From positions 3,842,501-3,906,500 of the forward strand of contig NZ_CP150660.1 in the NCBI RefSeq assembly GCF_038023995.1: a DNA stretch of 64,000 bases, given 5' to 3'. Source of the DNA: Polaribacter atrinae (GTDB lineage: Bacteria > Bacteroidota > Bacteroidia > Flavobacteriales > Flavobacteriaceae). Under the pieces are notes generated by a model. The model did no database searches. It worked only from the letters and a program-made list of their open reading frames with translations, and had not been told where the DNA came from. Numbering within the stretch: position 1 is the first letter of the stretch; the number at the start of each line of letters is the position of its first letter. The position numbers were made by a program, and so were the translations under genes. This document shows positions 1 to 64,000 of this stretch, one piece after another.

Positions 1-124
1 TATGGTTTCGTTGCGGAATGGTTCGGCAGAACTATTCCGCCGTAAACCAAAGTTAGCAAATACGCAGGAATTTCCGAGAGGAAATTCCACCGCAATGAAC
101 TATAGCCGTTGTTGTACAACGTAC
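1..124 (-). repeat. attC-like site 1 (left end cut by window)
   Basis: The 3' stem arm GCAATGAACTATAGCC, three unpaired bases and GTT end the site. The window opens inside the 5' arm (TATGGTTTCGTTGC), which pairs with the 3' arm through one bulged T and G.T pairs at stem positions 7 and 12. The apical hairpin near 70-91 has 9-bp arms GGAATTTCC/GGAAATTCC around a GAGA loop. Sequence is diverged from sites 3-6 but the fold is kept. Confidence 0.75.
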
Positions 125-820
125 TTATTTTTCCGTGTCTATTAACCAAGCGTTTCTGTATTCCGTTATTTTACTTAATTCTTGTTTTAATTTTTGTCGG
201 TCTAAATCCATTTCGGAATATTCTGCTCGTTCATAGAGTAGGTTATAAGCCGATTGATGAAGTCCGTATTTTTTTAAGGTGTAAAAGTCAGATTCCGCAT
301 TTTTAGAATTCAGATTTTCGTTATCAAACTCAATTTTTAAAAGGTCAACCAATGTGTCATTTACAAACTGGTTTTCGTAATTCAGTCGTTTTTTTTCCGA
401 TTTCATTGAGTTAAATTCTTGGATAATTTCGTAAACGATTGAGTCGTTTTTCTCCGCCTTTCTTCGGTTCCAAAATTCAGCGTAATATTTTGTCTGTATT
501 TCAGGTTTGTTATAGGTAAGTTCCAAACTGTCCATTAAATTCTCAAAATTTTGTTTTATATAAATTCCTTGAATTAAAAATTCATTGTCACTTTTAAAAA
601 TCAGCCTTTCGAGTTTGTCGTAACCAAACTTTTTAAATGATTCGTGAACCATTTTTAAATTCTTCGGTTTTCGAATCCACGAGTTTTTTGTCCAGTCTCC
701 ATTTCTCAAATCGAAAAATGAAGTTTGGTTTTCTGCATAAAATTCCAATTCAGATTTCTTGTCGTTTTTACAAGACAGAAATAAGAAAATCAGAAGTAAA
801 ATTGTCAGCAGTTTGTTCAT
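125..820 (-). CDS. cassette A: predicted lipoprotein of unknown function
   Basis: The protein (231 aa from the chosen start) opens with a lysine, a hydrophobic stretch and a lipobox LFLSC, so it is expected to be a lipidated, envelope-anchored protein. The rest is charged, largely helical and not recognised. An upstream in-frame ATG at 838 would add six residues (MYNIPE) encoded by the recombination-site end; the ATG at 820 directly before the signal peptide is preferred. The stop lies at 125, a few bases from attC-like site 1. It is the only gene in its cassette. Function cannot be assigned from sequence. Confidence 0.75.
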   Translation of the reverse strand: MNKLLTILLLIFLFLSCKNDKKSELEFYAENQTSFFDLRNGDWTKNSWIRKPKNLKMVHESFKKFGYDKLERLIFKSDNEFLIQGIYIKQNFENLMDSLELTYNKPEIQTKYYAEFWNRRKAEKNDSIVYEIIQEFNSMKSEKKRLNYENQFVNDTLVDLLKIEFDNENLNSKNAESDFYTLKKYGLHQSAYNLLYERAEYSEMDLDRQKLKQELSKITEYRNAWLIDTEK

Positions 821-825
821 TTCGG

Positions 826-863
826 GTATGTTGTACAACGTTTAGTATAAGAGTAGAGGCGGA
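826..863 (-). repeat. attC-like site remnant (5' arm only)
   Basis: The right end of cassette A (GTTGTACAAC at 830-839) is followed by GTATAAGAGTAGAGGC, which resembles the 16-nt 5' stem arm of site 2. The hairpin, 3' arm and GTT end are missing, and the neighbouring gene stops at 865. The left end expected for cassette B, complementary to its right end at 2364-2377, is also absent. One deletion removing the rest of the site and the start of the cassette B border explains both facts. Confidence 0.6.
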
Positions 864-864
864 T

Positions 865-2343
865 TTAAGACCATAACTTTTTCCACCACGACTTAGGTTC
901 GTTGTTTGTACTAATTTTGGATTTTACACTATTTCCGCCATTACTTTTATATATTGTTGGGCGTTCGTTTTTTTTTGTAGGACTTTCCAATTTTTTAAGT
1001 CTATTTGTTTTTTCGTTAAACACTTCGTGGTTTACAACATTTCCCGATTTCCCCCAATTCTTGCGAACAATCATTCTGCCATCTCTATAAGTAAGTTCAG
1101 AATCTATTTTTCCATTCTCAAACCAAACTTTATAAGAAACACCATCTATATTTTGTCCATTTTCCAAAATTTGTTCCATTCTTTTTTGTCCATTCTCGAA
1201 GAAGGAAACTAAAGTTCCGTGATATTGCCCCTTGTTGTTAAATGGTTGAATAAATTGTATCTTCCCAGATTTATAGTAATCTTTCCAAGTACCATTTCTT
1301 AAGCCTTTTATGTAGTAATGTTCTTTTTGTAATTGTCCATTATCATACCAGTATTTTGCAATTCCATCAACTTTGTCATTTATATAGAGAGCTTTGTGTT
1401 TGAGTTGTCCATTATCGTGATATTCTTCATATTCACCATTTTTAATGATTGAGTGCAAATTGCTCTTGGGATTTTTGAGAGTTTCCTCAATATACAAATC
1501 TTTCTCATCCCAATTTTTTAAAATATGTTCAATTTGAAAAGGATATAATACTTCTGATAAAGTTTCAGCATCAAATTCTATCTCGGTGATGTCTTTTGGT
1601 AAATAAGTCAGTATTGCTAATGGAGGAGACAATTTTAAATTTTGATAAGCTAACAATTTATGATGTCCATCTAAGATATAGTATGAAGAGTCATAGTCGT
1701 TTGATGCAAAGTATGCATTTAACAATATAGCAAAAGGTCTTTCTCCATTTTTGATGATTTCTTCAAAGTACTTTACTCTATTCTGATCTATTTTATCGAA
1801 TGGTTGAGTAGCATAAAATGATTCGTCTCCAGTATATATTCCACTTGTTGTGTATTCCAGAATTTCGGAAGGATAGTATTTTTTGGAAATAGCATTTTCT
1901 TTCAAAAAATCCTTATGGTCTTTTATAACTTGCTCTAAATTGGAGGCATTAGTTGTTTTGTTAGCGAAAACGACTTCTAAAGGATTAAAATGTGTCTCTT
2001 TGAAATTATCATAGGAAGATTGATATTGAAAAAATTCTCTTTCGTTATTCGGATAAAAATTCAAACTATATGTTCCATTTTTAAATAGAGGTAATAAAGG
2101 TTTCAAAATTTCATATAAGTCTTCAATATTGTCCGAAAAATCATTATTCAGATTATCAGTTAGAGTTTTTTCTACTGATTTTCTATATTCTTCATTGTAA
2201 GGTAGGGTACAAAAATATTTTCCTACAGAACCACGGCAATCATACCAAACAACTGTTAAAGGATAATTAAAACGGATATAACTACCAATATCACTAAGCC
2301 CTATAGAGCAAATATTTTTTCCGTTTTCGATTTCAAATTTCAT
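865..2343 (-). CDS. cassette B: ParB-like/MORN-repeat (YwqK-type) protein
   Basis: About 492 aa from the start at 2343; the ATG at 2376 would add 11 residues overlapping the recombination site. A central ILDGHHKLLAY motif resembles the GHHR-type motif of ParB/sulfiredoxin-like domains. The C-terminal half carries at least four imperfect repeats of the MORN_2 type (DNGQLKHKALY, DNGQLQKEHYY, ENGQKRMEQI, ENGKIDSELTY), as in YwqK-family proteins often annotated as antitoxins. A basic, serine-rich tail ends in WWKKLWS. No catalytic activity can be claimed. The gene ends against a truncated recombination site, so its extreme C-terminus may derive from a deletion. Confidence 0.7.
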   Translation of the reverse strand: MKFEIENGKNICSIGLSDIGSYIRFNYPLTVVWYDCRGSVGKYFCTLPYNEEYRKSVEKTLTDNLNNDFSDNIEDLYEILKPLLPLFKNGTYSLNFYPNNEREFFQYQSSYDNFKETHFNPLEVVFANKTTNASNLEQVIKDHKDFLKENAISKKYYPSEILEYTTSGIYTGDESFYATQPFDKIDQNRVKYFEEIIKNGERPFAILLNAYFASNDYDSSYYILDGHHKLLAYQNLKLSPPLAILTYLPKDITEIEFDAETLSEVLYPFQIEHILKNWDEKDLYIEETLKNPKSNLHSIIKNGEYEEYHDNGQLKHKALYINDKVDGIAKYWYDNGQLQKEHYYIKGLRNGTWKDYYKSGKIQFIQPFNNKGQYHGTLVSFFENGQKRMEQILENGQNIDGVSYKVWFENGKIDSELTYRDGRMIVRKNWGKSGNVVNHEVFNEKTNRLKKLESPTKKNERPTIYKSNGGNSVKSKISTNNEPKSWWKKLWS

Positions 2344-2362
2344 CCTGTTTATTTGTGTTTTT

Positions 2363-2508
2363 TCAATGACGCCCAACGGTCTCGGCTATGAGTAGTTGCG
2401 TGGGTTAACACTTAACTTTGCAAGTACACACCAAACTGAAAATCCGCGAGGATTTTCAGAAGTAGGCGAGAACAAGCAATTACTTATAGCCATTGTTGTG
2501 CATAGTCT
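2363..2508 (-). repeat. attC-like site 2
   Basis: From AAC (2375-2377): six unpaired bases, 16-nt arm GGCTATGAGTAGTTGC, an inner hairpin with arms GAAAATCC/GGATTTTC around GCGA, the fully complementary 16-nt arm GCAATTACTTATAGCC (G.T at positions 7 and 12), three unpaired bases, then GTT at 2495. The stem differs from sites 3-6 by compensating changes, which supports a selected fold rather than plain sequence conservation. Confidence 0.85.
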
Positions 2509-3474
2509 TTATTTAAATAATTCCTTTCTACTCTTCAAATTAATTCCTTCAATTTCATTATGCTCTTCGCTTAATAAATCTTCAATAGTCAGATTTTCAA
2601 GTGTATTATATTTTATCAATAATCGCTGTAATTTTGGAAAAGATAATGAGTTGTAAAAAAGAAGAAAAAGTTCTGGAATAGACATTTGTGCTTGAATAAA
2701 TTCCGCATACTGTTTAAATTCCGCTTTGGCTTTCTCAATCTCTTTATTTCTTTCCGATTGGTTTTTAATTAATTTAAGTCTTTCTATTCTTTCGTTTTCT
2801 GTTCTTTCAACAAATAATAATATGTGGTAAATATGTCTAAAGTAATGACCTATAACGAAATGAAATTTATTAAAGAATATAGCATAAAGTCTTTCCGCTC
2901 TTTCTAATCCTTTCAACTTTGAAGAACTTTCCCAAAGTTCCGAGTCAATTTTATAGTACTTAAAAGTGAATGAGGTTTTTCTCCATTTAGTTAAACTCTC
3001 TTCTTCCTCTTCATTATGAGGTTCATCTTCTGGACCTTGCGGATTCCATACTCTATGTTCTATAAATTTAGGATTTGATAATGTATTATCGATTCGTTGC
3101 AGTTCAAATCTTGATTGGTTGAAAAAATCTCGTCCTTTAGCTTCTCTACTGTTCCTTTTATTGTAGGACTTTAAGTCAAAAATCGTAGTCGAAATATCAT
3201 TCGCTATTTGGTGTTGAGATTTCAATAGATTGAAAAAAGTCGTTTGAAAATTCTGGTCTTTAAATTCTTCTTTAGTTTCCTTTAATTCAGTTCTTTGCAA
3301 AGACAATTCTTTTTGTTGAAGAAAGATAGAATAGATTATTCCTGCTAATGCAAGTCCCGAAAAAAGAGAGTTAATAAACCCAAACTTATCTCCAAAAGCA
3401 CCTCTATCGGTCACAGAACAATATAAATTGTCGACGACTATCCAACTGATTATCCATAGTGTAACTACGAGCAA
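2509..3474 (-). CDS. cassette C: putative phage abortive infection protein (putAbiC-like)
   Basis: About 321 aa. Two N-terminal membrane segments flank a short loop, and the second runs into IYSIFLQQKELSLQRTEL and a QNFQTTFFNLLKSQH segment typical of the putAbiC family (putative phage abortive infection protein). A long charged, helical cytoplasmic part follows. The start is uncertain: no ATG lies between an in-frame stop near 3518 and the membrane segment, so the TTG at 3474 or another non-ATG codon is used, or the N-terminus is damaged. The stop lies 14 nt from the recombination-site GTT. A role in phage defence is inferred from the family, not shown. Confidence 0.75.
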   Translation of the reverse strand: MLVVTLWIISWIVVDNLYCSVTDRGAFGDKFGFINSLFSGLALAGIIYSIFLQQKELSLQRTELKETKEEFKDQNFQTTFFNLLKSQHQIANDISTTIFDLKSYNKRNSREAKGRDFFNQSRFELQRIDNTLSNPKFIEHRVWNPQGPEDEPHNEEEEESLTKWRKTSFTFKYYKIDSELWESSSKLKGLERAERLYAIFFNKFHFVIGHYFRHIYHILLFVERTENERIERLKLIKNQSERNKEIEKAKAEFKQYAEFIQAQMSIPELFLLFYNSLSFPKLQRLLIKYNTLENLTIEDLLSEEHNEIEGINLKSRKELFK

Positions 3475-3524
3475 TATCAGCCAAAAAAAATTCTTTATTT
3501 TATGTTCTTTTTCGATGGTTTCTT

Positions 3525-3672
3525 AGATTATGCACAACGTGTTTGTATATGGTTTGTTGCGTGGTTTAAGCAACTAATTTAGTAAATAATTACCGACCAA
3601 GAAAGTCCGCGAGGACTTTCGTAAGTAGGCGAGAAGCTAGCAATAAATTATATACGGTGTTAGGGCACGTAT
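3525..3672 (-). repeat. attC-like site 3
   Basis: AAC at 3536-3538, arm GTATATGGTTTGTTGC, inner hairpin GAAAGTCC-GCGA-GGACTTTC at 3601-3620, arm GCAATAAATTATATAC, and GTT at 3659-3661. The two 16-nt arms pair completely if three G.T pairs are allowed. The outer bases 3525-3535 belong to cassette C and 3662-3672 to cassette D, so they are not complementary to each other. Confidence 0.88.
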
Positions 3673-4484
3673 TTATTCGCTAATGTTCCTGCTCCATATA
3701 ATAGTTTGAATAAAATTCCAGCTCCAACAATTACGTTAATTACTGGAATCATCATTAGTCCCGCAATTATTGTAAATTTCATTACTTTCATTCCAGTCAG
3801 TTTGATAAATTTAATTTTTAAAGTATTCAGAGTTATTTTGTTTTCTCGATACAATTTAAACAAATAAAAAGAAGAAATAGCAACTGAAATTGCTGGCAAA
3901 GTTGGAATATAATCCCAAAGTTCATCATTTTCGTCAAGCTCAATTAGTTTGTCTACAAAATCGTGAACATCTGTTGTTAATTCCTCGTTTGAGATTCCGC
4001 TTGTTTCTAATTCCATTTTTACGGCAAGTTCTTCTGTTATAAGAATTTCGCCTTCTTGATGGTTATCAATCCAATCTTGCACGTAGGAAGAATTATCTGT
4101 TGCTTTTAATTGTATTTCTGTTATTTCCCCTGTGATATTGTCTGTTAAAAGAATGTCTGTATTTTGATGGTTTGAATTTGTAAACATTGAAGCAGTAATA
4201 CTGTCTCCATCATTATTTTCAATTTCAACAAATTGAATTTCGTGTAAAATACCTTTTACGTTGTTACTTAAGCCTATTAGTTGATTTTCGTCAAAATCTT
4301 GTAAATAGGTACTAATTTCCGCTGTGGTTTGATTTTTAAGGTTATGGTTAGCTCTTTTTAATGCTTCTAAAATATAATTTTCATTTTCAGTTAAAGATTC
4401 GGGGCTTCCATAAGCAATTTTTGCTAATGTTGTAACAATTAAAATATTATCGAATTCTTTTTTTAAGTACTTAATTGTTGACAT
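3660..4484 (-). CDS. cassette D: unknown protein with possible nuclease-like core and C-terminal membrane helices
   Basis: This 274-aa protein is not recognised with confidence. Residues about 75-135 (VKGILHEIQFVEI, NTDILLTD, EITEIQLKAT) resemble a PD-(D/E)xK-type arrangement (aspartate, then E-I-Q-L-K), which is only a pattern match. The last 70 residues contain about two hydrophobic segments. It overlaps the upstream DUF697-like gene by one base, so the two are probably translationally coupled. Its TAA stop (3660-3662) lies inside the GTT of attC-like site 3, showing how tightly the gene is fitted to the cassette boundary. Confidence 0.6.
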   Translation of the reverse strand: MSTIKYLKKEFDNILIVTTLAKIAYGSPESLTENENYILEALKRANHNLKNQTTAEISTYLQDFDENQLIGLSNNVKGILHEIQFVEIENNDGDSITASMFTNSNHQNTDILLTDNITGEITEIQLKATDNSSYVQDWIDNHQEGEILITEELAVKMELETSGISNEELTTDVHDFVDKLIELDENDELWDYIPTLPAISVAISSFYLFKLYRENKITLNTLKIKFIKLTGMKVMKFTIIAGLMMIPVINVIVGAGILFKLLYGAGTLANKYVP

Positions 4485-5026
4485 TATAATTCATTCTTTT
4501 GCTTATGAATCTCTTCTTTTTTTTCTTTTGATTTTTGTTTTCCTTCTGCTTTTGCTTTTTTAAAAATACTTTTAATCATTTCAGGGTCAATTTTCTCCCC
4601 TTTAATCTTCTTTTCAAAATAGTAATCCATTACTTTTCCCATACCATATGTAAGACCAAAAACTAAAGGAATTGTTGTAAAACCAGAAATGAAAGGTAAA
4701 ACGGTTTTGTAAGCACCAATTGCTAATTGTTGTGATAAAAACCCAAGCCCAACTAAACCAGCAAGCTCTTTAAAAATTTCACTTGCGCCTGCTTCTGAAA
4801 TACTGAAACCTCTAATATCAGCGATTTTTTTCCCCATATAAGCTTGAATTGGAGTAAGAACAAAAATGTCTGCAAAAGGTATTGGTTGCACAGCAATAGC
4901 AGCACAAGTAGTTCCAAAAACTGTGCAAATTCGTGTAACTTTTTGGTCGTCAGTTAAGTCAGTCCGAATTTCAATATCAGTAACTTCTTTTTTTATTCTT
5001 TCTTTTGCTTTTTCTAAAATTTCCAT
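4484..5026 (-). CDS. cassette D: DUF697-like membrane protein
   Basis: 180 aa. The segment from PIPFADIFVLTPIQAYMGKKIA through the glycine-rich hydrophobic stretches GLVGLGFLSQQL and GFTTIPLVFGLTYG matches the style of DUF697/YcjF-like domains, which usually accompany small GTPases; no GTPase partner is visible here. The N-terminus (MEILEKAKERIKKEV) is amphipathic and the C-terminus is a highly charged lysine/glutamate tail. A shortened copy of its first 29 codons lies upstream at 5209-5313. Function is unknown; a membrane role is likely. Confidence 0.65.
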   Translation of the reverse strand: MEILEKAKERIKKEVTDIEIRTDLTDDQKVTRICTVFGTTCAAIAVQPIPFADIFVLTPIQAYMGKKIADIRGFSISEAGASEIFKELAGLVGLGFLSQQLAIGAYKTVLPFISGFTTIPLVFGLTYGMGKVMDYYFEKKIKGEKIDPEMIKSIFKKAKAEGKQKSKEKKEEIHKQKNEL

Positions 5027-5035
5027 TTTTAAAAT

Positions 5036-5191
5036 TTATTTTTCATTTTCATTTGGAGATTCTTCATAGGCCTCTTTTATTTTCATTTTCATTTCATCAT
5101 AGTCTTTTTTGATTTCTTTTTTACTGATTACCATTTGCTCTTTACCTAGTTTTATTTCTTTTAAAATAAATTTTTTTATTTGTTTGAACAT
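5036..5191 (-). CDS. cassette D: 51-aa charged protein, copy 1
   Basis: Reading MFKQIKKFILKEIKL at the start and AYEESPNENEK at the end, this 51-aa lysine/glutamate-rich, probably helical peptide is nearly identical to copy 2 at 5324-5479 at both ends but differs in the middle (about residues 15-26). It stops 10 bases before the DUF697-like gene start. Both copies remain open despite divergence, which argues that they are real genes. No family is recognised. Confidence 0.6.
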   Translation of the reverse strand: MFKQIKKFILKEIKLGKEQMVISKKEIKKDYDEMKMKIKEAYEESPNENEK

Positions 5192-5208
5192 TGTATTTTG
5201 TTTTTTAA

Positions 5209-5313
5209 TTACCAGAAATTTGGGTCTTTTTGGTCGTCTGTTAAGTCAGTACGAATTTCAATATAGGTAACTTCTTTTTTTATTCTTTCTTTTGCTTTTT
5301 CTAAAATTTCCAT
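5209..5313 (-). pseudogene. truncated copy of the DUF697-like gene
   Basis: 34 codons: the first 29 match the start of the intact DUF697-like gene with one change, then the frame runs into DPNFW and a stop, the same ending as the gene at 5497-5778. It is the joint created by the 288-bp tandem duplication, through the short shared stretch encoding D-D-Q. It is probably a non-functional remnant, although a 34-aa peptide could still be made. Confidence 0.75.
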
Positions 5314-5323
5314 TTTTTAAAAT

Positions 5324-5479
5324 TTATTTTTCATTTTCATTTGGAGATTCTTCATAGGCTTCTTTTATTTTCATTTTCATTTCGTCATAGTCTTTTTTGA
5401 CTAATTTTTTTTGTTTATCATATTCTTCTTTACCTTCTTTTATTTCCTTTAAAATAAATCTTTTAATTTGTTTGAACAT
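5324..5479 (-). CDS. cassette D: 51-aa charged protein, copy 2
   Basis: Paralogue of the gene at 5036-5191, 288 bp away. Starts MFKQIKRFILKEIKE and ends AYEESPNENEK. The middle part (EGKEEYDKQKKLVKK) differs from copy 1. It lies 18 bases after the stop of the 93-aa gene, in the same orientation, so the genes of this cassette look like one transcription unit. Unknown function. Confidence 0.6.
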   Translation of the reverse strand: MFKQIKRFILKEIKEGKEEYDKQKKLVKKDYDEMKMKIKEAYEESPNENEK

Positions 5480-5496
5480 CGTATTTTGTTTTTTAA

Positions 5497-5778
5497 TTAC
5501 CAAAAATTTGGGTCTTGTTGGTCGTTGTCTCCATCATAATCAAATCCTTCCATTAAGCTATTATGGTCATTGTGTCTATTATAATTGTGTCTATTAGATT
5601 CTCTTTTAAGATATTCAATTGTATTATCAATAGAATCACATTCCTCTATCTCTTTCTCTATTTTAAATTCTTTAATAAATTTTTGGATTAATTTCAATTT
5701 TTTTCTTGGTATTTTTTCCATTTGCTTTAATTCAAATAAGTAACCAAGGATAAATGTCAATAATTCTCTATTTTCCAT
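5497..5778 (-). CDS. cassette D: unknown 93-aa protein
   Basis: Helical N-terminal half with many lysines and glutamates, then an Asn/His/Asp-rich tail (RHNYNRHNDHN, then DYDGDNDQQDPNFW). Not recognised. Its last five codons were copied into the tandem duplication downstream. It lies 14 nt after the 100-aa gene. Confidence 0.55.
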   Translation of the reverse strand: MENRELLTFILGYLFELKQMEKIPRKKLKLIQKFIKEFKIEKEIEECDSIDNTIEYLKRESNRHNYNRHNDHNSLMEGFDYDGDNDQQDPNFW

Positions 5779-5792
5779 ATTTTTTTAAATTA

Positions 5793-6095
5793 TTAAAATT
5801 TGTGAGAATTATTAAAAAATTTAGATTTTATTCCTAAAACATCTGCAATTTTAGTAATCATTTTTTTTACTTCTTTTTTTTCTATATATTTTTCTTTTGA
5901 TATTTTTTCTATCCTATTATCTAACCAATTTAATGTTTGAGTTAAATCTACGTTTTTACTTTTTTCGTAATTATCTAAAATTGAATAGTATTCTTCAATT
6001 GAATATTTTCCTATATACTTTCGGCTTTCTATATATTCTTTAAGGTATTCCTCTTCATAAGTATTTTTTTTAGTATAGTCTATTTCTTTTTTCAT
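5793..6095 (-). CDS. cassette D: unknown 100-aa protein
   Basis: First gene of cassette D in reading direction. It is rich in lysine, glutamate and tyrosine (YTKKNTYEEEYLKEYIESRKYIGKYSIEEYYS) with no signal peptide or membrane segment. The ATG at 6095 is about 60 nt from the IS30 left end, so the cassette's original promoter region now holds the transposon. Function unknown. Confidence 0.55.
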   Translation of the reverse strand: MKKEIDYTKKNTYEEEYLKEYIESRKYIGKYSIEEYYSILDNYEKSKNVDLTQTLNWLDNRIEKISKEKYIEKKEVKKMITKIADVLGIKSKFFNNSHKF

Positions 6096-6153
6096 ATTTA
6101 TAAAATAAGTATTATTCTTTATATTTCATTTTTTGTAGATATAACGATCTTGG

Positions 6154-7248
6154 ATTCAATGTTGTAACGCAACAAAACGTTTTAGCTTTTAGATGTTACT
6201 AAGCTACAAATTTCAGTTCAATATCCATCATTTCTTTTGGTGTTTTATACCCTATAATTTTTCGAGGTCTATTGTTTAATTTTTCTTGAATAATTTGAAG
6301 TTGTTTTAAGTCGATTTCATTAAAATTAGTTCCCTTTGGAAGGTATCTTCTAATGAGTCCATTTGTGTTTTCGTTTGTTCCTCTTTCCCATGAAGAATAG
6401 GGGTGAGCAAAATATATTTTCATACCTGTTTTTTTAGTGATTTTTTCGTGTCTTGCCATTTCAATACCGTTGTCATATGTCATAGATTTTTTATAAATAG
6501 GATTTAATTTATTTAATATTTTAGAAAATTCATTAGCTACTTCATCCGCTTTTTTAGATTCTAATTTAATAATTAAAGTGAATCTTGTTTTACGTTCTAC
6601 AATGGTTCCTATGGCGCTTTTATGGTTCTTTCCAATGACTAAATCTCCTTCCCAATGTCCAACTTCATTTCTGAGTTCAATATGCCCTGGTCTATTGTCA
6701 ATGCTGACTTGGTTTATAATCTTACTTCCACCACCACGTCTTTTTTTAGAGGTTCTACGTCTTGTTTTTTTACGAACTAATAGTTTAATTAACTTTTTGT
6801 TTAAACGGGCTTGTGGTCTGGTATAAATGTGTCTATAAATAGCTTCATGCGAAATAGACATTATCGGATCATTGGGATATAATTTTTTTAGTCTTCCAGA
6901 AATCTGTTCAGGAGTCCAGTTTAATAAAAGACCTTTATATACAAAATATCTAAGTAAAGAATATGTACTTATTTTATCTAAATTTCTCTTGTTTAAATAA
7001 TCTGATTTAGCACACCAATGAGCTAAATCAGCATCATATTTTTCACCTGGTTCTGTTACAAATTTATTAACTTCTCTACCGATAGTTGAACGAGATCTAT
7101 CAAGTCTATTTGCTATATAAGATTTAGTCTTTTTTTCCTTTAAAAGTGTCTGAATAATAACTCTTTCTTTTAAAGTTAATCGTCTATGTTTTTTTAATTC
7201 CATTTTACAAATCTATTAATTTAGATTTGTTGCGTTAAGTTATTGAAT
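6154..7248 (-). mobile_element. IS30-family insertion sequence
   Basis: One transposase gene lies between imperfect terminal inverted repeats. Left: ATTCAAT, five bases, AACGCAACAAA (6154-6176). Right: TTTGTTGCGTT, five bases, ATTGAAT (7226-7248). GG flanks both ends (6152-6153, 7249-7250) and may be a 2-bp target duplication. The element sits 21 bp inside the right edge of cassette D, upstream of its genes. The inner part of the inverted repeat shares the 10-mer TTTGTTGCGT with the stem of the attC-like sites. Confidence 0.85.
6199..7203 (-). CDS. IS30 family transposase
   Basis: 334 aa, usual length for the family. An N-terminal helix-turn-helix (about residues 8-48: LTLKERVIIQTLLKE, KSYIANRLDRSRSTIGREV) is followed by a DDE core: GHWEGDLVIG (first Asp), TYDNGIEMARH (second Asp) and SSWERGTNENTNGLIRRYLPKG (Glu, with the N-G-L-I-R-R context typical of IS30). 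All catalytic motifs are present and the frame is intact, so the element could be active. It lies inside its own inverted repeats. Confidence 0.95.
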   Translation of the reverse strand: MELKKHRRLTLKERVIIQTLLKEKKTKSYIANRLDRSRSTIGREVNKFVTEPGEKYDADLAHWCAKSDYLNKRNLDKISTYSLLRYFVYKGLLLNWTPEQISGRLKKLYPNDPIMSISHEAIYRHIYTRPQARLNKKLIKLLVRKKTRRRTSKKRRGGGSKIINQVSIDNRPGHIELRNEVGHWEGDLVIGKNHKSAIGTIVERKTRFTLIIKLESKKADEVANEFSKILNKLNPIYKKSMTYDNGIEMARHEKITKKTGMKIYFAHPYSSWERGTNENTNGLIRRYLPKGTNFNEIDLKQLQIIQEKLNNRPRKIIGYKTPKEMMDIELKFVA

Positions 7249-7265
7249 GGAGGGATTTTTCTTTT

Positions 7266-7413
7266 ATATGTGCCCTAACGTGTTTGTATATGGTTTGTTG
7301 CGTGTTTCAAGCAACTAATTTAGTAAATAATTATTGACCAAGAAAGTCCGCGAGGACTTTCGTAAGTAGGCGAGAAGCCAGCAATAAATTATATACGGTG
7401 TTGGCAGTAGTTT
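7266..7413 (-). repeat. attC-like site 4
   Basis: AAC at 7277-7279, the same 16-nt arms as site 3, hairpin GAAAGTCC-GCGA-GGACTTTC, GTT at 7400-7402. The right border of cassette D (GTGCCCTAAC, 7270-7279) is the exact complement of its left border (GTTAGGGCAC, 3659-3668), although the two are 3.6 kb apart and separated by an IS element. Confidence 0.88.
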
Positions 7414-7709
7414 TATAGATTCAACTTCAAATTTTCATCTTTCAAATTTAATAAAGGTGTTTGAAAAAAGATTCCACTTTCCAAACTTTCCACTTTATTA
7501 AATACTACAGACACAATTAAATCTTCATTGGTAAAACCTAATATTGATTCTTCTGCGTCTAAAGTATCTGAATAGATTTTTAGAAATTCTTGAAATTGGT
7601 CGAAACTTGTTGGGCGAATTATAATTTCTTCAATTACCTCCTCATTGAATTTTAATCCAACAATATGAGAATTATTTGTCTTTAGTTTTTGTGCTTCTTG
7701 ATAAGTCAT
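7413..7709 (-). CDS. cassette E: unknown 98-aa protein
   Basis: Soluble, acidic protein with no signal peptide or recognised motif; the middle (PTSFDQFQEFLKIYSDTLDAEESILGFTNEDLIVSV) is probably alpha/beta. It is the last of four genes in this cassette, 6 bp after the secreted protein gene. The stop at 7413 is 10 nt from the recombination-site GTT. Confidence 0.6.
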   Translation of the reverse strand: MTYQEAQKLKTNNSHIVGLKFNEEVIEEIIIRPTSFDQFQEFLKIYSDTLDAEESILGFTNEDLIVSVVFNKVESLESGIFFQTPLLNLKDENLKLNL

Positions 7710-7715
7710 ATTTTT

Positions 7716-8084
7716 CTAATTACAATCACATTTATTATTAAAAATATATTTATGAAATCTTTCCCCATATGTTGTATTGTGTTGATTTACACTTGTTTTA
7801 AAAATTACCCAAGTATCAAATGAAACACCACAAAAAACATATTTTTTAGTTTCATATGAATTTTTTAATTTTATTTCAGCTATTATTAAAGTGGAATTAT
7901 TTCTAAAATGATAAGCTTTAACTTTTTTTAACCAAGAAGATTCCGAAAGTTCATATGAACTTATTTCTTCATTATAAAAACTTTCCTCTTTAGCATACTT
8001 AATTAAATCTTCACATTTCGTTTTTTGTGAAAAAGTATTAAAGGATAAGAATAATATTACAATTAATAGATATTTTTTTTTCAT
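7716..8084 (-). CDS. cassette E: secreted protein, KTSC-like
   Basis: 122 aa with a clear signal peptide (MKKKYLLIVILFLSFNTFSQ) and then a small domain with four cysteines. The order of an S-S-W-L-K-K-V-K-A-Y strand, a hydrophobic strand pair, and TYGERFHKYIFNNKCDC at the C-terminus resembles KTSC-type domains of Bacteroidota secreted proteins. That is pattern recognition, not a search result. Expected location is the periplasm or outside the cell. Same orientation as its neighbours, 32 bp from the J-domain gene. Confidence 0.6.
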   Translation of the reverse strand: MKKKYLLIVILFLSFNTFSQKTKCEDLIKYAKEESFYNEEISSYELSESSWLKKVKAYHFRNNSTLIIAEIKLKNSYETKKYVFCGVSFDTWVIFKTSVNQHNTTYGERFHKYIFNNKCDCN

Positions 8085-8116
8085 ATTAAGTTTTTTTCTT
8101 TTAATTTTTCATTTTA

Positions 8117-8632
8117 TTACTCTCCTTTAGCCATTGCATAACCTCCATATCCAAAAAGTGCTAATACTAATGATAAAAAAATTAAGCTAAAGTTACCTCC
8201 AAAAATTGCACCAATGAAACAAATAATTGAAAGTGGGAAAAATATAATAGTCAAAATCCAACCACACCCCATATTAGCAGTTTTTTTAATTTTTTTTCCA
8301 ACTAAAATTAGACTTTCTAATACGTTTTCAAATTGCTCATAAGACATACTTGCGTATTCTTTAGCTTTTTCTTCATATTTTTTATTAGAATAATTATTAA
8401 TTTCTACTTCTGTACTCTCTTTTTTTGATTTTAAATAGTTGTCGTATTCTATTCTAGAATTAAAATCTTTTAAAGTCTCGTAAGCAATGTTTATTTCAAT
8501 AAACCTATTATGAGCATTTTCCTCTTTATTTTTATCTGGATGATATTTTAAAGCTAATTTTCGATAAGCTTTTTTTAACTCATTTTCGGTCACATTCTCA
8601 TTGACATTCAAAATTTCATAAAAATTTCTCAC
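8117..8632 (-). CDS. cassette E: J-domain (DnaJ-like) membrane protein
   Basis: 171 aa. Residues 1-65 form a J domain ([23 protein letters not shown] with the HPD motif, and an F-x-x-I-x-x-A-Y-E-T-L segment), which stimulates Hsp70/DnaK ATPase. The C-terminal 55 residues contain two hydrophobic segments ([20 protein letters not shown] and [17 protein letters not shown]). The glycine-rich and zinc-finger parts of true DnaJ are missing, so this is a class C-like J protein recruiting DnaK to a membrane. It starts 4 bp after the stop of the next gene upstream. Confidence 0.85.
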
Positions 8633-8636
8633 TCTT

Positions 8637-8888
8637 TTACATATTATTTAGTGTAATAACTCTTTTAGATATTTCCTCATCTTTACTATGATGCTCTATA
8701 TATAAATTTATATACCTTTCAGCACTTGATTTTTTTTCTAGTCTTAAAAAATAATCTATTCTAAAAAGAACATCTTCTTTATTGTAAACTTTAAGAGTCG
8801 TGTTCATAACCTCTTCGTAGTCAGGGTCTCTTTTCCTGTTTTTAATAGCTCTTACTATTTCAACTCCTAATGACATTAGTATTCCCAT
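8637..8888 (-). CDS. cassette E: unknown 83-aa protein
   Basis: Short basic/helical protein ([27 protein letters not shown]) without recognised family. First gene of the cassette, four bases before the J-domain gene, so probably co-translated with it. About 140 nt of AT-rich leader separates it from recombination site 5; no convincing TAnnTTTG element is visible there. Confidence 0.55.
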
Positions 8889-9023
8889 TTTTTTTGTTTT
8901 TTAAATTAATTTGAATTATATAATGTGTTAATTTTTAGTAATTTTATTTTAATATATTTATTATCAGTTGTTTGTTTTGATAAAACCTTTCCGAAAAGTG
9001 ATTAGTTTTGTCAGAAATGAGTG

Positions 9024-9171
9024 GAATTACTGCCAACGTGTTTGTATATGGTTTGTTGCGTGTTTTAAGTAACTAATTTAGTAAATAATTACGGACAAAG
9101 AAAGTCCGCGAGGACTTTCGTAAGTAGGCGAAAATCCAGCAATAAATTATATACGGTGTTGCCAACTGGCT
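9024..9171 (-). repeat. attC-like site 5
   Basis: AAC at 9035-9037, the standard 16-nt arms, hairpin GAAAGTCC-GCGA-GGACTTTC, GTT at 9158-9160. The outer flanks differ between sides because they belong to cassettes E (left) and F (right border GTTGCCAAC). Confidence 0.88.
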
Positions 9172-9179
9172 TTTTTCAA

Positions 9180-9536
9180 TTAATAATCTTGAATTAAAAC
9201 TTCAGTAGGAATATGTAGAGTAGTGTTGAGTTTTCTAATCATATCTAGAGTCAGTTTTCTTTTTTTATTCAAAATTTCGCTAACTCTACTTTTAAATCCA
9301 ACAACTTCTGCTAAATCCTTTTGTTTCATTCCCATTTGTTCCATTCTGAATTTAATTGCTTCGATTGGGTCAGGCATTCCGATTGGGAATTGTTCATTTT
9401 CATATTTATCAATCAAAATTGACAGGATTTCCAATTCGTCTCCATCTTCCGTTCCTTTTTTTGCATCAAAAATTTCCTCAAGTCTGTTGAGTGCGTTTTG
9501 ATAGTCTTTTTCGTTTCTAATTGGTAATATTTTCAT
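9180..9536 (-). CDS. higA: cassette F: HigA-like antitoxin (XRE family)
   Basis: 118 aa. The N-terminal half binds the toxin in this family, and the C-terminal half is a helix-turn-helix (IEAIKFRMEQMGMKQKDLAEVVGFKSRVSEILNKKRKLTLDMIRKL). It lies downstream of the toxin gene with 2 bp between them, the usual HigB-HigA order. The product neutralises HigB and represses its own promoter, probably at the palindrome 9868-9882. The stop is about 20 nt from the recombination-site GTT. TA pairs are common stabilisers of integron cassette arrays. Confidence 0.9.
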   Translation of the reverse strand: MKILPIRNEKDYQNALNRLEEIFDAKKGTEDGDELEILSILIDKYENEQFPIGMPDPIEAIKFRMEQMGMKQKDLAEVVGFKSRVSEILNKKRKLTLDMIRKLNTTLHIPTEVLIQDY

Positions 9537-9538
9537 AA

Positions 9539-9832
9539 TTAGATATTATTTGCGTCAATTTTATCATATTCAGCGTGAGTTCCGATAAACCTTATCCAGC
9601 ATATTCTGTATTCAAAATTAAATTTTACAATCAAACGATAATTATTACCTTTAATATTGTAAACAATTCGATTGTCTTTTAAAATACTAGCACTCGGATA
9701 TTCACTTTTTAATTCGTTAATATTGTTCCATTCGGATTTTTCAGTTTCTCTATACCACGATTTTAATTGTTCTTCACAATCAGCGTGTTTTTCCCAAAAA
9801 TCTCGTAAAGTTCGTTTTGCGATTACTCTCAC
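9539..9832 (-). CDS. higB: cassette F: HigB-like toxin (mRNA interferase)
   Basis: 97 aa from the GTG at 9832, giving an N-terminus VRVIAKRTLRDFWEKHADCEEQLKSWY typical of HigB of the RelE superfamily. An ATG at 9874 would add 14 residues but lies inside the operator palindrome and upstream of the promoter element, so it is rejected. Later motifs fit the family: NNINELKSEYPSASIL, RIVYNIKGNNYRLIVKFNF, FIGTHAEYDKID. It probably cleaves ribosome-bound mRNA when not bound by HigA. Confidence 0.9.
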   Translation of the reverse strand: MRVIAKRTLRDFWEKHADCEEQLKSWYRETEKSEWNNINELKSEYPSASILKDNRIVYNIKGNNYRLIVKFNFEYRICWIRFIGTHAEYDKIDANNI

Positions 9833-9848
9833 ATTATAATTGTTTGAC

Positions 9849-9882
9849 GCAAAGATAATAAAAAAAGTTACCAATTTGGTAA
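9849..9882 (-). promoter_or_regulatory. higBA promoter and operator
   Basis: On the minus strand a TATCTTTGC element (complement of 9849-9857) matches the Bacteroidota TAnnTTTG box and lies 17 nt upstream of the higB GTG. Just upstream is the perfect palindrome TTACCAA-T-TTGGTAA (9868-9882), a likely HigA binding site. The cassette therefore carries its own regulated promoter. Confidence 0.7.
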
Positions 9883-9898
9883 TTAGTTCGGTTTTTTT

Positions 9899-10046
9899 AG
9901 CTTGTTGGCAACGTTTGTGTATATGGTTTGTTGCGTGTTTTAAGCACCTAATTTAGTAAACAATTACCGACCAAGAAAGTCTGCGAGGACTTTCGTAAGT
10001 AGGCAATAAGCCAGCAATAAATTATATACGGTGTTGTAAAACGTTT
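9899..10046 (-). repeat. attC-like site 6
   Basis: AAC at 9910-9912, the standard arms, a hairpin with one G.T closing change (GAAAGTCT-GCGA-GGACTTTC), GTT at 10033-10035. CCTA and TAGG flanking the hairpin can pair here, which sites 3-5 only partly allow. Confidence 0.88.
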
Positions 10047-10047
10047 T

Positions 10048-10794
10048 TTATCCAATTAGTTTGTTTAAATGTCTTTCTACTTTCATTTCTAAACTCACTA
10101 ATTCTCCTTTGTAAAAAACACTATTTATAATCCACGGAATTGGCATTTTTCGACCATCTTCTTGAGATTTAATGTGGTTAATTTCCAAAGGTATATTTTT
10201 CTTTTTTGCGTATTCTCTTAATAATTCATTTGTGTAAAATTCCGTAAATGGACAAGTATTCGAATAATATGCTGTAATTCCTTTGTTATTCGTACAATTT
10301 CCAGATTTTGCGCTTTCCATAAATTTCGGAAATTTAGCGTTAGGATTTGTTTTTAGTCCCCAAAGTTTAAAATAAGGTTGCGCCTCGTCAATAATTTCAA
10401 ATCCTTGATGTTCGAAAAATTTTGGGTCAGACATAAAAGGTCTTTTCTTATCGCTCGAAACTGCAATAATTCCGTCCATATCTTTTGAGTCGGCTAAACA
10501 TTGTTCCAACAATTTTTTTCCGTTACCTTTTCCTTTGAATTGTCCAGAAACCCAAAAACAATTAATTACCATAAAATTTTTTCCGATTAATGGAAGCCAA
10601 GAACTTTCAATCGGTACATATTCAATAAATACTTTTCCTCGAACGTCAACTTTTTGAAAATTGTAGCCATTTTTAAATTCTTTTTTCAGCCACTCTTTTT
10701 TCTTTTCATATCCGTTTCTGCATTTTTTGTCGCTTATTGCACAGCAAATATGCTCGTCTTGAATATTTTTATCTGTAAGTTTTAGAATTTCCAT
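10048..10794 (-). CDS. cassette G: GNAT acetyltransferase with YoaP-like C-terminal domain
   Basis: 248 aa. The N-terminal ~150 residues form a GNAT fold, with the acetyl-CoA motif region GQFKGKGNGKKLLEQCLAD following a central beta strand (FMVINCFWVSG). The C-terminal part (ITAYYSNTCPFTEFYTNELLREYAKKKNIPLEINHIKS) resembles the thioredoxin-like YoaP domain, with a lone cysteine in NTCPF. The substrate is unknown. The stop is about 13 nt from the recombination-site GTT, and the cassette has a promoter-like TACTTTTGA just upstream of the start. Confidence 0.8.
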   Translation of the reverse strand: MEILKLTDKNIQDEHICCAISDKKCRNGYEKKKEWLKKEFKNGYNFQKVDVRGKVFIEYVPIESSWLPLIGKNFMVINCFWVSGQFKGKGNGKKLLEQCLADSKDMDGIIAVSSDKKRPFMSDPKFFEHQGFEIIDEAQPYFKLWGLKTNPNAKFPKFMESAKSGNCTNNKGITAYYSNTCPFTEFYTNELLREYAKKKNIPLEINHIKSQEDGRKMPIPWIINSVFYKGELVSLEMKVERHLNKLIG

Positions 10795-10807
10795 TTTTTC
10801 GGTTTTC

Positions 10808-10816
10808 TCAAAAGTA
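10808..10816 (-). promoter_or_regulatory. promoter -7 element of cassette G
   Basis: The minus strand reads TACTTTTGA, a TAnnTTTG match, 14 nt before the ATG at 10794. A perfect 10-bp palindrome GATAATTATC lies upstream at 10841-10850. No clear -33 element is seen. Confidence 0.45.
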
Positions 10817-10881
10817 TAATTGATAAGCCTTTATTCCTATGATAATTATCAACTTTTCCAAGTTAGTTCGGGTGTTTTTGT

Positions 10882-11027
10882 AAATGTTTTACAACGGTTT
10901 TGTGTATGATTTGTGGCGTGTTCCACGCACCTAATTTAACAAATAAAAACCGTATAGAAAATCCGTGAGGATTTTCGTAAGTAGGCGAAAACTAGCCATT
11001 AATTATACACGTTGTTGGCAACAGTAT
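10882..11027 (-). repeat. attC-like site 7
   Basis: AAC at 10893-10895, arm GTGTATGATTTGTGGC, hairpin arms GAAAATCC/GGATTTTC around GTGA, arm GCCATTAATTATACAC, GTT at 11014-11016. The stem has 13 Watson-Crick pairs, G.T at positions 7 and 12 and one T-T mismatch. Differences from site 3 at stem positions 3 and 14 are compensated. The downstream gene reads through its GTT into the 3' arm. Confidence 0.87.
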
Positions 11028-11421
11028 TTTCTATTATTATTTCAGTCAGCTTATCAATATCGGATTTTTCAATTTCGCTTAAATCCAATTCAATTTTATT
11101 TCCGTTATTTTTCACAATAATCAGAATTCCGTTTTGTAAATCAGTTGACTTAACATCTTTGAAATTAAATGACTTCCCAAGAAATGATTTAATTCGAATC
11201 GTGATTCCAGCTTTATTCCATCCAACATAATATTTTCCAAAACTCATTCTTGCAAAGTAAATGACCATTCCAACTGAACCAATAATTCCCAACATCTTAT
11301 TCCATTCAGTTTTGGTTTCTCCAAAGATTTCAAATGTTCCAGAGAACATACAAGTAATTGTCAGAATTAGTAGAATTCCATTTTTCCAATCATTGAGTTT
11401 ATTAAATCTTATTCTTTTCAT
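10999..11421 (-). CDS. cassette H: small membrane protein, PH-like cytoplasmic part
   Basis: 140 aa. Two membrane segments (NGILLILTITCMFSGTFEIF and MLGIIGSVGMVIYFARM) are followed by a beta-rich part (YVGWNKAGITIRIKSFLGKSFNFKDVKSTDLQNGILIIVKNNGNKIEL) that resembles bacterial PH-like domains. The last residues (VANNVYN) are encoded by the recombination site itself, so cassette position could change the C-terminus. This is the first cassette after the recombinase. Confidence 0.65.
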   Translation of the reverse strand: MKRIRFNKLNDWKNGILLILTITCMFSGTFEIFGETKTEWNKMLGIIGSVGMVIYFARMSFGKYYVGWNKAGITIRIKSFLGKSFNFKDVKSTDLQNGILIIVKNNGNKIELDLSEIEKSDIDKLTEIIIENTVANNVYN

Positions 11422-11433
11422 ATTCGTTCTGTT

Positions 11434-11470
11434 ATATTGTTGCCAACTTGTTTATATACAGAGCTTTTAT
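11434..11470 (-). other. recombinase-proximal half-site (attI-like candidate)
   Basis: The right border of cassette H ends in GCCAAC at 11442-11447, complementary to its left border at 11014. The following TTGTTTATATACAG resembles the first bases of the 5' attC arm, but no hairpin or matching 3' arm follows before the recombinase stop codon at 11544. A non-hairpin site between recombinase and first cassette is what an attI would look like; a decayed attC is the alternative. Confidence 0.5.
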
Positions 11471-11543
11471 ACTGATCTTGTTCCGTTTTGGTGGGATATG
11501 CAGAAGTTTAGTGTCTTTATATCCATTTTATAAAAGTAAGTGA

Positions 11544-12668
11544 TTAAAATAAATCATCAAACGGATTTTTAATATTTTTTAAGCTTGGTTCTGTAACATG
11601 TGTATAAATCATAGTAGTTTTTGGACTACTATGACCTAATAGCTCTTGGATATATCTAATGTCTGTCCCTTTTTCTAATAGATGAGTTGCAAAACTATGT
11701 CTTAAAGAATGTAGTGTTGCTTTCTTTCTAATATCAGCTTTAAATAAAGCATTTTTTAATACTTTTTGTGCACTTGTATTACTATATTTTCCTCCTTTTT
11801 GTCCTTCGAATAAATATTTTTCTGGTTTATAAGCAATATAATATTCTCTTAAAATTTTTACAAATACAGGTGATAAAAGAGTGTATCTATCTTTTTTTCC
11901 TTTAGCTTGTTTAATATGTATTAACATTCTTTTACTATCGATATCGTTTATTTCTAGATTGATAGCTTCACCAATTCTTAAGCCAGCAGAATACAATAAG
12001 CATAAAAGAGCCTTATGCTTAAGGTTTGTTAAGGTGTTAAATAGCGATTTTATTTCAGATCCGCTTAACACTATTGGTAGTTTTTTTTCTTTTCGAGGTC
12101 TTTCAATTTGTATTTCTTCATAAGAATATCCCTTGTATTCAAAAAACTTTTTAATTCCACTTATAAATTGATTTTGATATGAAATTGATTTATTTGGAAT
12201 AAAAATATAATCATAACTAAATGCTTCCACTATTTTTGTAGAGAATATTTCAGCATTTTTTAAAAGAACATATTTAATATAGGTTGTAGTAACATCTACA
12301 TAAGTGTTCACAGTATTTTTACTAAAACGTTTTTGAAACAACCATTTTTTAAACTTTTGTAATTCTAATTGATAAACATCAGGTAGTTGTTCTATTAGGT
12401 GTGAATTTCTTCTTTCCTCTATTTTACTTTTGTTGATGAAAGGTTGTAATTCTATATAGTCAATAGTCCAATTTGGTTTTTTCAAATGATTGAAAACTAT
12501 TCTTAAATTTTCTAACGAAAGTTCAGAATAAAAAGACCTTAAAGTTTGACTCCAAACAACATTTTTAAGTTTTTTAAGATGTTCTTTTATTTCATTATTA
12601 TAAGCAAACCGAATTACTAAAACATTTTTATTACGAAGTTTAGAAATTGTTAAGTTGATTTTTTTCAT
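11544..12668 (-). CDS. tyrosine recombinase (Xer-like), candidate cassette integrase
   Basis: 374 aa. An N-terminal extension (about 1-95) precedes a SAM-like core-binding domain (about 98-185) and a catalytic domain with R231, a lysine in KGKKD (about 256-259), H320-x-x-R323, H346 and Y355 (TMIYTHV). R231 to H320 is 89 residues; IntI1 has 131 between R146 and H277, so the IntI-specific helix insertion is absent and the enzyme is XerC/D-like. It is the last gene of the dinB-dnaE operon (35-bp gap) and is followed by the array, in the same direction as the cassettes rather than divergent as in classical integrons. Its role in cassette movement is inferred from position. Confidence 0.85.
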   Translation of the reverse strand: MKKINLTISKLRNKNVLVIRFAYNNEIKEHLKKLKNVVWSQTLRSFYSELSLENLRIVFNHLKKPNWTIDYIELQPFINKSKIEERRNSHLIEQLPDVYQLELQKFKKWLFQKRFSKNTVNTYVDVTTTYIKYVLLKNAEIFSTKIVEAFSYDYIFIPNKSISYQNQFISGIKKFFEYKGYSYEEIQIERPRKEKKLPIVLSGSEIKSLFNTLTNLKHKALLCLLYSAGLRIGEAINLEINDIDSKRMLIHIKQAKGKKDRYTLLSPVFVKILREYYIAYKPEKYLFEGQKGGKYSNTSAQKVLKNALFKADIRKKATLHSLRHSFATHLLEKGTDIRYIQELLGHSSPKTTMIYTHVTEPSLKNIKNPFDDLF

Positions 12669-12703
12669 AGCTTTTAGGTAAAGTTAACATTTTTTTTATA
12701 AAA

Positions 12704-15655
12704 TCAATTTCTCGGATCTACCGCTACACTCATCTTTTTAGATTGAATTACATTCATACTACAAAATCCATAACGATTGGTGATTTTCCCATAACAACCA
12801 TAAATTCCCATTCCGTTTACTGGGTATTGATGTACAACATTTGTAAAATGTACGGCATCAAAATAATGACCATCTTGATCAATAAAAGTACTCAGTCTAA
12901 TTAATTTATTTTGAGATGTTTTGTTAAAGCGAGTAGTTACCAATAAACCATAAATTAAAACATTTTGATTTGTAAAATCAATCATTTGTTTTGCTTTAAT
13001 ACTTGGTAAAAAAGGTTCGGTTACTAGTTTAAAATAATCATGCACAGTAAACCCTAACAATTCCATTTCATCATAGACTTTTTCTAACCAATGAGATTCT
13101 AATTTTGGTAATTCATACTTTACTTGTTCTGTCTTAAAAAGCAATTCTTGTTTTGTTTTTTGTTTGGTAGCCTTCAATTTAAAAATAGCTTGCCATAATA
13201 GTTGCTTTTTGGTCTTATTAGTAAAACGAAAAGCATCAATTCTTATTAAAATGGTTAGTTGTTCAATACTAATTACAACACGATCTATAAAGTTTTCTAA
13301 AGAGGTAAAATCCCCATATAATTGCCTTTCTGTTAACAATCTTTGAATAGTTAAATGCTCTACACTTTTTAAATACCCAAAACCTAAATAAATAGTTTTA
13401 TCTATAACAATGTTAGGATGATTACTTCTATTGATACAGGGCAATTCAATAATTGCTCCTTGCATTTTTGCTTCATGGATATAATGTTCCGTTGAATAAA
13501 ATCCACCTCCATTATTTAAAACAGCCACCATAAACTCAATAGGGTAGTAACATTTTAAAAACATACTTTGATAACTCTCTACAGCATAAGAAGCCGAATG
13601 TCCTTTGGCAAAAGCATAGCCAGCAAAACTTTTAATTTGATTCCATACTTCAAAAATTAAAGCATCTTTATGCCCTTTTTTTCTACAGTTAGTAATAAAT
13701 TTATCTTCTACTGCTTTAAACTCTTTAAGAGAGCGATATTTTCCACTCATTCCTCTTCTTAAAACATCTGCCTCACCCAATGTTAAGTCAGCAAACTTAC
13801 TTGCCACCTTCATTACATCTTCTTGATATACCATTACACCATAGGTCTCTGGCATAATTTCTAACAAAATAGGATTCGCTTCTTTTCTTTTTTCTAGAAA
13901 ACGATGTCTTTTTATAAACTCATCTTTCATTCCTGATCCTGAAACTCCTGGTCTAATAATTGAACTTGCAGCCACTAAGCCTAAATAATCTTGGGTTTGT
14001 AGTTTTTGCATCAATCCTCGCATTGCTGGAGATTCTACATAATAAGCACCAATGGCTCCACCTAATTTTAATAAGTCATTTATCTTTTTATCTTTTTTAA
14101 AACTTTCAACATCTGTTATGTCTATCGGTGGATCATCAGGATTATTTTCTTTTATAATTTCTAAGGCTTCTTTAATTTTTGCCAAACCTCGTTGTCCTAA
14201 AATATCAAATTTAAAAACACCTACATCATCTGCAATGTTCATGTCAAACTGAACTGTTGGAAATCCTTTTGGAGGTAAGCTTGTTGCTGAATAATAATGA
14301 ATCGGTTTCTCTAAAATCAATATCCCTGCAGAATGGACACTAATATAATTTGGAAAACCTTCAATTAGTTTACCATATTTTAAAACTAGTTTGGCAATAT
14401 CATCTAATTGCTCTGTAGCAATACTTTTACTCAGTTTATCTATTTCTTCTTTAGGCAACCCAAAAACTTTCCCCAATTCTCTTATTACAGCTTTATACTT
14501 AAAAGTATTGTAGGTGGCTAAAAGTGCTGTGTTTTTAAAGCGTTTAAAAATATAGTTGGTAACATCTTCTCTATCTTTCCAAGAAAAGTCAATATCAAAA
14601 TCAGGCGGAGAAGCTCTAAAAGGATTGATAAAACGTTCAAAGTACAAATCTAATTCTACAGGATCTACATCTGTAATACCAATAATATAAGCAACAATAC
14701 TATTGGCACCACTCCCTCTTCCTACATGAAAGTAGCCTTTACTTTTTGCATAACTCACAATATCATAATTGATTAAAAAAAAGGAAACAAACTTTAAATC
14801 GATAATTACTTTCAATTCTTTCTCAAGTCGATCATGTACTTTTTGAGTTGGATTTTTATACCGTTTATGTAAGTTGTTTTTACATAAATGCAATAACATA
14901 CTGCAATCTTTTTCAAAAGTATTGCAATATTTTTTAAGGTTTTGGTTTTTTCTATCTTCGTGAAAGTCAAAAAAAGTATTACAACCTTGCAATACTTTTT
15001 CTGTGTTTGCAATACTTTTAGGAAACTCTTTATAAAACGCTAACAATTCTTTTCTTTCATGTATTACATCTGTGATAAGACATTGTTCTGTAGCAGGAAG
15101 TTTGCTTAATAAAGTATTGTTATCTATGGCACGTAACAATCTGTGTGCGTTAAAATCTTTTTTATTTCGGATGGTAACTTGTTGTTGTATCACAATTCTA
15201 TCTTCAAATTTCTTTAAATAAGAAAAACGGAGCTTATTAATTTCTGCAATAGAAACTCCAATAAATTCATTCTCTTTAAAAGAAATCATGTTTAACTGCA
15301 ATACTTTTTCAAACGGATAAATGATAAATACATCTTCTAAATAACTTGGAGTATCGGGAATATCGGTTTTAGATTCTAAAAAAACAGATAAGTATTGATT
15401 GATATTTTGAAAACCAACATTACTTTTTGCGATTGCTACAAATTGCTGGGAATTACCATTTCTAAAATCAACACCAATGACAGGTTTAATATGATACTTT
15501 TTAGCTTGTTGTATAAAATTCATACAAGCAGAAGTATTGTTGATATCTGTAAGCGCAATACTTTTGATATTGTTTTCTTTTGCGAGTTCTAGTAGTTCTA
15601 TTTCCGAAAACGTACCATAACGTAAGGAATAATAAGTATGACAGTTTAAATACAT
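12704..15655 (-). CDS. dnaE2: DNA polymerase III alpha subunit, DnaE2-like (error-prone type)
   Basis: 983 aa, shorter than the replicative DnaE. N-terminal PHP domain (HTYYSLRYGT, ALTDINN), then the C-family polymerase core with GRGSGA (312-317) and the catalytic PDFDIDF (351-357), the VYQEDVM and GEADVLRRGMSGK segments, and a C-terminal OB-fold-like region. Its coupling to a Y-family polymerase (11-bp gap) and a LexA-like repressor matches damage-inducible DnaE2/ImuC systems, so it is probably a translesion polymerase rather than the replicative enzyme. No clamp-binding motif was noticed. An 11-mer GCAATACTTTT recurs five times in its 5' half. Confidence 0.88.
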   Translation of the reverse strand: MYLNCHTYYSLRYGTFSEIELLELAKENNIKSIALTDINNTSACMNFIQQAKKYHIKPVIGVDFRNGNSQQFVAIAKSNVGFQNINQYLSVFLESKTDIPDTPSYLEDVFIIYPFEKVLQLNMISFKENEFIGVSIAEINKLRFSYLKKFEDRIVIQQQVTIRNKKDFNAHRLLRAIDNNTLLSKLPATEQCLITDVIHERKELLAFYKEFPKSIANTEKVLQGCNTFFDFHEDRKNQNLKKYCNTFEKDCSMLLHLCKNNLHKRYKNPTQKVHDRLEKELKVIIDLKFVSFFLINYDIVSYAKSKGYFHVGRGSGANSIVAYIIGITDVDPVELDLYFERFINPFRASPPDFDIDFSWKDREDVTNYIFKRFKNTALLATYNTFKYKAVIRELGKVFGLPKEEIDKLSKSIATEQLDDIAKLVLKYGKLIEGFPNYISVHSAGILILEKPIHYYSATSLPPKGFPTVQFDMNIADDVGVFKFDILGQRGLAKIKEALEIIKENNPDDPPIDITDVESFKKDKKINDLLKLGGAIGAYYVESPAMRGLMQKLQTQDYLGLVAASSIIRPGVSGSGMKDEFIKRHRFLEKRKEANPILLEIMPETYGVMVYQEDVMKVASKFADLTLGEADVLRRGMSGKYRSLKEFKAVEDKFITNCRKKGHKDALIFEVWNQIKSFAGYAFAKGHSASYAVESYQSMFLKCYYPIEFMVAVLNNGGGFYSTEHYIHEAKMQGAIIELPCINRSNHPNIVIDKTIYLGFGYLKSVEHLTIQRLLTERQLYGDFTSLENFIDRVVISIEQLTILIRIDAFRFTNKTKKQLLWQAIFKLKATKQKTKQELLFKTEQVKYELPKLESHWLEKVYDEMELLGFTVHDYFKLVTEPFLPSIKAKQMIDFTNQNVLIYGLLVTTRFNKTSQNKLIRLSTFIDQDGHYFDAVHFTNVVHQYPVNGMGIYGCYGKITNRYGFCSMNVIQSKKMSVAVDPRN

Positions 15656-15666
15656 AAAGCAATCAA

Positions 15667-16881
15667 TTATTGTTTTCTATGTGCAAGAACCAAAGGAGGT
15701 TCTCCATTAAAAGGATTGCTAAAACGACCAATAGATTTTGCTCCCATAGAAGCTGCTCTCATAATACTTTTATCTCCATATTTATTTCTAACGGTATCCA
15801 TTGCATTGTATAAATCCAATAGTTGCTCCGTATCATCAAACAAATTAATTTGGTAATTACCACTTACAATATCAGATACTTTTACACCCACCAATCGAAT
15901 TAATAATCTTCGTTGATATAATTTTTTAAATAATTCTAAAACAGCAGGAATGATAATGTGATCTGCACTTGTATAAGGAATTTTTATTTGTTTGTTATAC
16001 GTGTTAAAATCTGAATATCTAATTTTCACACTAATTACACCTGCCAACTTATCTCCTTTTCTCAATTGATAAGCTAAGTTTTCTGCCATTGCAAAAATGG
16101 TTTCTTTTAACTTTATCATATCAATAGTATCTTTTGTGTAGGTTCTTTCTGTGGATAAAGATTTACGTTCATGAAAAGCAATAATGGGTGGATTGTCTAT
16201 TCCATTGGCTCGTTTCCAAATAGTTTTTCCATTTTTCCCCAAAACGCTTATCATCATTTCTAAAGGCATTTCTTGAATTACTTTTATTTTTTCAACACCT
16301 AAATTCCTTAAAATTTGATACGTTTTTTCTCCAACTGATGGAATTTTACGAATTGATAATGGTGCCAGAAATTCTTTTTCAAAGCCTGCATCAATCAACA
16401 ATTTATTATTGGGTTTTGCTTCACCTGTTGCTACTTTAGATACGATTTTGTTTTGTGACATTCCAAAAGAAATAGGCAAACCACTTTCTTTTATAATTCG
16501 CTGACGTAATTCAGAAGCATATTTATAGCTTCCAAAAAAAGCATCCATTCCAGAAAGGTCTGCATAAAATTCATCAATACTCGCTTTTTCAAAAATGGGT
16601 ACTTTTTCTTTGATGATTTCTGTAACAATATTTGAGTATTTAGAATAAATACTCGTATCTCCTCTAATAACAATTGCTTCAGGACATAACTTTCTAGCAA
16701 TTTTCATAGACATGCCTGAATGCACTCCAAAAGTTCTTGTTTCATAACTACAAGCAGCCACAACTCCACGATCTCCTGTTCCGCCAACTAACAACGGTTT
16801 ATTTTGCAAACGACTATCAATCAATCGTTCACAAGAGACAAAAAAAGTGTCTAAATCGAGATGTAAAATATTTTTCTTCAC
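15667..16881 (-). CDS. dinB: DinB-like Y-family DNA polymerase (Pol IV)
   Basis: 404 aa. Palm-domain aspartates in LDLDTFF (D9, D11) and SIDE (101-104, ASIDEFYADLSG), a thumb helix-hairpin-helix (IRKIPSVGEKTYQILRNLGV) and a little-finger domain. QINLFDD (344-350) is a good beta-clamp-binding motif. Unlike ImuB-type relatives, the catalytic residues are intact, so it should synthesise DNA across lesions. First gene of the operon, 52 bp from the divergent LexA-like gene, sharing an operator-like inverted repeat. Confidence 0.92.
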   Translation of the reverse strand: MKKNILHLDLDTFFVSCERLIDSRLQNKPLLVGGTGDRGVVAACSYETRTFGVHSGMSMKIARKLCPEAIVIRGDTSIYSKYSNIVTEIIKEKVPIFEKASIDEFYADLSGMDAFFGSYKYASELRQRIIKESGLPISFGMSQNKIVSKVATGEAKPNNKLLIDAGFEKEFLAPLSIRKIPSVGEKTYQILRNLGVEKIKVIQEMPLEMMISVLGKNGKTIWKRANGIDNPPIIAFHERKSLSTERTYTKDTIDMIKLKETIFAMAENLAYQLRKGDKLAGVISVKIRYSDFNTYNKQIKIPYTSADHIIIPAVLELFKKLYQRRLLIRLVGVKVSDIVSGNYQINLFDDTEQLLDLYNAMDTVRNKYGDKSIMRAASMGAKSIGRFSNPFNGEPPLVLAHRKQ

Positions 16882-16896
16882 GGTGTAAAATTAGGT

Positions 16897-16914
16897 ACAA
16901 ATTCATACATTTGT
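16897..16914. promoter_or_regulatory. divergent promoter/operator between dinB and LexA-like gene
   Basis: The perfect inverted repeat ACAAAT-TCATAC-ATTTGT lies in the 52-bp gap. Its right part belongs to TACATTTGT (16906-16914), an exact TAnnTTTG promoter box reading toward the LexA-like gene; the opposite strand reads TGAATTTGT, one base off that consensus toward dinB. A repressor bound here could block both promoters, as expected for an autoregulated SOS switch. Confidence 0.6.
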
Positions 16915-16933
16915 TGCTCAATATTGTAGCATT

Positions 16934-17707
16934 ATGAGTAGTTTATCAAAAAACATCAAACATTTAAGAAGGTTAAAAGGGCTAACACAAGAGTTTTTGG
17001 CGGAAGAATTGTCGGTAACAAGATCAAGAATAAGCTCTTATGAAGAGAGTAGGTCGTCACCTAGCATAGAATTTTTGATAGATTTTTCTGATTACTTTAA
17101 GCTGCCAATAGATATTATTGTAAGAAATGATTTGACAAAAGCAAAAGATGTTTCTTTTATTGAAGTCGGAAACAAAAGAGTACTATTTCCGATAAGTGTT
17201 GATACTGAAAATGAAAATTTGATTGAGGTGGTTTCTGCAAAAACTTCTGCTGGTTATTTATTGGGTTATGATGATCCTGAATATATTGAACAATTGCAAA
17301 AAATAAAATTACCTTTTTTACCAACAGGAAAACACAGAGCTTTTCCTATAAAAGGAGATTCTATGTTGCCTATGAAAGATGGTTCTTATGTAGTAGCTGA
17401 ATTTGTAGAAAATATTACAGATGTTAAAAATGGAACGTCTTATATCATAGTCACTAAAAATGATGGTATGACCTACAAACGAGTGTATGATCAAATTGAA
17501 GAAAAAGGAAGTTTACTTTTAAAACCAGATAACAGAGAATATCAGTCTTATGAAGTTCCCTTAGAGGAAGTTTTAGAACTTTGGAAATTTACTTGTAGCA
17601 TAAATACGCAAGAGTATGAAGAACACGAACTAAAATTGAGTAGTATTATGCAAATGTTTAATGGATTAGGGGTGGAATTAGAGGCTTTGAAGAAGTCTTT
17701 GGTTTAG
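16934..17707 (+). CDS. LexA-like repressor (XRE HTH + S24 self-cleaving domain)
   Basis: 257 aa. Residues 5-65 form an XRE helix-turn-helix (IKHLRRLKGLTQEFLAEELSVTRSRISSYEE). The C-terminal half is an S24/LexA-type domain with a cleavage site A106-G107 (TSAGYLLGY), nucleophile S143 (FPIKGDSML) and general base K182 (GMTYKRVY). All three are present, so RecA-stimulated self-cleavage is expected. It is divergent from the dinB-dnaE2-recombinase operon and probably represses it. It is more like phage CI repressors than canonical LexA (winged helix), so the operator should not be the classic LexA box. Confidence 0.88.
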   Translation: MSSLSKNIKHLRRLKGLTQEFLAEELSVTRSRISSYEESRSSPSIEFLIDFSDYFKLPIDIIVRNDLTKAKDVSFIEVGNKRVLFPISVDTENENLIEVVSAKTSAGYLLGYDDPEYIEQLQKIKLPFLPTGKHRAFPIKGDSMLPMKDGSYVVAEFVENITDVKNGTSYIIVTKNDGMTYKRVYDQIEEKGSLLLKPDNREYQSYEVPLEEVLELWKFTCSINTQEYEEHELKLSSIMQMFNGLGVELEALKKSLV

Positions 17708-18352
17708 TAATTTAGGGTCTAAGTTAAATACTGTTTCAAGTAGAAAATTTTGCGATTCGAGATCAGAAATTAGTTTTTCTTTATTTTTTTTAGGTGCCTT
17801 TTTTGTTTTTTCTTTCTTAGTGATGTTTTCAGTTAAAAAGGCATTAGGGTCTATCTCTCTTTTATACCTCTCTATATAAGACGGAAAAGCTTTGTCTATA
17901 GATTGCCTATGTTCTTTAAAATAGGAGGATTGTAGAGAGAATAGACTGTAATATTTTTGATAATCATTTTTAAATCTTCTCTTAATATCGCCTAACATTA
18001 AGTCAGAAAAATAATCCATAGCCATTATATGGTCTTTATAGTTTTCTAAAATAAATATAAATTGATTTTCATTTAAGTCGTTGTGTAAATCAACTAATTC
18101 AAACAAATTCTCTCTAAGTTTTGTGTTTTTTTTTAGAATGTCGAACGTAATTTCATTTTCATCCATAAATATAACTTCCATTTTTTTACTTGCATAGGCA
18201 ATCCTATCAAATAACCATTCAATAGCATGAATTTGTTCTTTTTCTAAGTAGTGGCTGAAGTAGTCTAATGGTGCGTAAAATACAAGAGGGTAACTAGCTT
18301 TATCTCTTAACTTATTATAAATTTCACTATTTTTATTCTTTTTATTTTTCAT
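17678..18352 (-). CDS. unknown 224-aa protein next to an integrase
   Basis: Hydrophilic, helical protein with a lysine-rich linker (TKKEKTKKAPKKNKEKL) before its last 30 residues; no recognised domain. Its 3' end overlaps the end of the LexA-like gene by 30 bp on the opposite strand. Its ATG overlaps the last base of the upstream integrase gene, so the two are probably co-translated. It may be an accessory factor of the integrase's element, which is only a positional inference. Confidence 0.6.
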   Translation of the reverse strand: MKNKKNKNSEIYNKLRDKASYPLVFYAPLDYFSHYLEKEQIHAIEWLFDRIAYASKKMEVIFMDENEITFDILKKNTKLRENLFELVDLHNDLNENQFIFILENYKDHIMAMDYFSDLMLGDIKRRFKNDYQKYYSLFSLQSSYFKEHRQSIDKAFPSYIERYKREIDPNAFLTENITKKEKTKKAPKKNKEKLISDLESQNFLLETVFNLDPKLLNQRLLQSL

Positions 18353-19722
18353 TATTTTGAGAATAAATTAGAATAATCTTTAGGTAATTCAGCGTCAATA
18401 TTTCTTAAATACTTTTCTAAAGAGGTCATAGATTTATGTCCAGTTATTAACATCAATTCACTTTTAGCTTCAAAAGGAGATTTTGTTTTACGAAGGTTAT
18501 TGTATAAAACAAATATAAATGTATGTCTAAAACTATAAATAGTATAATCTCCATCTAGCTGAAAATGTTTTTTTACAATTTTAAACCTTTTAGAGAAGTG
18601 GTCCCTACGGTTGTTGTCTGTAGCTATCCAAAAATCTCCAAACTTATTCGGAGAGAAAAGGTAAGTTTCTTTATCAAGTTTACTTAAATCGGGCAATTCT
18701 TTTAAAAGTATGTCTGGTATTATTTTAGTTTTTAAAGGACTATTTTTGGCTTTAAACTGCATTGTATTATTTTCTAAATCAATGTCTTTTATTTTTAGTC
18801 GACAAATCTCTACGGGTCTGATTAAAGAATAAGAAACAAATTTTATAAATAAAGACATTATTTTATCTTCTTTATCTAGATAATTGAATATTTCTATTTG
18901 TTTCTCTTCTGTAAACCGTTTGTGTTTTTCTGGTTTAGTTTTCAAAATAGGGATACCTATAATATAATTTTCCTTAACGTATTCATTATTTTTAAGAACT
19001 TGAAATAAGCTGCCTAATTCTACTCTATAATTATTGTGGTTTCTAGCACTTGTATTTAAAAGGATACTATTTAAGTAAGATACAAGGTCTTGCCTATTAA
19101 TTTCTGAAATATATTTTATCTCAGGTTTCGTTTCTGCTAACCATTTTGTAAAATGAATACTTTTTCTTTTATAGTCATAAATTGTATTTTCTTTTACAAC
19201 TTTTGCTTTTAGGTCTAAAGCAAATTCAAAAGCATCATTAATTAATAGACTATTAATATCTTTTTTATATTCTGTTGTTCTTTTATCAGTAGGTTTCTCT
19301 TCGATATTTTTGTCTAAAACTATTTCTTTAGCAATTTTTTCAATAGTTTTTTTTTGTGCTGTCTTTGGTACTACTTTTTCTTCCTTAGGAGGATTAATTT
19401 CATTGTATAATTCTTCATTATTTCCAAAAGGGTTATATCCCTTCTTTAATAGAATGAGTAAATTTTTTCTATGTGAAGTTAAAATAGCTAAACGTTCTTC
19501 TTTTGTTTTATAAAAATTTGCTTTTCCATAAATATTTTGCATTCTTTTTAATTTACCCGTTTTAGGGCATCTAAAAGAAAAATAAACATACCATCGTTTT
19601 GATAAATTTTCTTTAGCAGAATATATTTTGGGAATAGAGAATTGTTTTTTGTTTTCCAAATCGTGTTCTAAATCGTGTTCAATTTTGGAGTTAAAGGTAA
19701 GGAATTCTTGAATGTTATGCAT
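18352..19722 (-). CDS. tyrosine-type site-specific integrase
   Basis: About 456 aa from the ATG at 19722. Phage-integrase SAM-like region near 200-260 (TKWLAETKPEIKYISEINRQDLVSYL) and catalytic motifs: R in SLIRPVEICRL, H-x-x-R in YSFRHTF, H in ITGHKSMTS and Y in YLRNID. The ATG at 19740 lies in the loop of the tRNA-Met terminator hairpin; the one chosen is at the end of its U-tract. Adjacent to tRNA-Met, so a tRNA-targeting genomic-island integrase is likely. No second copy of the tRNA 3' end was noticed in the window. Confidence 0.85.
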   Translation of the reverse strand: MHNIQEFLTFNSKIEHDLEHDLENKKQFSIPKIYSAKENLSKRWYVYFSFRCPKTGKLKRMQNIYGKANFYKTKEERLAILTSHRKNLLILLKKGYNPFGNNEELYNEINPPKEEKVVPKTAQKKTIEKIAKEIVLDKNIEEKPTDKRTTEYKKDINSLLINDAFEFALDLKAKVVKENTIYDYKRKSIHFTKWLAETKPEIKYISEINRQDLVSYLNSILLNTSARNHNNYRVELGSLFQVLKNNEYVKENYIIGIPILKTKPEKHKRFTEEKQIEIFNYLDKEDKIMSLFIKFVSYSLIRPVEICRLKIKDIDLENNTMQFKAKNSPLKTKIIPDILLKELPDLSKLDKETYLFSPNKFGDFWIATDNNRRDHFSKRFKIVKKHFQLDGDYTIYSFRHTFIFVLYNNLRKTKSPFEAKSELMLITGHKSMTSLEKYLRNIDAELPKDYSNLFSK

Positions 19723-19752
19723 AAAAAAACAGTTTAGCATGAACTAAACTGT
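19723..19752 (-). terminator. intrinsic terminator of tRNA-Met
   Basis: Perfect 9-bp stem ACAGTTTAG/CTAAACTGT with a 6-nt loop, followed on the minus strand by seven T. It overlaps the possible first start codon of the downstream integrase. Confidence 0.85.
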
Positions 19753-19775
19753 TGTTTTGTAGGTGATTTTACTTG

Positions 19776-19849
19776 TAGCGAGAACGGGATTTGAACCCGT
19801 GACCTCAGGGTTATGAATCCTGCGCTCTAACCAACTGAGCTACCTCGCC
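19776..19849 (-). tRNA. tRNA-Met (CAT anticodon)
   Basis: 74 nt cloverleaf on the minus strand, beginning GGCGAGGTAGCTCAG, with anticodon loop TTCATAA and T-arm GGTTCAAATCC. Acceptor stem closes with two G.T pairs. CCA is not encoded. The CAT anticodon could also belong to a lysidine-modified tRNA-Ile, but overall form fits elongator Met. Confidence 0.9.
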
Positions 19850-19957
19850 ATTTGTTTGAGGCTGCAAATATAATAGAATTTTACAAACTGACAAGAAGTG
19901 TTTTAAATTTTTTTAAAATAAAATTATTAACTATCTTGTCAACCTAAGAAAATAATA

Positions 19958-20341
19958 ATGGATAAAATAAAATTCGAATTAGAAATTTCAATTCACGCAT
20001 CACCTCACATGTTGTATCAGTACATCTCATCTCCTTCTAATTTACAAGAATGGTTTGCAGATAAAGTTAACTCTAGAGGTAAAGAATATAGTTTTACTTG
20101 GGAAGGAGAAGAAGAAATTGCAGAATTAATTACTAAGAAAACAGATGAGCGAATTCGTTTTAAATGGTTAGAAAGTGAAGGGGATGATAGTTTTTTTGAA
20201 ATTAAAATTCAAGTAGATGCTTTAACAAAAGATGTTTCTTTAATTATTACAGATTTTGCTGATGATGAAGATGATGTAGAAGAAGCGAAACAGCTATGGG
20301 AAAATCAAATTGATGAATTAAGACACACTATAGGTGCTTAA
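19958..20341 (+). CDS. START-like (AHSA1-type) domain protein
   Basis: 127 aa, single domain. The pattern FELEISIHASPHMLYQYISSPSNLQEWFADKV followed by beta strands (YSFTWEGEEEIAEL, IRFKWLE, FEIKIQVD, SLIITDFAD) and a C-terminal helix (WENQIDELRHTIG) fits the START/AHSA1 ligand-binding fold common in Bacteroidota. Ligand unknown; cytoplasmic. Monocistronic, ending in a terminator at 20424-20451. Confidence 0.88.
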   Translation: MDKIKFELEISIHASPHMLYQYISSPSNLQEWFADKVNSRGKEYSFTWEGEEEIAELITKKTDERIRFKWLESEGDDSFFEIKIQVDALTKDVSLIITDFADDEDDVEEAKQLWENQIDELRHTIGA

Positions 20342-20423
20342 GTTTTAACCTTTAATAGGTAGCAGTATTATTCTGTTAAAAACTTGAAGTATTTTGTGGT
20401 TCAATACATATTATTAAAATATA

Positions 20424-20451
20424 AAACTCAACATTATTGTTGAGTTTTTTT
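20424..20451 (+). terminator. intrinsic terminator after START-like gene
   Basis: Stem AAAACTCAACA/TGTTGAGTTTT with TTAT loop and a T-run. Confidence 0.85.
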
Positions 20452-20505
20452 ATGCTAAAATATTTTAAAAAGCATTAATTTTGCAAGGCTAAAAAAAATG
20501 TATTT

Positions 20506-21339
20506 ATGATTAACTTTAATGGAGCGTTATTAAATCCAGAAAATATAAAATTATCATCAGAAAATAGAGCTTTTAAATATGGGGATGCCATTTTTGAGAC
20601 TGTAAAAGTGATGCATAAAAAAGTGATTTTTTGGGAAGATCATTATTTTAGATTAATGGCCTCTATGAGAATGTTACGTATGAAAATTCCTATGGAATTT
20701 ACTTTAGAATTTTTAGAACAAGAAATTTTAAAAACAGTTGCAGCTCAAGGTGATGCAAATACATATAGAGTTCGTTTAAATATTTTTAGAAAAGACGGTG
20801 GTTTGTATACGCCTAAAACTAATAAAATAGATTACACTATAGAAGCTTCAGAAAGTTCTTATCAGATAAAAGAAACTTATTCTTTAGATGTTTATAAAGA
20901 TTTCTACAATTACTCAGGGCTTTTATCAACCATAAAAACCAATAATAGAATGCTGAATACTTTGGCTAGTATTTTTGCTGATGAAAATGATTTAGACAAT
21001 TGTATTTTATTAAATGAAAAAAAGGGAGTAGTAGAGGTAACTAACGGAAATATATTTATAATTAAAGGAGGTGTTATAAAAACGCCAGCACTTACAGAAG
21101 GTTGTATAAAAGGTATTATTCGTAATAAAGTGATTGATATTTTGTCTAAAAACAAAGATTTTACATTAGAAGAAACTTCAATATCTCCTTTTGAAGTACA
21201 AAAAGCAGACGAAGTATTTATTACAAATGCAATTATTGGTGTTCAACCAGTTACTGGTTATAAGAAAAAAGTATTTACTACGGAAGTTGGAAAAAAAATA
21301 GCAGGTAATTTAAAAGTATTACAAATTACAGGTGTTTAA
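20506..21339 (+). CDS. class IV aminotransferase (PabC/IlvE-like)
   Basis: 277 aa PLP enzyme of fold type IV. Visible landmarks: an N-terminal FNGALLNPENI and RAFKYGDAIFETVKV, a lysine in STIKTNNRM at about residue 144 as the PLP-lysine candidate, LNEKKGVVEVTNGNIFI, and TPALTEGCIKGIIRNKVI. The family includes aminodeoxychorismate lyase, branched-chain and D-amino acid aminotransferases; the sequence alone does not decide, although the size and TPALTEGCIKG segment fit PabC-like lyases of folate synthesis. Its end overlaps the convergent yqgE gene by 4 bp. Confidence 0.85.
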   Translation: MINFNGALLNPENIKLSSENRAFKYGDAIFETVKVMHKKVIFWEDHYFRLMASMRMLRMKIPMEFTLEFLEQEILKTVAAQGDANTYRVRLNIFRKDGGLYTPKTNKIDYTIEASESSYQIKETYSLDVYKDFYNYSGLLSTIKTNNRMLNTLASIFADENDLDNCILLNEKKGVVEVTNGNIFIIKGGVIKTPALTEGCIKGIIRNKVIDILSKNKDFTLEETSISPFEVQKADEVFITNAIIGVQPVTGYKKKVFTTEVGKKIAGNLKVLQITGV

Positions 21340-21884
21340 TTTAAGTTGAAATCACTAGGAGCATTTGCCCAAAGCTTATAATTGCCTCCTTTTTGTAATA
21401 ATTTATTTTTCCATAGGCTTTCATTGTCCATAGAAAAAATATTTTCGAAATCATTGTCGCCAACAAACCACGAATTTTGATTCATTTCTTGGTCTAGTTG
21501 TTCTTTACCCCAACCAGAATAGCCTAAGAAAAAACGAATATCAGATACTTTTAAGGTATCAGTATTTAATAAGTCTTTTAAACACTCAAAGCTTCCTCCC
21601 CAAAATATTCCGTTGGCAACTTCTATACTATCCGGGAGTAGCTGTGGAACTTTGTGTACAAAGTATAAATTATCTTGTTCTACAGGACCTCCTTGATATA
21701 CAGGAAAATCACAATCAATCTCTGGTAGTAGATCATTAATCGTATAATCTAGAGGTCTATTTAAGATAAAGCCAACAGAATTAATTGCGGTATGTTCTGT
21801 TAGTAAGACTATGGTTCTATTAAATGCGCTATCATTTAAAATAGCAGGTTCTGCAATTAATAATTTACCTTTATTTAGTTTCAA
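21336..21884 (-). CDS. YqgE/AlgH family protein
   Basis: 182 aa. Starts KGKLLIAEPAILNDSAFNRTIVLLTEH, continues GFILNRPLDYTINDLLPE, VYQGGPVEQDNLYFVHK and FFLGYSGWGKEQLDQEM, all hallmark segments of the family. Conserved, soluble, function unresolved; AlgH was implicated in alginate regulation in Pseudomonas. Lies between the aminotransferase and HU genes, as commonly seen in Flavobacteriaceae. Confidence 0.93.
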   Translation of the reverse strand: MKLNKGKLLIAEPAILNDSAFNRTIVLLTEHTAINSVGFILNRPLDYTINDLLPEIDCDFPVYQGGPVEQDNLYFVHKVPQLLPDSIEVANGIFWGGSFECLKDLLNTDTLKVSDIRFFLGYSGWGKEQLDQEMNQNSWFVGDNDFENIFSMDNESLWKNKLLQKGGNYKLWANAPSDFNLN

Positions 21885-21930
21885 GTTTTGTATATGTAAA
21901 AGTTATGTTAAATATAATAAAAAATTCCAT

Positions 21931-21964
21931 AAAAAAAAACCCTCTTAAAAAAAGAGAGTTTTTA
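21931..21964 (-). terminator. intrinsic terminator after HU gene
   Basis: Imperfect hairpin AACTCTCTT/AAGAGGGTT on the minus strand followed by nine T, 23 bp after the HU stop codon. Confidence 0.75.
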
Positions 21965-21986
21965 TATACTTTAAAAACTATATGTT

Positions 21987-22259
21987 TTAGTTTACAGCGT
22001 CGCTTAAACCAGCTCCAGCTTTAAATTTAGCTACGTTTTTAGCAGCGATTTCGATAGTTTTTCCTGTTTGAGGGTTTCTTCCTGTTCTAGCAGCTCTGTT
22101 AGAAACAGAGAATGTACCAAAACCAACTAAAGCAACTTTATCACCACCTTTTAAAGCAGAAGTTACATTGTCTGTAAAAGATTCTAATGCCGCTTTAGCT
22201 GCTACTTTAGAAATTCCTGCATCAGCAGCCATTGCATCGATTAAATCTGACTTGTTCAT
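21987..22259 (-). CDS. hup: HU-family DNA-binding protein
   Basis: 90 aa, typical length. [36 protein letters not shown] forms the helical dimerisation part; [33 protein letters not shown] is the beta-arm with the conserved R-N-P-Q-T-G tip that intercalates in the DNA minor groove. Nucleoid-associated, binds bent DNA as a dimer. Own leader and terminator, so probably highly expressed alone. Confidence 0.96.
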
Positions 22260-22446
22260 AATAAATAAATTTTTTTAAAATTAATTGTATATTTTTTGCT
22301 TAATAGCTTAACAAATATAGATGGATTAAGGGTTTACGCAAATTTGAGTGCAAAAAAAGCACCTTTTTGTTAATAAATATGTGTAAATTGTTAATAAAGG
22401 TAGTTGTAAATCACAAAAACCTATAAAAACCTTACAGATAAAGGCT

Positions 22447-23400
22447 TTAGAAGACATTCGCTTCAGAAGAAAAAGTATAGCCATTTAGTAAACTTTTTGC
22501 ATCCATTTTTTTCTTTCCAGATAGTTTTATTTCATCAATAATAATGAAACCGCCATTAACAGCCACTTTTAATTCTTTTTTTGTGGCTATAATTTTACCA
22601 ATGGTATAATTATGAGGTTCTTCTTCATTGCTTTGTTTTCTAATTGCATAAATTTTAGCAGCTATCTCTTCTTTTTCATTTATTATAGTGGTCCAAGCTG
22701 CCGGAAAAGGATTTAAGCCTCTAATCTTATTATAGATATTGTCTAAAGTATCTGTCCAATCTATTCTACAGTTTTCTGGGTTTAATTTAGATGCAGATTT
22801 TTCTTCTAAATCGGGTTGCTTTGTAGTTGTTACTTTTTCCGTAGCAATTAAGTCTATTGTTTTTGCAACCAAATCGGCTCCTAAAAACATTAGTTTATCA
22901 TGTAATGTACCAACAGTTTCTGTTTCTGAAACAGCTATTTCTTCTTGTAAGATAATTTCTCCAGTATCAATTTTATCATCAATAAAAAATGTGGTAACCC
23001 CTGTTTTAGTTTCTCCGTTTATAATTGCCCAATGTATTGGTGCTGCACCTCTATATTCTGGTAATAAAGAAGCGTGTAAATTAAAGGTACCATATTTAGG
23101 CATTTGCCAAACTACTTTTGGTAACATTCTAAAAGCAACTACAATTTGTACATCTGCATTTAAATCTTTCAACTCCTTATTAAAGTCTTGGTTTTTTAAA
23201 TTGGTAGGTTGTAAAATAGGTAAGTTTACCGAAGTAGCATATTTTTTTACTGCAGACTCATTTAACTTTCGTCCTCTTCCTGCAGGTTTATCAGATGCTG
23301 TAATTACACCAACTACATTATAATCATTTTCTACCAAATGCTTTAAAATAGTAACAGCAAAATCTGGAGTTCCCATAAAAACAATACGCATGTCTTTCAT
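22447..23400 (-). CDS. fmt: methionyl-tRNA formyltransferase
   Basis: 317 aa. N-terminal formyltransferase domain (RIVFMGTPDFAVTILKHLV, NLHASLLPEYRGAAPIHWAIINGETKTGVTTFFIDDKIDTG) holding the conserved N-x-H-x-S-L-L-P-x-Y-R-G-A-A-P-I motif, and a C-terminal OB-fold domain (NKIRGLNPFPAAWT). Transfers a formyl group from 10-formyl-THF to initiator Met-tRNA. The start at 23400 lies 2 bp after the stop of recQ, so it is probably transcribed with recQ. Confidence 0.97.
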   Translation of the reverse strand: MKDMRIVFMGTPDFAVTILKHLVENDYNVVGVITASDKPAGRGRKLNESAVKKYATSVNLPILQPTNLKNQDFNKELKDLNADVQIVVAFRMLPKVVWQMPKYGTFNLHASLLPEYRGAAPIHWAIINGETKTGVTTFFIDDKIDTGEIILQEEIAVSETETVGTLHDKLMFLGADLVAKTIDLIATEKVTTTKQPDLEEKSASKLNPENCRIDWTDTLDNIYNKIRGLNPFPAAWTTIINEKEEIAAKIYAIRKQSNEEEPHNYTIGKIIATKKELKVAVNGGFIIIDEIKLSGKKKMDAKSLLNGYTFSSEANVF

Positions 23401-23402
23401 AA

Positions 23403-25304
23403 TTAGTTGTTTAATTGGTATTTATTCTGATGATTAATTTTTATTTTATCATCTGTTAATAGTTGTCGCAAATGTATTAAAATGTCTTTTTCATTTGCTA
23501 CTAAAGAGGCACTAATTTCTTGTGATGATAAAACTTGTTGCTCCTTTAATAGTAATAGTATTTCTGATGATAAATTTTTAATAGGTTTTCTGTTTTCTGA
23601 AATACAAACATCACAAATGCCACATTTTTCTGTTTTTATTTCATCAAAATAACTTAAAACTTGATTGCTTCTACAAATAGTATTGTTTTGTATAAAAGCA
23701 ATTAAATCTTCTGATTTTTGTTTTTTCTGATGGATGAATTGCTTCATTTCTCTAGAGCATCTATTAATGGTGTAATCATCTTCTCTAGGAAGTAGAAAAA
23801 CAAGCTCCGTATCATTTTTTACAGGTTTATATTCAATAATATTGTCGTTTTCTAAACGTTTAAAATTAGCTAAAACAAGATTAGTAGTGAGACCCGATTT
23901 TTTAGCGATAAAAAATTCATCAATTTTTACCTCCTCTTCAAATAAACCTGCATAGGTTCTTAATATGGAATTGGTAAAGTTTTTAATCATAGGATTTTTA
24001 TCCAAATAATTTAAAACCGTTTTACTATTCACAATAAATTGCAACGTAGATTTTTTGTTATACTGATTGCTAATTTCTATAATTCCATTATTGGTTAATA
24101 TTTTAAGGGCAGTATCTACCTTTAATACGGAATACTTATACTTTTTAGAAAACTCTAAAAGGTTAAAAGAATAAGACTCTTCGCTCAACTCACCTAAATA
24201 AATTCTAAAATATTGATATAATTTTTTATGGATTTCTTTAATTTCACTGATACTTAACAGCGTTTTTTCTAAACGGTCTTTAAATAATAAAACATCACTT
24301 TTATTGTATAACAAAACCGCAAATGACTTTTTACTATTTCTACCAGCTCTCCCTGTTTCTTGTACGTAATTCTCGATACTTGTAGGCAAATCTAAGTGAA
24401 TCACCAAGCCAACGTTAGCTTTGTCAATTCCCATTCCAAAGGCATTTGTAGCCACCATAATGGGGGTTTTCTCTGTCATCCAGTTTTCAAAAGAAATGTT
24501 TTTTTCTACGGATGATAAACCTCCATGATAAAAAGAACTTTTAAAATTATTTGCATTTAAAAACGAAGCAATCTGAGTCGTTTTTTTTCTAGAATTGACA
24601 TAAACAATTGCAGGTGTTTTCGTTTTTGTAAAAATTTGAAGTAAACGTTGCAATTTGTCTTCAATAGTAAAAATTTGATAGGCTAAATTTTCTCTAAAAA
24701 AAGATTTTTTAAAAAGTATAGGTTCTTTTAATTCAAGGTTTTTAGCAATATCTCCAAGAACTTTCTGATTTGCCGTTGCTGTTAAAGCTATAAAAGGAAT
24801 ATCGGGTTTAAGCTCTCTTAATATGTTGATATTTCTGTAAGAAGGTCTAAAATCGTGTCCCCATTCAGAAATACAATGTGCTTCATCAATGGCAATTAAG
24901 TTGATGTTTAATTCTTTTATTTTTTGTTGAATAAAGTACGATTGTAATCTTTCTGGAGAAAGGTATAAGAATTTTATGCTTCCAAATTTAACATTGTCAA
25001 ATAAGGTAATCATTTCATCTTGTGTAGAACCCGATTTAATAGTTGTGGCTTTAATGCCTTTTTGCGTTAAGTTTTCTACCTGATCTTGCATTAAAGCAAT
25101 TAATGGTGAAATAACTAAACAGACACCTTCTTTGGCTAAAGCCGGAATTTGAAAGCAAATAGACTTTCCGCCACCTGTTGGCAACAATGCAATGACATCT
25201 TTTTGTGCTAAGGATGCCGTAATTATTTCTTCTTGTTGTGGCCTAAACTCAGAAAAACCCCAATATTTTTTTAATATTTCTTTAGGCGAAATCATAAATC
25301 GCAA
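23403..25304 (-). CDS. recQ: ATP-dependent DNA helicase RecQ
   Basis: 633 aa. Superfamily 2 helicase motifs: PTGGGKSICFQIPA (I), IDEAHCISEWGHDFRP (II, DEAH), ALTATA (III), ATNAFGMGIDKANVGLVIHLDLP and QETGRAGRN (V, VI). The zinc-binding RQC region is visible as CSREMKQF and EKCGICDVC, then a winged-helix tail. A clear HRDC domain is not seen. Unwinds branched DNA in RecF-type repair. It overlaps the upstream NTPase gene by 13 bp. Confidence 0.95.
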   Translation of the reverse strand: MRFMISPKEILKKYWGFSEFRPQQEEIITASLAQKDVIALLPTGGGKSICFQIPALAKEGVCLVISPLIALMQDQVENLTQKGIKATTIKSGSTQDEMITLFDNVKFGSIKFLYLSPERLQSYFIQQKIKELNINLIAIDEAHCISEWGHDFRPSYRNINILRELKPDIPFIALTATANQKVLGDIAKNLELKEPILFKKSFFRENLAYQIFTIEDKLQRLLQIFTKTKTPAIVYVNSRKKTTQIASFLNANNFKSSFYHGGLSSVEKNISFENWMTEKTPIMVATNAFGMGIDKANVGLVIHLDLPTSIENYVQETGRAGRNSKKSFAVLLYNKSDVLLFKDRLEKTLLSISEIKEIHKKLYQYFRIYLGELSEESYSFNLLEFSKKYKYSVLKVDTALKILTNNGIIEISNQYNKKSTLQFIVNSKTVLNYLDKNPMIKNFTNSILRTYAGLFEEEVKIDEFFIAKKSGLTTNLVLANFKRLENDNIIEYKPVKNDTELVFLLPREDDYTINRCSREMKQFIHQKKQKSEDLIAFIQNNTICRSNQVLSYFDEIKTEKCGICDVCISENRKPIKNLSSEILLLLKEQQVLSSQEISASLVANEKDILIHLRQLLTDDKIKINHQNKYQLNN

Positions 25305-25834
25305 GCAAGCGAATTAATTACAAAATCGGTTCTTTCTTTTAAAGAACCAAAAGGAACATTAATAATACAATAGCCTAAATCTGTATAAGATTTCATCAAA
25401 AAGCGATCAATTTCTATGGTTTCTTCAAAAGATTCATAACGTTCATTATCTGTCGTGTGAATGTCTTCCCACGGCGAGAAATGAAAAATCTTACTGTATT
25501 TGTATAGATTGCTTTTTTCAAAGAAAGTAGCAGGATATTCTGTTTTAAAAAAGTCCATATAGGCATGAACATCCGGAATTCCTCTATCAAAAAAAACAAG
25601 GTCTTCGTTGCTTTTACTTGCTTCTAAAAATTGTTTTTCTCTGCCTTGTAAAAGCAGTTTACTAAACAATAAAGGTTCAGTTAAAAATAATTGATCGATT
25701 CCTTTTTTTTTAGCTTCTAGAGTAACTTCTCTAGATATTTCTGGCATACAAAAACACCCTCTTTTTACTAATTCATTTATAACGGAGGTTTTTCCTGTTC
25801 CGGGTCCACCTATTAAGACTATTTTTTGCTGCAT
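25292..25834 (-). CDS. AAA_28-type P-loop NTPase
   Basis: 180 aa. Walker A GGPGTGKTS at residues 8-16 and an FFDRGIPD segment near residue 85 as the Walker B-like region; a later W-E-D-I-H motif and the ERYESFEET segment resemble AAA_28 NTPase/kinase-like proteins. Substrate unknown; the compact kinase-like fold suggests phosphoryl transfer to a small molecule. Overlaps recQ, so the two are translationally coupled. Confidence 0.85.
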   Translation of the reverse strand: MQQKIVLIGGPGTGKTSVINELVKRGCFCMPEISREVTLEAKKKGIDQLFLTEPLLFSKLLLQGREKQFLEASKSNEDLVFFDRGIPDVHAYMDFFKTEYPATFFEKSNLYKYSKIFHFSPWEDIHTTDNERYESFEETIEIDRFLMKSYTDLGYCIINVPFGSLKERTDFVINSLACDL

Positions 25835-25878
25835 TTCACAAAAATAAATGATTCCCTTTATAAAACTAATTTTTAATG

Positions 25879-25887
25879 TAATTTTGT
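25879..25887 (+). promoter_or_regulatory. promoter -7 element of the DUF493-PPIase-MoxR operon
   Basis: TAATTTTGT matches the TAnnTTTG box, 43 nt before the DUF493 ATG, leaving room for a leader with an AT-rich ribosome-binding region. Confidence 0.55.
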
Positions 25888-25929
25888 GTCTTGTTATTTA
25901 TAATTAATTTATAATAAAGAAGTGTTTTT

Positions 25930-26211
25930 ATGAGTGATAAAAAAGAATTTTATACAAAGTTAAAAGACCAATTAGACGATACAACTAACTTTCCTGCAGA
26001 CTATATGTATAAATTTATTGTACCTACAGATGGCAATCAGGTTCAAGAGGTAGAAGATTTATTTAATGATTCTGGGGCAGTAATTAACACAAAAAAATCT
26101 AAGACAGGGAAATATGTGAGCGTTTCTATCGTATTAAAGATAGAAAGTTCTGATAAAGTAATTTCTTATTATTTAAAAGCTGAGAAAATTAAAGGAATCA
26201 TTTCATTATAA
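25930..26211 (+). CDS. DUF493 (YbeD-like) family protein
   Basis: 93 aa, usual size. FPADYMYKFIVPTDGNQVQEVEDLF and KTGKYVSVSIVLKIESSDKVISYYLKAEKIKGIISL give the ferredoxin-like alpha/beta fold of YbeD proteins, possibly regulatory. First gene of a five-gene operon with three foldases and a MoxR ATPase. Confidence 0.9.
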   Translation: MSDKKEFYTKLKDQLDDTTNFPADYMYKFIVPTDGNQVQEVEDLFNDSGAVINTKKSKTGKYVSVSIVLKIESSDKVISYYLKAEKIKGIISL

Positions 26212-26222
26212 TTAAGTCGTTT

Positions 26223-27857
26223 ATGAAAAGAATAGTTTTATTATTTGTTTTAAGTGTCTCCATTTCTGTCTTTTCTCAAAAGAAAGACAAAACATTAATC
26301 ACCATAGATGGTGAAAAAACAACTGTTTCAGAATTTAAAAGAGTCTATGAAAAAAATTTAGATGCTATTGATAATGAAGAAGCAAAAAGTGTTACTAAAA
26401 ATTTAGATTTATACATTAATTATAAGCTAAAAGTAAAAGAAGCTTATGCTATTAATTTAGATACGTTGCCATCTTATAAAAGAGAAATGGAATCTTATAA
26501 AAATCAGCTTTCTGCACCGTATTTGCAAGACACTACTTTTATAGATCAATTGGTAAAAGACGCTTATTTTAGAACTAAAAATCAAGTAAAAGCAAAACAT
26601 ATTTTAATAAGATTACCAAGAGAAGCGTCTCCAAAAGACACTTTAATGGTTTATAATAAAATCTTAGAATTAAGAGACAGAATTATAAAAGGAGAAAAGT
26701 TTGAAGCAATAGCGGCACAATATTCTGAAGATAGATCTGCCCAAGATGATCCTAAAACAGGTAGAAAAGGAAATGGTGGTGATTTAGGGTATTTCTCTGC
26801 TTTTAGTATGGTGTATCCTTTTGAGGTTGCGGCATACACAACTAAGGTGGGCGACGTTTCTATGCCTTTTAAAACACAATTTGGATATCATATTTTACAA
26901 GTTGATGACGTAAAAGAATCTAAAGGAGAAATTGAAGCTGCACATATTTTAATAAGAGATACCACTGCGGTTGGTAAAATAAAGATAGATAGTATTTATG
27001 CCAAATTAAATAATAAAGAGAGTTTTGATGATTTAGCAAAACAATACTCAGAAGATCCAGGATCTAAAAATAATGGAGGTAAATTAGGTAAGTTTGGTGC
27101 AGGTAGAATGGTAAAACCATTTGATGATGCAGCTTTTGCTTTAGAAAATATAGCTGATTTTTCTAGACCATTTAGAACTCGTTTTGGTTGGCATATTGTA
27201 CAATTGATAAAAAAACATCCTATTAAGTCTTTTGATGAATTAAAAAATGAATTAAAAGAAAAAGTAAAAAAGAGCTCTAGAATGCAGTTGTCTGAAATGG
27301 CAGTTGTAAATAAATTAAAAAAAGAGTACACTATTACGGAGTTTGAAGAAGCTAAAAAGATTTTAGATAGAAAAAATCTAAGAGCAATTCCTAAAGATTC
27401 ATTACAGAATACTATTATTAGTATCAATGGTAAAAATATTACGCAAGAAACTTTTATAAGCTATATTAGAAATAGAAGGCACTTAGCTGTTTTTAAACTT
27501 TTTGATATGTTTAAAGAAGAACAAATTCTAACGTACTATAAAGAGAATTTAATTCATACAGAACCAGAATACGCATATACATTAAAAGAATATGAAGATG
27601 GTTTGTTACTTTTTGAATTGATGCAAGAAAAAATTTGGACAAAATCTTCTAAGGATTCTATTGGATTACAAAAGTTTTTTGAAACACAAACTGATAAATA
27701 CAAAACAACAGACTTAAAAAGTGTTAAAGGACAGGTTATTAATGACTACCAAACCTTTTTAGAAAAAAATTGGATTGCAGACTTAAGAAAGAAAAGTAAA
27801 GTTAAAGTGAGTAAAAAGGAGTTGAAAAAATTAATTAAATTTTACGAAAATAAATAA
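26223..27857 (+). CDS. periplasmic peptidyl-prolyl isomerase with two parvulin domains
   Basis: 544 aa with a signal peptide (MKRIVLLFVLSVSISVFSQ). An N-terminal chaperone-like part is followed by two rotamase domains, each marked by an A-x-H-I-L-I-R start (about 124 and 238), an S-E-D segment, a G-G-x-L-G turn and an F-G-(Y/W)-H-I-(L/V) end. Expected to assist outer-membrane protein folding in the periplasm, like SurA. It overlaps the next gene by one base. Confidence 0.92.
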   Translation: MKRIVLLFVLSVSISVFSQKKDKTLITIDGEKTTVSEFKRVYEKNLDAIDNEEAKSVTKNLDLYINYKLKVKEAYAINLDTLPSYKREMESYKNQLSAPYLQDTTFIDQLVKDAYFRTKNQVKAKHILIRLPREASPKDTLMVYNKILELRDRIIKGEKFEAIAAQYSEDRSAQDDPKTGRKGNGGDLGYFSAFSMVYPFEVAAYTTKVGDVSMPFKTQFGYHILQVDDVKESKGEIEAAHILIRDTTAVGKIKIDSIYAKLNNKESFDDLAKQYSEDPGSKNNGGKLGKFGAGRMVKPFDDAAFALENIADFSRPFRTRFGWHIVQLIKKHPIKSFDELKNELKEKVKKSSRMQLSEMAVVNKLKKEYTITEFEEAKKILDRKNLRAIPKDSLQNTIISINGKNITQETFISYIRNRRHLAVFKLFDMFKEEQILTYYKENLIHTEPEYAYTLKEYEDGLLLFELMQEKIWTKSSKDSIGLQKFFETQTDKYKTTDLKSVKGQVINDYQTFLEKNWIADLRKKSKVKVSKKELKKLIKFYENK

Positions 27858-28702
27858 TGAAATACATCGCTTTTCTTTTTTGTGTAGTGTTATTTTCTTC
27901 TTGTGAGTTTTTTACAATGAAAGAAAAGGAAATTAACACCTCAGAAATTGTGGCTACTGTTAATAAAGAAAAGCTTTATAGAGAAGATTTGGTAAATGTA
28001 TTACCTAAAAACATATCTAATATAGATAGCATTGTGTTGGTGAAAAGCTATATTCAAAATTGGGCAATTAAAAGACTCTTTTTAGAAAAAGCTAAGAATA
28101 ATATTTCTTTAGAAACGGTGAACCAAATTGATGATTTAGTTAAAGACTATAAAGAAAGCTTATTAATAAATAATTTTAAAGAACAACTGGTAAAACAACA
28201 ATTAGATACTGTAATTTCTGAAGAGGAGTTGACATCGTATTATTTATTGAATAAAGAAAACTTTAAACTAAATGAAGAGCTAGTTAAAATAAGATATCTT
28301 CATGTAGACAATAATATTAAAGATAAAAAGAATATTCTGAAGCTTTTTAAATCGGATGATGTTAGCGATTTAGAAAGATTAGAAAAACAAGAGTTAAGTT
28401 TTAAATCACATCAATTTAACGACTCTGTTTGGACTCAATTAGATAACATTTTGTTAAAACTGCCTTTTTCAAAGGAAAAACTGTTAAAAAAAACAAAATT
28501 CATCGAAAAACAAGACTCAATAGGTTTATATTTGGTGGCTATAAATGACGTCTTAGAACGTAATTCTATTGCGCCATTAAGTTATATAACACCAACTATA
28601 GAACAAATGATTTTACATAAACGTAAAATTGAATTATTAAGAGAGATAGAAAAAATAATAGTAAAAGATGCAACACAGAACAACAATTTCAAAATATATT
28701 AA
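27857..28702 (+). CDS. SurA-N-like lipoprotein in PPIase operon
   Basis: 281 aa. Signal peptide with lipobox LFSSC, so a lipoprotein. The first part (IVATVNKEKLYREDLVNVLPKN) is like the start of SurA/PpiC N-terminal domains, but no parvulin domain follows; the body is charged and helical. Probably a chaperone partner of the flanking isomerases. Its end overlaps the next gene's start by 35 bp. Confidence 0.75.
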   Translation: MKYIAFLFCVVLFSSCEFFTMKEKEINTSEIVATVNKEKLYREDLVNVLPKNISNIDSIVLVKSYIQNWAIKRLFLEKAKNNISLETVNQIDDLVKDYKESLLINNFKEQLVKQQLDTVISEEELTSYYLLNKENFKLNEELVKIRYLHVDNNIKDKKNILKLFKSDDVSDLERLEKQELSFKSHQFNDSVWTQLDNILLKLPFSKEKLLKKTKFIEKQDSIGLYLVAINDVLERNSIAPLSYITPTIEQMILHKRKIELLREIEKIIVKDATQNNNFKIY

Positions 28703-30050
28703 AACCTCAATTTTTACCTTTTTTCTAGGTTTTTTAGGATTGCAGACTTTTGCACAAAAAGTAAAAATAGATGGAGTAGCCGTTGTTATTGGTAAAAACA
28801 TCGTTTTAGATTCTGATATTGCTAAGTTTAAGCAAGAAGTAGAAGTAAGAAGCGAAGGGAAAGTAAAGATAACAGACTGCGAAATGCTAGAAGAATTAAT
28901 GCAACAGAAATTAATGGCACACCACGCAGTGGTAGACAGTGTTACTGTTTCTGATGCTGAAATTTCTGATAAAGTAGATAGAAGTATTCAATACTTTACA
29001 CAACAATACGGAAATATAGAGAAAGTAATTAAAGCCTATGGTTTTAATGATTTAGAAGATTTAAAAAAGGAATTGACTACAGTTCAAACAGAAAATCTTT
29101 TAATTGAAAAAGAACAATTAAAAATTACAGAAAAAATAGATGTTACTCCAGAAGAAGTACGCTTGTATTATAATGGATTAAAAGAAAAAGGAGAATTACC
29201 TCAGTTTCCTGCAGAGATAGAATTGGCTCAAATAGTTTTAACAGCAGTCCCTACAAAAGAAGAGACAGAAAGAGTTATTGCCAAATTATTAGAAATTAAA
29301 AAGGATATAGAAGAAGGTTCTAACTTTAGAATGAAAGCTATTATTAATTCAGATGATCCTGGTGTTACTAATAATGGAGGAGAATATACAGTGACAAAAG
29401 AATCTGCTTTTATTAAAGAATTTAAAGAAATGGCTTTTACTTTAGATGTGAATCAAGTATCTAAACCATTCAAATCAGAATTTGGTTATCATATCATGCA
29501 GTTGCATGCAATAAAAGGAAATACAAGAGTAGCTTCTCATATCTTAATGCAACCAGACGTTCCTGATTCAAAAATGAATGAGCTTAAAGAGAAAGCAGAT
29601 AGTATTGTCTTAAAAATTAGAACTGGAATTTTAACTTTTGATGAAGCTGTTAAAAAATATTCTGATGATGCTGATACTAAGAATAGTGGTGGTCTTATAA
29701 TTAACCCTTCTACGGGAGAGTCTAAATTCGATTTAACAAGAATGGATCCTGCTTTTTATGCAAGAGTAAGTGATCTTAAAAAAGGAGAAATGACAGACCC
29801 TTTTTATGATGAAGAAAGATCTGGAGATAAAATGTTTAAGTTCATTTTAATGAAAGACAGAACAGATACACATGTTGCAAATATTATTGATGATTACGTT
29901 AAAGTACAACAATTAGCGCTTCAGAAAAAGAAAGAAGAAACCATTACAAAATGGTCTAAAGAAAAAATAAAAGATACTTATATTAACATCGGACCTACAC
30001 ATAGTAAATGTACGTTTGATAAGAACTGGAAAAAAGCAGTAAATAAATAA
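28668..30050 (+). CDS. surA: SurA-like periplasmic peptidyl-prolyl isomerase
   Basis: 460 aa with a signal peptide (ends LQTFAQ). N-terminal SurA domain (VDGVAVVIGKNIVLDSDIAKFKQEV, LEELMQQKLMAHHAV), a first parvulin domain (IELAQIVLTAVP ... FGYHIMQLHAI) and a second (ASHILMQPD ... KGEMTDPFYDE). Most SurA-like member of the operon; likely the main outer-membrane protein chaperone. Starts inside the previous gene, ends with TAA overlapping the ATG of moxR. Confidence 0.88.
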   Translation: MQHRTTISKYIKTSIFTFFLGFLGLQTFAQKVKIDGVAVVIGKNIVLDSDIAKFKQEVEVRSEGKVKITDCEMLEELMQQKLMAHHAVVDSVTVSDAEISDKVDRSIQYFTQQYGNIEKVIKAYGFNDLEDLKKELTTVQTENLLIEKEQLKITEKIDVTPEEVRLYYNGLKEKGELPQFPAEIELAQIVLTAVPTKEETERVIAKLLEIKKDIEEGSNFRMKAIINSDDPGVTNNGGEYTVTKESAFIKEFKEMAFTLDVNQVSKPFKSEFGYHIMQLHAIKGNTRVASHILMQPDVPDSKMNELKEKADSIVLKIRTGILTFDEAVKKYSDDADTKNSGGLIINPSTGESKFDLTRMDPAFYARVSDLKKGEMTDPFYDEERSGDKMFKFILMKDRTDTHVANIIDDYVKVQQLALQKKKEETITKWSKEKIKDTYINIGPTHSKCTFDKNWKKAVNK

Positions 30051-31003
30051 TGTCTGACGTTAAAGCTGTAAAAGACTTAGTAGATAAATACAACGCGCTA
30101 AAAACAGAAATAGGTAAAGTAATTATTGGGCAGCATGAAGCTGTTAATTTCACTTTATTATCTATTTTTTGCGGAGGTCACTCGTTATTAGTAGGTGTAC
30201 CTGGTTTGGCTAAAACCTTGTTAGTAAATACAGTGTCAGATGCTTTAGGGTTGCATTTTAAAAGAATACAATTTACACCAGATTTAATGCCTTCTGATAT
30301 TTTAGGAAGTGAGATTTTAGATGAAAATAGACACTTTAAATTTATTAAAGGACCTCTTTTTTCTAATATTATTCTTGCGGATGAAATTAACAGAACGCCT
30401 CCAAAAACACAGGCCGCTTTATTAGAAGCAATGCAGGAGCGCTCTGTAACCGTTTCTGGAAATCATTATAAATTAGATTTACCGTTCTTTGTGTTGGCTA
30501 CACAAAACCCAATTGAGCAAGAAGGAACTTATCCTTTACCAGAAGCGCAATTAGATAGGTTTATGTTTTCTATTTATTTAGAATATCCTTCATTTAAAGA
30601 AGAGGTAGCAGTTGTAAAAAGTACAACAGGTAATAAAAGTGCTACTATAAATCCATTATTTTCTGCAGAAGAAATTGTGGAAATTCAAAAACTAATACGT
30701 AAGATTCCTGTTGCAGATAATGTAATCGAATATGCTGTTGGTTTAGTTGGTAAAACAAGACCAAAATCTAAAGAAGCAACAGATTTAGTAAAGTCTTACT
30801 TAGATTGGGGAGCAGGTCCAAGAGCGTCTCAAAACTTAATTTTGGCAGCAAAAGCACATGCAGCTGTAAATGGAAAGTTTTCTCCAGATATCGAAAACGT
30901 GAAAGCAGTAGCAATCCCTATTTTATCGCATAGAATTGTAAAGAATTATAAAGCGGAGGCAGAAGGAATTACTGTTGCAGATATTATAAAGTCTCTCTTG
31001 TAG
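30050..31003 (+). CDS. MoxR-family AAA+ ATPase
   Basis: 317 aa. Walker A GVPGLAKTLL (about 49-58), Walker B IILADEINRTPPKTQAALLEAMQE, sensor 1 LATQNPIEQEGTYPLPEAQLDRFM. MoxR ATPases act as chaperones, often with VWA proteins; the BatA gene in this window is distant and on the other strand. Last gene of the operon, with a terminator right after. Confidence 0.95.
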   Translation: MSDVKAVKDLVDKYNALKTEIGKVIIGQHEAVNFTLLSIFCGGHSLLVGVPGLAKTLLVNTVSDALGLHFKRIQFTPDLMPSDILGSEILDENRHFKFIKGPLFSNIILADEINRTPPKTQAALLEAMQERSVTVSGNHYKLDLPFFVLATQNPIEQEGTYPLPEAQLDRFMFSIYLEYPSFKEEVAVVKSTTGNKSATINPLFSAEEIVEIQKLIRKIPVADNVIEYAVGLVGKTRPKSKEATDLVKSYLDWGAGPRASQNLILAAKAHAAVNGKFSPDIENVKAVAIPILSHRIVKNYKAEAEGITVADIIKSLL

Positions 31004-31025
31004 ATCGATTTTATTTTTCATTCAT

Positions 31026-31058
31026 AAAAAAAAACACGGTAAATGCCGTGTTTTTTTT
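31026..31058. terminator. bidirectional terminator between moxR and rsmD
   Basis: Stem CACGG/CCGTG flanked by A-run and T-run on opposite sides, serving two convergent genes. Confidence 0.85.
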
Positions 31059-31083
31059 ATGGATAAAATCTTAATTGATAAAA

Positions 31084-31623
31084 TTATTCGTTTTCAAAGA
31101 AGCTAAATACATTTCCTCCGTAACGCTTATCATAACTATGTTTCTCGTGTTTAGAAAGGTCGGTGTGTTTAGAGTGTTCTACAATTAAAACCCCTTCTTC
31201 TTTAAGAATGTTATTTGTAAAAACTAAATCTACTATTTTTAAAAATTGTTCTTCTTCAAAATCGTAAGGAGGATCTGCAAAAATAACATCTGCTTGTAAA
31301 GAAGTCTTTTCTAAAAATTTATAGACATCACTTTTAAAAGTGTTTATTGGTAGTTCTAAAGTTTTTGCTGTTTCATTAATGTATTTTATACATCCAAAGT
31401 GGGCGTCTATGGCATAAATATCTTTAGTTCCTCTAGAGCCGAATTCATAACTAATGTTTCCTGTACCAGAAAAAAGATCTATAACAGCAATACTATCAAA
31501 GAAATACGTGTTGTTTAAGATGTTAAATAACGATTCTTTTGCCATATCTGTTGTGGGACGAACAGGTAGGTTTTTAGGCGCTGATAAACGTCTGCTTTTG
31601 TGTTTTCCGGAAATTATTCTCAT
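31084..31623 (-). CDS. rsmD: 16S rRNA (guanine966-N2)-methyltransferase
   Basis: 179 aa. MRIISGKHKSRRLSAPKNLPVRPTTDMAKESLFNIL, AVIDLFSGTGNISYEFGSRG (SAM motif I) and VIFADPPYDF (D-P-P-Y catalytic motif) identify RsmD, which methylates G966 of 16S rRNA. Overlaps the upstream DUF3822 gene by 4 bp. Confidence 0.95.
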   Translation of the reverse strand: MRIISGKHKSRRLSAPKNLPVRPTTDMAKESLFNILNNTYFFDSIAVIDLFSGTGNISYEFGSRGTKDIYAIDAHFGCIKYINETAKTLELPINTFKSDVYKFLEKTSLQADVIFADPPYDFEEEQFLKIVDLVFTNNILKEEGVLIVEHSKHTDLSKHEKHSYDKRYGGNVFSFFENE

Positions 31624-32456
31624 GAATTTAAAAGGATATAATTAGAATGTTTAGAAGCATCTAATTCATTAAAAATTTTGTTATTACTCTCTAAAAAAGC
31701 AACATTTCTAATGTATTGATACGTGATTTTGTATATTTCAGATTCCGGCTCAATATCTCCCGTAAAAAATAAAGCAATTTTTTCTACATCTAGTTTTAAT
31801 TGTTCGAATGTAAATAAGATGTAATAGATAAAATCTTCTTTTGTTTGAAAGTTAAATGAATTTGAAAATTGCAATTCTTTATTTTGTAGTATTACAATAT
31901 CGTAATTTTCTTTAGAAACATTGACAAAGACTTTTTTCTCATTAGAATTATTAGACGAAATTAATTTTTCAATTAAAATAGTTAAATGGTGTTTGTATTC
32001 AAACTCTCCAAAATTTTGAAATAAGTAATTGTTAATATTTACATATGGTACATATACATTTTTTGCATGTATGCTTTCTATATCATCGTAAGCAATAAAA
32101 TCTGTTGCTAATGTTTTAATATTAAAATTAAGATAGTCAGAAAGGATGTCTTCAGAAAAATATTGATTAGGTACTATTGAAAATAAATTGTTTTGATGAA
32201 TAACTAATACAGAAGAAAAATCTTTTTGTAGATGAATGTCTGTTTTAAATATTTCTTCTATTTTTTTTAAGAGACTTTCTGGGGTTAATTGTTTTTCATT
32301 AAAAACATATTCCGAAAAGTAACTTGTTTCTTTTGTACTGTTATTTATGATACAAAAAGAAAATCCATCCAAATTAAATTGGATGGATAACTTTGTATCT
32401 TTTGTGTGTGTTACAGTATTTCTACTATTCTTCTTTATCACTGTCTTTTTTATCAT
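31620..32456 (-). CDS. DUF3822 family protein
   Basis: About 278 aa from the ATG at 32456 (MIKKTVIKKNSRNT); an earlier ATG at 32492 would overlap the upstream gene by 68 bp. ASKHA-like beta strands (LSIQFNLDGFSFCIINNSTKE; NYDIVILQNKELQFSNSFNFQTKEDFIYYILFTFEQL) fit the DUF3822 family, common next to rsmD in Bacteroidota. Function unknown. Confidence 0.82.
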   Translation of the reverse strand: MIKKTVIKKNSRNTVTHTKDTKLSIQFNLDGFSFCIINNSTKETSYFSEYVFNEKQLTPESLLKKIEEIFKTDIHLQKDFSSVLVIHQNNLFSIVPNQYFSEDILSDYLNFNIKTLATDFIAYDDIESIHAKNVYVPYVNINNYLFQNFGEFEYKHHLTILIEKLISSNNSNEKKVFVNVSKENYDIVILQNKELQFSNSFNFQTKEDFIYYILFTFEQLKLDVEKIALFFTGDIEPESEIYKITYQYIRNVAFLESNNKIFNELDASKHSNYILLNS

Positions 32457-33159
32457 AAGATGGAGGCCAATTACCACCAGTTGAAACTTCATCTAAAGAA
32501 CCAACAGAAACATATTCTCCTTTAATTTGGTCTGTTGCAATTTGCTCTAATTCTTGTTTTAAAAGAGATTCATTCATTCCTTTTAAAATGTCTTGTTTAG
32601 GCGTTTTAACATAAAAAGTTGGTACTACCATTCCTGGTACTTTTTCTACTGTTCCTACTTCAATCTCAAATTCTTTTCCTTCTACACCAGGTACTTTGAA
32701 CATTTCTTTGTAGTTTTTTCCTTTAAAATACTTAGAAACTGGCTCGTAACCGATAGTATCTGTTTTTCTTTTTTCTACATCAATAATAATTCCACCACCT
32801 CTGTTTTCTTTCTCTACAATAGTTTTAGTTTCTGTTAAGGCTAATTGTGCCGTATCAATAAACTTTATTAATGCATTTTTGTCTTTAGTGTATTGTCCTG
32901 TTACTTCAAAATGTTTAACTTCTGCATCTCTTATTATTTTTAAGTTTTCTACAACTTTGCTGTACTTGACCACTTTGGTTTTGTTAAAAATAATAGGCTC
33001 CATAATACCGTAGTATATCTTAGAAACTAAAAAAGCGGTTAAAGCCAAAAGTAATATAGAGGCAATCCACCTTAATTTTAATGGTAAAAATTTAACTATA
33101 ATAAAAGCTAGTAATATTGCAACTAAAACAGCTGCCAAAATCATTCCAAGTAATCCCAT
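32425..33159 (-). CDS. unknown membrane-anchored protein
   Basis: 244 aa: two N-terminal membrane helices (MILAAVLVAILLAFIIVKFL and WIASILLLALTAFLVSKIYY) and a soluble C-terminal part with EFEIEVGTVEKVPGMVVPTFYV. Found in similar order beside DUF3822-rsmD in related genomes to my recollection; no function known. Its end overlaps the start of the DUF3822 gene by 32 bp. Confidence 0.75.
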   Translation of the reverse strand: MGLLGMILAAVLVAILLAFIIVKFLPLKLRWIASILLLALTAFLVSKIYYGIMEPIIFNKTKVVKYSKVVENLKIIRDAEVKHFEVTGQYTKDKNALIKFIDTAQLALTETKTIVEKENRGGGIIIDVEKRKTDTIGYEPVSKYFKGKNYKEMFKVPGVEGKEFEIEVGTVEKVPGMVVPTFYVKTPKQDILKGMNESLLKQELEQIATDQIKGEYVSVGSLDEVSTGGNWPPSYDKKDSDKEE

Positions 33160-33240
33160 TGTTAAGTATTTTTTTTAATAGTCCTAAGGCAAATCTACAA
33201 TTTTTTTTTTATGATAAAAACTTTTATTTACAATTCAATG

Positions 33241-33249
33241 TATCTTTGT
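33241..33249 (+). promoter_or_regulatory. promoter -7 element of the RecD-like helicase gene
   Basis: TATCTTTGT, an exact TAnnTTTG match, lies 16 nt before the ATG at 33265. It rules out the longer in-frame start at 33211. Confidence 0.6.
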
Positions 33250-33264
33250 TGTATTAATTTTTAT

Positions 33265-34689
33265 ATGATAAATAAAACAGCCGATTTTTACGCAGAATTA
33301 TTGAAAAAATTTCAATTTTCTCCAACAACTAAACAGAATAAATTATTAAATCTTTTAAGTGATTTTAGTTTTACAGAGGATACAGATGCTTTGTTTTTAC
33401 TAAAAGGGTACGCAGGTACCGGAAAAACAACAAGTATTAGTGCTTATGTTAACAGTTTAGGGGCTATTGGTAAGAAAGCAGTTTTATTAGCACCAACAGG
33501 TAGGGCTGCAAAAGTAATTTCTGTATATTCTAAAAGACCTGCATTTACCATCCATAAAAAAATATATTTCCCCAAAAAACAATCAAATGGTGGTGTAGGG
33601 TTTGTTTTGCAACCCAATAAACATAGAAATACTATTTTTATTGTTGATGAGGCTTCTATGATTCCAGATAGTAGACAGAACCAGAAATTGTTTGATTCTG
33701 GCTCTTTGCTAGATGATTTAATCAGATATGTGTACTCGGGGCATCAATGTAAATTAATATTTATTGGAGATACTGCACAATTGCCTCCTGTAAAATTAAA
33801 TATCAGTCCTGCTTTAGAAGAGGATACTTTGGTGTATGATTATCATAAAAACGTAACAGAAATAGAATTAGATGAAGTAATGCGTCAGCATGAAGATTCT
33901 GGTATTCTTGCAAATGCAACTTTATTAAGGTTAATGATTCAAAATGATGCCATTAATTTTAAGTTTGATATTAATTTTCCAGATATCGTACGGTTAGATG
34001 ATGGTTATGATATAGAAGATGCGTTAGTTACTGCCTACGATAGTGATGGAGTAGAGGATACAGCGTTTATTGTTCGTTCTAATAAAAGAGCGAATGAATA
34101 TAATCAACAAATTAGAATGAAAATTCGTGGGCAAGAAAATGAAATTTCTGCAGGTGATTATATAATGGTTGTGAAAAACAATTATTTTTGGCTAAAAGAA
34201 AATTCAACCGCAGGTTTTATTGCCAATGGTGATATTTGTGAAGTTTTAAAAATATTTTCGATTAAAGAATTGTACGGTTTTAAATTTGCTGAAGTAGAAG
34301 TCCGTATGATTGATTATCCAGATATGCAGCCATTTGAAACTGTTTTATTGTTAGATACTTTAACAAGTGAATCACCTTCTTTAACTTATGATGAATCAAA
34401 CAAATTATATCAGGCTGTAAAAGAAGATTACGCACATTTAAAATCGAAGTCTAAACAGTTTATGGAGATTAAAAAGAATTTGTTTTTTAATGCATTACAA
34501 GTTAAATTCTCTTATGCGATGACATGCCATAAATCTCAAGGTGGGCAATGGAAAACAGTGTTTATTGAGCAGCCTTATTTACCAGAGGGTGTGTCTAAAG
34601 AATATTATAGGTGGTTGTACACAGCATTAACTAGAGCGCAAGAAAAATTATATTTAATTGGTTTTAAAGATGAGTTTTTTGAAGAGTAA
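33265..34689 (+). CDS. RecD-like superfamily 1 DNA helicase (AAA family ATPase)
   Basis: 474 aa from the chosen start. Walker A GYAGTGKTTSI, LLAPTGRAAKVIS (Ia), IVDEASMI (II), FIGDTAQLPPV (III), then a UvrD-like C-terminal domain with YAMTCHKSQGGQW (V) and WLYTALTRAQEKLYLIGF (VI). Size and motif set fit RecD2-like 5'-3' helicases seen widely in Bacteroidota. Monocistronic. Confidence 0.9.
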   Translation: MINKTADFYAELLKKFQFSPTTKQNKLLNLLSDFSFTEDTDALFLLKGYAGTGKTTSISAYVNSLGAIGKKAVLLAPTGRAAKVISVYSKRPAFTIHKKIYFPKKQSNGGVGFVLQPNKHRNTIFIVDEASMIPDSRQNQKLFDSGSLLDDLIRYVYSGHQCKLIFIGDTAQLPPVKLNISPALEEDTLVYDYHKNVTEIELDEVMRQHEDSGILANATLLRLMIQNDAINFKFDINFPDIVRLDDGYDIEDALVTAYDSDGVEDTAFIVRSNKRANEYNQQIRMKIRGQENEISAGDYIMVVKNNYFWLKENSTAGFIANGDICEVLKIFSIKELYGFKFAEVEVRMIDYPDMQPFETVLLLDTLTSESPSLTYDESNKLYQAVKEDYAHLKSKSKQFMEIKKNLFFNALQVKFSYAMTCHKSQGGQWKTVFIEQPYLPEGVSKEYYRWLYTALTRAQEKLYLIGFKDEFFEE

Positions 34690-34834
34690 TTACGTGATCC
34701 ATTATTACAAATATTTATCAACAATGATTCTTTGCACATCGTTAAAAATAACCTTTTTAAAGCTGCGTTTTATTACGGGTGTCATTATATTGCTAAAGTA
34801 AAAAGAAAACTAAATACGGTTTCGGAAAACTATT

Positions 34835-35785
34835 TTAATGTAGCAGGTAGTTAATGGCTATACGTCCGTATCTGTGTCCGTTTGTAAATCGTAAATCTTT
34901 AGACTTGCTTGTGTTGTAGTGGAACGAATATCCAAAGTTAAATCGATTTGCTGTAAATTTTAATCCTAATTCAAGGTTAAAAACGACAGGCATTAAATCG
35001 TTGGTGATTGGACTTGTGTCATTTAAAAAACTTCCTTGCAAAGTTGCGTCATAGATTGCGTAGCGTAATGTTGGTTTTATGTAGAAAAAAGATTCTACTT
35101 CTCTAAAATAATTGGTTTGTTCATTATTTAGATTAGTGTCAAACGCAATAGAATTTGCTAAATTTTGCAGAGGCTTTAGTCCGATTCTACCACACGCCCC
35201 CGTAGAAATATTAGTGTAAACAGTCCCTAGATTTACATTGTTAGTCCAAGTAATATCAAAATTACTATTCTTGTTTTTTACAATGGTTTTTAAATATTCA
35301 GCATTAAAGTTTAATGCAAAAGCATTTTTTATTTGATATTCCCAACCTATCGCTTGTTTAAAGCCATAAATGTTATGTATAAGTTCTTGTAATTCCTCTG
35401 CATAAGAATTAGCGCCAATTACTCCAATTTGAGCAGTGGTGTTAAAAACTTGGTTATTTTTATAGACTCTTTTTATTCCAAAACTTCCGTATAAATAGCC
35501 TGCAAAAGGTCTATCGTGGTTGCTTACATCTTGCACTGTAGCTTTAAACGGGGTATACATTTCGTGGTTTATTTTCCATTCTAATATTCGTTTCTCTAAA
35601 GACTCTTTTTTGTTTTTAGAAAGATAGCTATAGCTTAAGAAAACCCCACTTGTATAATATCGATCTCTAAGAGCAGAAACATATAAATCGTTATCTGTAA
35701 TAAGACTAATTTCTTTTGAGAATTTTTCTTGAGCAATCGAAAATGAAGATATAAAGAGAGCTAGACTAAGTATTAAGTATTTCAT
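34835..35785 (-). CDS. LpxR-like lipid A deacylase family protein
   Basis: 316 aa with signal peptide (MKYLILSLALFISSFSIAQ). The mature start EKFSKEISLITDNDLYVSALRDRYYTSGVFLSYSYL, with N-D and R-D-R-Y-Y-T-x-G, matches LpxR outer-membrane 3'-O-deacylases (DUF2219), and YSF/aromatic-rich beta strands and RYGRIAINYLLH at the end fit a 12-strand barrel. Expected in the outer membrane, trimming lipid A acyl chains. Catalytic residues were not individually checked. Confidence 0.83.
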   Translation of the reverse strand: MKYLILSLALFISSFSIAQEKFSKEISLITDNDLYVSALRDRYYTSGVFLSYSYLSKNKKESLEKRILEWKINHEMYTPFKATVQDVSNHDRPFAGYLYGSFGIKRVYKNNQVFNTTAQIGVIGANSYAEELQELIHNIYGFKQAIGWEYQIKNAFALNFNAEYLKTIVKNKNSNFDITWTNNVNLGTVYTNISTGACGRIGLKPLQNLANSIAFDTNLNNEQTNYFREVESFFYIKPTLRYAIYDATLQGSFLNDTSPITNDLMPVVFNLELGLKFTANRFNFGYSFHYNTSKSKDLRFTNGHRYGRIAINYLLH

Positions 35786-35878
35786 AATTAACAAATATAA
35801 AATAACTTATTTAAAATGATTTTTTTTTCATGTATTTCTAAAAAAAAGTAGCTATTTTAGTCCTAGTAAATAGAATTT

Positions 35879-36733
35879 ATGGAAATTAAAGAAGGATTAA
35901 GTTCAGAAGACTTTCAAAGTGTTAAAAATAATAAAGAGTTATTAGCACTTATAGGTGAAAAGAATGAGGCTTGTAAGAAAGTGAAAAAAACGATTATATA
36001 TAATGAAGAACTAAGGTTACTTCAAATAGAGCTAGTTAAATTACAACGATGGATTTCTAATACCAACCAGCGTGTTGCCATTATTTTTGAAGGACGAGAT
36101 GCAGCTGGTAAAGGTGGTAATATTCGTAGATTTATGGAGCACCTAAATCCGCGTTCTAGTAGATTGGTTGCCTTAAATAAGCCTACAGAAATAGAAAAAG
36201 GACAATGGTATTTTCAGCGCTATATAAAAGAGTTGCCAAACCCTGGTGAAATTGTTTTTTTTGATAGAAGCTGGTATAATAGAGCTGTTGTAGAGCCTGT
36301 TATGGGGTTTTGTTCAGATCAACAATATAAAGAGTTTTTGGTGCAAGTGCCCGAGTTTGAGCACATGATGTATGAGGATGGTGTTGTTATCATTAAGTTT
36401 TGGTTATCTATAAGTAAAGATGAGCAGCTAAGGCGTTTTGAGGGAAGGAAAGAAAATCCATTAAAAAGATGGAAATTTAGTCCTGTTGATAAACAAGGTC
36501 AAATTCTTTGGGATAGATATACGCATTATAAGGGAGAAATGTTCTCAAAGACACATACTTCTTATAGCCCTTGGATGATGATAAAAACGAATGATAAAAA
36601 AGTAGCAAGACTAGAAGCTATTAGACATGTTTTATCTCAATTTGATTACGAGGATAAGGAAGCCAAAACAATTTTAACACCAGATCCTAATGTTGTAATG
36701 CGTTACTATAGGTCTAACACTAATATAGATTAA
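35879..36733 (+). CDS. polyphosphate kinase 2 family protein (copy 1)
   Basis: 284 aa. Walker A-like FEGRDAAGKGGNIRRFMEHLNPR, lid RYIKELPNPGEIVFFDRSWYNRAVVEPVMGF and the final KTHTSYSPWMMIKTNDKKVARLEAIRHVL identify PPK2, which moves phosphate between polyphosphate and nucleotides (GDP/GTP or ADP/ATP). Start and 7-bp spacing to copy 2 imply one transcript. Confidence 0.95.
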   Translation: MEIKEGLSSEDFQSVKNNKELLALIGEKNEACKKVKKTIIYNEELRLLQIELVKLQRWISNTNQRVAIIFEGRDAAGKGGNIRRFMEHLNPRSSRLVALNKPTEIEKGQWYFQRYIKELPNPGEIVFFDRSWYNRAVVEPVMGFCSDQQYKEFLVQVPEFEHMMYEDGVVIIKFWLSISKDEQLRRFEGRKENPLKRWKFSPVDKQGQILWDRYTHYKGEMFSKTHTSYSPWMMIKTNDKKVARLEAIRHVLSQFDYEDKEAKTILTPDPNVVMRYYRSNTNID

Positions 36734-36740
36734 ATTTAAT

Positions 36741-37520
36741 ATGGAAATATCACCTAAAAATTTAAAAAAATTAAATTCTAAGAAAGGTTTATTAGCGCTG
36801 TTGTCTAAAGAACCTCTATATATAGAAAGAGCCATTAGATATGTAGATTATCAAAGAAAGCTTGAAAGTTTACAAGTGGAGTTGATACGTTTACAAAAAT
36901 GGGCGATTAATAATAATGAAAGAATAATTATTGTTTTTCAAGGTAGAGATGCTGCAGGAAAAGGAGGGGCTATTAGAAGGCTTACAGAGCGTATTAATCC
37001 ACGTCACATGCGTATTGTTGCGTTACCAAAACCTTCCGAAGATGAACAGTCTCAATGGTATTTTCAAAGATATGTAGAGCAGTTTCCTAAAGCAGGAGAA
37101 ATAGTGTTTTTTGATAGAAGTTGGTACAATAGAGCGGTTATAGAGCCAGTGAATGACTTCTGTACCCAAGATGAGTATAATATTTTTATGAACCAGGTAA
37201 ATGATTTTGAAAGAATGATTTTAGAATCTGGAATTCATTTAGTAAAAATATATATGTCGATTTCTAAAAAAGAACAAGCAAAACGTTTTGCGGACATAAA
37301 AAGCGATCCATTAAAGCAATGGAAAATGACCAAGTTAGATGAAAAGGCTCAACTGCTATGGGACGATTATACAGAGTATAAGAAAGCGATGTTTCAAAAA
37401 ACACATACAGAGCTTTCTCCTTGGAAAATAATTAGAGCAAATAGAAAAACGGAAGCGCGTGTAAATGTGATTAATCATATTTTAAATCGTATTCCTTATG
37501 ATAAGAATTTAGAGGTTTAA
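36741..37520 (+). CDS. polyphosphate kinase 2 family protein (copy 2)
   Basis: 259 aa, with the same motifs as copy 1: FQGRDAAGKGGAIRRLTERINPR, RYVEQFPKAGEIVFFDRSWYNRAVIEPVNDF, KTHTELSPWKIIRANRKTEARVNVI. It is clearly diverged from copy 1 (shorter N-terminus), so the pair is an old duplication and the enzymes may prefer different nucleotides. Confidence 0.95.
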   Translation: MEISPKNLKKLNSKKGLLALLSKEPLYIERAIRYVDYQRKLESLQVELIRLQKWAINNNERIIIVFQGRDAAGKGGAIRRLTERINPRHMRIVALPKPSEDEQSQWYFQRYVEQFPKAGEIVFFDRSWYNRAVIEPVNDFCTQDEYNIFMNQVNDFERMILESGIHLVKIYMSISKKEQAKRFADIKSDPLKQWKMTKLDEKAQLLWDDYTEYKKAMFQKTHTELSPWKIIRANRKTEARVNVINHILNRIPYDKNLEV

Positions 37521-37555
37521 AAAACCAAAAATTCTTTTTAATATTTTAAGCAAAA

Positions 37556-37587
37556 AAAAGACTTCATATGAAAATATGAAGTCTTTT
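37556..37587. terminator. bidirectional terminator, ppk2 / tRNA-Gly
   Basis: Hairpin AAAGACTTCATAT/ATATGAAGTCTTT with GAAA loop and runs of A and T on both sides. Confidence 0.88.
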
Positions 37588-37588
37588 G

Positions 37589-37661
37589 AGCGAAAGACCG
37601 GGTTCGAACCGGCGACATTCAGCTTGGAAGGCTGACGCTCTACCAACTGAGCTACTTTCGC
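37589..37661 (-). tRNA. tRNA-Gly (TCC anticodon)
   Basis: 73 nt cloverleaf beginning GCGAAAGTAGCTCAG, anticodon loop CTTCCAA, T-arm CCGGTTCGAACCCGG, 7-bp acceptor stem; CCA not encoded. Confidence 0.95.
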
Positions 37662-37726
37662 ATTATTGGTAAGCGGTTGCAAATATAACATGTTTTTTAA
37701 TATCTGCAACCTTTTTTTGAAAAAAA

Positions 37727-38173
37727 TTAATAAAATTTTTTATCGTCTCGTAATACCTTTAAAAAATGGAAGCCATAGATGTTGTATCCTTCATTATAAT
37801 AGAACTTATGAGATTTAGGATTGCTAGAATATGCATTTAATTCAATAGCTTCACAACCTTTATTTTTAACATGATTGTCAATCCAGTTAAAGAGTTGTTT
37901 TCCAAGTCCTTGTCCTCTTGTGGCTTCGTCAATTATTACATGATCTGGTTCTACAGATTTACCTATATAGTGTCTTGTAGAGTACCAAAGACCAGATATT
38001 CCTACTAGTTTTTCATCTACATATAGCCCGATACATTCGTAATTTGTATTTTTTGATATTTCTATAACTCTTTCTTTTAATATGTCTAAAGGAGTTTTTG
38101 TGTTTAATTTTGTTAAAAGCTGAATTATTGTCAAAATATCTTCTGCGTCAATTACTTTTATTAGTGTATTCAT
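37727..38173 (-). CDS. GNAT family N-acetyltransferase
   Basis: 148 aa. A GNAT core with VDEKLVGISGLWY, the acetyl-CoA loop EATRGQGLGKQLFNWID (R-G-x-G-x-G/A type) and GCEAIELNAYSSNPKSHKFYYNEGYNIYGF, typical of single-domain acetyltransferases. Substrate unknown. Own terminator follows downstream genes at 38277. Confidence 0.9.
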   Translation of the reverse strand: MNTLIKVIDAEDILTIIQLLTKLNTKTPLDILKERVIEISKNTNYECIGLYVDEKLVGISGLWYSTRHYIGKSVEPDHVIIDEATRGQGLGKQLFNWIDNHVKNKGCEAIELNAYSSNPKSHKFYYNEGYNIYGFHFLKVLRDDKKFY

Positions 38174-38276
38174 GCGTTATAATTTAATAAAGTATGTATT
38201 GTTGGTCTTTATTTGTACTTCAAATTCTACAAAAAGTTATATTTTGTCTATTGCTGAATTTAATTTGTTTGTAAAT

Positions 38277-38307
38277 AAAAACCTCAAACGAATGTTTGAG
38301 GTTTTTA
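38277..38307. terminator. intrinsic terminator
   Basis: Stem AAAACCTCAAAC/GTTTGAGGTTTT with GAAT loop; T-runs on both strands. It lies between the esterase operon end (minus strand) and the GNAT gene. Confidence 0.85.
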
Positions 38308-38366
38308 TTAATCTTATTCGTTAGTTTTATTAGACTAGGTAGTTCGTTTATCTTAAGTATAGAAAA

Positions 38367-39008
38367 TTACAAACGTTCTTCAATCCAGGTTTTAAAACTG
38401 TAAAAATTTTGTGGAGCAACACCATGCCCAACAGGATATTCTGAATACACATTTTTAAGCCCTAAATTATCTAAAAAAGGTTTGCTTTTTCGTGCCCATT
38501 CTATTGGGATAACTTGGTCTACAGTTCCGTGAGAACAATAATAATCAGTTTCTATTTCTTTTGAAATAGCAGTTGGTAGCAATTCTGTGTTTACATATGC
38601 GCTTAAAGCAATTACGTGTTGCACTTTATTTGGGTAGAAAAAACTTAAAGAGTAACTTAAAGCTGCTCCCTGACTAAAACCTAGTAAAAAAGTTTTTTCT
38701 GGATTTGTGTTGTATTTTGTTTTTACTTCATCAATAAAGATGGCAATTTTATCTATAGACTCTTTTGCTTGTTCTAAATCTGAGAACTTACCATTTATAT
38801 CATCAAAATTAATAGCGTACCAAGCGTAGCTTCCGGCACCTAGAGTATAAGGTGCTTGTGCACTTACAATTAATAATTCGTCTGGTAATTCTTCAGCAAA
38901 AGAAAATAAATCTTGCTCATTGCTTCCGTAGCCATGTAGTAAAACTAATAAAGGCGGGTTTTTAGCAATTTTTTTGGGTTGTCTAACTATGTATTGTAGA
39001 TCGCTCAT
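38367..39008 (-). CDS. alpha/beta hydrolase (carboxylesterase/phospholipase type)
   Basis: 213 aa. LLVLLHGYGSNEQDLFSFAEELPDEL, nucleophile elbow FLLGFSQGAALSYSL (GFSQG), aspartate in CSHGTVDQVIPIEWARKS and histidine in PVGHGVAP form the catalytic triad of the abhydrolase_2 family. Cytoplasmic esterase; substrate unknown. It is 21 bp from the small membrane protein gene. Confidence 0.92.
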   Translation of the reverse strand: MSDLQYIVRQPKKIAKNPPLLVLLHGYGSNEQDLFSFAEELPDELLIVSAQAPYTLGAGSYAWYAINFDDINGKFSDLEQAKESIDKIAIFIDEVKTKYNTNPEKTFLLGFSQGAALSYSLSFFYPNKVQHVIALSAYVNTELLPTAISKEIETDYYCSHGTVDQVIPIEWARKSKPFLDNLGLKNVYSEYPVGHGVAPQNFYSFKTWIEERL

Positions 39009-39029
39009 TTATATTCCTTTTTAATATAA

Positions 39030-39356
39030 TTATATGTTTTTAAACCATTCTTGAAATTGGTCTCCAATTACGGGAATCGTTTTTTCTTCACCTTTAACGG
39101 CTCCAATTAAAGAAATAACCCATAATACTAATAATATAGCACTTACAATTATTCCTGCTGTTCCTCCTATAAACTTATAAATGATCCATCCGTTTAAAAA
39201 TTGAGCCAAGTTTAAACCAACCATTTGTCTGATATAGAAATTAGCAAAAGAATTCTTTTTACTGTTGTTCATAAAAAAAGCAATGATTAAACCAATAACC
39301 CATAAATGACTTATAATTGCTGTTGTTTTACCTTCGTTTACTGTTTGGTTTATCAT
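39030..39356 (-). CDS. small membrane protein (DUF4870-like)
   Basis: 108 aa with three hydrophobic segments (AIISHLWVIGLIIAFFM, LAQFLNGWIIYKFIGG, AGIIVSAILLVLWVISLIGAV) and a cytoplasmic GEEKTIPVIGDQFQEWF tail that fits the DUF4870/Tic20-like pattern. Function unknown. Confidence 0.7.
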   Translation of the reverse strand: MINQTVNEGKTTAIISHLWVIGLIIAFFMNNSKKNSFANFYIRQMVGLNLAQFLNGWIIYKFIGGTAGIIVSAILLVLWVISLIGAVKGEEKTIPVIGDQFQEWFKNI

Positions 39357-39361
39357 GCTGT

Positions 39362-40615
39362 TTATTTTAGTATTAATTGATTATTTGCGTAAATTCCGTA
39401 GGCTTTTCCCTTTAATTTTTTATCTAAAAAAGCACTGTTTTTAGAGGTTGATAAAATATCTGCTCTTGTAAAAGTATAGTTATGTTCAGGGTTAAATAAA
39501 GTAATTTCTGCTTTAGAGTTTTCTTTGATAGAATGGTTTTCTAAGCCAAAAACACTTTTAGGTTTGCTTGTAAGGTTTTCTATAAAGTCTTGTAAGTTTA
39601 AAACTGAATTAATTGCTCCAAAAGCACTTTCTAAACCGATAGTTCCGTCTTTAGCTTCACTAAATTCTAGTTTTTTTTGCTCGATGTCAATTGGGTTGTG
39701 GTCTGAAGTGATAATATCGATAACTCCAGATTTAATTCCTTTTATCAAGCTTTTTAAATCGGCTTTTGTTCTTAAAGGAGGGTTTACCTTGTAGTTGCTG
39801 TCAAAACCATGTAGTTCATCGTCAGATAAAGTTAAATGATGTATAGCAACACTACAAGTAACTTGCAGTCCTTTCTTTTTTGCTTCTTTAATTAGCTCAA
39901 CAGATTTTGTGGTAGAAATGGTTGGAATATGTAATTTTCCGCCTGTATATTCTAATAAATATAAATCTCTTGCAATTTGTATGTGTTCTGCTAAAGTAGG
40001 ACTTCCTTTAAGGCCTAATTTTGTGCTATTAACACCTTCGTTTGCAATTCCTTCTCCAGCAATTGAGTTGTTTTTAGGGAAACTGAAAACCAAACCGTCA
40101 AAATTTTGAGCATACAAAAGCGCAATTTTCATCAAGTTGTCGTTTGCAACTGGTTTATTGTAGTCAGCAAAAGCAATTGCTCCAGATTGCTGCATGTCGT
40201 ACAACTCTGCCATGTCAATACCTTTGCTGTTTTGCGTAAGTGCAGCAATAGGGTATAGGTTTGTGGCAAATCCGTTTGCTTTGTTTCTTAAGAATTCAAC
40301 GGCAGCCTTATTGTCTATTACTGGGTTTGAGTTTGCGTTTACTGCTACAGATGTAAAGCCACTTTTTGCAGCAACGTCTAATCCGTTTTTAATGTTTTCT
40401 CGTTCTTCGTAGCCAGGTTCTCCAAAAGATACACTGGTGTCAAACCAACCGCAAGAAACGTGTAAATTATCTAGTGCTACCACTTGGTAATTATTGTTCT
40501 CTATGGAATCCTCAATTTTAGTAATGATTCCGTCGGTAATAAGAATGTCTTTTTGTTGTTGATGATATGGGCTTGAAGTGTCTATAATCGTTGCCGATTT
40601 TAAAAGCGTGGTCAT
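39362..40615 (-). CDS. dihydroorotase-like protein lacking the HxH metal motif
   Basis: 417 aa amidohydrolase. The N-terminal strand reads CGWFDTSVSFGEPGYEERENI where active class I dihydroorotases read D-x-H-x-H-x-R-x-P-G: both histidines are replaced. Other dihydroorotase segments remain (VAIHHLTLSDDEL, KVNPPLRTKADLKSLIKGI, IITSDHNP). It therefore looks like the non-catalytic PyrC homologue class, possibly associated with aspartate transcarbamoylase as in Pseudomonas, or a neofunctional enzyme. The 4-bp overlap with the BatA gene suggests co-translation. Confidence 0.83.
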   Translation of the reverse strand: MTTLLKSATIIDTSSPYHQQQKDILITDGIITKIEDSIENNNYQVVALDNLHVSCGWFDTSVSFGEPGYEERENIKNGLDVAAKSGFTSVAVNANSNPVIDNKAAVEFLRNKANGFATNLYPIAALTQNSKGIDMAELYDMQQSGAIAFADYNKPVANDNLMKIALLYAQNFDGLVFSFPKNNSIAGEGIANEGVNSTKLGLKGSPTLAEHIQIARDLYLLEYTGGKLHIPTISTTKSVELIKEAKKKGLQVTCSVAIHHLTLSDDELHGFDSNYKVNPPLRTKADLKSLIKGIKSGVIDIITSDHNPIDIEQKKLEFSEAKDGTIGLESAFGAINSVLNLQDFIENLTSKPKSVFGLENHSIKENSKAEITLFNPEHNYTFTRADILSTSKNSAFLDKKLKGKAYGIYANNQLILK

Positions 40616-42561
40616 GGTTTATAGAATTTTAAAATCAAAATTTCTAATAGCAAAGATACAATTGCCAACGATAAAAACCATTTCCAAAGCCAATGAACTT
40701 TATTTTTTTTGTTGATTTTTTTAAAAACGTCTGCAACTGAATTAGAAACTGTAATGTTTTTGTTGGTTTCTTTGAGTTCGTTTAAATCAAGAAAGTTTAA
40801 CAAACTTTCTTCTTTAGCATAATTGAAAGCGATTTTTTGAATTGTGTCCGCATCTTTTATGATGTTATAAAAGCCAGATTTTAATGGTTGTTCTTTTGTA
40901 GTAATACTTACTTTGTTTTGAAATTTCTGTTGTAAAGGAATGAAAGAATTTTCGGAATTCGAAATTTTTAAAACCTTATCTTTTTCAGTATTTATTTCGA
41001 TGTCAATAATGTTTTCTGATGCAATTCTATAGAATAATTTTGGGTGTTTAAAACTGAGTTTTCCGAAGTTGTAAAATACAGGAACGATTAAAGGAGAATT
41101 GATGAAATTACTATTTTTTATATCTAAGGAACTTGAAATCCAAAAGACCTTATTTTCTCTATTTTTAATTTCAGAAATGAAAGAAGTGCCATTTTCAAAA
41201 GCTACAATTGTACTTGTGTTATTTGAAGTGATAGGATAATAGTGTTGCACTGTTGGATATTGAAAGTTAGTCACTTTTTTTGAAAACACATTTTGAAAAA
41301 GAGGGTGATTGAAATTGATATTTGTAATTTTTAAAGTGTCTATTTTTTTAGGTTGAATTTTCCTTAAATTTAAGTTTTTAAACAAAGAATTATAAGCTTT
41401 TAAATTCAAATTTTTATGTGGGATAATTACAAGGATTCCTCCGTTTTTAGAAAATTCAATAATTTTTTTTGATAAGATTTCAGAAATATTTTCTACTTCA
41501 TTTAGTATGATTAATTGCTGTTTTAAAATAGAATTATAATTGGTGTTTTGAACCGTAGATTCTGTTAGGTTAAATTCGTTTTTGGTATAAATTTTAGCAA
41601 GAAAATTAGCCTTGTTTCCAATCGATAAAACATTGATTTTTTGATCGTTTTTTAGAGTAAAAAAAAACACGTTATCAAAGGCGAAAGTATCACTGAAATT
41701 AAGTGCTATTTTTCCATTAAATTCTGGTAGATTTTGAATTTTAAATTGAATGGTTTCTAGGGTGTCTTTTTTAAAAGAGGAGGAGAGTTTGCTAATTAGT
41801 TTATTGTTGTTGTAAACAGCAATAGGAATGTTGCTTTTTGCTTCCCCTTGGTTTTTAATAAGAACATTGAGTGTAAAATTATTGGCATTAGAATTATTTA
41901 CAAAAACACTGTCTATAGAAATGTTGTTTTTTATAACAGATTCTAGTTTTATGGCCGAAAAAGGGGGTGTTACATTTGTAAACTCGTTTTTGTAAGTGTT
42001 TTGTAAATCAGATATTAATACGGTGTTATTTGAAGTGTTTGTTTTGTTTTTTGTTTTGGAGTCGAATTTTAATAAAATGGTAGCTAAATCTATTTTTTTT
42101 GAAGTTTCTTTAACTTGTAATAAGATGTTTTTTAGTTCTTTCTTATCTATTCTATCGTAGAAATTAGAATTTGTTTGCAGCGAATATACATCTTTTTCTG
42201 ATGCGTTTTCTATAATTTCTTGGGCTGCTATTTGTAATAAGTTTCCTTTTATACCCTTTGTGTTTGTACTTAAAGAGTTGTCTAGATAGATGAAATTATG
42301 TTGTGTTTGACTTGCTGTTTTATTGCTGAAATAAGGCTGAGAAAAAGCAACAATAATAGCTGTAAGTAAAAGCATTCTTGTACTAAGTATTAACCATTTT
42401 TTTATGCGTGAACTTTTACGTGTTTGTTGTGCTAATTTTTGTAAAAATGCTACGTTTGTAAAAGGGACTTTTATGAATTTTTGTAGTTGAAAAAGATGCA
42501 CTATAATCGGGATGATTAACAGTGTTAAAAAGTATAATATTTCTGGGTTTTTAAATTGCAT
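40612..42561 (-). CDS. BatA-domain / aerotolerance membrane protein
   Basis: 649 aa. It begins with the BatA N-terminal domain (FKNPEILYFLTLLIIPIIVHLFQLQKFIKVPFTNVAFLQKL, then a second membrane helix), followed by a long periplasmic or extracellular stretch and a C-terminal membrane helix (WLWKWFLSLAIVSLLLEILIL). Sometimes linked to MoxR/VWA aerotolerance complexes in Bacteroidota. Overlaps the dihydroorotase-like gene by 4 bp. Confidence 0.88.
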   Translation of the reverse strand: MQFKNPEILYFLTLLIIPIIVHLFQLQKFIKVPFTNVAFLQKLAQQTRKSSRIKKWLILSTRMLLLTAIIVAFSQPYFSNKTASQTQHNFIYLDNSLSTNTKGIKGNLLQIAAQEIIENASEKDVYSLQTNSNFYDRIDKKELKNILLQVKETSKKIDLATILLKFDSKTKNKTNTSNNTVLISDLQNTYKNEFTNVTPPFSAIKLESVIKNNISIDSVFVNNSNANNFTLNVLIKNQGEAKSNIPIAVYNNNKLISKLSSSFKKDTLETIQFKIQNLPEFNGKIALNFSDTFAFDNVFFFTLKNDQKINVLSIGNKANFLAKIYTKNEFNLTESTVQNTNYNSILKQQLIILNEVENISEILSKKIIEFSKNGGILVIIPHKNLNLKAYNSLFKNLNLRKIQPKKIDTLKITNINFNHPLFQNVFSKKVTNFQYPTVQHYYPITSNNTSTIVAFENGTSFISEIKNRENKVFWISSSLDIKNSNFINSPLIVPVFYNFGKLSFKHPKLFYRIASENIIDIEINTEKDKVLKISNSENSFIPLQQKFQNKVSITTKEQPLKSGFYNIIKDADTIQKIAFNYAKEESLLNFLDLNELKETNKNITVSNSVADVFKKINKKNKVHWLWKWFLSLAIVSLLLEILILKFYKP

Positions 42562-42760
42562 TTATGGTAATTAGATGTGATTTAAAAATAATTAAATTTA
42601 TAAAATAACGTTAGAGATGTGTAAGATAATCTTTTGAAATTAAACCACAATATTAGCCTTTAATTCGAAAATAAAAATAGCAAGTTAAGGGATGAAAAGG
42701 AACGTTGAATTAGAAGTGAATTACAGTTTTATTTGTCCTTTTTTTTAAGGTTAAAGGCTT

Positions 42761-43525
42761 TTAAAATTTTTCAAAAACCCCTAAACCAAATAATGCAAAA
42801 TCATATTTTACAGGATCATTTTTGTCTAATTTTCGTAAGTTGGTATCTAATTCAGAAAGAGCTTTCCAGTCGTTTTGTTTTCTTAAAAGTAGTTTTAATT
42901 TTCGAGCAACATTACCAGAATGTACATCTAATGGACATGATAAATTTGATGGTTTGTGGGTTTTCCAAATGCCGAAATCTACCCCTTTATTATCGTTTCT
43001 AACCATCCATCTTAAGAACATATTTATCCTTTTTGCAGCCGAATTTTTTAGAGGATCTGAGATGTGCTTTTGAGTTCTTTGTTGATGATCAACTTCAAAA
43101 AAAACTTGTTTTAAATGATGAATTGCATGCTTATAATCGGTCTGTTTTTCATCAACCAATAACACTTTTTCTAATCCCTGGTGATGCGTATAAATATGAT
43201 TTAAAGACGTTATAAATTGTTTTAAATCGATTGCATTAAAAGTTCTGTGCACAAAATTATCAAGAGATTTTAAATCATTTTCTTGATGATTCATCACAAA
43301 ATCAAAAGGAGAATTATCAAAAAGATCCATCATTTTAATGGCATTTTTAATAATCATAGTTCGATTTCCCCAAGAAATAGTTGCTGTTAAAAAGCCTGCA
43401 ATTTCAATATCTTCCTTTTTTGTGAATAAATGGGGGATCTGAATTGGATCAGATTCAATAAAATTAGGAGTGTTATATAGCGTTACTTTCTCGTCTAAAA
43501 ACTCTTTTAATTCAGATTTTTTCAT
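42761..43525 (-). CDS. TIGR02757 family protein
   Basis: 254 aa. ELKEFLDEKVTLYNTPNFIESDPIQIPHLFTKKEDIEIAGFLTATISWGNRTMIIKNA and RWMVRNDNKGVDFGIWKTHKPSNLSCPLDVHSGNVARKLKLL are the hallmark segments of this conserved Bacteroidota family. It resembles DNA-glycosylase-type HhH proteins, but no function is known. Confidence 0.9.
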   Translation of the reverse strand: MKKSELKEFLDEKVTLYNTPNFIESDPIQIPHLFTKKEDIEIAGFLTATISWGNRTMIIKNAIKMMDLFDNSPFDFVMNHQENDLKSLDNFVHRTFNAIDLKQFITSLNHIYTHHQGLEKVLLVDEKQTDYKHAIHHLKQVFFEVDHQQRTQKHISDPLKNSAAKRINMFLRWMVRNDNKGVDFGIWKTHKPSNLSCPLDVHSGNVARKLKLLLRKQNDWKALSELDTNLRKLDKNDPVKYDFALFGLGVFEKF

Positions 43526-43531
43526 AATTAT

Positions 43532-44077
43532 CTATTCGAATAAAAAACTCATTAAAAATAAAAAACCATTATAACTTCCATGGAGTAGCATTGCCCATAA
43601 TAAGCCAAATTTAACCCTTATATAACCAAAATAACCACCAACTAATAATTGAGGTAAGATTAAAATAGGAGAGAGTAATAGTACGTTTGTGGTGATTTCA
43701 AAATTTGTAATATGTACAAAACCAAAAATCAATGTAAAAATATAGAAAGCATATTTAAACGATTTTGGTTTTACGAATATCGTTATTGGAGCTCTAAATA
43801 AAGTTTCTTCTAAGATAGGAGTAAGAATAGAGCCCAATAATAAAATTTGAATAAAAGACATGTCTTTAAACATTTCTTCTAGTTTATGGGTTTCAAAATC
43901 TACAAGTTGTAGTTCTTGAAGCACACTGAATATTGGTGTTATTATAATACTAGTAATGATACTAATAATAAAGAGGTGAAAGAGAATTTTAATACGATAG
44001 CCAGTATTCTTATTGGGATCTATGCCTGGTACTGGGTTTTTTAAATAAGTAATTACATTATTAAAGGTTTCTTTCAT
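43532..44077 (-). CDS. CPBP family intramembrane protease
   Basis: 181 aa with about five membrane segments. ILTPILEETLFRAPI holds the E-E-x-x-x-R motif, IFGFVHITNF the F-x-x-x-H motif, and WAMLLHGSYNGF the second histidine, all essential in CPBP/Rce1-type proteases. Six bases from the TIGR02757 gene. Confidence 0.92.
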   Translation of the reverse strand: MKETFNNVITYLKNPVPGIDPNKNTGYRIKILFHLFIISIITSIIITPIFSVLQELQLVDFETHKLEEMFKDMSFIQILLLGSILTPILEETLFRAPITIFVKPKSFKYAFYIFTLIFGFVHITNFEITTNVLLLSPILILPQLLVGGYFGYIRVKFGLLWAMLLHGSYNGFLFLMSFLFE

Positions 44078-44122
44078 TATCTAGGTTTATTTATAAGTAG
44101 TATTAAACTTAGAAATGTTACA

Positions 44123-44785
44123 CTATTCTATAATTTTACCGTCAATCATAGTTAATTTTCTATCTGCCATATTTGCTAATTCTTCATTATGTGTAATAAT
44201 TACAAAGGTTTGTCCAAATTCATCACGCAATTTAAAGAACAATTCATGTAGGTTTTTAGCAGATTCAGTATCTAGATTTCCACTAGGTTCATCCGCTAAT
44301 ATAACGGATGGATTGTTAATTAATGCTCTGGCAACGGCTACTCTTTGTTGTTCTCCTCCAGAAAGTTCATTGGGTTTGTGGCTTACTCTATGAGATAAAC
44401 CTAAAAAAGTAAGTATTTCTTTAGCTCTTGTTTCTGTTTCTTGTTTTGTTTTTTTCGCTATAAAAGCAGGGATACAAACATTTTCTAATGCTGTAAACTC
44501 TGGCAATAATTGATGAAATTGAAAAATAAAGCCAATATGCTGGTTTCTAAAAGAAGAAAGTTTTTTGTCTGCGAGGTTTTTTAGTGAAACGTTATTTAGT
44601 TTCAACTCGTAATTTTGGTCTTTTTGTGGTTTGTCTAAGGTGCCTAAAATTTGAAGTAAGGTTGTTTTTCCTGCTCCAGATGGACCAACAATAGCAACGA
44701 TTTCTCCTTTTTTAATGTGTAAATCTACTCCTTTTAAAACTTCTACATCCCCATAATATTTGTGAATGTTTTTACCTATTATCAT
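44123..44785 (-). CDS. LolD-like ABC transporter ATP-binding protein
   Basis: 220 aa. Walker [11 protein letters not shown]-loop [12 protein letters not shown], signature [16 protein letters not shown], Walker [13 protein letters not shown] and the switch histidine in VIITHNEE. The length, absence of a fused permease and the PSGNLD pattern fit LolD/MacB-type ATPases handling lipoproteins or efflux. Its membrane partner is not in the window. Confidence 0.9.
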
Positions 44786-44839
44786 ACCTCTAACTTTGTA
44801 ACGAATGTATAAAAAAGACTTTAATTATTGATCATAAAA

Positions 44840-44874
44840 AAACGGATATCCTTATAGATGAAGAATATCCGTTT
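44840..44874 (-). terminator. intrinsic terminator after DUF5916 gene
   Basis: Stem AAACGGATAT/ATATCCGTTT, T-run on the minus strand, about 105 bp past the stop codon. Confidence 0.75.
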
Positions 44875-44979
44875 ATTATAGAACCGAGATTTATAATATA
44901 TTTTGTCTTTCTTTAATACTAAAATGTCTATTCGAGTAATTTTGAGAGATAAAAAAAGCATCGAGAACTATTTAAGAAG

Positions 44980-47403
44980 TTAAAATATATTTTTCAATTT
45001 ATTATAATCAATAAAATAAACGATTCTTAAAGAAAATGTATGTCTTTGAGATTGCTCAAATAAATTGTCTAAATTTTTACTGAAATTTAAATCTGCATTT
45101 GTGTCTTCATTAAATATAGCATTTCTGTAAAAAGCAATTAACTGACTTCCTGGGGCAAATTGCCAAATGTAATTTAAGTCTAAATTCCAACTGTTAAAGT
45201 TCACATCTTGACTTGTGTAGGTGGTGTTTGGGTCTAGACCTCCATTAGTGTTTAGGTTGTAATAATTGTTATAGTTCACAGCGCCCCAATAATGTCTAAA
45301 GCTAAGTGATAAAGAAGAATTGGTGCTAAAACTATATTTACCAGCAATGGTGTTGGTGTAATTTTTTCGATCTCTTTTTCCGAAGATAATATTTGTGTTT
45401 ACTTCATCTACAAAACCTAAATCATTATCCGTTTTATTGTAATTTAATTGATATTGTAAAGAAAACTGATTTGTAAATCGATAACGAGGCGCAATACTAA
45501 AGCCATAAGCAGCTTTGTTGTAGTTGTTGTAACCAGAATAATAGATATCAGAATTTATTTCTAATTTTTTTTGAGAGTTGGTAGAAATCCAAATGTTTAT
45601 ATTTTTCCGTTCTGGTTGTAAGAAATAAATACCACTTGTAGATCCTTGTCTCGGCTCAAAATAATCTTTTTCTTTGGTACTGTAATTTAGGTTTCCTCCA
45701 TAAGTAAAACGTTTTCTTGTTTGAGCTTCAAATCCTGCGCTAGCATTGTAACCTGTGTAAATACCAGAAAAATGCTGAAAATTTACATTATTATAATAGT
45801 AAAAATTATACCAGTTGTAATTTTTAGTAGGTTGTAGTGTGCGCCAACCTATACTACCATAAATAGATTGTTGGTTGTTAGTAAAAAGAATCCCTAAATC
45901 ATTTGGGTTAAAATCTTTATTTTCAAAATTATAACCTAGTTCCCAATTCCAGTGGTCAGAATTATACCCAAAACTATTGTCAAACGTATAACCAGTGTTT
46001 GGGTTGTTAATGTCATCAGAAATGTTACTCATTTTAACAGAGCCATCTACATTGTATTTACTGTCTTTTGTTTCTATATGCCAATCAAGAGCTGTTACAT
46101 TAGCATCTCTAAACTTGCCATCTCTAGTAACATTTGTATTGATTAATGTTACCGTAGAATTCTGATTAAACTGTTGGTCTAAAACTAAAATATTATAATT
46201 TGTAAAAGGCGCTATTACTTCTTTTCTGGTGTCTCCTGTTGTATTGTTTTTAATAGTTGCTTCTGTTTTTTCTGTAATGGCATTAAAAAAACCAATCCCC
46301 AAACCGTTTTTGGTTCTTCCAGAAACTTTAATGGCATTTAACATGTTTATTTTACTTGGGTAATCTGTAATTTCTTCATCCGAAGTTAGAGTGCTTTCTA
46401 CGTTAAATTGATCTATTGGATCACTACCTATTCTTCTAGAGTAAAAAAGATTGGCTTTGTTAAATAGTTCTATTCCCTCTGTAAAAAATTGTCTTTGTTC
46501 TGTAAATTGTTGTTCAAAAGGACCTAAATTTAATTCAACATCATCAAAACCAACCTGACTAAAATCTGGAATTAGAGTAGCATCTAATGTAAAATTTTCT
46601 GTTAAACCATATTTAATGTCCATACCAACACTCCAATCGTAGGCGGTATGTCCTTCAAAAGTATTGGCTGTTGCAGATGCGTAAGGATAGAAATTTAATC
46701 TGGTAGGAGGTTTAATGTCTCTAAAATCTTCAATTAATCCATCATATTGTGTCCATTTTCCAACAGCGTTGTCAATGTGAGTCCAAGTATGTTGTGCATT
46801 TAGTTTTTCTAATCTTCGGTGAAAATTAAATCCCCAAGATTGTACAGGTCTGTTTGCAAAACGAATTGCTCGGTATGGAATTTTCATTTCTACGGCCCAA
46901 CCTTTATCATTAATTTTTGCGGCACTCTCCCAAACAGCACTCCAATTAAAGTCTTCATCTCCGTTAGAAACTTTAGCATCACCTTGGTTTCCGGTAGTTT
47001 GAACTAGAAATTCAAAAGGATTTTGACCGTCGTCATTAGGGTTTATAGTAACCAAAAAGAAGTCTGCAATACTAAAATTATCTCTTGTTGCAAATTCTTG
47101 CGGAATGCCTTCTGGGTCGGGGTCATTCATTTGAGCAGAAATATAAATGGCATCATCATCATAAATAACTTTAACAGTTGTTTGATATTCTTCTGAAACT
47201 AATTTACCGTTGTTGGGTCTTAAATCAACAAAATTTGTACACACTTCTGCATCTCTCCAAGAATTATCTTCTAAAAAACCATCTATTTTTGGAGCTAATT
47301 TGACTCTTGTTGTTTTAATCTTTTTTCGATTTTCTTTTTGCTGAGCAATTAACTGATGTGATGATATTACTACGATTAGCAATAAAGTTATTTTTCTAAA
47401 CAT
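44980..47403 (-). CDS. DUF5916 protein with CBM9-like domain
   Basis: 807 aa from the ATG before the signal peptide (MFRKITLLLIVVISSHQLIA). N-terminal CBM9-like domain (PKIDGFLEDNSWRDAE, DDAIYISAQMND, WSAVWESAAKINDKGWAVEMKIPYRAIRF), then a DUF5916 beta-barrel-like region with many aromatic, asparagine-rich strands, ending in the outer-membrane signature FSLRIVYFIDYNKLKNIF. Predicted outer-membrane protein; hydrolase or binding role unknown. Confidence 0.9.
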   Translation of the reverse strand: MFRKITLLLIVVISSHQLIAQQKENRKKIKTTRVKLAPKIDGFLEDNSWRDAEVCTNFVDLRPNNGKLVSEEYQTTVKVIYDDDAIYISAQMNDPDPEGIPQEFATRDNFSIADFFLVTINPNDDGQNPFEFLVQTTGNQGDAKVSNGDEDFNWSAVWESAAKINDKGWAVEMKIPYRAIRFANRPVQSWGFNFHRRLEKLNAQHTWTHIDNAVGKWTQYDGLIEDFRDIKPPTRLNFYPYASATANTFEGHTAYDWSVGMDIKYGLTENFTLDATLIPDFSQVGFDDVELNLGPFEQQFTEQRQFFTEGIELFNKANLFYSRRIGSDPIDQFNVESTLTSDEEITDYPSKINMLNAIKVSGRTKNGLGIGFFNAITEKTEATIKNNTTGDTRKEVIAPFTNYNILVLDQQFNQNSTVTLINTNVTRDGKFRDANVTALDWHIETKDSKYNVDGSVKMSNISDDINNPNTGYTFDNSFGYNSDHWNWELGYNFENKDFNPNDLGILFTNNQQSIYGSIGWRTLQPTKNYNWYNFYYYNNVNFQHFSGIYTGYNASAGFEAQTRKRFTYGGNLNYSTKEKDYFEPRQGSTSGIYFLQPERKNINIWISTNSQKKLEINSDIYYSGYNNYNKAAYGFSIAPRYRFTNQFSLQYQLNYNKTDNDLGFVDEVNTNIIFGKRDRKNYTNTIAGKYSFSTNSSLSLSFRHYWGAVNYNNYYNLNTNGGLDPNTTYTSQDVNFNSWNLDLNYIWQFAPGSQLIAFYRNAIFNEDTNADLNFSKNLDNLFEQSQRHTFSLRIVYFIDYNKLKNIF

Positions 47404-47609
47404 ATAATTTTTGGTTGATTGTAGGTGCATTAAAAACGAATATTTCTAGCTTATTTTGATAGAATGGTTTTAAGTGTTCGTCATCATAAAGACGTGCATA
47501 GTGTTAAAGTGTTACACTTTTTGTTTATAAAATTTCTGTAGAAAATATAAAAAAAATGGCATTGACAAATTTTTAATAGAAACTATGCACCATTTTATAT
47601 ATGAATTTG

Positions 47610-47618
47610 TATTTTTGA
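47610..47618 (+). promoter_or_regulatory. promoter -7 element of sucC
   Basis: TATTTTTGA, a TAnnTTTG match, 22 nt before the ATG; TTGACA lies about 40 nt upstream at 47563. Confidence 0.45.
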
Positions 47619-47640
47619 ATCCGTTATTAAACATTTACAG

Positions 47641-48843
47641 ATGAACTTACACGAATATCAAGGAAAAGAAATATTAAACAGTTTTGGCGTTAGAATTCAA
47701 CGTGGAATTGTTGCAAGTACTCCTGCTGAGGCAGTTGAAGCTGCAAAAAAACTTACAGAAGAAACAGGAACAGGTTGGCATGTAATTAAAGCGCAAGTTC
47801 ACGCAGGTGGTCGTGGAAAAGGTGGTGGAGTTAAGTTAGCTAAAAACTTAGACCAAGTAAAAAGTATTTCTGATGATATTTTAGGAATGATGTTAGTTAC
47901 TCCTCAAACTTCTGCAGAAGGAAAATTAGTAAACCAAGTTTTAATCTGTGAGGATGTATATTATCCTGGAGATTCTGAACCAGATGAATATTATATGTCT
48001 GTTTTATTAAACAGAGCAACTGGTAAAAACATGATTATGTATTCTACAGAAGGTGGAATGGATATTGAAACTGTTGCAGAAGAAACTCCGCACTTAATTT
48101 TTACAGAAGAGATTGATCCTTTATTAGGAATCATGCCTTTTCAAGCACGTAAAGTAGCTTTTAACTTAGGTTTATCTGGTGTTGCTTTTAAAGAAATGAC
48201 AAAATTTGTTACTGCTCTTTATACTGCATATATTAAGTCTGATTCTGCGATGTTTGAAATTAACCCTGTGTTAAAAACATCTGATTCTAAAATTATGGCA
48301 GTTGATGCTAAAGTTTCTTTAGATGAAAATGCATTATATAGACATAAAGATTATGCAGCAATGCGTGATTTACGTGAAGAAAATCCAATTGAAGTTGAAG
48401 CTAAAGCTGCAGGTTTAAACTATGTAGATTTAGACGGAAATGTTGGTTGTATGGTAAACGGAGCTGGTTTAGCAATGGGAACTATGGATTTAATTAAAGA
48501 ATCTGGAGGAGAGCCTGCTAACTTTTTAGACGTTGGTGGTACTGCAGATGCAGCAAGAGTTGAAACTGCTTTTGGTATCATTTTAAAAGACCCAAATGTA
48601 AAAGCAATTTTAGTAAACATTTTTGGAGGTATTGTACGTTGTGACAGAGTTGCACAAGGTGTTGTAGATGCTTACAAAAGTATGGGAGACAAAATTACGG
48701 TACCAATTATTTGTAGATTACAAGGTACAAATGCTAAAGAAGCAAAAGAATTAATTGACAATTCTGGAATGGAAATTATTTCTGCTACAGAATTTCAAGA
48801 AGCTGCTGATAAAGTACAAGAAGTTTTAGAAGCTGCTAAATAA
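47641..48843 (+). CDS. sucC: succinate-CoA ligase beta subunit
   Basis: 400 aa, typical length. ATP-grasp start MNLHEYQGKEILNSFGV, IKAQVHAGGRGKGGGVKLAKN, EINPVLK, and the C-terminal CoA-ligase domain with FLDVGGTADAARVETAFG and VNIFGGIVRCDRVAQGV. Makes succinyl-CoA and ATP/GTP in the TCA cycle with SucD, which is not adjacent here. Confidence 0.98.
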   Translation: MNLHEYQGKEILNSFGVRIQRGIVASTPAEAVEAAKKLTEETGTGWHVIKAQVHAGGRGKGGGVKLAKNLDQVKSISDDILGMMLVTPQTSAEGKLVNQVLICEDVYYPGDSEPDEYYMSVLLNRATGKNMIMYSTEGGMDIETVAEETPHLIFTEEIDPLLGIMPFQARKVAFNLGLSGVAFKEMTKFVTALYTAYIKSDSAMFEINPVLKTSDSKIMAVDAKVSLDENALYRHKDYAAMRDLREENPIEVEAKAAGLNYVDLDGNVGCMVNGAGLAMGTMDLIKESGGEPANFLDVGGTADAARVETAFGIILKDPNVKAILVNIFGGIVRCDRVAQGVVDAYKSMGDKITVPIICRLQGTNAKEAKELIDNSGMEIISATEFQEAADKVQEVLEAAK

Positions 48844-48860
48844 GTAGTTTTATCAATATT

Positions 48861-48893
48861 AAAAACGCCTCATGAAAATGAGGCGTTTTTTTT
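48861..48893 (+). terminator. intrinsic terminator after sucC
   Basis: Stem AAAACGCCTCAT/ATGAGGCGTTTT with GAAA loop and T-run. Confidence 0.92.
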
Positions 48894-48935
48894 GTGATAA
48901 TATGTATATTTAAAAAAAAATATTATTTAAAAATT

Positions 48936-49502
48936 ATGAAAAAGATATTATGTATGCTGTTATTGTTTTCAATGCCATTAATAGCGCAAGAGGTACCAAA
49001 TTCAGTAGTATTTTGGAATTCTTTAAAAGAACATTGTGGTAAATCTTACCAAGGAACAATCGTTGCAGGAGGAAAAGAAGGAGATGGCTTTACTGGAGAG
49101 AAATTGGTAATGCATGTTCGTTCTTGTGAAGATGATATCATTAGAATTCCTTTTTTTGTTGGTGATGACAAATCTAGAACGTGGGTTTTTACAATGGATA
49201 AAGATAATTTGATTCAGTTAAAACACGATCATAGGCACAAAGATGGATCAGAATATGAGATTACACAATATGGAGGTATGAGTTCGAATGTTGGGTTGTT
49301 TAATCTTCAAGTTTTTCCTGCGGATAAACAAACAATAAATTTAATTCCTGCTGCTGCGACTAATGTTTGGTGGGTAACTTTAGATGCTACAAGTTTCACC
49401 TACAATTTAAGAAGAATAGGTTCTGATAGATATTTTTCTGTAAAGTTTGATATAACTAAAGAAATAGAAACTCCAACTGCTCCTTGGGGAAGTGAAGAGT
49501 AG
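48936..49502 (+). CDS. predicted secreted protein, unknown
   Basis: 188 aa from the ATG before the signal peptide (MKKILCMLLLFSMPLIAQ). The mature part has two conserved-looking cysteines (EHCGKSYQG, VRSCEDD), a DDKSRTWVFTMDKDN segment and a beta-rich C-terminus. It resembles a conserved secreted Bacteroidota protein of unknown function. The upstream ATG at 48894 overlaps the sucC terminator and is rejected. Confidence 0.75.
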   Translation: MKKILCMLLLFSMPLIAQEVPNSVVFWNSLKEHCGKSYQGTIVAGGKEGDGFTGEKLVMHVRSCEDDIIRIPFFVGDDKSRTWVFTMDKDNLIQLKHDHRHKDGSEYEITQYGGMSSNVGLFNLQVFPADKQTINLIPAAATNVWWVTLDATSFTYNLRRIGSDRYFSVKFDITKEIETPTAPWGSEE

Positions 49503-49528
49503 TCTTGTTTAAAGAGTAAATAAGTTAA

Positions 49529-49574
49529 AAAGCCTCACTTAAGTTGAAATCATTTCAGTTTAAGTGAGGCTTTA
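49529..49574. terminator. bidirectional terminator before P-type ATPase
   Basis: Long hairpin with arms AAAGCCTCACTTAA and TTAAGTGAGGCTTT; inner TTGAAAT/ATTTCA extends the stem. Confidence 0.85.
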
Positions 49575-49601
49575 TCTTGTTTTTATAAGTAATTACGATG
49601 C

Positions 49602-51593
49602 TTAATCGTACTGCATTCTTTGTAATCTCACTGCATTTAAAATAGCTAATAAAGCTACGCCTACATCAGCAAAAACGGCTTCCCACATGGTTGCTAATCC
49701 TAGAGTTCCTAAAATCATTACAACTAATTTTACACCAAAAGCGAGTGCTATATTTTGCCAAATAATTTTACGAGTAGCACGACTTATTTTTATCGCTTTT
49801 ACAACTTTAGAGGGTTGATCTGTCTGAATAATAACATCTGCAGTTTCAATAGCAACATCACTACCTAAGCCACCCATTGCAATACCAATATCACTTGTAG
49901 CTAAAACAGGAGCATCATTAATTCCATCACCTATAAAAGCGATTTTATTTGAAGTGTTTTTCTTTAATATTTCCACTTCATTTAATTTATCCTCGGGCAA
50001 TAATCCGCCTTTGGCGATTTTAATTCCTAATTCTGATGCTACTTTTTGAGTTATAGAGTCTTTATCGCCAGAAAGCATTATAATGTTTTTGATGCCCACT
50101 TTATGTAGGTTGATAATGGTTTCTTTTGCGTCGTCCTTTAGTTCATCAGCAATAACCACATAGCCAGCAAATACTTTATCAATAGCAACTAAAACAATAG
50201 ACTCTACAATAGTTTCAACCTCTGGTTGGATGTCAATTTTGTTAGCCATCATTAAAGCTTTGTTACCAACTAAAATAGTTTTTCCATTGACGATTCCTTT
50301 TAAACCTTTTCCTGCAATTTCAGAGACTTCTGTAGCTTTAAAATGTACTTCTTCTGCTTTGTATTCTAAAATAGCTTTTGCAATTGGGTGCGTAGATTGT
50401 TCTTCTATGGCAAAAAGGTATTTCATAAATTCTTTTTCTTCCCAACCAATCGTTTTAATCTTTTTGATTTTAAAAACACCTTTCGTCACAGTTCCTGTTT
50501 TGTCTAGAACCAACGTATTTATTTTGGTCATGGTGTCTAAAAAAGAAGCACCTTTAAATAAGATTCCGTTTTTAGAAGCCGCTCCCAATCCACCAAAATA
50601 ACCTAACGGAATAGAAATCACCAAAGCACAAGGGCAAGAAATTACCAAGAATATTAAGGCTTTATATAACCAGTCTGCAAATACATAATCATTAACAAAA
50701 AAGTAAGGTAATAATGTTACTGCTATTGCAAGATATACCACAATTGGTGTGTAAATTCGTGCGAATTTTCTGATAAATAATTCCGTTTTAGATTTTCTAG
50801 CTGTGGCATTCTGTACTAAATCTAAGATTCTAGCAATAGAACTATCTTTAAATTCTTTAGTAACCTCAACTTCAATGACGCTTTCTAGGTTAATACTACC
50901 TGCAAATACAGTATCGCCTTTTGCAATAGTATTTGGTTTACTTTCTCCTGTTAATGCCGCGGTATTTAAAACTGCTTTTACTGAAGTTAAAATTCCATCT
51001 AAAGGAATTTTTTCTCCTACTCGAACCTGAATTTTCTCTCCAATACCAACTTCTTCAGGAGTTACGCTTTCGATGTTGCCATTGCTAAAAACATTGGCTT
51101 CTTTAGGACGAACATCTAGCAATGCTTTGATGTTTCCTTTTGCGCTATTAACAGCAGCATCTTGAAACAATTCGCCAACGGCATAAAATAACATAACAGC
51201 AACACCTTCCGGGTATTCACCAATAGCAAAGGCACCAATAGTAGCGATAGACATAAGGAAAAACTCCGTAAAAAGAGTACCTTTTTTAATGCTTTGGTAA
51301 CCTTCTTTAATTACAGGTAGCCCAACAGGTAAGTAAGCAATTCCGTACCAAATAATACGGAGCCAATCTTTAAAAAATGCAGCAGCTGTATTGAGCGCAG
51401 TCAAAATGTTAAAATAATCGAAGGCAATACCAATCATCAGCATTGTGAAACTTACAATTGCAGGAATGTAGGCTTTGAATCCATTTGGTTCTCCATCATG
51501 ATTATGACCATCGTGATTATGACCATCATTATGATTGTGTTCTTTTTCTGAACTTGGTTTTATGTCTCTTAAATTGCGATGTTCTTTTTTCAT
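49602..51593 (-). CDS. heavy-metal translocating P-type ATPase (Zn/Cd/Co-type)
   Basis: About 663 aa from the ATG at 51593. His-rich N-terminus (repeats of HNHDG) replaces a cysteine-type HMA domain. TGES (TGESKPN), the membrane metal site SCPCALVIS, the phosphorylation motif DKTGTVTKG and GDGINDAPVLATSDIGIAMG are all present. SPC-type with CPC indicates a P1B ATPase; His-rich tails are typical of Zn2+/Cd2+ exporters. End of the fur-adaptor-pump operon. Confidence 0.92.
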   Translation of the reverse strand: MKKEHRNLRDIKPSSEKEHNHNDGHNHDGHNHDGEPNGFKAYIPAIVSFTMLMIGIAFDYFNILTALNTAAAFFKDWLRIIWYGIAYLPVGLPVIKEGYQSIKKGTLFTEFFLMSIATIGAFAIGEYPEGVAVMLFYAVGELFQDAAVNSAKGNIKALLDVRPKEANVFSNGNIESVTPEEVGIGEKIQVRVGEKIPLDGILTSVKAVLNTAALTGESKPNTIAKGDTVFAGSINLESVIEVEVTKEFKDSSIARILDLVQNATARKSKTELFIRKFARIYTPIVVYLAIAVTLLPYFFVNDYVFADWLYKALIFLVISCPCALVISIPLGYFGGLGAASKNGILFKGASFLDTMTKINTLVLDKTGTVTKGVFKIKKIKTIGWEEKEFMKYLFAIEEQSTHPIAKAILEYKAEEVHFKATEVSEIAGKGLKGIVNGKTILVGNKALMMANKIDIQPEVETIVESIVLVAIDKVFAGYVVIADELKDDAKETIINLHKVGIKNIIMLSGDKDSITQKVASELGIKIAKGGLLPEDKLNEVEILKKNTSNKIAFIGDGINDAPVLATSDIGIAMGGLGSDVAIETADVIIQTDQPSKVVKAIKISRATRKIIWQNIALAFGVKLVVMILGTLGLATMWEAVFADVGVALLAILNAVRLQRMQYD

Positions 51594-51649
51594 TTGTACT
51601 TTAAATTTAACACAAATGTGCTGTAAAATAGCGTGCAACGGAAGTGCAT

Positions 51650-52066
51650 TTATTGTCCGCTACATTTATCACAAATACCCTTTACAACTAAATTTACGTT
51701 TTCAGAAATAAAACCATCGGGCACTTTTATTTGTGGAATTTTAAGATCTGTTAAACAAACTGTTTCGTTGCAATTATTGCAGTGGAAATGTAAGTGCAAA
51801 TCGGTGCCAATTTCACAAGTACACCCTTGTTCACAAAGGGCATATTTTATAGTGCCAGTTCCGTCATCAATTTGATGCACGATTGCCTTTTCTTCAAACG
51901 TTTTAATCGTTCTGTATAAAGTGGTTCTATCTGCTTTTTCGAAAGCATTTTCAATATCTGTTAAGGTAACAGCAACTTGCTTTTTATCCAAAAATTTGTA
52001 AATAAGCAAGCGCATTGCAGTAACACGTATATTGTTCGATTCTAAAAATTGTTCTATGGTTTGCAT
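51650..52066 (-). CDS. Fur-family transcriptional regulator
   Basis: 138 aa. Winged helix (RVTAMRLLIYKFLDKK, DRTTLYRTIKTFEEKAIVHQI) and the metal-binding region with HLHFHCNNCNETVC and a C-terminal CDKCSGQ. The two C-x-x-C pairs are the structural zinc site. Being between a metal ATPase and an RND pump suggests a Zur-like or metal-efflux regulator rather than iron Fur. Two base pairs from the adaptor gene. Confidence 0.88.
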   Translation of the reverse strand: MQTIEQFLESNNIRVTAMRLLIYKFLDKKQVAVTLTDIENAFEKADRTTLYRTIKTFEEKAIVHQIDDGTGTIKYALCEQGCTCEIGTDLHLHFHCNNCNETVCLTDLKIPQIKVPDGFISENVNLVVKGICDKCSGQ

Positions 52067-52068
52067 GG

Positions 52069-53268
52069 TTAATGTGAGTGTTCTGCGTCTCCTTTTTTCA
52101 TTTCTGCAATAAGGTAATACGCGTTGTTATAAGCAAATTTTGTGGTTGGGTCTATTTCTGTTAGAAAGCTAACCGCAATCCATTTTCCATCTTTTTGACC
52201 AGGAATTACTTCTAGCGGTTTAAAGCTCCAAGCATCATTTTCTTTTTCTACTGTAAATACATAAAAACGATCTCCCTCTTTTGTAACGGCACTTTCTGGC
52301 AATGCAGTTGTTTGTACATTATCAACCTGAATTTTTCCTTTAATATACATTCCCGGAATTAAATTACCTGCTTTGTTTTCAATTTCTGCATGAACGTGAA
52401 CTGCTTTTGGGTTTTCTTCAAAGGTTTTGCTTACCGAATAAATCTCTGCCGTTAATTCCTGATTCGGAACTGATTGAACATCAAACGCTATTTTCTGACC
52501 TTTTTTTACTTTGTATACATCTTTTTCAAAAACCATTAAATCTGCATGCACGTGATGCGTGTCTACAATTTCGAATAATTCCGTTTGTGGATCTACATAT
52601 TGTCCCATTTTAACTTCAACCTTTTGTACAAAACCTTCAATGGGAGTTCGCAAAGCGATACGTTGAAAAATGGTTCCATTTCTTACAGACGAAGTATTAA
52701 TGTTTAATAATTTTAATTGCGCTCCAAGTCCGTTAACCAACGCTTTTGAAGCTTCGTATGCCGCGGCTGCTTTTTGAAAATTAGCACCAGATCCAACGCC
52801 TGCTTTGTATAATTTTTGTTGACGTTCAAATCCTTTTTGTAAGAAATTACGATTGCTGTAAGCATTTAAATATTCAGTTTGCATGCTTATAATATTCGGG
52901 TGTGATAAGTAGGCCACAACCTGACCTTTCTTTACCTTATCTCCCTCGATCACTTCTATGGAAACCACATTTGCACCAACAACCGAAGTAATTGCTGCTT
53001 CATTTTGTGGTGGAACTTCTAATGTTCCGTTTGCTTCTACGTAACCACTCATTTGTCTTTTGGTTACGGTTGCTACTTCCATTTTTAAAGCTTCATATTG
53101 TTGTGCAGAAAGCATTGCTTCTTCAATTTTTTTAGGATGTTCCTCTTGTTTTACATCCGTTTTAACTTCTTTCTCATTAGAATATCCATCGCCTTCTTTA
53201 TATCCGCATGATGTTAAAAAAGCTGCGAGAACGACTATTGTTATGATGTTATATATGGTGTTTTTCAT
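52069..53268 (-). CDS. RND efflux periplasmic adaptor (CusB/CzcB-like)
   Basis: 399 aa membrane-fusion protein. Signal peptide with lipobox FLTSCGYK, biotinyl-lipoyl-like fold (GANVVSIEVIEGDKVKKGQVVAYL), a coiled coil (QTEYLNAYSNRNFLQKGFERQQKLYKAGVGSG) and a beta-barrel with FEIVDTHHVHADLMVFEKDVY. Joins the RND pump to the outer-membrane channel. Ends MKKGDAEHSH with histidines, possible metal contact. 4 bp after the pump gene. Confidence 0.9.
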   Translation of the reverse strand: MKNTIYNIITIVVLAAFLTSCGYKEGDGYSNEKEVKTDVKQEEHPKKIEEAMLSAQQYEALKMEVATVTKRQMSGYVEANGTLEVPPQNEAAITSVVGANVVSIEVIEGDKVKKGQVVAYLSHPNIISMQTEYLNAYSNRNFLQKGFERQQKLYKAGVGSGANFQKAAAAYEASKALVNGLGAQLKLLNINTSSVRNGTIFQRIALRTPIEGFVQKVEVKMGQYVDPQTELFEIVDTHHVHADLMVFEKDVYKVKKGQKIAFDVQSVPNQELTAEIYSVSKTFEENPKAVHVHAEIENKAGNLIPGMYIKGKIQVDNVQTTALPESAVTKEGDRFYVFTVEKENDAWSFKPLEVIPGQKDGKWIAVSFLTEIDPTTKFAYNNAYYLIAEMKKGDAEHSH

Positions 53269-53272
53269 TTTC

Positions 53273-56200
53273 TTAATTTTTAAAATATTGTAATTCGAAA
53301 GTACTTTCTAGATAATTGATAAATGTGTCTTGTGCTTCTAATTCCGATTGAATTGCTTCTTTTATAAGTTGCGTAAAAGTGGTATAATCAATTTCGCCTT
53401 CTTTGTAAGCAAATAATGCTCCTGTTTTTTGTACTGATGTTAGCGGTAAAACTTCCTCTTTGTAAAAGAGCCACGAAGTTTTCCATTTTCGATAGTTTTC
53501 TTTTGCTTGAAACAATTTAAACTGTACTTCTTTTTGCTGAAATTCTACATTCGCTTCTGCAATCTCTTTATCTATTTTGGCTGTTTTAATTTGTGCTTTG
53601 GTATTTCCTGATAAAAAAGGAATGGTAACACCTGCTTGATAGGTATAAAAACCAGAACTGTTGCCTACTTTTTGCAAACCACCTTGAAGGTTGAATTTTG
53701 GTAAACTTTCTGCTTTTGCAACTTTATAATTCGCTTCTGCTTCTGCAACTTGCAATTTAGATAAGCTATATAAAGGATGAGATTCGGCATTAAAAGTATT
53801 GATATCGATCGTATTGAAATCTTCGAATTTATTTGGAACCGTAAAGAAAACATCAGTAACAAACCATAAATTAAACTGTTGCAAGGCTATAACATACGCA
53901 CTATACGCTTGTTTTGTTTTATTCTGAATTTGTAAACTTTGGTTTTTAGCTGCCAAATATTCTAATTTAGAAATAGCTTCTACTTCATAATTTAAAGCAA
54001 CCGATTTTTCAAAATTATCATAAATGGAATCCAATTCTTTGTATAAGTTATAATTCCTTTTGGTTTTAAAAACGTTAGACCAGGCTTTTTTAACTTCTAA
54101 TTCTAAATCTAGTTCAGAAAGCTGAAATGCTTTTTCTGCCAATTGAATCCGTTGTTTCTGTAACTTTAATTTTGATGAAATTCCAAATACATCAATATTA
54201 GATTGTCCTAAACCGATAGTTGTATACACGCCAGAACTACTTTTTATTTCTTCGCCGCTTGTGTAAATCTGTGTAGTTCCAAAATCATAAGCAGTACTTT
54301 TTAATAGTTGCTGTTTATCGATTTCTAACTGACGTTGTTTTAAACTAGGGTAGTTGTCTTTTGATAATTGAACAGCATCCTGTATAGAAATAACAGGTAG
54401 TTTATCCACTGGTTCTTGCGCATTACCTACAATTGGTAATAGGAATATGAAAATTAAAATAGCCGCAGTTGTAATGAGTTTTTTATTCATCTTAAAATTA
54501 AAAGTTTTGTTTTCTACCCAATGATATAAAATAGGTAAAACAAATAAAGTTAATAGGGTAGCGGTTAATAAACCACCAATAACAACGGTTGCTAAAGGTT
54601 TTTGTACTTCTGCGCCTGCAGATGATGAAATTGCCATTGGTAAAAAACCTAAAACATCTGTAAAAGCAGTTAACATTATAGGTCTAATACGTCTTTTTGT
54701 ACCTTCAATAATTCGGTCTTTTAAATTGGTAACACCTTCTTCTTTTAGTTCATTTAGGCCGCTAATCATTACCAATCCGTTTAAAACGGCAACCCCAAAG
54801 AGCACAATAAAACCAACGCCGGCAGAAATACTAAATGGCATGTCTCTAAACCATAAAGCAAAAACACCACCAATCGTTGCCATTGGTATTGCTATGTAAA
54901 TCATTAACGTTTGTGGTAGTGATTTTAACGCAAAATAAATCAACACAAAAATAAGTAAGAGCGCAAGCGGAACAACAGTTTGCAAACGATTACTAGCACG
55001 TTCTAAATTCTCAAAAGCACCTCCATAGCGGATAAAATATCCTGCGGGTAATGTTAACTTTGCGTCTAGTTTTACTTTGATTTCTTCTACCAAAGATTTT
55101 ACATCACGACCTCTAACATTAATACCAACATAAGTTCTTCTATTCGTATTGTCTCTACTAATTTGCATTGGACCAGATTTGTAACTCACATCGGCAACTT
55201 CACGCAATGGAATTTGTACTCCAGAAGGTAAATTGATAAACAAGTTTTGCACGTCTGATATATCTTTTCTGTTTTCAGAATTTAATCTTACTACCAAATC
55301 GAAGCGTTTTTCACCTTCAAAAATAATACCTGCAGTTCCTCCTGCAAAAGCAGATTGTACAATTTGGTTTAAAGTGTTTATTTGCAAGCCGTATTGCGCT
55401 AATTTATTTCTGTTGTAGGTAATTGTTATTTGTGGTAAACCTGTGGTTGCTTCTGCTTTCATATCACCAATACCTTCTGTACCTGCAATAATTTTAGAAA
55501 TTTCTTCAGCTTTTTGAGAAAGGATATCAATGTCTTCTCCATAAATTTTTATGGCAATATCTTCTCTAACACCTTCTAGTAACTCATTAAAACGCATTTC
55601 CATAGGTTGTGTAAATTCGTAATTTACCCCAGGAATCATTTCAACAGCTTCTTTCATTTTATCAATTAACTCATCTTTAGAAGTTACGGTTGTCCATTTT
55701 TCTTTAGGTTTTAGAATTACAAAAACATCTGCAATATCCATTGGCATTGGGTCTGTTGGTATTTCGGCAACACCAATACGACTCACAATTTTTTCAACCT
55801 CTGGGAACTTCGCTTTTACAATTTGCTCAATTTTAGTAGTGGTTTCAATGGTTTCTGATAAAGAACTTCCAGGTTTTAAAATAGCATGAAAAGCAATATC
55901 ACCTTCATCTAGTTGCGGTATAAATTCGCCACCCATTTTAGAAAATATAAAAACTGTAATTCCGAATAAAACTACTGATGCTCCAATAATCAATTTTCCT
56001 TTTTTTAAGGCTTTTTCTAATAAAGGTTGGTATGTGCGTTCTGCCCAATGCACAAATCTGTCTCCATAAGATTTTTTATCAGATTTTGGTTCTCTTAAAA
56101 TTAAGGCAGAAATCATTGGTACATAAGTTAAACATAATAACATGGCACCAATCATGGCAAAAATAAAAGTCAAAGCCATTGGTTTAAACATTTTGCCTTC

Positions 56201-57607
56201 AATACCTTCTAGGGCTAGAATTGGTAGAAAAACAATTAGAATAATTAATTGACCAAAAAAAGCTGCATTCATCATCTTTTTTGAAGATTTAGAAGCAATA
56301 TGATCACGTTCGTTTTGCGATAGTTTTTTCTTTTTTAATACTTGAGATGTAATTAAGAAAACAGTGCTTTCTACAATAATTACAGCTCCATCAACAATAA
56401 TTCCGAAATCGATAGCACCTAAACTCATTAGGTTTGCCCAAACGCCAAAAGCGTTCATCAATATAAATGCAAAGAGTAAAGACAGCGGAATCGTAGAAGC
56501 AACAATTAGTCCACCTCGCCAATTACCTAATAAGAAAATCAACACAAAAATTACGATTAATGCCCCTTCTACTAAGTTCCCTGAAACGGTAGAGATGGTT
56601 TCACCAATTAATTTACTTCTATCTAACAACGGTTCTATAACAACGCCTTCTGGTAACGACTTTTCTATTTCAGCCATTCTTAACTTTACGTTTTCTATAA
56701 CTTCGTTAGAGTTTGCGCTTTTAAGCATCATTACCAAACCGCCAACAACTTCGCCTTCTCCGTCTTGGGTTAGTGCACCATAACGAATGGCAGCACCATA
56801 TTGAACTTTAGCAATATCGCCAATGGTAATTGGAATATTATTGGTGTTTTTAATAACAATCTGTCTAATATCGTCTAAACTTCTTGCCAATCCTTCTCCA
56901 CGAATAAAGTTGGCTTGATGATTTTTTTCGATATAAGCGCCTCCTGTATTTTGATTATTGGCTTCCAATGCTTCAAAAACATCGGTAATGGTTAAACCAA
57001 TTGCATTTAACTCGTTCGGGTCTACGGCAACTTCATATTGTTTTATTTTTCCGCCAATGGCGTTTACTTCTACAACACCTTTTACCATTGCCATTTGACG
57101 TTGCACAATCCAATCTTGCATGGTTCTTAACTCGGTAATAGAATATTTGTCTTTAAAAGCAGGTTTTACTTTTAATGTATATTGATAAATTTCTCCTAAA
57201 CCAGAAGAAATAGGTCCCATGGATGGTTCTCCAAATCCTTCGGGAATTTGAGCTTTAATGTCGTTTAGTTTTTCGGCAACTAATTGTCGCGGTAAATACG
57301 TGCCCATATCGTCATCAAAAACGACAGTTACAACAGATAAGCCAAAGCGAGAAATAGAACGAATTTCTTGCACATTTGGTAAGTTACTCATAGCAACTTC
57401 AACCGGATAGGTTATTATTTGTTCAATATCTTCGGTGCCTAAGTTAGGTGCTTGGGTAATTACTTGTACTTGGTTGTTGGTAATATCTGGTACAGCGTCA
57501 ATAGGTACTTTGGTCATGCTCCAAATACCAGTTGCAATAATGGCAAGCGTGAACAAACCAATTATAAATTTGTTATTGATTGAAAAATCAATGATTTTAT
57601 TAATCAT
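53273..57607 (-). CDS. CusA/CzcA-type RND metal efflux pump fused to a TolC-like outer-membrane factor
   Basis: 1444 aa. Residues 1 to about 1035 are an HME-RND pump (IPIDAVPDITNNQVQVITQAPNLGTEDIEQ, GAIDFGIIVDGAVIIVESTVF, two large periplasmic loops, 12 membrane segments). After LFVLPILYHWVENKTFNFK a new signal-peptide-like start (MNKKLITTAAILIFIFLLPIVGNAQ at residue 1040) begins a TolC-like outer-membrane factor (about 400 aa) with the usual helical repeats (SLKQRQLEIDKQQLL, ENYRKWKTSWLFYKEEVLPL). The fused architecture is known in Bacteroidota. How one chain reaches both membranes is unclear: cleavage or internal initiation at Met1040 (minus-strand ATG at 54490) is possible. Confidence 0.92.
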   Translation of the reverse strand: MINKIIDFSINNKFIIGLFTLAIIATGIWSMTKVPIDAVPDITNNQVQVITQAPNLGTEDIEQIITYPVEVAMSNLPNVQEIRSISRFGLSVVTVVFDDDMGTYLPRQLVAEKLNDIKAQIPEGFGEPSMGPISSGLGEIYQYTLKVKPAFKDKYSITELRTMQDWIVQRQMAMVKGVVEVNAIGGKIKQYEVAVDPNELNAIGLTITDVFEALEANNQNTGGAYIEKNHQANFIRGEGLARSLDDIRQIVIKNTNNIPITIGDIAKVQYGAAIRYGALTQDGEGEVVGGLVMMLKSANSNEVIENVKLRMAEIEKSLPEGVVIEPLLDRSKLIGETISTVSGNLVEGALIVIFVLIFLLGNWRGGLIVASTIPLSLLFAFILMNAFGVWANLMSLGAIDFGIIVDGAVIIVESTVFLITSQVLKKKKLSQNERDHIASKSSKKMMNAAFFGQLIILIVFLPILALEGIEGKMFKPMALTFIFAMIGAMLLCLTYVPMISALILREPKSDKKSYGDRFVHWAERTYQPLLEKALKKGKLIIGASVVLFGITVFIFSKMGGEFIPQLDEGDIAFHAILKPGSSLSETIETTTKIEQIVKAKFPEVEKIVSRIGVAEIPTDPMPMDIADVFVILKPKEKWTTVTSKDELIDKMKEAVEMIPGVNYEFTQPMEMRFNELLEGVREDIAIKIYGEDIDILSQKAEEISKIIAGTEGIGDMKAEATTGLPQITITYNRNKLAQYGLQINTLNQIVQSAFAGGTAGIIFEGEKRFDLVVRLNSENRKDISDVQNLFINLPSGVQIPLREVADVSYKSGPMQISRDNTNRRTYVGINVRGRDVKSLVEEIKVKLDAKLTLPAGYFIRYGGAFENLERASNRLQTVVPLALLLIFVLIYFALKSLPQTLMIYIAIPMATIGGVFALWFRDMPFSISAGVGFIVLFGVAVLNGLVMISGLNELKEEGVTNLKDRIIEGTKRRIRPIMLTAFTDVLGFLPMAISSSAGAEVQKPLATVVIGGLLTATLLTLFVLPILYHWVENKTFNFKMNKKLITTAAILIFIFLLPIVGNAQEPVDKLPVISIQDAVQLSKDNYPSLKQRQLEIDKQQLLKSTAYDFGTTQIYTSGEEIKSSSGVYTTIGLGQSNIDVFGISSKLKLQKQRIQLAEKAFQLSELDLELEVKKAWSNVFKTKRNYNLYKELDSIYDNFEKSVALNYEVEAISKLEYLAAKNQSLQIQNKTKQAYSAYVIALQQFNLWFVTDVFFTVPNKFEDFNTIDINTFNAESHPLYSLSKLQVAEAEANYKVAKAESLPKFNLQGGLQKVGNSSGFYTYQAGVTIPFLSGNTKAQIKTAKIDKEIAEANVEFQQKEVQFKLFQAKENYRKWKTSWLFYKEEVLPLTSVQKTGALFAYKEGEIDYTTFTQLIKEAIQSELEAQDTFINYLESTFELQYFKN

Positions 57608-57721
57608 AGAAAAAAGTTTAATTCAGTGAGATTTCTCGATATAATTCAGTTAGAATTATTCGAAATTAAATGAGTGTATAGTACTCAAGTTTGGATATAA
57701 GTATCCTCTTAAAAAACTGAA

Positions 57722-58030
57722 TTATCCTATTGGAGGTTGTAAAATTGAAGCAGTAAAGTCTTTCTCCGAGCCATTTCGATAGAAAAAATCTTGTGTAGAG
57801 ATATCAGAAGATTTAATGTTAAAAATGGCTACTTCCAGATCTGAAGCGTTTACATGACAGCATTGGCAAATACAGAAAGGAGAACATAAGTCTGAGTCTT
57901 GATGCTGATGGTCGTCATTAATTTGTGAAACTTCAGTTTTAACCATATCATTAGGCACTACAAAATCTGCACAAGGTGTTAAGTTGAGTGCAAAAATATA
58001 GAAAGCGAGTATGAAGGTTAAAATTTTCAT
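57722..58030 (-). CDS. DUF6660-like small secreted protein
   Basis: 102 aa with signal peptide (MKILTFILAFYIFALNLTPCADF) and a histidine/cysteine-rich middle (DDHQHQDSDLCSPFCICQCCHVNAS), a potential metal-binding segment. The pattern matches DUF6660-type proteins often beside Bacteroidota metal pumps. Starts the metal operon region; the pump follows after 114 bp. The mature sequence suggests a periplasmic metal sink or sensor, inferred. Confidence 0.7.
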   Translation of the reverse strand: MKILTFILAFYIFALNLTPCADFVVPNDMVKTEVSQINDDHQHQDSDLCSPFCICQCCHVNASDLEVAIFNIKSSDISTQDFFYRNGSEKDFTASILQPPIG

Positions 58031-58034
58031 TGGT

Positions 58035-58071
58035 ACAAATATAAGTCTTTATTGTTGCAATGGTATTGCAA
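58035..58071 (-). promoter_or_regulatory. promoter and operator of the metal-resistance cluster
   Basis: On the minus strand TATATTTGT (58035-58043) is an exact TAnnTTTG box just before the DUF6660 ATG. Upstream is the perfect palindrome TTGCAAT-GGT-ATTGCAA (58055-58071). The distance fits a repressor over the -33 region; a candidate is the Fur-family regulator encoded in the cluster. Confidence 0.6.
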
Positions 58072-58138
58072 AAGAGACTATTGCATTTTATATATTGATT
58101 TAGGTTTTGTGGTAAACTGTTTATGTATTGTTGTTAAG

Positions 58139-58426
58139 TTATAGAATATTTTTCAAATCTTGTTTTCCAATTATTGCCATAATTTCTACACTATTTTCAT
58201 TTATTTTGTAATAAATATTATCAGCACCACAAACACAGCGTCTATATCCAGTTTTTATGTAATCGACAGATTCAAAAGAAAAAGGATTTTCAGCTATGAT
58301 ATCAAAATTCTCAAAAAATGAATGGAAATATTTGTCAGCTTGATCTATTCCAAATTTTTCAACTCCGTATTTATGAATTCTTATTATGTCTTCTTTCGCT
58401 AAATTACTTAGTTTGTAATTAGCCAT
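58139..58426 (-). CDS. RelE/ParE-family toxin
   Basis: 95 aa. YKLSNLAKEDIIRIHKYGVEKFGIDQADKYFHSFFENFDIIAENP is the ParE-like helical part and YRRCVCGADNIYYKINENSVEIMAIIGKQDLKNIL the beta sheet. Overlaps the antitoxin stop by one base. ParE-type proteins poison gyrase; RelE-type cut mRNA. The sequence cannot decide between them. Confidence 0.9.
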   Translation of the reverse strand: MANYKLSNLAKEDIIRIHKYGVEKFGIDQADKYFHSFFENFDIIAENPFSFESVDYIKTGYRRCVCGADNIYYKINENSVEIMAIIGKQDLKNIL

Positions 58427-58659
58427 TAAATTAACGACTTTGATTCAGCTAATATTTGTTCTTTAGTTAAACTCGTAAATCCGCTGTTCTCGGCTTTATC
58501 TAACTTCTCACTAATCCAATCAATTTGTCTTTGTTGTTTTCTAGCTTGTCTAATTAAATCGTTTACAAGTTCACTTTTAGTTGAATACTCTTTTTTATCA
58601 ACTTGACTTTTTAACCATTCATCATTTGGTTGTGTGAAAGAAATGCTTTGTCTCGCCAT
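58426..58659 (-). CDS. ParD-family antitoxin
   Basis: 77 aa. Ribbon-helix-helix N-terminus (ARQSISFTQPNDEWLKSQVDKKEYSTKSELVNDLIRQARKQQRQ) and a disordered C-terminal part that masks the toxin (LDKAENSGFTSLTKEQILAESKSLI). First gene of a type II TA operon with a clear operator at 58669-58692. Confidence 0.9.
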   Translation of the reverse strand: MARQSISFTQPNDEWLKSQVDKKEYSTKSELVNDLIRQARKQQRQIDWISEKLDKAENSGFTSLTKEQILAESKSLI

Positions 58660-58668
58660 AATGTTTTA

Positions 58669-58692
58669 TTTTGGTGCTAATTTACACCAAAA
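58669..58692 (-). promoter_or_regulatory. operator of the ParDE-like operon
   Basis: Perfect inverted repeat TTTTGGTG/CACCAAAA with an 8-nt spacer, 10 bp upstream of the antitoxin ATG (minus strand). Confidence 0.7.
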
Positions 58693-59298
58693 AGGTTGAT
58701 TTAGGAAATTTAAAGTTTAATTTAAGTTGCTAACGTTACTGTATTATGAGAAATTGAGATTAAAATGAACGGTTATTTTCCGAAAGAAAATAGAATTTTA
58801 GAGAAATATAACTAATTGTGGTAAGTTAAAATTACGCAATTCTATATAATTAAATAGATAATGAGAATTGTAAGTAAAAAATTTAAAACTAAAATTGTTA
58901 ATATAATATATAGAAAGAAGACAGTGAGTCTCTTAATATATTTAAAACAAATTTTAATGTACTTTTTTAATTGTGATGATGAAATAACATTGACGTATTT
59001 AGTAGCAAAAATGCACAGCAAATTACCACCAATTTCTATTAATTGGTTCATATTTAAGATAGGTCGTCGCTAGTTATACTTTTTGCTTTTCAGAGGAACT
59101 GAAAGTACATTGTAAATTTAAGATTAATTACTCGTGATTCTCAAAAACATAACAAAGAGTTATTAACATATAATTAACAGTGAATATTTGAGAGTTAGTA
59201 TTGGGTATGAAATTTTTTAGCTTAAATAGTTAAATTCCAATAATAATTTTTTTCAAATTGATTTGGTTCAATATCTGTTAAAGTCAGACAACAGAGTT
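58693..59298. other. 606-bp gene-poor stretch
   Basis: No convincing gene. Two overlapping short frames (58842-59051 minus, with a hydrophobic C-terminus; 58861-59073 plus) conflict with each other and lack familiar features. There is a weak hairpin ATTTTC/GAAAAT near 58775-58792. The region is very AT-rich and looks like decayed intergenic DNA next to a TA module. Confidence 0.5.
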
Positions 59299-59562
59299 TT
59301 AATTCAGAGCGATTTTTAATTTACCAAATTGTTGTCCACCATAATGTCCAATATTAAATCCTTGTCCTAATCGTAAATATTGTTTTAAATGATTTCTCAA
59401 AATGGCATTTTCTTTTATTCCGTCAGATTTTCCTATATAAATTGTTATGGGCTTTTCTACCCAATTATTTTTCAATTCTTCAAGTGAAAGATTAGGTACT
59501 TTGCATTTAAAAAAATACTCTAACTCCTTTTTTTTAAAATTAAGTTTTTTTATTAGTCGAAT
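59299..59562 (-). pseudogene. gene remnant (GIY-YIG-like tail)
   Basis: An open frame of 87 codons with no ATG after the preceding stop. It encodes ...LEELKNNWVEKPITIYIGKSDG, LRNHLKQYLRLGQGFNIGHYGGQQFGKLKIALN, which resembles the Y-I-G-K core of GIY-YIG-like proteins. Missing N-terminus and decayed surroundings suggest a broken gene. Confidence 0.5.
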
Positions 59563-59759
59563 TTAAAACTATATAAACTCCCCCTTTCATTCTGTAAAAT
59601 ATTCGGATCAGTTATTAATTCCGACGTACTTTTAAACCTATAAAAGCTCAGTTTTTTGAGGGTTTCAATGTTTTAAACTCTATGTTTGTTGTTTTTCTAA
59701 AATGTGCTATAACAGGTTTTAAGTCTATTTATTTACTAATTTCATCAATATTAAATTCA

Positions 59760-61223
59760 CTATTTTTTATGAAGCACTTCATAAACATCATGTAAACTTT
59801 CAGCATTATCTAATAAGACTACAAGCGTATCGTTGGCTTCTATAATCGTTGTTCCTCCAGGGCGTACAAATTTTCCGTTTCTTTTAATCATACTTATAAA
59901 AGCTGTATTTGGAAAATGTAAGTCGATAATACGTTTATTTACGGCATCACTATCTGCATGAATATCTATTTCTTTCATAGCCGATTTTGGTAAATTTAAA
60001 ATATATCGATCGTTTTCTGCAATCGGTTTTGTTTCTTCTGGTAAAGCAACATTTAGCCATTTAGAGAAAATAGACAATGTAGTACCCTGAATTAAAATAG
60101 AGGTTACCGATATAAAAAATACAATATTAAAGATGATATTGGCTTTGTTTATTCCCGCTAAAAGCGGATATGTAGCAAACACAATTGGCACAGCACCACG
60201 TAAACCAACCCAAGAAATATACAGTCGTCTACGAAGTTTCATTTTAAAGAACATTAAACTGATAAAAACGCCTATTGGTCTCGCAACCAGAATTAAAAAT
60301 ACAGAAATTAAGATTCCGACACCCATATATGGGGTTATTTCTGATGGAAAAACAAGTAAACCTAGTGTAAGGAATAAAACAATTTGCATAAGCCAAGCCA
60401 TACCATCAAACATTTTTAAAATAGTTGTTTTATGGATAAGATCTTGATTTCCTAAATAGACAGCACAAATATAAATGGCTAAAAATCCGTTTCCACCAAC
60501 AGCATCTGTAGCAGAAAAAGTAATAAACATAAGTGCAATTACTAAAACAGGATACAATCCTTCGAAATCTAATTTAATTTTATTGATGATAATCTTACTT
60601 AACTTTCCAAAACCAAAACCAGCAATTCCACCAAAAATCATTTGTTGAAAAAACATAGGTATTATAGCGGTAATACTTAAATCTTGATTAATTACTAAAG
60701 TTAAAAAAGCCAATGTTAATACATAGGCCATCGGGTCATTACTACCACTTTCTAGCTCTAAGGTTTGTCTTAAATTATTTTTTAAAGCTAAATTTTTAGA
60801 TCGTAAAATAGAGAATACTGCCGCAGCATCTGTAGAAGATACAATAGAGCCTAATAGCAGACTTTCATAAATAGTAAAATCTGTTACATACCAAACAAAG
60901 GTACCTAAAGTAAGAGCGGTTAATAAAACACCTACGGTGGATAAAACAAGCCCTTCTTTAAGGATTGGTTTTATGGCTTTAAAATTTGTGTCTAAACCAC
61001 CAGAAAACAGAATAAAGTTAAGTGATACGATACCTATAAATTGCGCCATTTTAGGATCGTCAAAACGAATACCACCAATACCTTCTGAACCAGCCATCAT
61101 TCCGATAGCTAAAAAAAGTATTAAAGTTGGTACTCCAAATTTATAGGAAGTTTTACCAACAATAATACTTATAAAGAGGAGTATAGATCCTACTAACAGT
61201 ATATTTTCAATGGTTAAATTCAT
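59760..61223 (-). CDS. K+/H+ antiporter, CvrA/NhaP2-like
   Basis: 487 aa. About 12-13 membrane segments in a CPA1/NhaP fold (LESGSNDPMAYVLTLAFL, GLRGAVPIVFATYPL with the R-G-A-V-P-I motif) and a cytoplasmic RCK_C/TrkA_C-type domain at the end (IDLHFPNTAFISMIKRNGKFVRPGGTTIIEANDTLVVLL). Potassium or sodium export in exchange for protons. Monocistronic, 94 bp from the arsenic operon end. Confidence 0.92.
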   Translation of the reverse strand: MNLTIENILLVGSILLFISIIVGKTSYKFGVPTLILFLAIGMMAGSEGIGGIRFDDPKMAQFIGIVSLNFILFSGGLDTNFKAIKPILKEGLVLSTVGVLLTALTLGTFVWYVTDFTIYESLLLGSIVSSTDAAAVFSILRSKNLALKNNLRQTLELESGSNDPMAYVLTLAFLTLVINQDLSITAIIPMFFQQMIFGGIAGFGFGKLSKIIINKIKLDFEGLYPVLVIALMFITFSATDAVGGNGFLAIYICAVYLGNQDLIHKTTILKMFDGMAWLMQIVLFLTLGLLVFPSEITPYMGVGILISVFLILVARPIGVFISLMFFKMKLRRRLYISWVGLRGAVPIVFATYPLLAGINKANIIFNIVFFISVTSILIQGTTLSIFSKWLNVALPEETKPIAENDRYILNLPKSAMKEIDIHADSDAVNKRIIDLHFPNTAFISMIKRNGKFVRPGGTTIIEANDTLVVLLDNAESLHDVYEVLHKK

Positions 61224-61317
61224 ACGTATAATTTCTTAGTGTGATTTTATACAAATTTAACTCATTAAGCAAAAAGTATTTAATATAATAGTGCTTTTAT
61301 TTCACTATTATTAATAT

Positions 61318-62358
61318 TTATGCCTTTTTGTAATACTTTTTTCGTAACCAAAAAGATACTCTAACTAATAGGATTAAAGCAGGTACTTCTACCAACGGAC
61401 CAATAACACCTACAAATGCTTGTCCAGAATTTAATCCAAAAACTGCAATGGCAACTGCAATGGCTAATTCAAAATTATTTCCTGCTGCTGTAAAGGCTAC
61501 AGCTGCTGTTTTATCATATTCGGCTCCTGTTGCCTTGGTAAAGAAAAACCCAATAATGAACATCAATGTAAAATAGATTAATAAAGGAATGGCAATGATT
61601 AAAACATCCATCGGTATTTCTACAATTAATTCTCCTTTTAAAGAAAACATCACCACAATTGTAAATAATAATGCAATTAATGTCATCGGTGAAATAGTAG
61701 GAATAAATTTGTTTGTGTACCAATCTTCTCCTTTTAATTTTACTAAAATAAGTCGACTTAAAATACCCAATACAAAAGGGATTCCTAAATAAATAGCGAC
61801 ACTTTCTGCAATAGTTGCAACGGAAATATCAACTATAGCTCCTTCAAACCCAAAATAGGGTGGAAGTACAGTAATAAAAAGCCATGCATAAAAACTGTAT
61901 GCAAATACCTGAAAAATACTGTTTAAAGCCACCAAACCTGCTCCATATTCGCTACTTCCTTCTGCAAGATCGTTCCAAACCAACACCATGGCAATGCAAC
62001 GCGCCAAACCAATTAAAATAAGCCCGACCATATATTCTGGATATTCACGTAAAAATGTTATTGCCAAAATAAACATTAAAACAGGGCCAATAATCCAATT
62101 CAAAATAAGTGAAATGGATAATATTTTGGTATTCTTAAAAACCTTAGGTAAAAGTGCGTAGTTTACTTTCGCCAAAGGCGGATACATCATTAATATTAAA
62201 CCAATAGCAATAGGAATATTTGTAGTTCCGCTACTAAATGAATTGATAATGTCTGGGAATGTTGGAATGAAATAGCCTAAACCAACACCAAATGCCATAG
62301 CGACAAAAATCCATAAAGTGAGGTAGCTGTCTAGAAAACTTAATTTTTTTAAAGCCAT
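61318..62358 (-). CDS. arsB: ACR3-family arsenite efflux transporter
   Basis: 346 aa, ten membrane segments. Conserved segments: [48 protein letters not shown] (with the essential cysteine in ARCIAMV), and [34 protein letters not shown] near the end. Exports arsenite, using the proton gradient. Also called acr3. 2 bp after the arsC-like gene, same operon. Confidence 0.96.
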
Positions 62359-62360
62359 TT

Positions 62361-62993
62361 TTATAAATTTACTTGAGAGAAAACATAAAATAATTCTGTT
62401 GCAATTTGCAGACTTCTTTCTTGGTATTTTTCAGCTTGTTGAGGTGTATTGTCAAATGTCTTTGGATCATCAAAAGTAATTGGAATACGTTTTTCTGCGC
62501 CAGCAATAAACGGACAACCGCCATCTGCTTGAGAGCAAGTCATAATAGCTGCAAATTCAGATTTTGGATTAAAATCATCATCTAATTTTTTAGAAAACCC
62601 AATAATAGGATGTGCATTATCTGCGTATTTAATACTATAAATAGGATTGTTCGTTTCGGCAATTGTTTTGATTTTAAAACCAGCATTTTTTAAAGTTTCC
62701 GCTGCCATCGGAAAAAGCGCTGTAGCTTCTGTTCCACCAGAATAACAAAACACATTCTTAATATTAAAATAATTAGCCATTGCTTGTGCCCAAACTTGTG
62801 ATAAATGGCTTCTTCTAGAATTGTGCGTACAAATAAAGTTGATGTTAATTTTTTGTTGATTCCTAACTTTGTCTTGAATAAAATCTGCTAACGGTTGTAA
62901 GACAGTTTTACGTTCTTCTGAAATAGTTTCAGGGGTTAAGCCTTTAATTACATTTTCTATTTCAGAAAATAATGTTGTTTGTGTTGTGATCAT
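62361..62993 (-). CDS. arsC: arsenate reductase, low-molecular-weight phosphatase type
   Basis: 210 aa. [23 protein letters not shown] holds the C-x5-R-S P-loop of LMW phosphatase/arsenate reductase, with [19 protein letters not shown] as the DP acid loop and extra cysteines in [12 protein letters not shown]. Reduces arsenate to arsenite for export by the adjacent transporter; a thiol relay is expected. Longer than typical ArsC because of an N-terminal helical extension, usual in Bacteroidota. Confidence 0.92.
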
Positions 62994-63020
62994 TTTTATT
63001 TAAGTTGATTTTTTTTTAGT

Positions 63021-63488
63021 TTAACAACATCCACTACCTGGAGCACAAGAATTTCCTGTTGCTATTTCTGAAAACTGTAATTTTGGTTTTTCTTCTGGAA
63101 TTCCACATTGGTCTTTAGCCAAACAATCTGTTTGCTTAGTGGTCAATAAAAAGTTTATTCCGTCAAAATCAAGTCCGAATTTACCAATTGTATCTGCTTG
63201 GTATTCTACTTCAATTTCTAAATCTTCAATATTTAAAACCTTTTCAGAAAGTTCTATAATGTTTAATAGTTTTTCTGGGTGTAATCTGTGGTCATAATCA
63301 TCTGCATTCCAAAGTTGAAAGTTTGCAACTTCTTCGTTTCTTACGGTTCCACCACAATCAATAAAATGTTTGGTAATTTTACCAACTTCCGTAACGTGAA
63401 AATGACTAGCAACTAATTCTCCGTTTGGTAATTGAAAACCGATGGTTTCTAATTTGTTTAATGCTACTTTAACTTCTGATAATTTCAT
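63021..63488 (-). CDS. DUF6428 family protein
   Basis: 155 aa, conserved in Bacteroidota ars operons. QLPNGELVASHFHVTEVGKITKHFIDCGGTVRNEEVANFQLW and the cysteine-rich C-terminus (TDCLAKDQCGIPEEKP, SCAPGSGCC). The clustered cysteines may bind arsenite or another thiophilic ion; role unknown. Confidence 0.85.
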   Translation of the reverse strand: MKLSEVKVALNKLETIGFQLPNGELVASHFHVTEVGKITKHFIDCGGTVRNEEVANFQLWNADDYDHRLHPEKLLNIIELSEKVLNIEDLEIEVEYQADTIGKFGLDFDGINFLLTTKQTDCLAKDQCGIPEEKPKLQFSEIATGNSCAPGSGCC

Positions 63489-63539
63489 AATGAATGTTTT
63501 TATTAATTGTAATTATACGATGAATGCTGATAAATTTTT

Positions 63540-63872
63540 TTAACAGCAATCTGTTTTTTGAGATAAATCTTGATTCAAAAATTCTGACATAACCGTTTTC
63601 ATTGCGGTCCAGTTTTCTTTATGAATGCAGTAACAAACACTTGTGCCTTCCACACTTCCTTTTATCAACCCTAAATGTTTTAATTCTTTTAAATGTTGAG
63701 AAATAGTGGGTTGTGCCAATCCTATTTCGTTTACTAAATCACCACACACACAAGAATCAATCTTAAACAAATGTTGTAAAATAGTTACTCTTGCCGGATG
63801 CCCAAAAACTTTAGCAAACAAGGCTATCTCATTTTGTTGATCGGTAAACATTTCGGTTTTTGCTAATCCCAT
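63540..63872 (-). CDS. arsR: ArsR-family metalloregulator
   Basis: 110 aa. Winged helix-turn-helix (LFAKVFGHPARVTILQHLFKIDSCVCGDLVNEIGLAQPTISQHLKELKHLGLI) with the C-V-C arsenite site in DSCVCGDL and a terminal CC. Represses the operon until As(III) binds. First gene of the arsR-DUF6428-arsC-acr3 operon. Confidence 0.95.
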   Translation of the reverse strand: MGLAKTEMFTDQQNEIALFAKVFGHPARVTILQHLFKIDSCVCGDLVNEIGLAQPTISQHLKELKHLGLIKGSVEGTSVCYCIHKENWTAMKTVMSEFLNQDLSQKTDCC

Positions 63873-63891
63873 ATTGTTGCTTTATTTATTC

Positions 63892-63899
63892 ATTGCAAT
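63892..63899 (-). promoter_or_regulatory. possible ArsR operator
   Basis: Palindrome ATTGCAAT, 20 bp upstream of the arsR ATG; it shares TTGCAAT with the palindrome at 58055-58071. Evidence is weak because the palindrome is short. Confidence 0.35.
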
Positions 63900-64000
63900 A
63901 TTACGATTAGTATTTAATTTATAGAAATTTTTTAGTTGAAGTTGCAAAAAAATATTTTGAAAGTTTTTTTTTTGAGTTTAATAACTTGGTTTGTTATAAG

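Follow-up and report, generated by a model that had tools for sequence, protein, structure and literature searches.

An integron-like cassette array headed by an Xer-like tyrosine recombinase in the chromosome of Polaribacter atrinae

Sedentary chromosomal integrons (superintegrons) comprise large arrays of one-way gene cassettes with varied cargo, including defence genes, in which the stop codons lie against the recombination site, the site ends read AAC and GTT, the two ends of each cassette are complementary to each other and an attI site lies beside the recombinase gene; all these traits recur at the locus described here. The R-box consensus of their attC sites is RYYYAAC / GTTRRRY. In Treponema-type integrons, the integrase and the cassettes lie on one strand, as in the arrays considered below, but the Treponema enzyme is an IntI, unlike the one found here. 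According to the account of attC structure in PMC2727003, the sites have AAC and GTT ends and a long R''/R' complementarity, and extrahelical bases on the R''-L'' arm are common to all known attC. The additional domain of IntI near patch III is described as defining and necessary (PMC9668308). The IntI insert has been reported to act together with the extrahelical bases of the sites. Two further systems are related to the locus through Xer enzymes. The archaeal XerA and bacterial XerC-XerD recombinases share their core fold and sequence family with the recombinase of the locus, which differs from them in heading cassette arrays and in having an extra N-terminal domain, and the genome has its own XerD. 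The pdif modules employ short double-strand dif sites and are not known to have an array-head recombinase. As described for Acinetobacter (PMC7399989), these modules are genes flanked by Xer recombination sites; the likeness to the present locus lies in this placement of genes between sites of Xer enzymes.

The DNA analysed here (the window) is a stretch of 64,000 nucleotides of the Polaribacter atrinae chromosome. In the explanation that we consider highly probable, the window holds the head of a very large chromosomal cassette array, and recombination at its hairpin sites is likely the work of a tyrosine recombinase of Xer-like type that has no IntI insert. On this view, cassettes would be excised, taken up beside the recombinase and reshuffled in the manner of integrons. 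We read the system as a working integron analogue, recombination itself being inferred. The features are as follows, with scores of the attC-like sites from the covariance model.

1..113, minus strand: attC-like site 8, truncated at the edge of the window, 36.9 bits
1..838, minus strand: cassette 8, ORF 125-838, leaving the window at its site
837..958, minus strand: attC-like site 7, weak, 45.1 bits, missed by nhmmer
839..2376, minus strand: cassette 7, 503 aa with MORN repeats, the ORF extending into site 7
2375..2497, minus strand: attC-like site 6, 87.5 bits
2377..3537, minus strand: cassette 6, putAbiC abortive-infection-like (PF16872), 2509-3474
3536..3661, minus strand: attC-like site 5, 113.9 bits
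3538..7278, minus strand: cassette 5, transposase with HTH_38 and rve domains, 6199-7203, by our reading of IS30 type
7277..7402, minus strand: attC-like site 4, 112.8 bits
7279..9036, minus strand: cassette 4, with four ORFs, of which 8117-8632 encodes a DnaJ-like J domain
9035..9160, minus strand: attC-like site 3, 114.7 bits
9037..9911, minus strand: cassette 3, HigB-like toxin 9539-9874 and HTH antitoxin 9180-9536
9910..10035, minus strand: attC-like site 2, 110.6 bits
9912..10894, minus strand: cassette 2, YoaP-like with a weak GNAT match, ORF 10048-10794
10893..11016, minus strand: attC-like site 1, 108 bits
10895..11446, minus strand: cassette 1, ORF 10999-11421, 140 aa, no Pfam family
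11445..11492, minus strand: putative attI, ...GTATATAAACAA|GTT, 96 bp past the recombinase stop, the G of G|TT at 11447; similar sequence past the stop in related loci; pairs with the far end of cassette 1
11544..12668, minus strand: tyrosine recombinase at the array head, 374 aa, Pfam PF00589, N-terminal domain (residues 1-95) and Xer-like core, predicted catalytic tyrosine at residue 355 from the alignment, without the IntI insert
12704..15655, minus strand: DnaE-type polymerase on the recombinase strand, 35 bp upstream of that gene
15667..16881, minus strand: DinB-type (Y-family) polymerase (PF00817), 11 bp upstream of the DnaE-type gene
16934..17707, plus strand: HTH and Peptidase S24 (LexA/CI-type) protein (PF01381, PF00717), divergent from the polymerase-recombinase run

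The initial annotation had recorded seven repeats separating co-directional gene units at positions 1-11447, with stops against the repeats, toxin-antitoxin and defence cargo and a recombinase at the array head; the end coordinate of this interval coincides with the first G|TT. These observations hold. Seven nhmmer sites reach the window, the covariance model adds a weak eighth, and all eight are on the minus strand, as are the longest ORFs of the units, among them the HigB-like toxin, the HTH antitoxin and putAbiC. The core motif CGTAAGTAGGCGA, with at most 2 mismatches, occurs 6 times against 0.31 expected (0/100 shuffles reach 6). As to extent, the interval proved to be the head end and not the whole, since the array continues for ~33 kb to the left of the window, to genome position 3809436. 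This array, B, spans ~44 kb with 31 nhmmer sites; a second, larger array, A, spans ~171 kb with 133, and three small groups of sites lie elsewhere in the genome. In total, nhmmer finds 170 sites, on one strand per array, and the covariance model 175 matches, delimiting some 160 cassettes in the chromosome. Of 161 cassettes, 126 have their longest ORF on the site strand and 11 on the opposite strand, and 24 contain no ORF of at least 60 aa; the orientation is mostly uniform, and the median distance from stop codon to site is 12 nt. Together, the cassettes constitute a large reservoir of restriction and toxin-antitoxin genes along with unknown ones.

The sites are hairpins of ~125 bp with a variable loop region, which also gives rise to sites of ~190 nt. 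In the best 150 of the 175 matches, 147 carry the AAC end and 147 the GTT end, triplets that are likewise present in attC as described in PMC2727003. The stem, which has two parts, covaries through Watson-Crick double changes and never through a wobble pair: in the site alignment, 98.3% of 1716 stem cells are paired, with 247 two-sided and 0 one-sided (wobble) changes, and none of 500 shuffles reaches the observed paired cells, two-sided changes or covariation score, while 1/500 reaches the number of pair types. In an alignment fitted to the covariance model and limited to the same best 150 of 175 matches, the stem arms measure 16 and 16 nt in 126 of 132 distinct sites and 16 and 17 nt in 6, with no extra base on the R''-L'' arm, that is, no extrahelical base, in any of the 132. 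The central spacer is unpaired and asymmetric, with 3 nt on one side (131/132) and 6 nt on the other (129/132). When the sites are rebuilt in circular form and folded, the bottom strand is the stabler in 157/157, and the R arms pair in 148. The attC-like traits present are the AAC/GTT ends, the own-end complementarity, the unpaired central spacer and the variable terminal structure, but the R-box consensus is rare (GTTRRRY at 12/161 cassette starts, RYYYAAC at 12/160 sites). A strict script of our own for canonical attC returned 0 in ten stretches, true-IntI ones included, and is too strict to be informative.

Folding repeats located just after stop codons could also be RNA elements, such as terminators or riboswitch-like structures, or REP-like repeats spread with genes. 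The relocation borders at G|TT and the own-end rule described below speak against this explanation, which we regard as extremely unlikely; an RNA element was rejected for lack of any Rfam match (E up to 0.1, window 1-13000) and of wobble changes in the 1716 cells.

The unit-private complementary borders of the initial annotation are seen on 160 cassettes, where the mean complementary run between the two ends of a cassette is 5.71 (capped at 7), compared with a shuffled mean of 1.15 and a maximum of 1.575 over 2000 shuffles. Each cassette matches its own two ends and not those of its neighbours; within a site as it lies, complementarity is at chance level only, and the private letters at the two ends are inverted, not direct. 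There are 39 pairs of near-identical cassettes in different places, 24 of them at 100% over the BLAST alignment, and 5 pairs link array A with array B or group E. Downstream, copy identity from G|TT outward is 100, 100, 64, 26, 31%, the shared stretch stopping at G|TT. Cassette 3 has copies at 98% in array A and at 96% in another species (G092), both ends breaking at CG|TT, and the xerD identity to the latter species is 72%. Across ten named genomes, xerD is 66-73% identical to that of the host, in many cases over a portion of the gene.

Two alternative explanations can be weighed against these data. The arrays might be fixed relics in which movement reflects old duplication by homologous recombination, given that the length and similarity of the sites would permit homologous exchange and that the left end of array A has no intact recombinase of the window type. 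This appears very unlikely, as exchange between sites would scatter breaks through the site, whereas identity in the 24 pairs still at 100% ends at G|TT on the downstream side, and a 96% cassette is shared between species whose xerD genes are 72% identical. Alternatively, modules might be swapped in the Xer/dif manner: recombination would act on double-stranded, dif-like cores where the repeats end, and the remaining repeat would be passive. The A-rich motif could be taken as one arm, the 6-7 variable letters as the centre and AAC as the other arm, and XerA is the best structural match of the recombinase, but the whole stem of the ~125 bp hairpins covaries. Moreover, private letters inverted at the cassette ends are not produced by conventional exchange and do not fit dif-type exchange, which makes this alternative quite unlikely. 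Capture and shuffling of whole cassettes, as in an integron, would agree with the G|TT borders and the inverted private ends, and the putative attI fits the same reading: the sequence that recurs before the first G|TT lies 96-111 bp past the recombinase stop in the window clade and 27-33 bp past it in the second clade, and the private pair of the first cassette is found near the recombinase in 13/14 loci with 0 to 2 mismatches.

The window could also hold an ordinary chromosomal integron with attC of a local type and an IntI that has diverged or lost its insert. The statement of the initial annotation that IntI is lacking is borne out by several comparisons, and we judge this reading unlikely. 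The recombinase scores 189.6 bits against TIGR02249 (integrase_gron), missing the curated cut-off of 265 by 75 bits; XerA structures score as high. Among 22 aligned recombinases (17 of which have a site within the ~1.5 kb examined), the GKG..R-to-LRH spacing is 60 aa in 21 and 63 in one, against 102 in 10/10 measurable IntI (of 13); the ~42-aa insert is absent in 22/22 and present in 10/10. The alignment to 2a3v comes in two parts, with the break between residues 213 and 243. In a quick tree, from which 17 long-branched or odd rows had been dropped beforehand and L256 left out, IntI (12 rows) forms one clade with support 100, the nearest rows being archaeal and Patescibacteria relatives; a single clade of Bacteroidota and IntI, a grouping named after the tree was seen, is rejected (p-AU 0.0155). 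On the absent insert, the missed cut-off and the position outside the IntI clade, we reject plain membership among IntI integrons; the absence of extrahelical bases in the sites and of IntI in the own-family genomes (0/15) also speaks against a diverged IntI. Independent assembly, as tentatively put forward in the initial annotation, agrees with the tree in so far as this quick, post hoc test separates the two lineages, although a common pre-IntI ancestor already using hairpin sites may have existed. The N-terminal domain has a predicted fold that weakly resembles the fork-DNA domains of XPB and SMARCAL1 (XPB/HARP); a profile search against PDB sequences yielded nothing useful (best E 0.053).

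The same layout recurs in other genomes: members of the recombinase family stand at the head of such arrays in Bacteroidota, both within Flavobacteriaceae and outside it. Site matches at recombinase loci number 22, in 19/31 loci, all downstream on the recombinase strand, and at named loci the 48 matches (E up to 0.1) fall in 16/80 loci, 46 of them likewise downstream on that strand. Within the own family, the recombinase is present in 14 and the sites in 11 of 15 genomes. In other taxa, own-end runs of at least 6 are found in 7/8 cassettes of Algibacter, 6/6 of Seonamhaeicola and 3/3 of Winogradskyella. Compared with superintegrons, the window type is distinguished by a recombinase without the IntI insert and, in Flavobacteriaceae, with an extra N-terminal domain, by sites without an extrahelical base and with few GTTRRRY starts, and, in most loci examined, by an array that reads in the same direction as the recombinase.

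By analogy with integrons, the substrate would be the folded bottom strand of the site, which the recombinase may cut at G|TT; a circular cassette, its two ends re-forming one complete hairpin, would enter at the attI-like site, and the crossover would be resolved by replication, as proposed for IntI. Since the sites contain no extrahelical base, strand choice would come from something else, and we propose the constant asymmetry of the 3-nt and 6-nt spacer between the two stems. The N-terminal domain, with its predicted fold weakly like fork-DNA domains, may contribute to holding the hairpin. Array A probably relies on a recombinase acting in trans.

If, as is likely, the recombinase captures and shuffles cassettes much like an integron, these bacteria would have a second type of gene-capture system. 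We see about an even chance that Bacteroidota possess a second kind of integron, convergent or surviving from a pre-insert state, whose hairpin sites lack extrahelical bases and are recombined by Xer-like enzymes devoid of the IntI insert. In that reading, the roles of the insert and the extrahelical bases would fall to a domain that binds fork DNA and to the asymmetric spacer, and some species would have placed the enzyme in a damage-induced mutagenesis operon controlled by a LexA-like repressor. The insert and the extrahelical bases are jointly absent, yet arrays of well over a hundred cassettes keep the own-ends rule and signs of movement; this renders the question testable, the enzyme itself being open to direct assay. 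Among the titles and abstract openings of published papers, few of them subscription papers, a literature search found no description of such arrays.

These genes could be overlooked in surveys where IntI and canonical attC serve to define integrons: R1 sites occur in 95 of 97 sampled genomes of the host genus, five of these 95 having one match each, while the 2022 IntegronFinder survey (PMC9024848) names a single complete integron for Bacteroidetes proper, that of Salinibacter ruber M1. At E up to 1, R1 has no match in six other true-IntI stretches (L267, L268, L269, L271, L272, L277), which need not hold attC arrays. R1 sites are also found near true IntI in two genomes, G101 and G161.

The chromosome of the host is a single contig of 4.01 Mb, and the window contains the head region of an array of gene cassettes that probably works like an integron. 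In the chromosome stretches examined, a nucleotide profile built from six repeats of the window and then iterated found 170 copies of the site, an attC-like hairpin repeat with AAC and GTT ends; within each array every copy lies on the same strand.

Sites found by the nucleotide profile
3809436-3853519: array B, the array of the window, 31 sites
1062967-1234224: array A, the larger array of the same chromosome, 133 sites
Three small groups, one of them group E: 3, 1 and 2 sites

The folded repeats of the initial annotation are borne out by R1, a covariance model built on 48 diverse sites chosen among 53 representatives, which places eight sites in the window and 175 across 344 kb; these counts are lower bounds, because the stretches examined are only part of the chromosome. 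The RNAalifold consensus comprises 13 pairs, with two-sided changes at 11. In an alignment of 132 distinct sites, which was fitted to the covariance model and thereby favours pairing (slid controls drop to 24-43%), pairing holds in 98.3% of the 1716 cells; 247 have changed on both sides and 0 on one side only. Watson-Crick pairs are thus kept without wobble steps, as would be expected for a hairpin of DNA and not of RNA. When sites are rebuilt as they would be in a circular cassette, folding is more favourable for the bottom strand than for the top in every one of the 157 (median -25.6 vs -20.5 kcal/mol; -10.1 kcal/mol in a control with shuffled letters, dinucleotides not kept). The stem spacer is asymmetric (3 nt against 6 nt), and the two stem arms are equal, at 16 nt, in 126 of the 132 distinct sites and differ by one, 16 and 17 nt, in six, so that by arm length none of them carries an extrahelical base on the R''-L'' arm.

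In integrons the two ends of a circular cassette jointly form one complete site, and this rule holds here too. In 160 cassettes, the letters after GTT complement those before AAC of the same cassette at positions 1-7 in 97, 93, 88, 89, 91, 89 and 71% of cases, and runs of complementary letters, counted up to 7, average 5.71 against 1.15 with shuffled partners (maximum of 2000 shuffles 1.575), which upholds the unit-private complementary borders noticed earlier; for the site as arranged in the array complementarity is only at chance level. Every cassette start (161/161) has an A ten letters after the G, outside the private stretch; we know of no such feature in attC.

Cutting at the border G|TT gives 161 cassettes with a median length of 917 bp. 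The longest ORF lies on the strand of the site in 126 and on the opposite strand in 11, while 24 lack any ORF of at least 60 aa; the last stop precedes the AAC of the site by a median of 12 nt (quartiles 9 and 19; 112/129 within -40 to +60 nt), and the median distance from the cassette start to the first ORF is 33 nt. Genes in one direction with stops against the repeats, as first described, are the prevailing arrangement. A family scan took in the ORF of the first cassette of the window and 120 from the 179 distinct ORFs of at least 80 aa, 121 proteins in all; of the 32 long ORFs outside it, 25 come from the sparse stretch on the right-hand side of array A. The scan matched 72 Pfam families, and in 10 of these the match is shared by two or more proteins. 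Restriction-modification proteins of type IIG and type III head the defence matches, in agreement with the defence cargo initially reported. Cassette 5 (window 3538..7278) contains a transposase element, by our reading of IS30 type, at 6154-7248, with 23-nt inverted ends at 6154-6176 and 7226-7248, and a direct duplication of about 288 bp at 4988-5525, whose copies are 84-92% identical.

Near-identical whole cassettes form 39 pairs (50 cassettes), 24 of them 100% identical over the BLAST alignment, and in five pairs one member lies in array A and the other in array B or group E. On the downstream side of the border, identity runs 100, 100, 64, 26, 31 and 26%; upstream it drops to the usual site-to-site resemblance. 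Cassette 3, the toxin-antitoxin cassette of the window, has copies in array A (98%) and in another species, G092 (96%), with identity breaking at CG|TT at both ends. Judged from these sequences, it very likely crossed between the host and G092, because it is 96% identical whereas xerD, assigned via the NCBIfam cut-off, is 72% identical; the copy in genome G062 (87%) could reflect vertical inheritance, being near the 82% of xerD. One 553-bp cassette occurs in array A in five copies that are 100% identical (loci L032 and L033; cassettes 14, 15, 21, 26 and 32) and is perhaps very active.

The tyrosine recombinase at the head of array B comes last in a run with two polymerase genes.

Genes at the array head (window positions)
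11544-12668, minus strand: recombinase, without the insert of the integron integrase IntI
12704-17707: dinB-type and dnaE-type genes of the run, both for translesion-type polymerases (gap of 11 bp between them, 35 bp from dnaE-type gene to recombinase), and the S24 LexA-like gene opposite them
18352-19740: second, phage-type integrase (PF00589), just past the polymerase module

A putative attI precedes the first G|TT: a GTATATAAACAA-type sequence 96-111 bp past the recombinase stop in the clade of the window and a CATATAACCC-type sequence 27-33 bp past it in a second clade. It holds the own-end partner of the first cassette, with at most 2 mismatches, in 13 of 14 loci with a site within reach; the exception, L079, reads GCT where GTT would stand. 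The N-terminal domain (residues 1-95), predicted alone from 33 alignment rows (pLDDT 86.5), weakly matches the HARP domain of SMARCAL1 first in Foldseek (E 0.027), and the best Z (6.7, also weak) goes to the N-terminal portion of XPB, with an rmsd of 1.9 over 57 residues. SMARCAL1 and XPB are both proteins of forked DNA, and the predicted resemblance serves as no more than a lead.

Divergent from the run is a gene for an HTH-S24 protein of LexA/CI type. Since LexA control is known for intI, a damage-induced recombinase is plausible here, but would not be general. Among 20 related loci the polymerase module is intact, rearranged, cut off or broken near the recombinase in six: G016 keeps the gene order of the window, in G030 dnaE ends less than 50 bp from the recombinase and the contig ends there, in G076 the module is nearby and reversed, and G037, G062 and G034 hold fragments. 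G050 has the S24 gene alone, more than 7 kb away, and the remaining 13 show no polymerase/S24 module within the stretch examined. LexA control of intI is the subject of PMC3108266.

The left flank of array A contains only ORFs resembling pieces of another integrase; at this end (L031, 115-1268) ORFs are similar by eye to the phage-type integrase of the window. The second recombinase of the family on the chromosome, at 2777149, adjoins one weak site (26 bits). Near-identical cassettes in both arrays suggest that a single enzyme may serve A and B.

Under a definition that demands the IntI insert and extrahelical bases, as in PMC9668308, PMC2727003 and PMC4792948, the system lies outside integrons. 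One classification of tyrosine recombinases describes an integron-like subgroup in which the insert 'is not fully conserved' (PMC8138268), so related enzymes may already be in such trees with their arrays unrecognised. No prior description of these arrays was found in the literature searched, which included no preprints and few subscription papers, and one may exist there. Integrons as such are already known in Bacteroidota: a review lists them for the phylum (PMC8618304), intI is recorded for the Bacteroidetes/Chlorobi group in a survey of 2008 (PMC2426708), and our search of 148 phylum genomes found true IntI in other classes.

The covariance-model search of relatives proposed in the initial annotation gave R1 matches in 95/97 genomes of the genus (E <=0.01, at most 36 matches scored per genome; a single match in 5 of the 95) and in 11/15 of the family (E <=1e-4). 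A recombinase relative is present in 67/97 genus genomes (E <=1e-40), and A2-type recombinases, related to that of the window, in 14/15 family genomes (E <=1e-60); IntI over the cut-off occurs in 0/15. Across the 148 phylum genomes, sites occur in 32 (E <=1e-4), A2-type recombinases in 52 (E <=1e-60) and IntI over the cut-off in 46. Around 31 recombinases (about 1.5 kb), all 22 sites, in 19 loci, lie downstream on the strand of the recombinase, as do 46 of 48 matches (E <=0.1) in 16 of 80 named loci, the exception being L129 with two upstream on the opposite strand. Of 80 virus-labelled loci, six have sites: L188 has one downstream on the same strand and L194 a weak one downstream on the opposite strand, and in four (L186, L174, L171 and L172) the R1-like sites lie upstream of the recombinase relative and on the other strand, with two in L186 measuring just 82 nt. 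Genomes G141, G149, G133 and G194, from another class, have a shorter recombinase of the same kind, whose gene is oriented away from the array.

Cassettes with own-end runs of at least 6
Algibacter: 7/8
Seonamhaeicola: 6/6
Winogradskyella: 3/3
Sphingobacteriales: 2/3
GWF2: 2/3
G141: 7/11
G133: 2/6

In L278 (G161:C116, 14148-16252) a true IntI is adjoined by a degenerate R1-type site, possibly of a cassette acquired from the other system; the other sites of that array differ by eye. In L270 (G101, 3840-6503) a true IntI with a frameshifted-looking end has R1-type sites at a distance of 4-6 kb, and this genome has an R1-type recombinase elsewhere.
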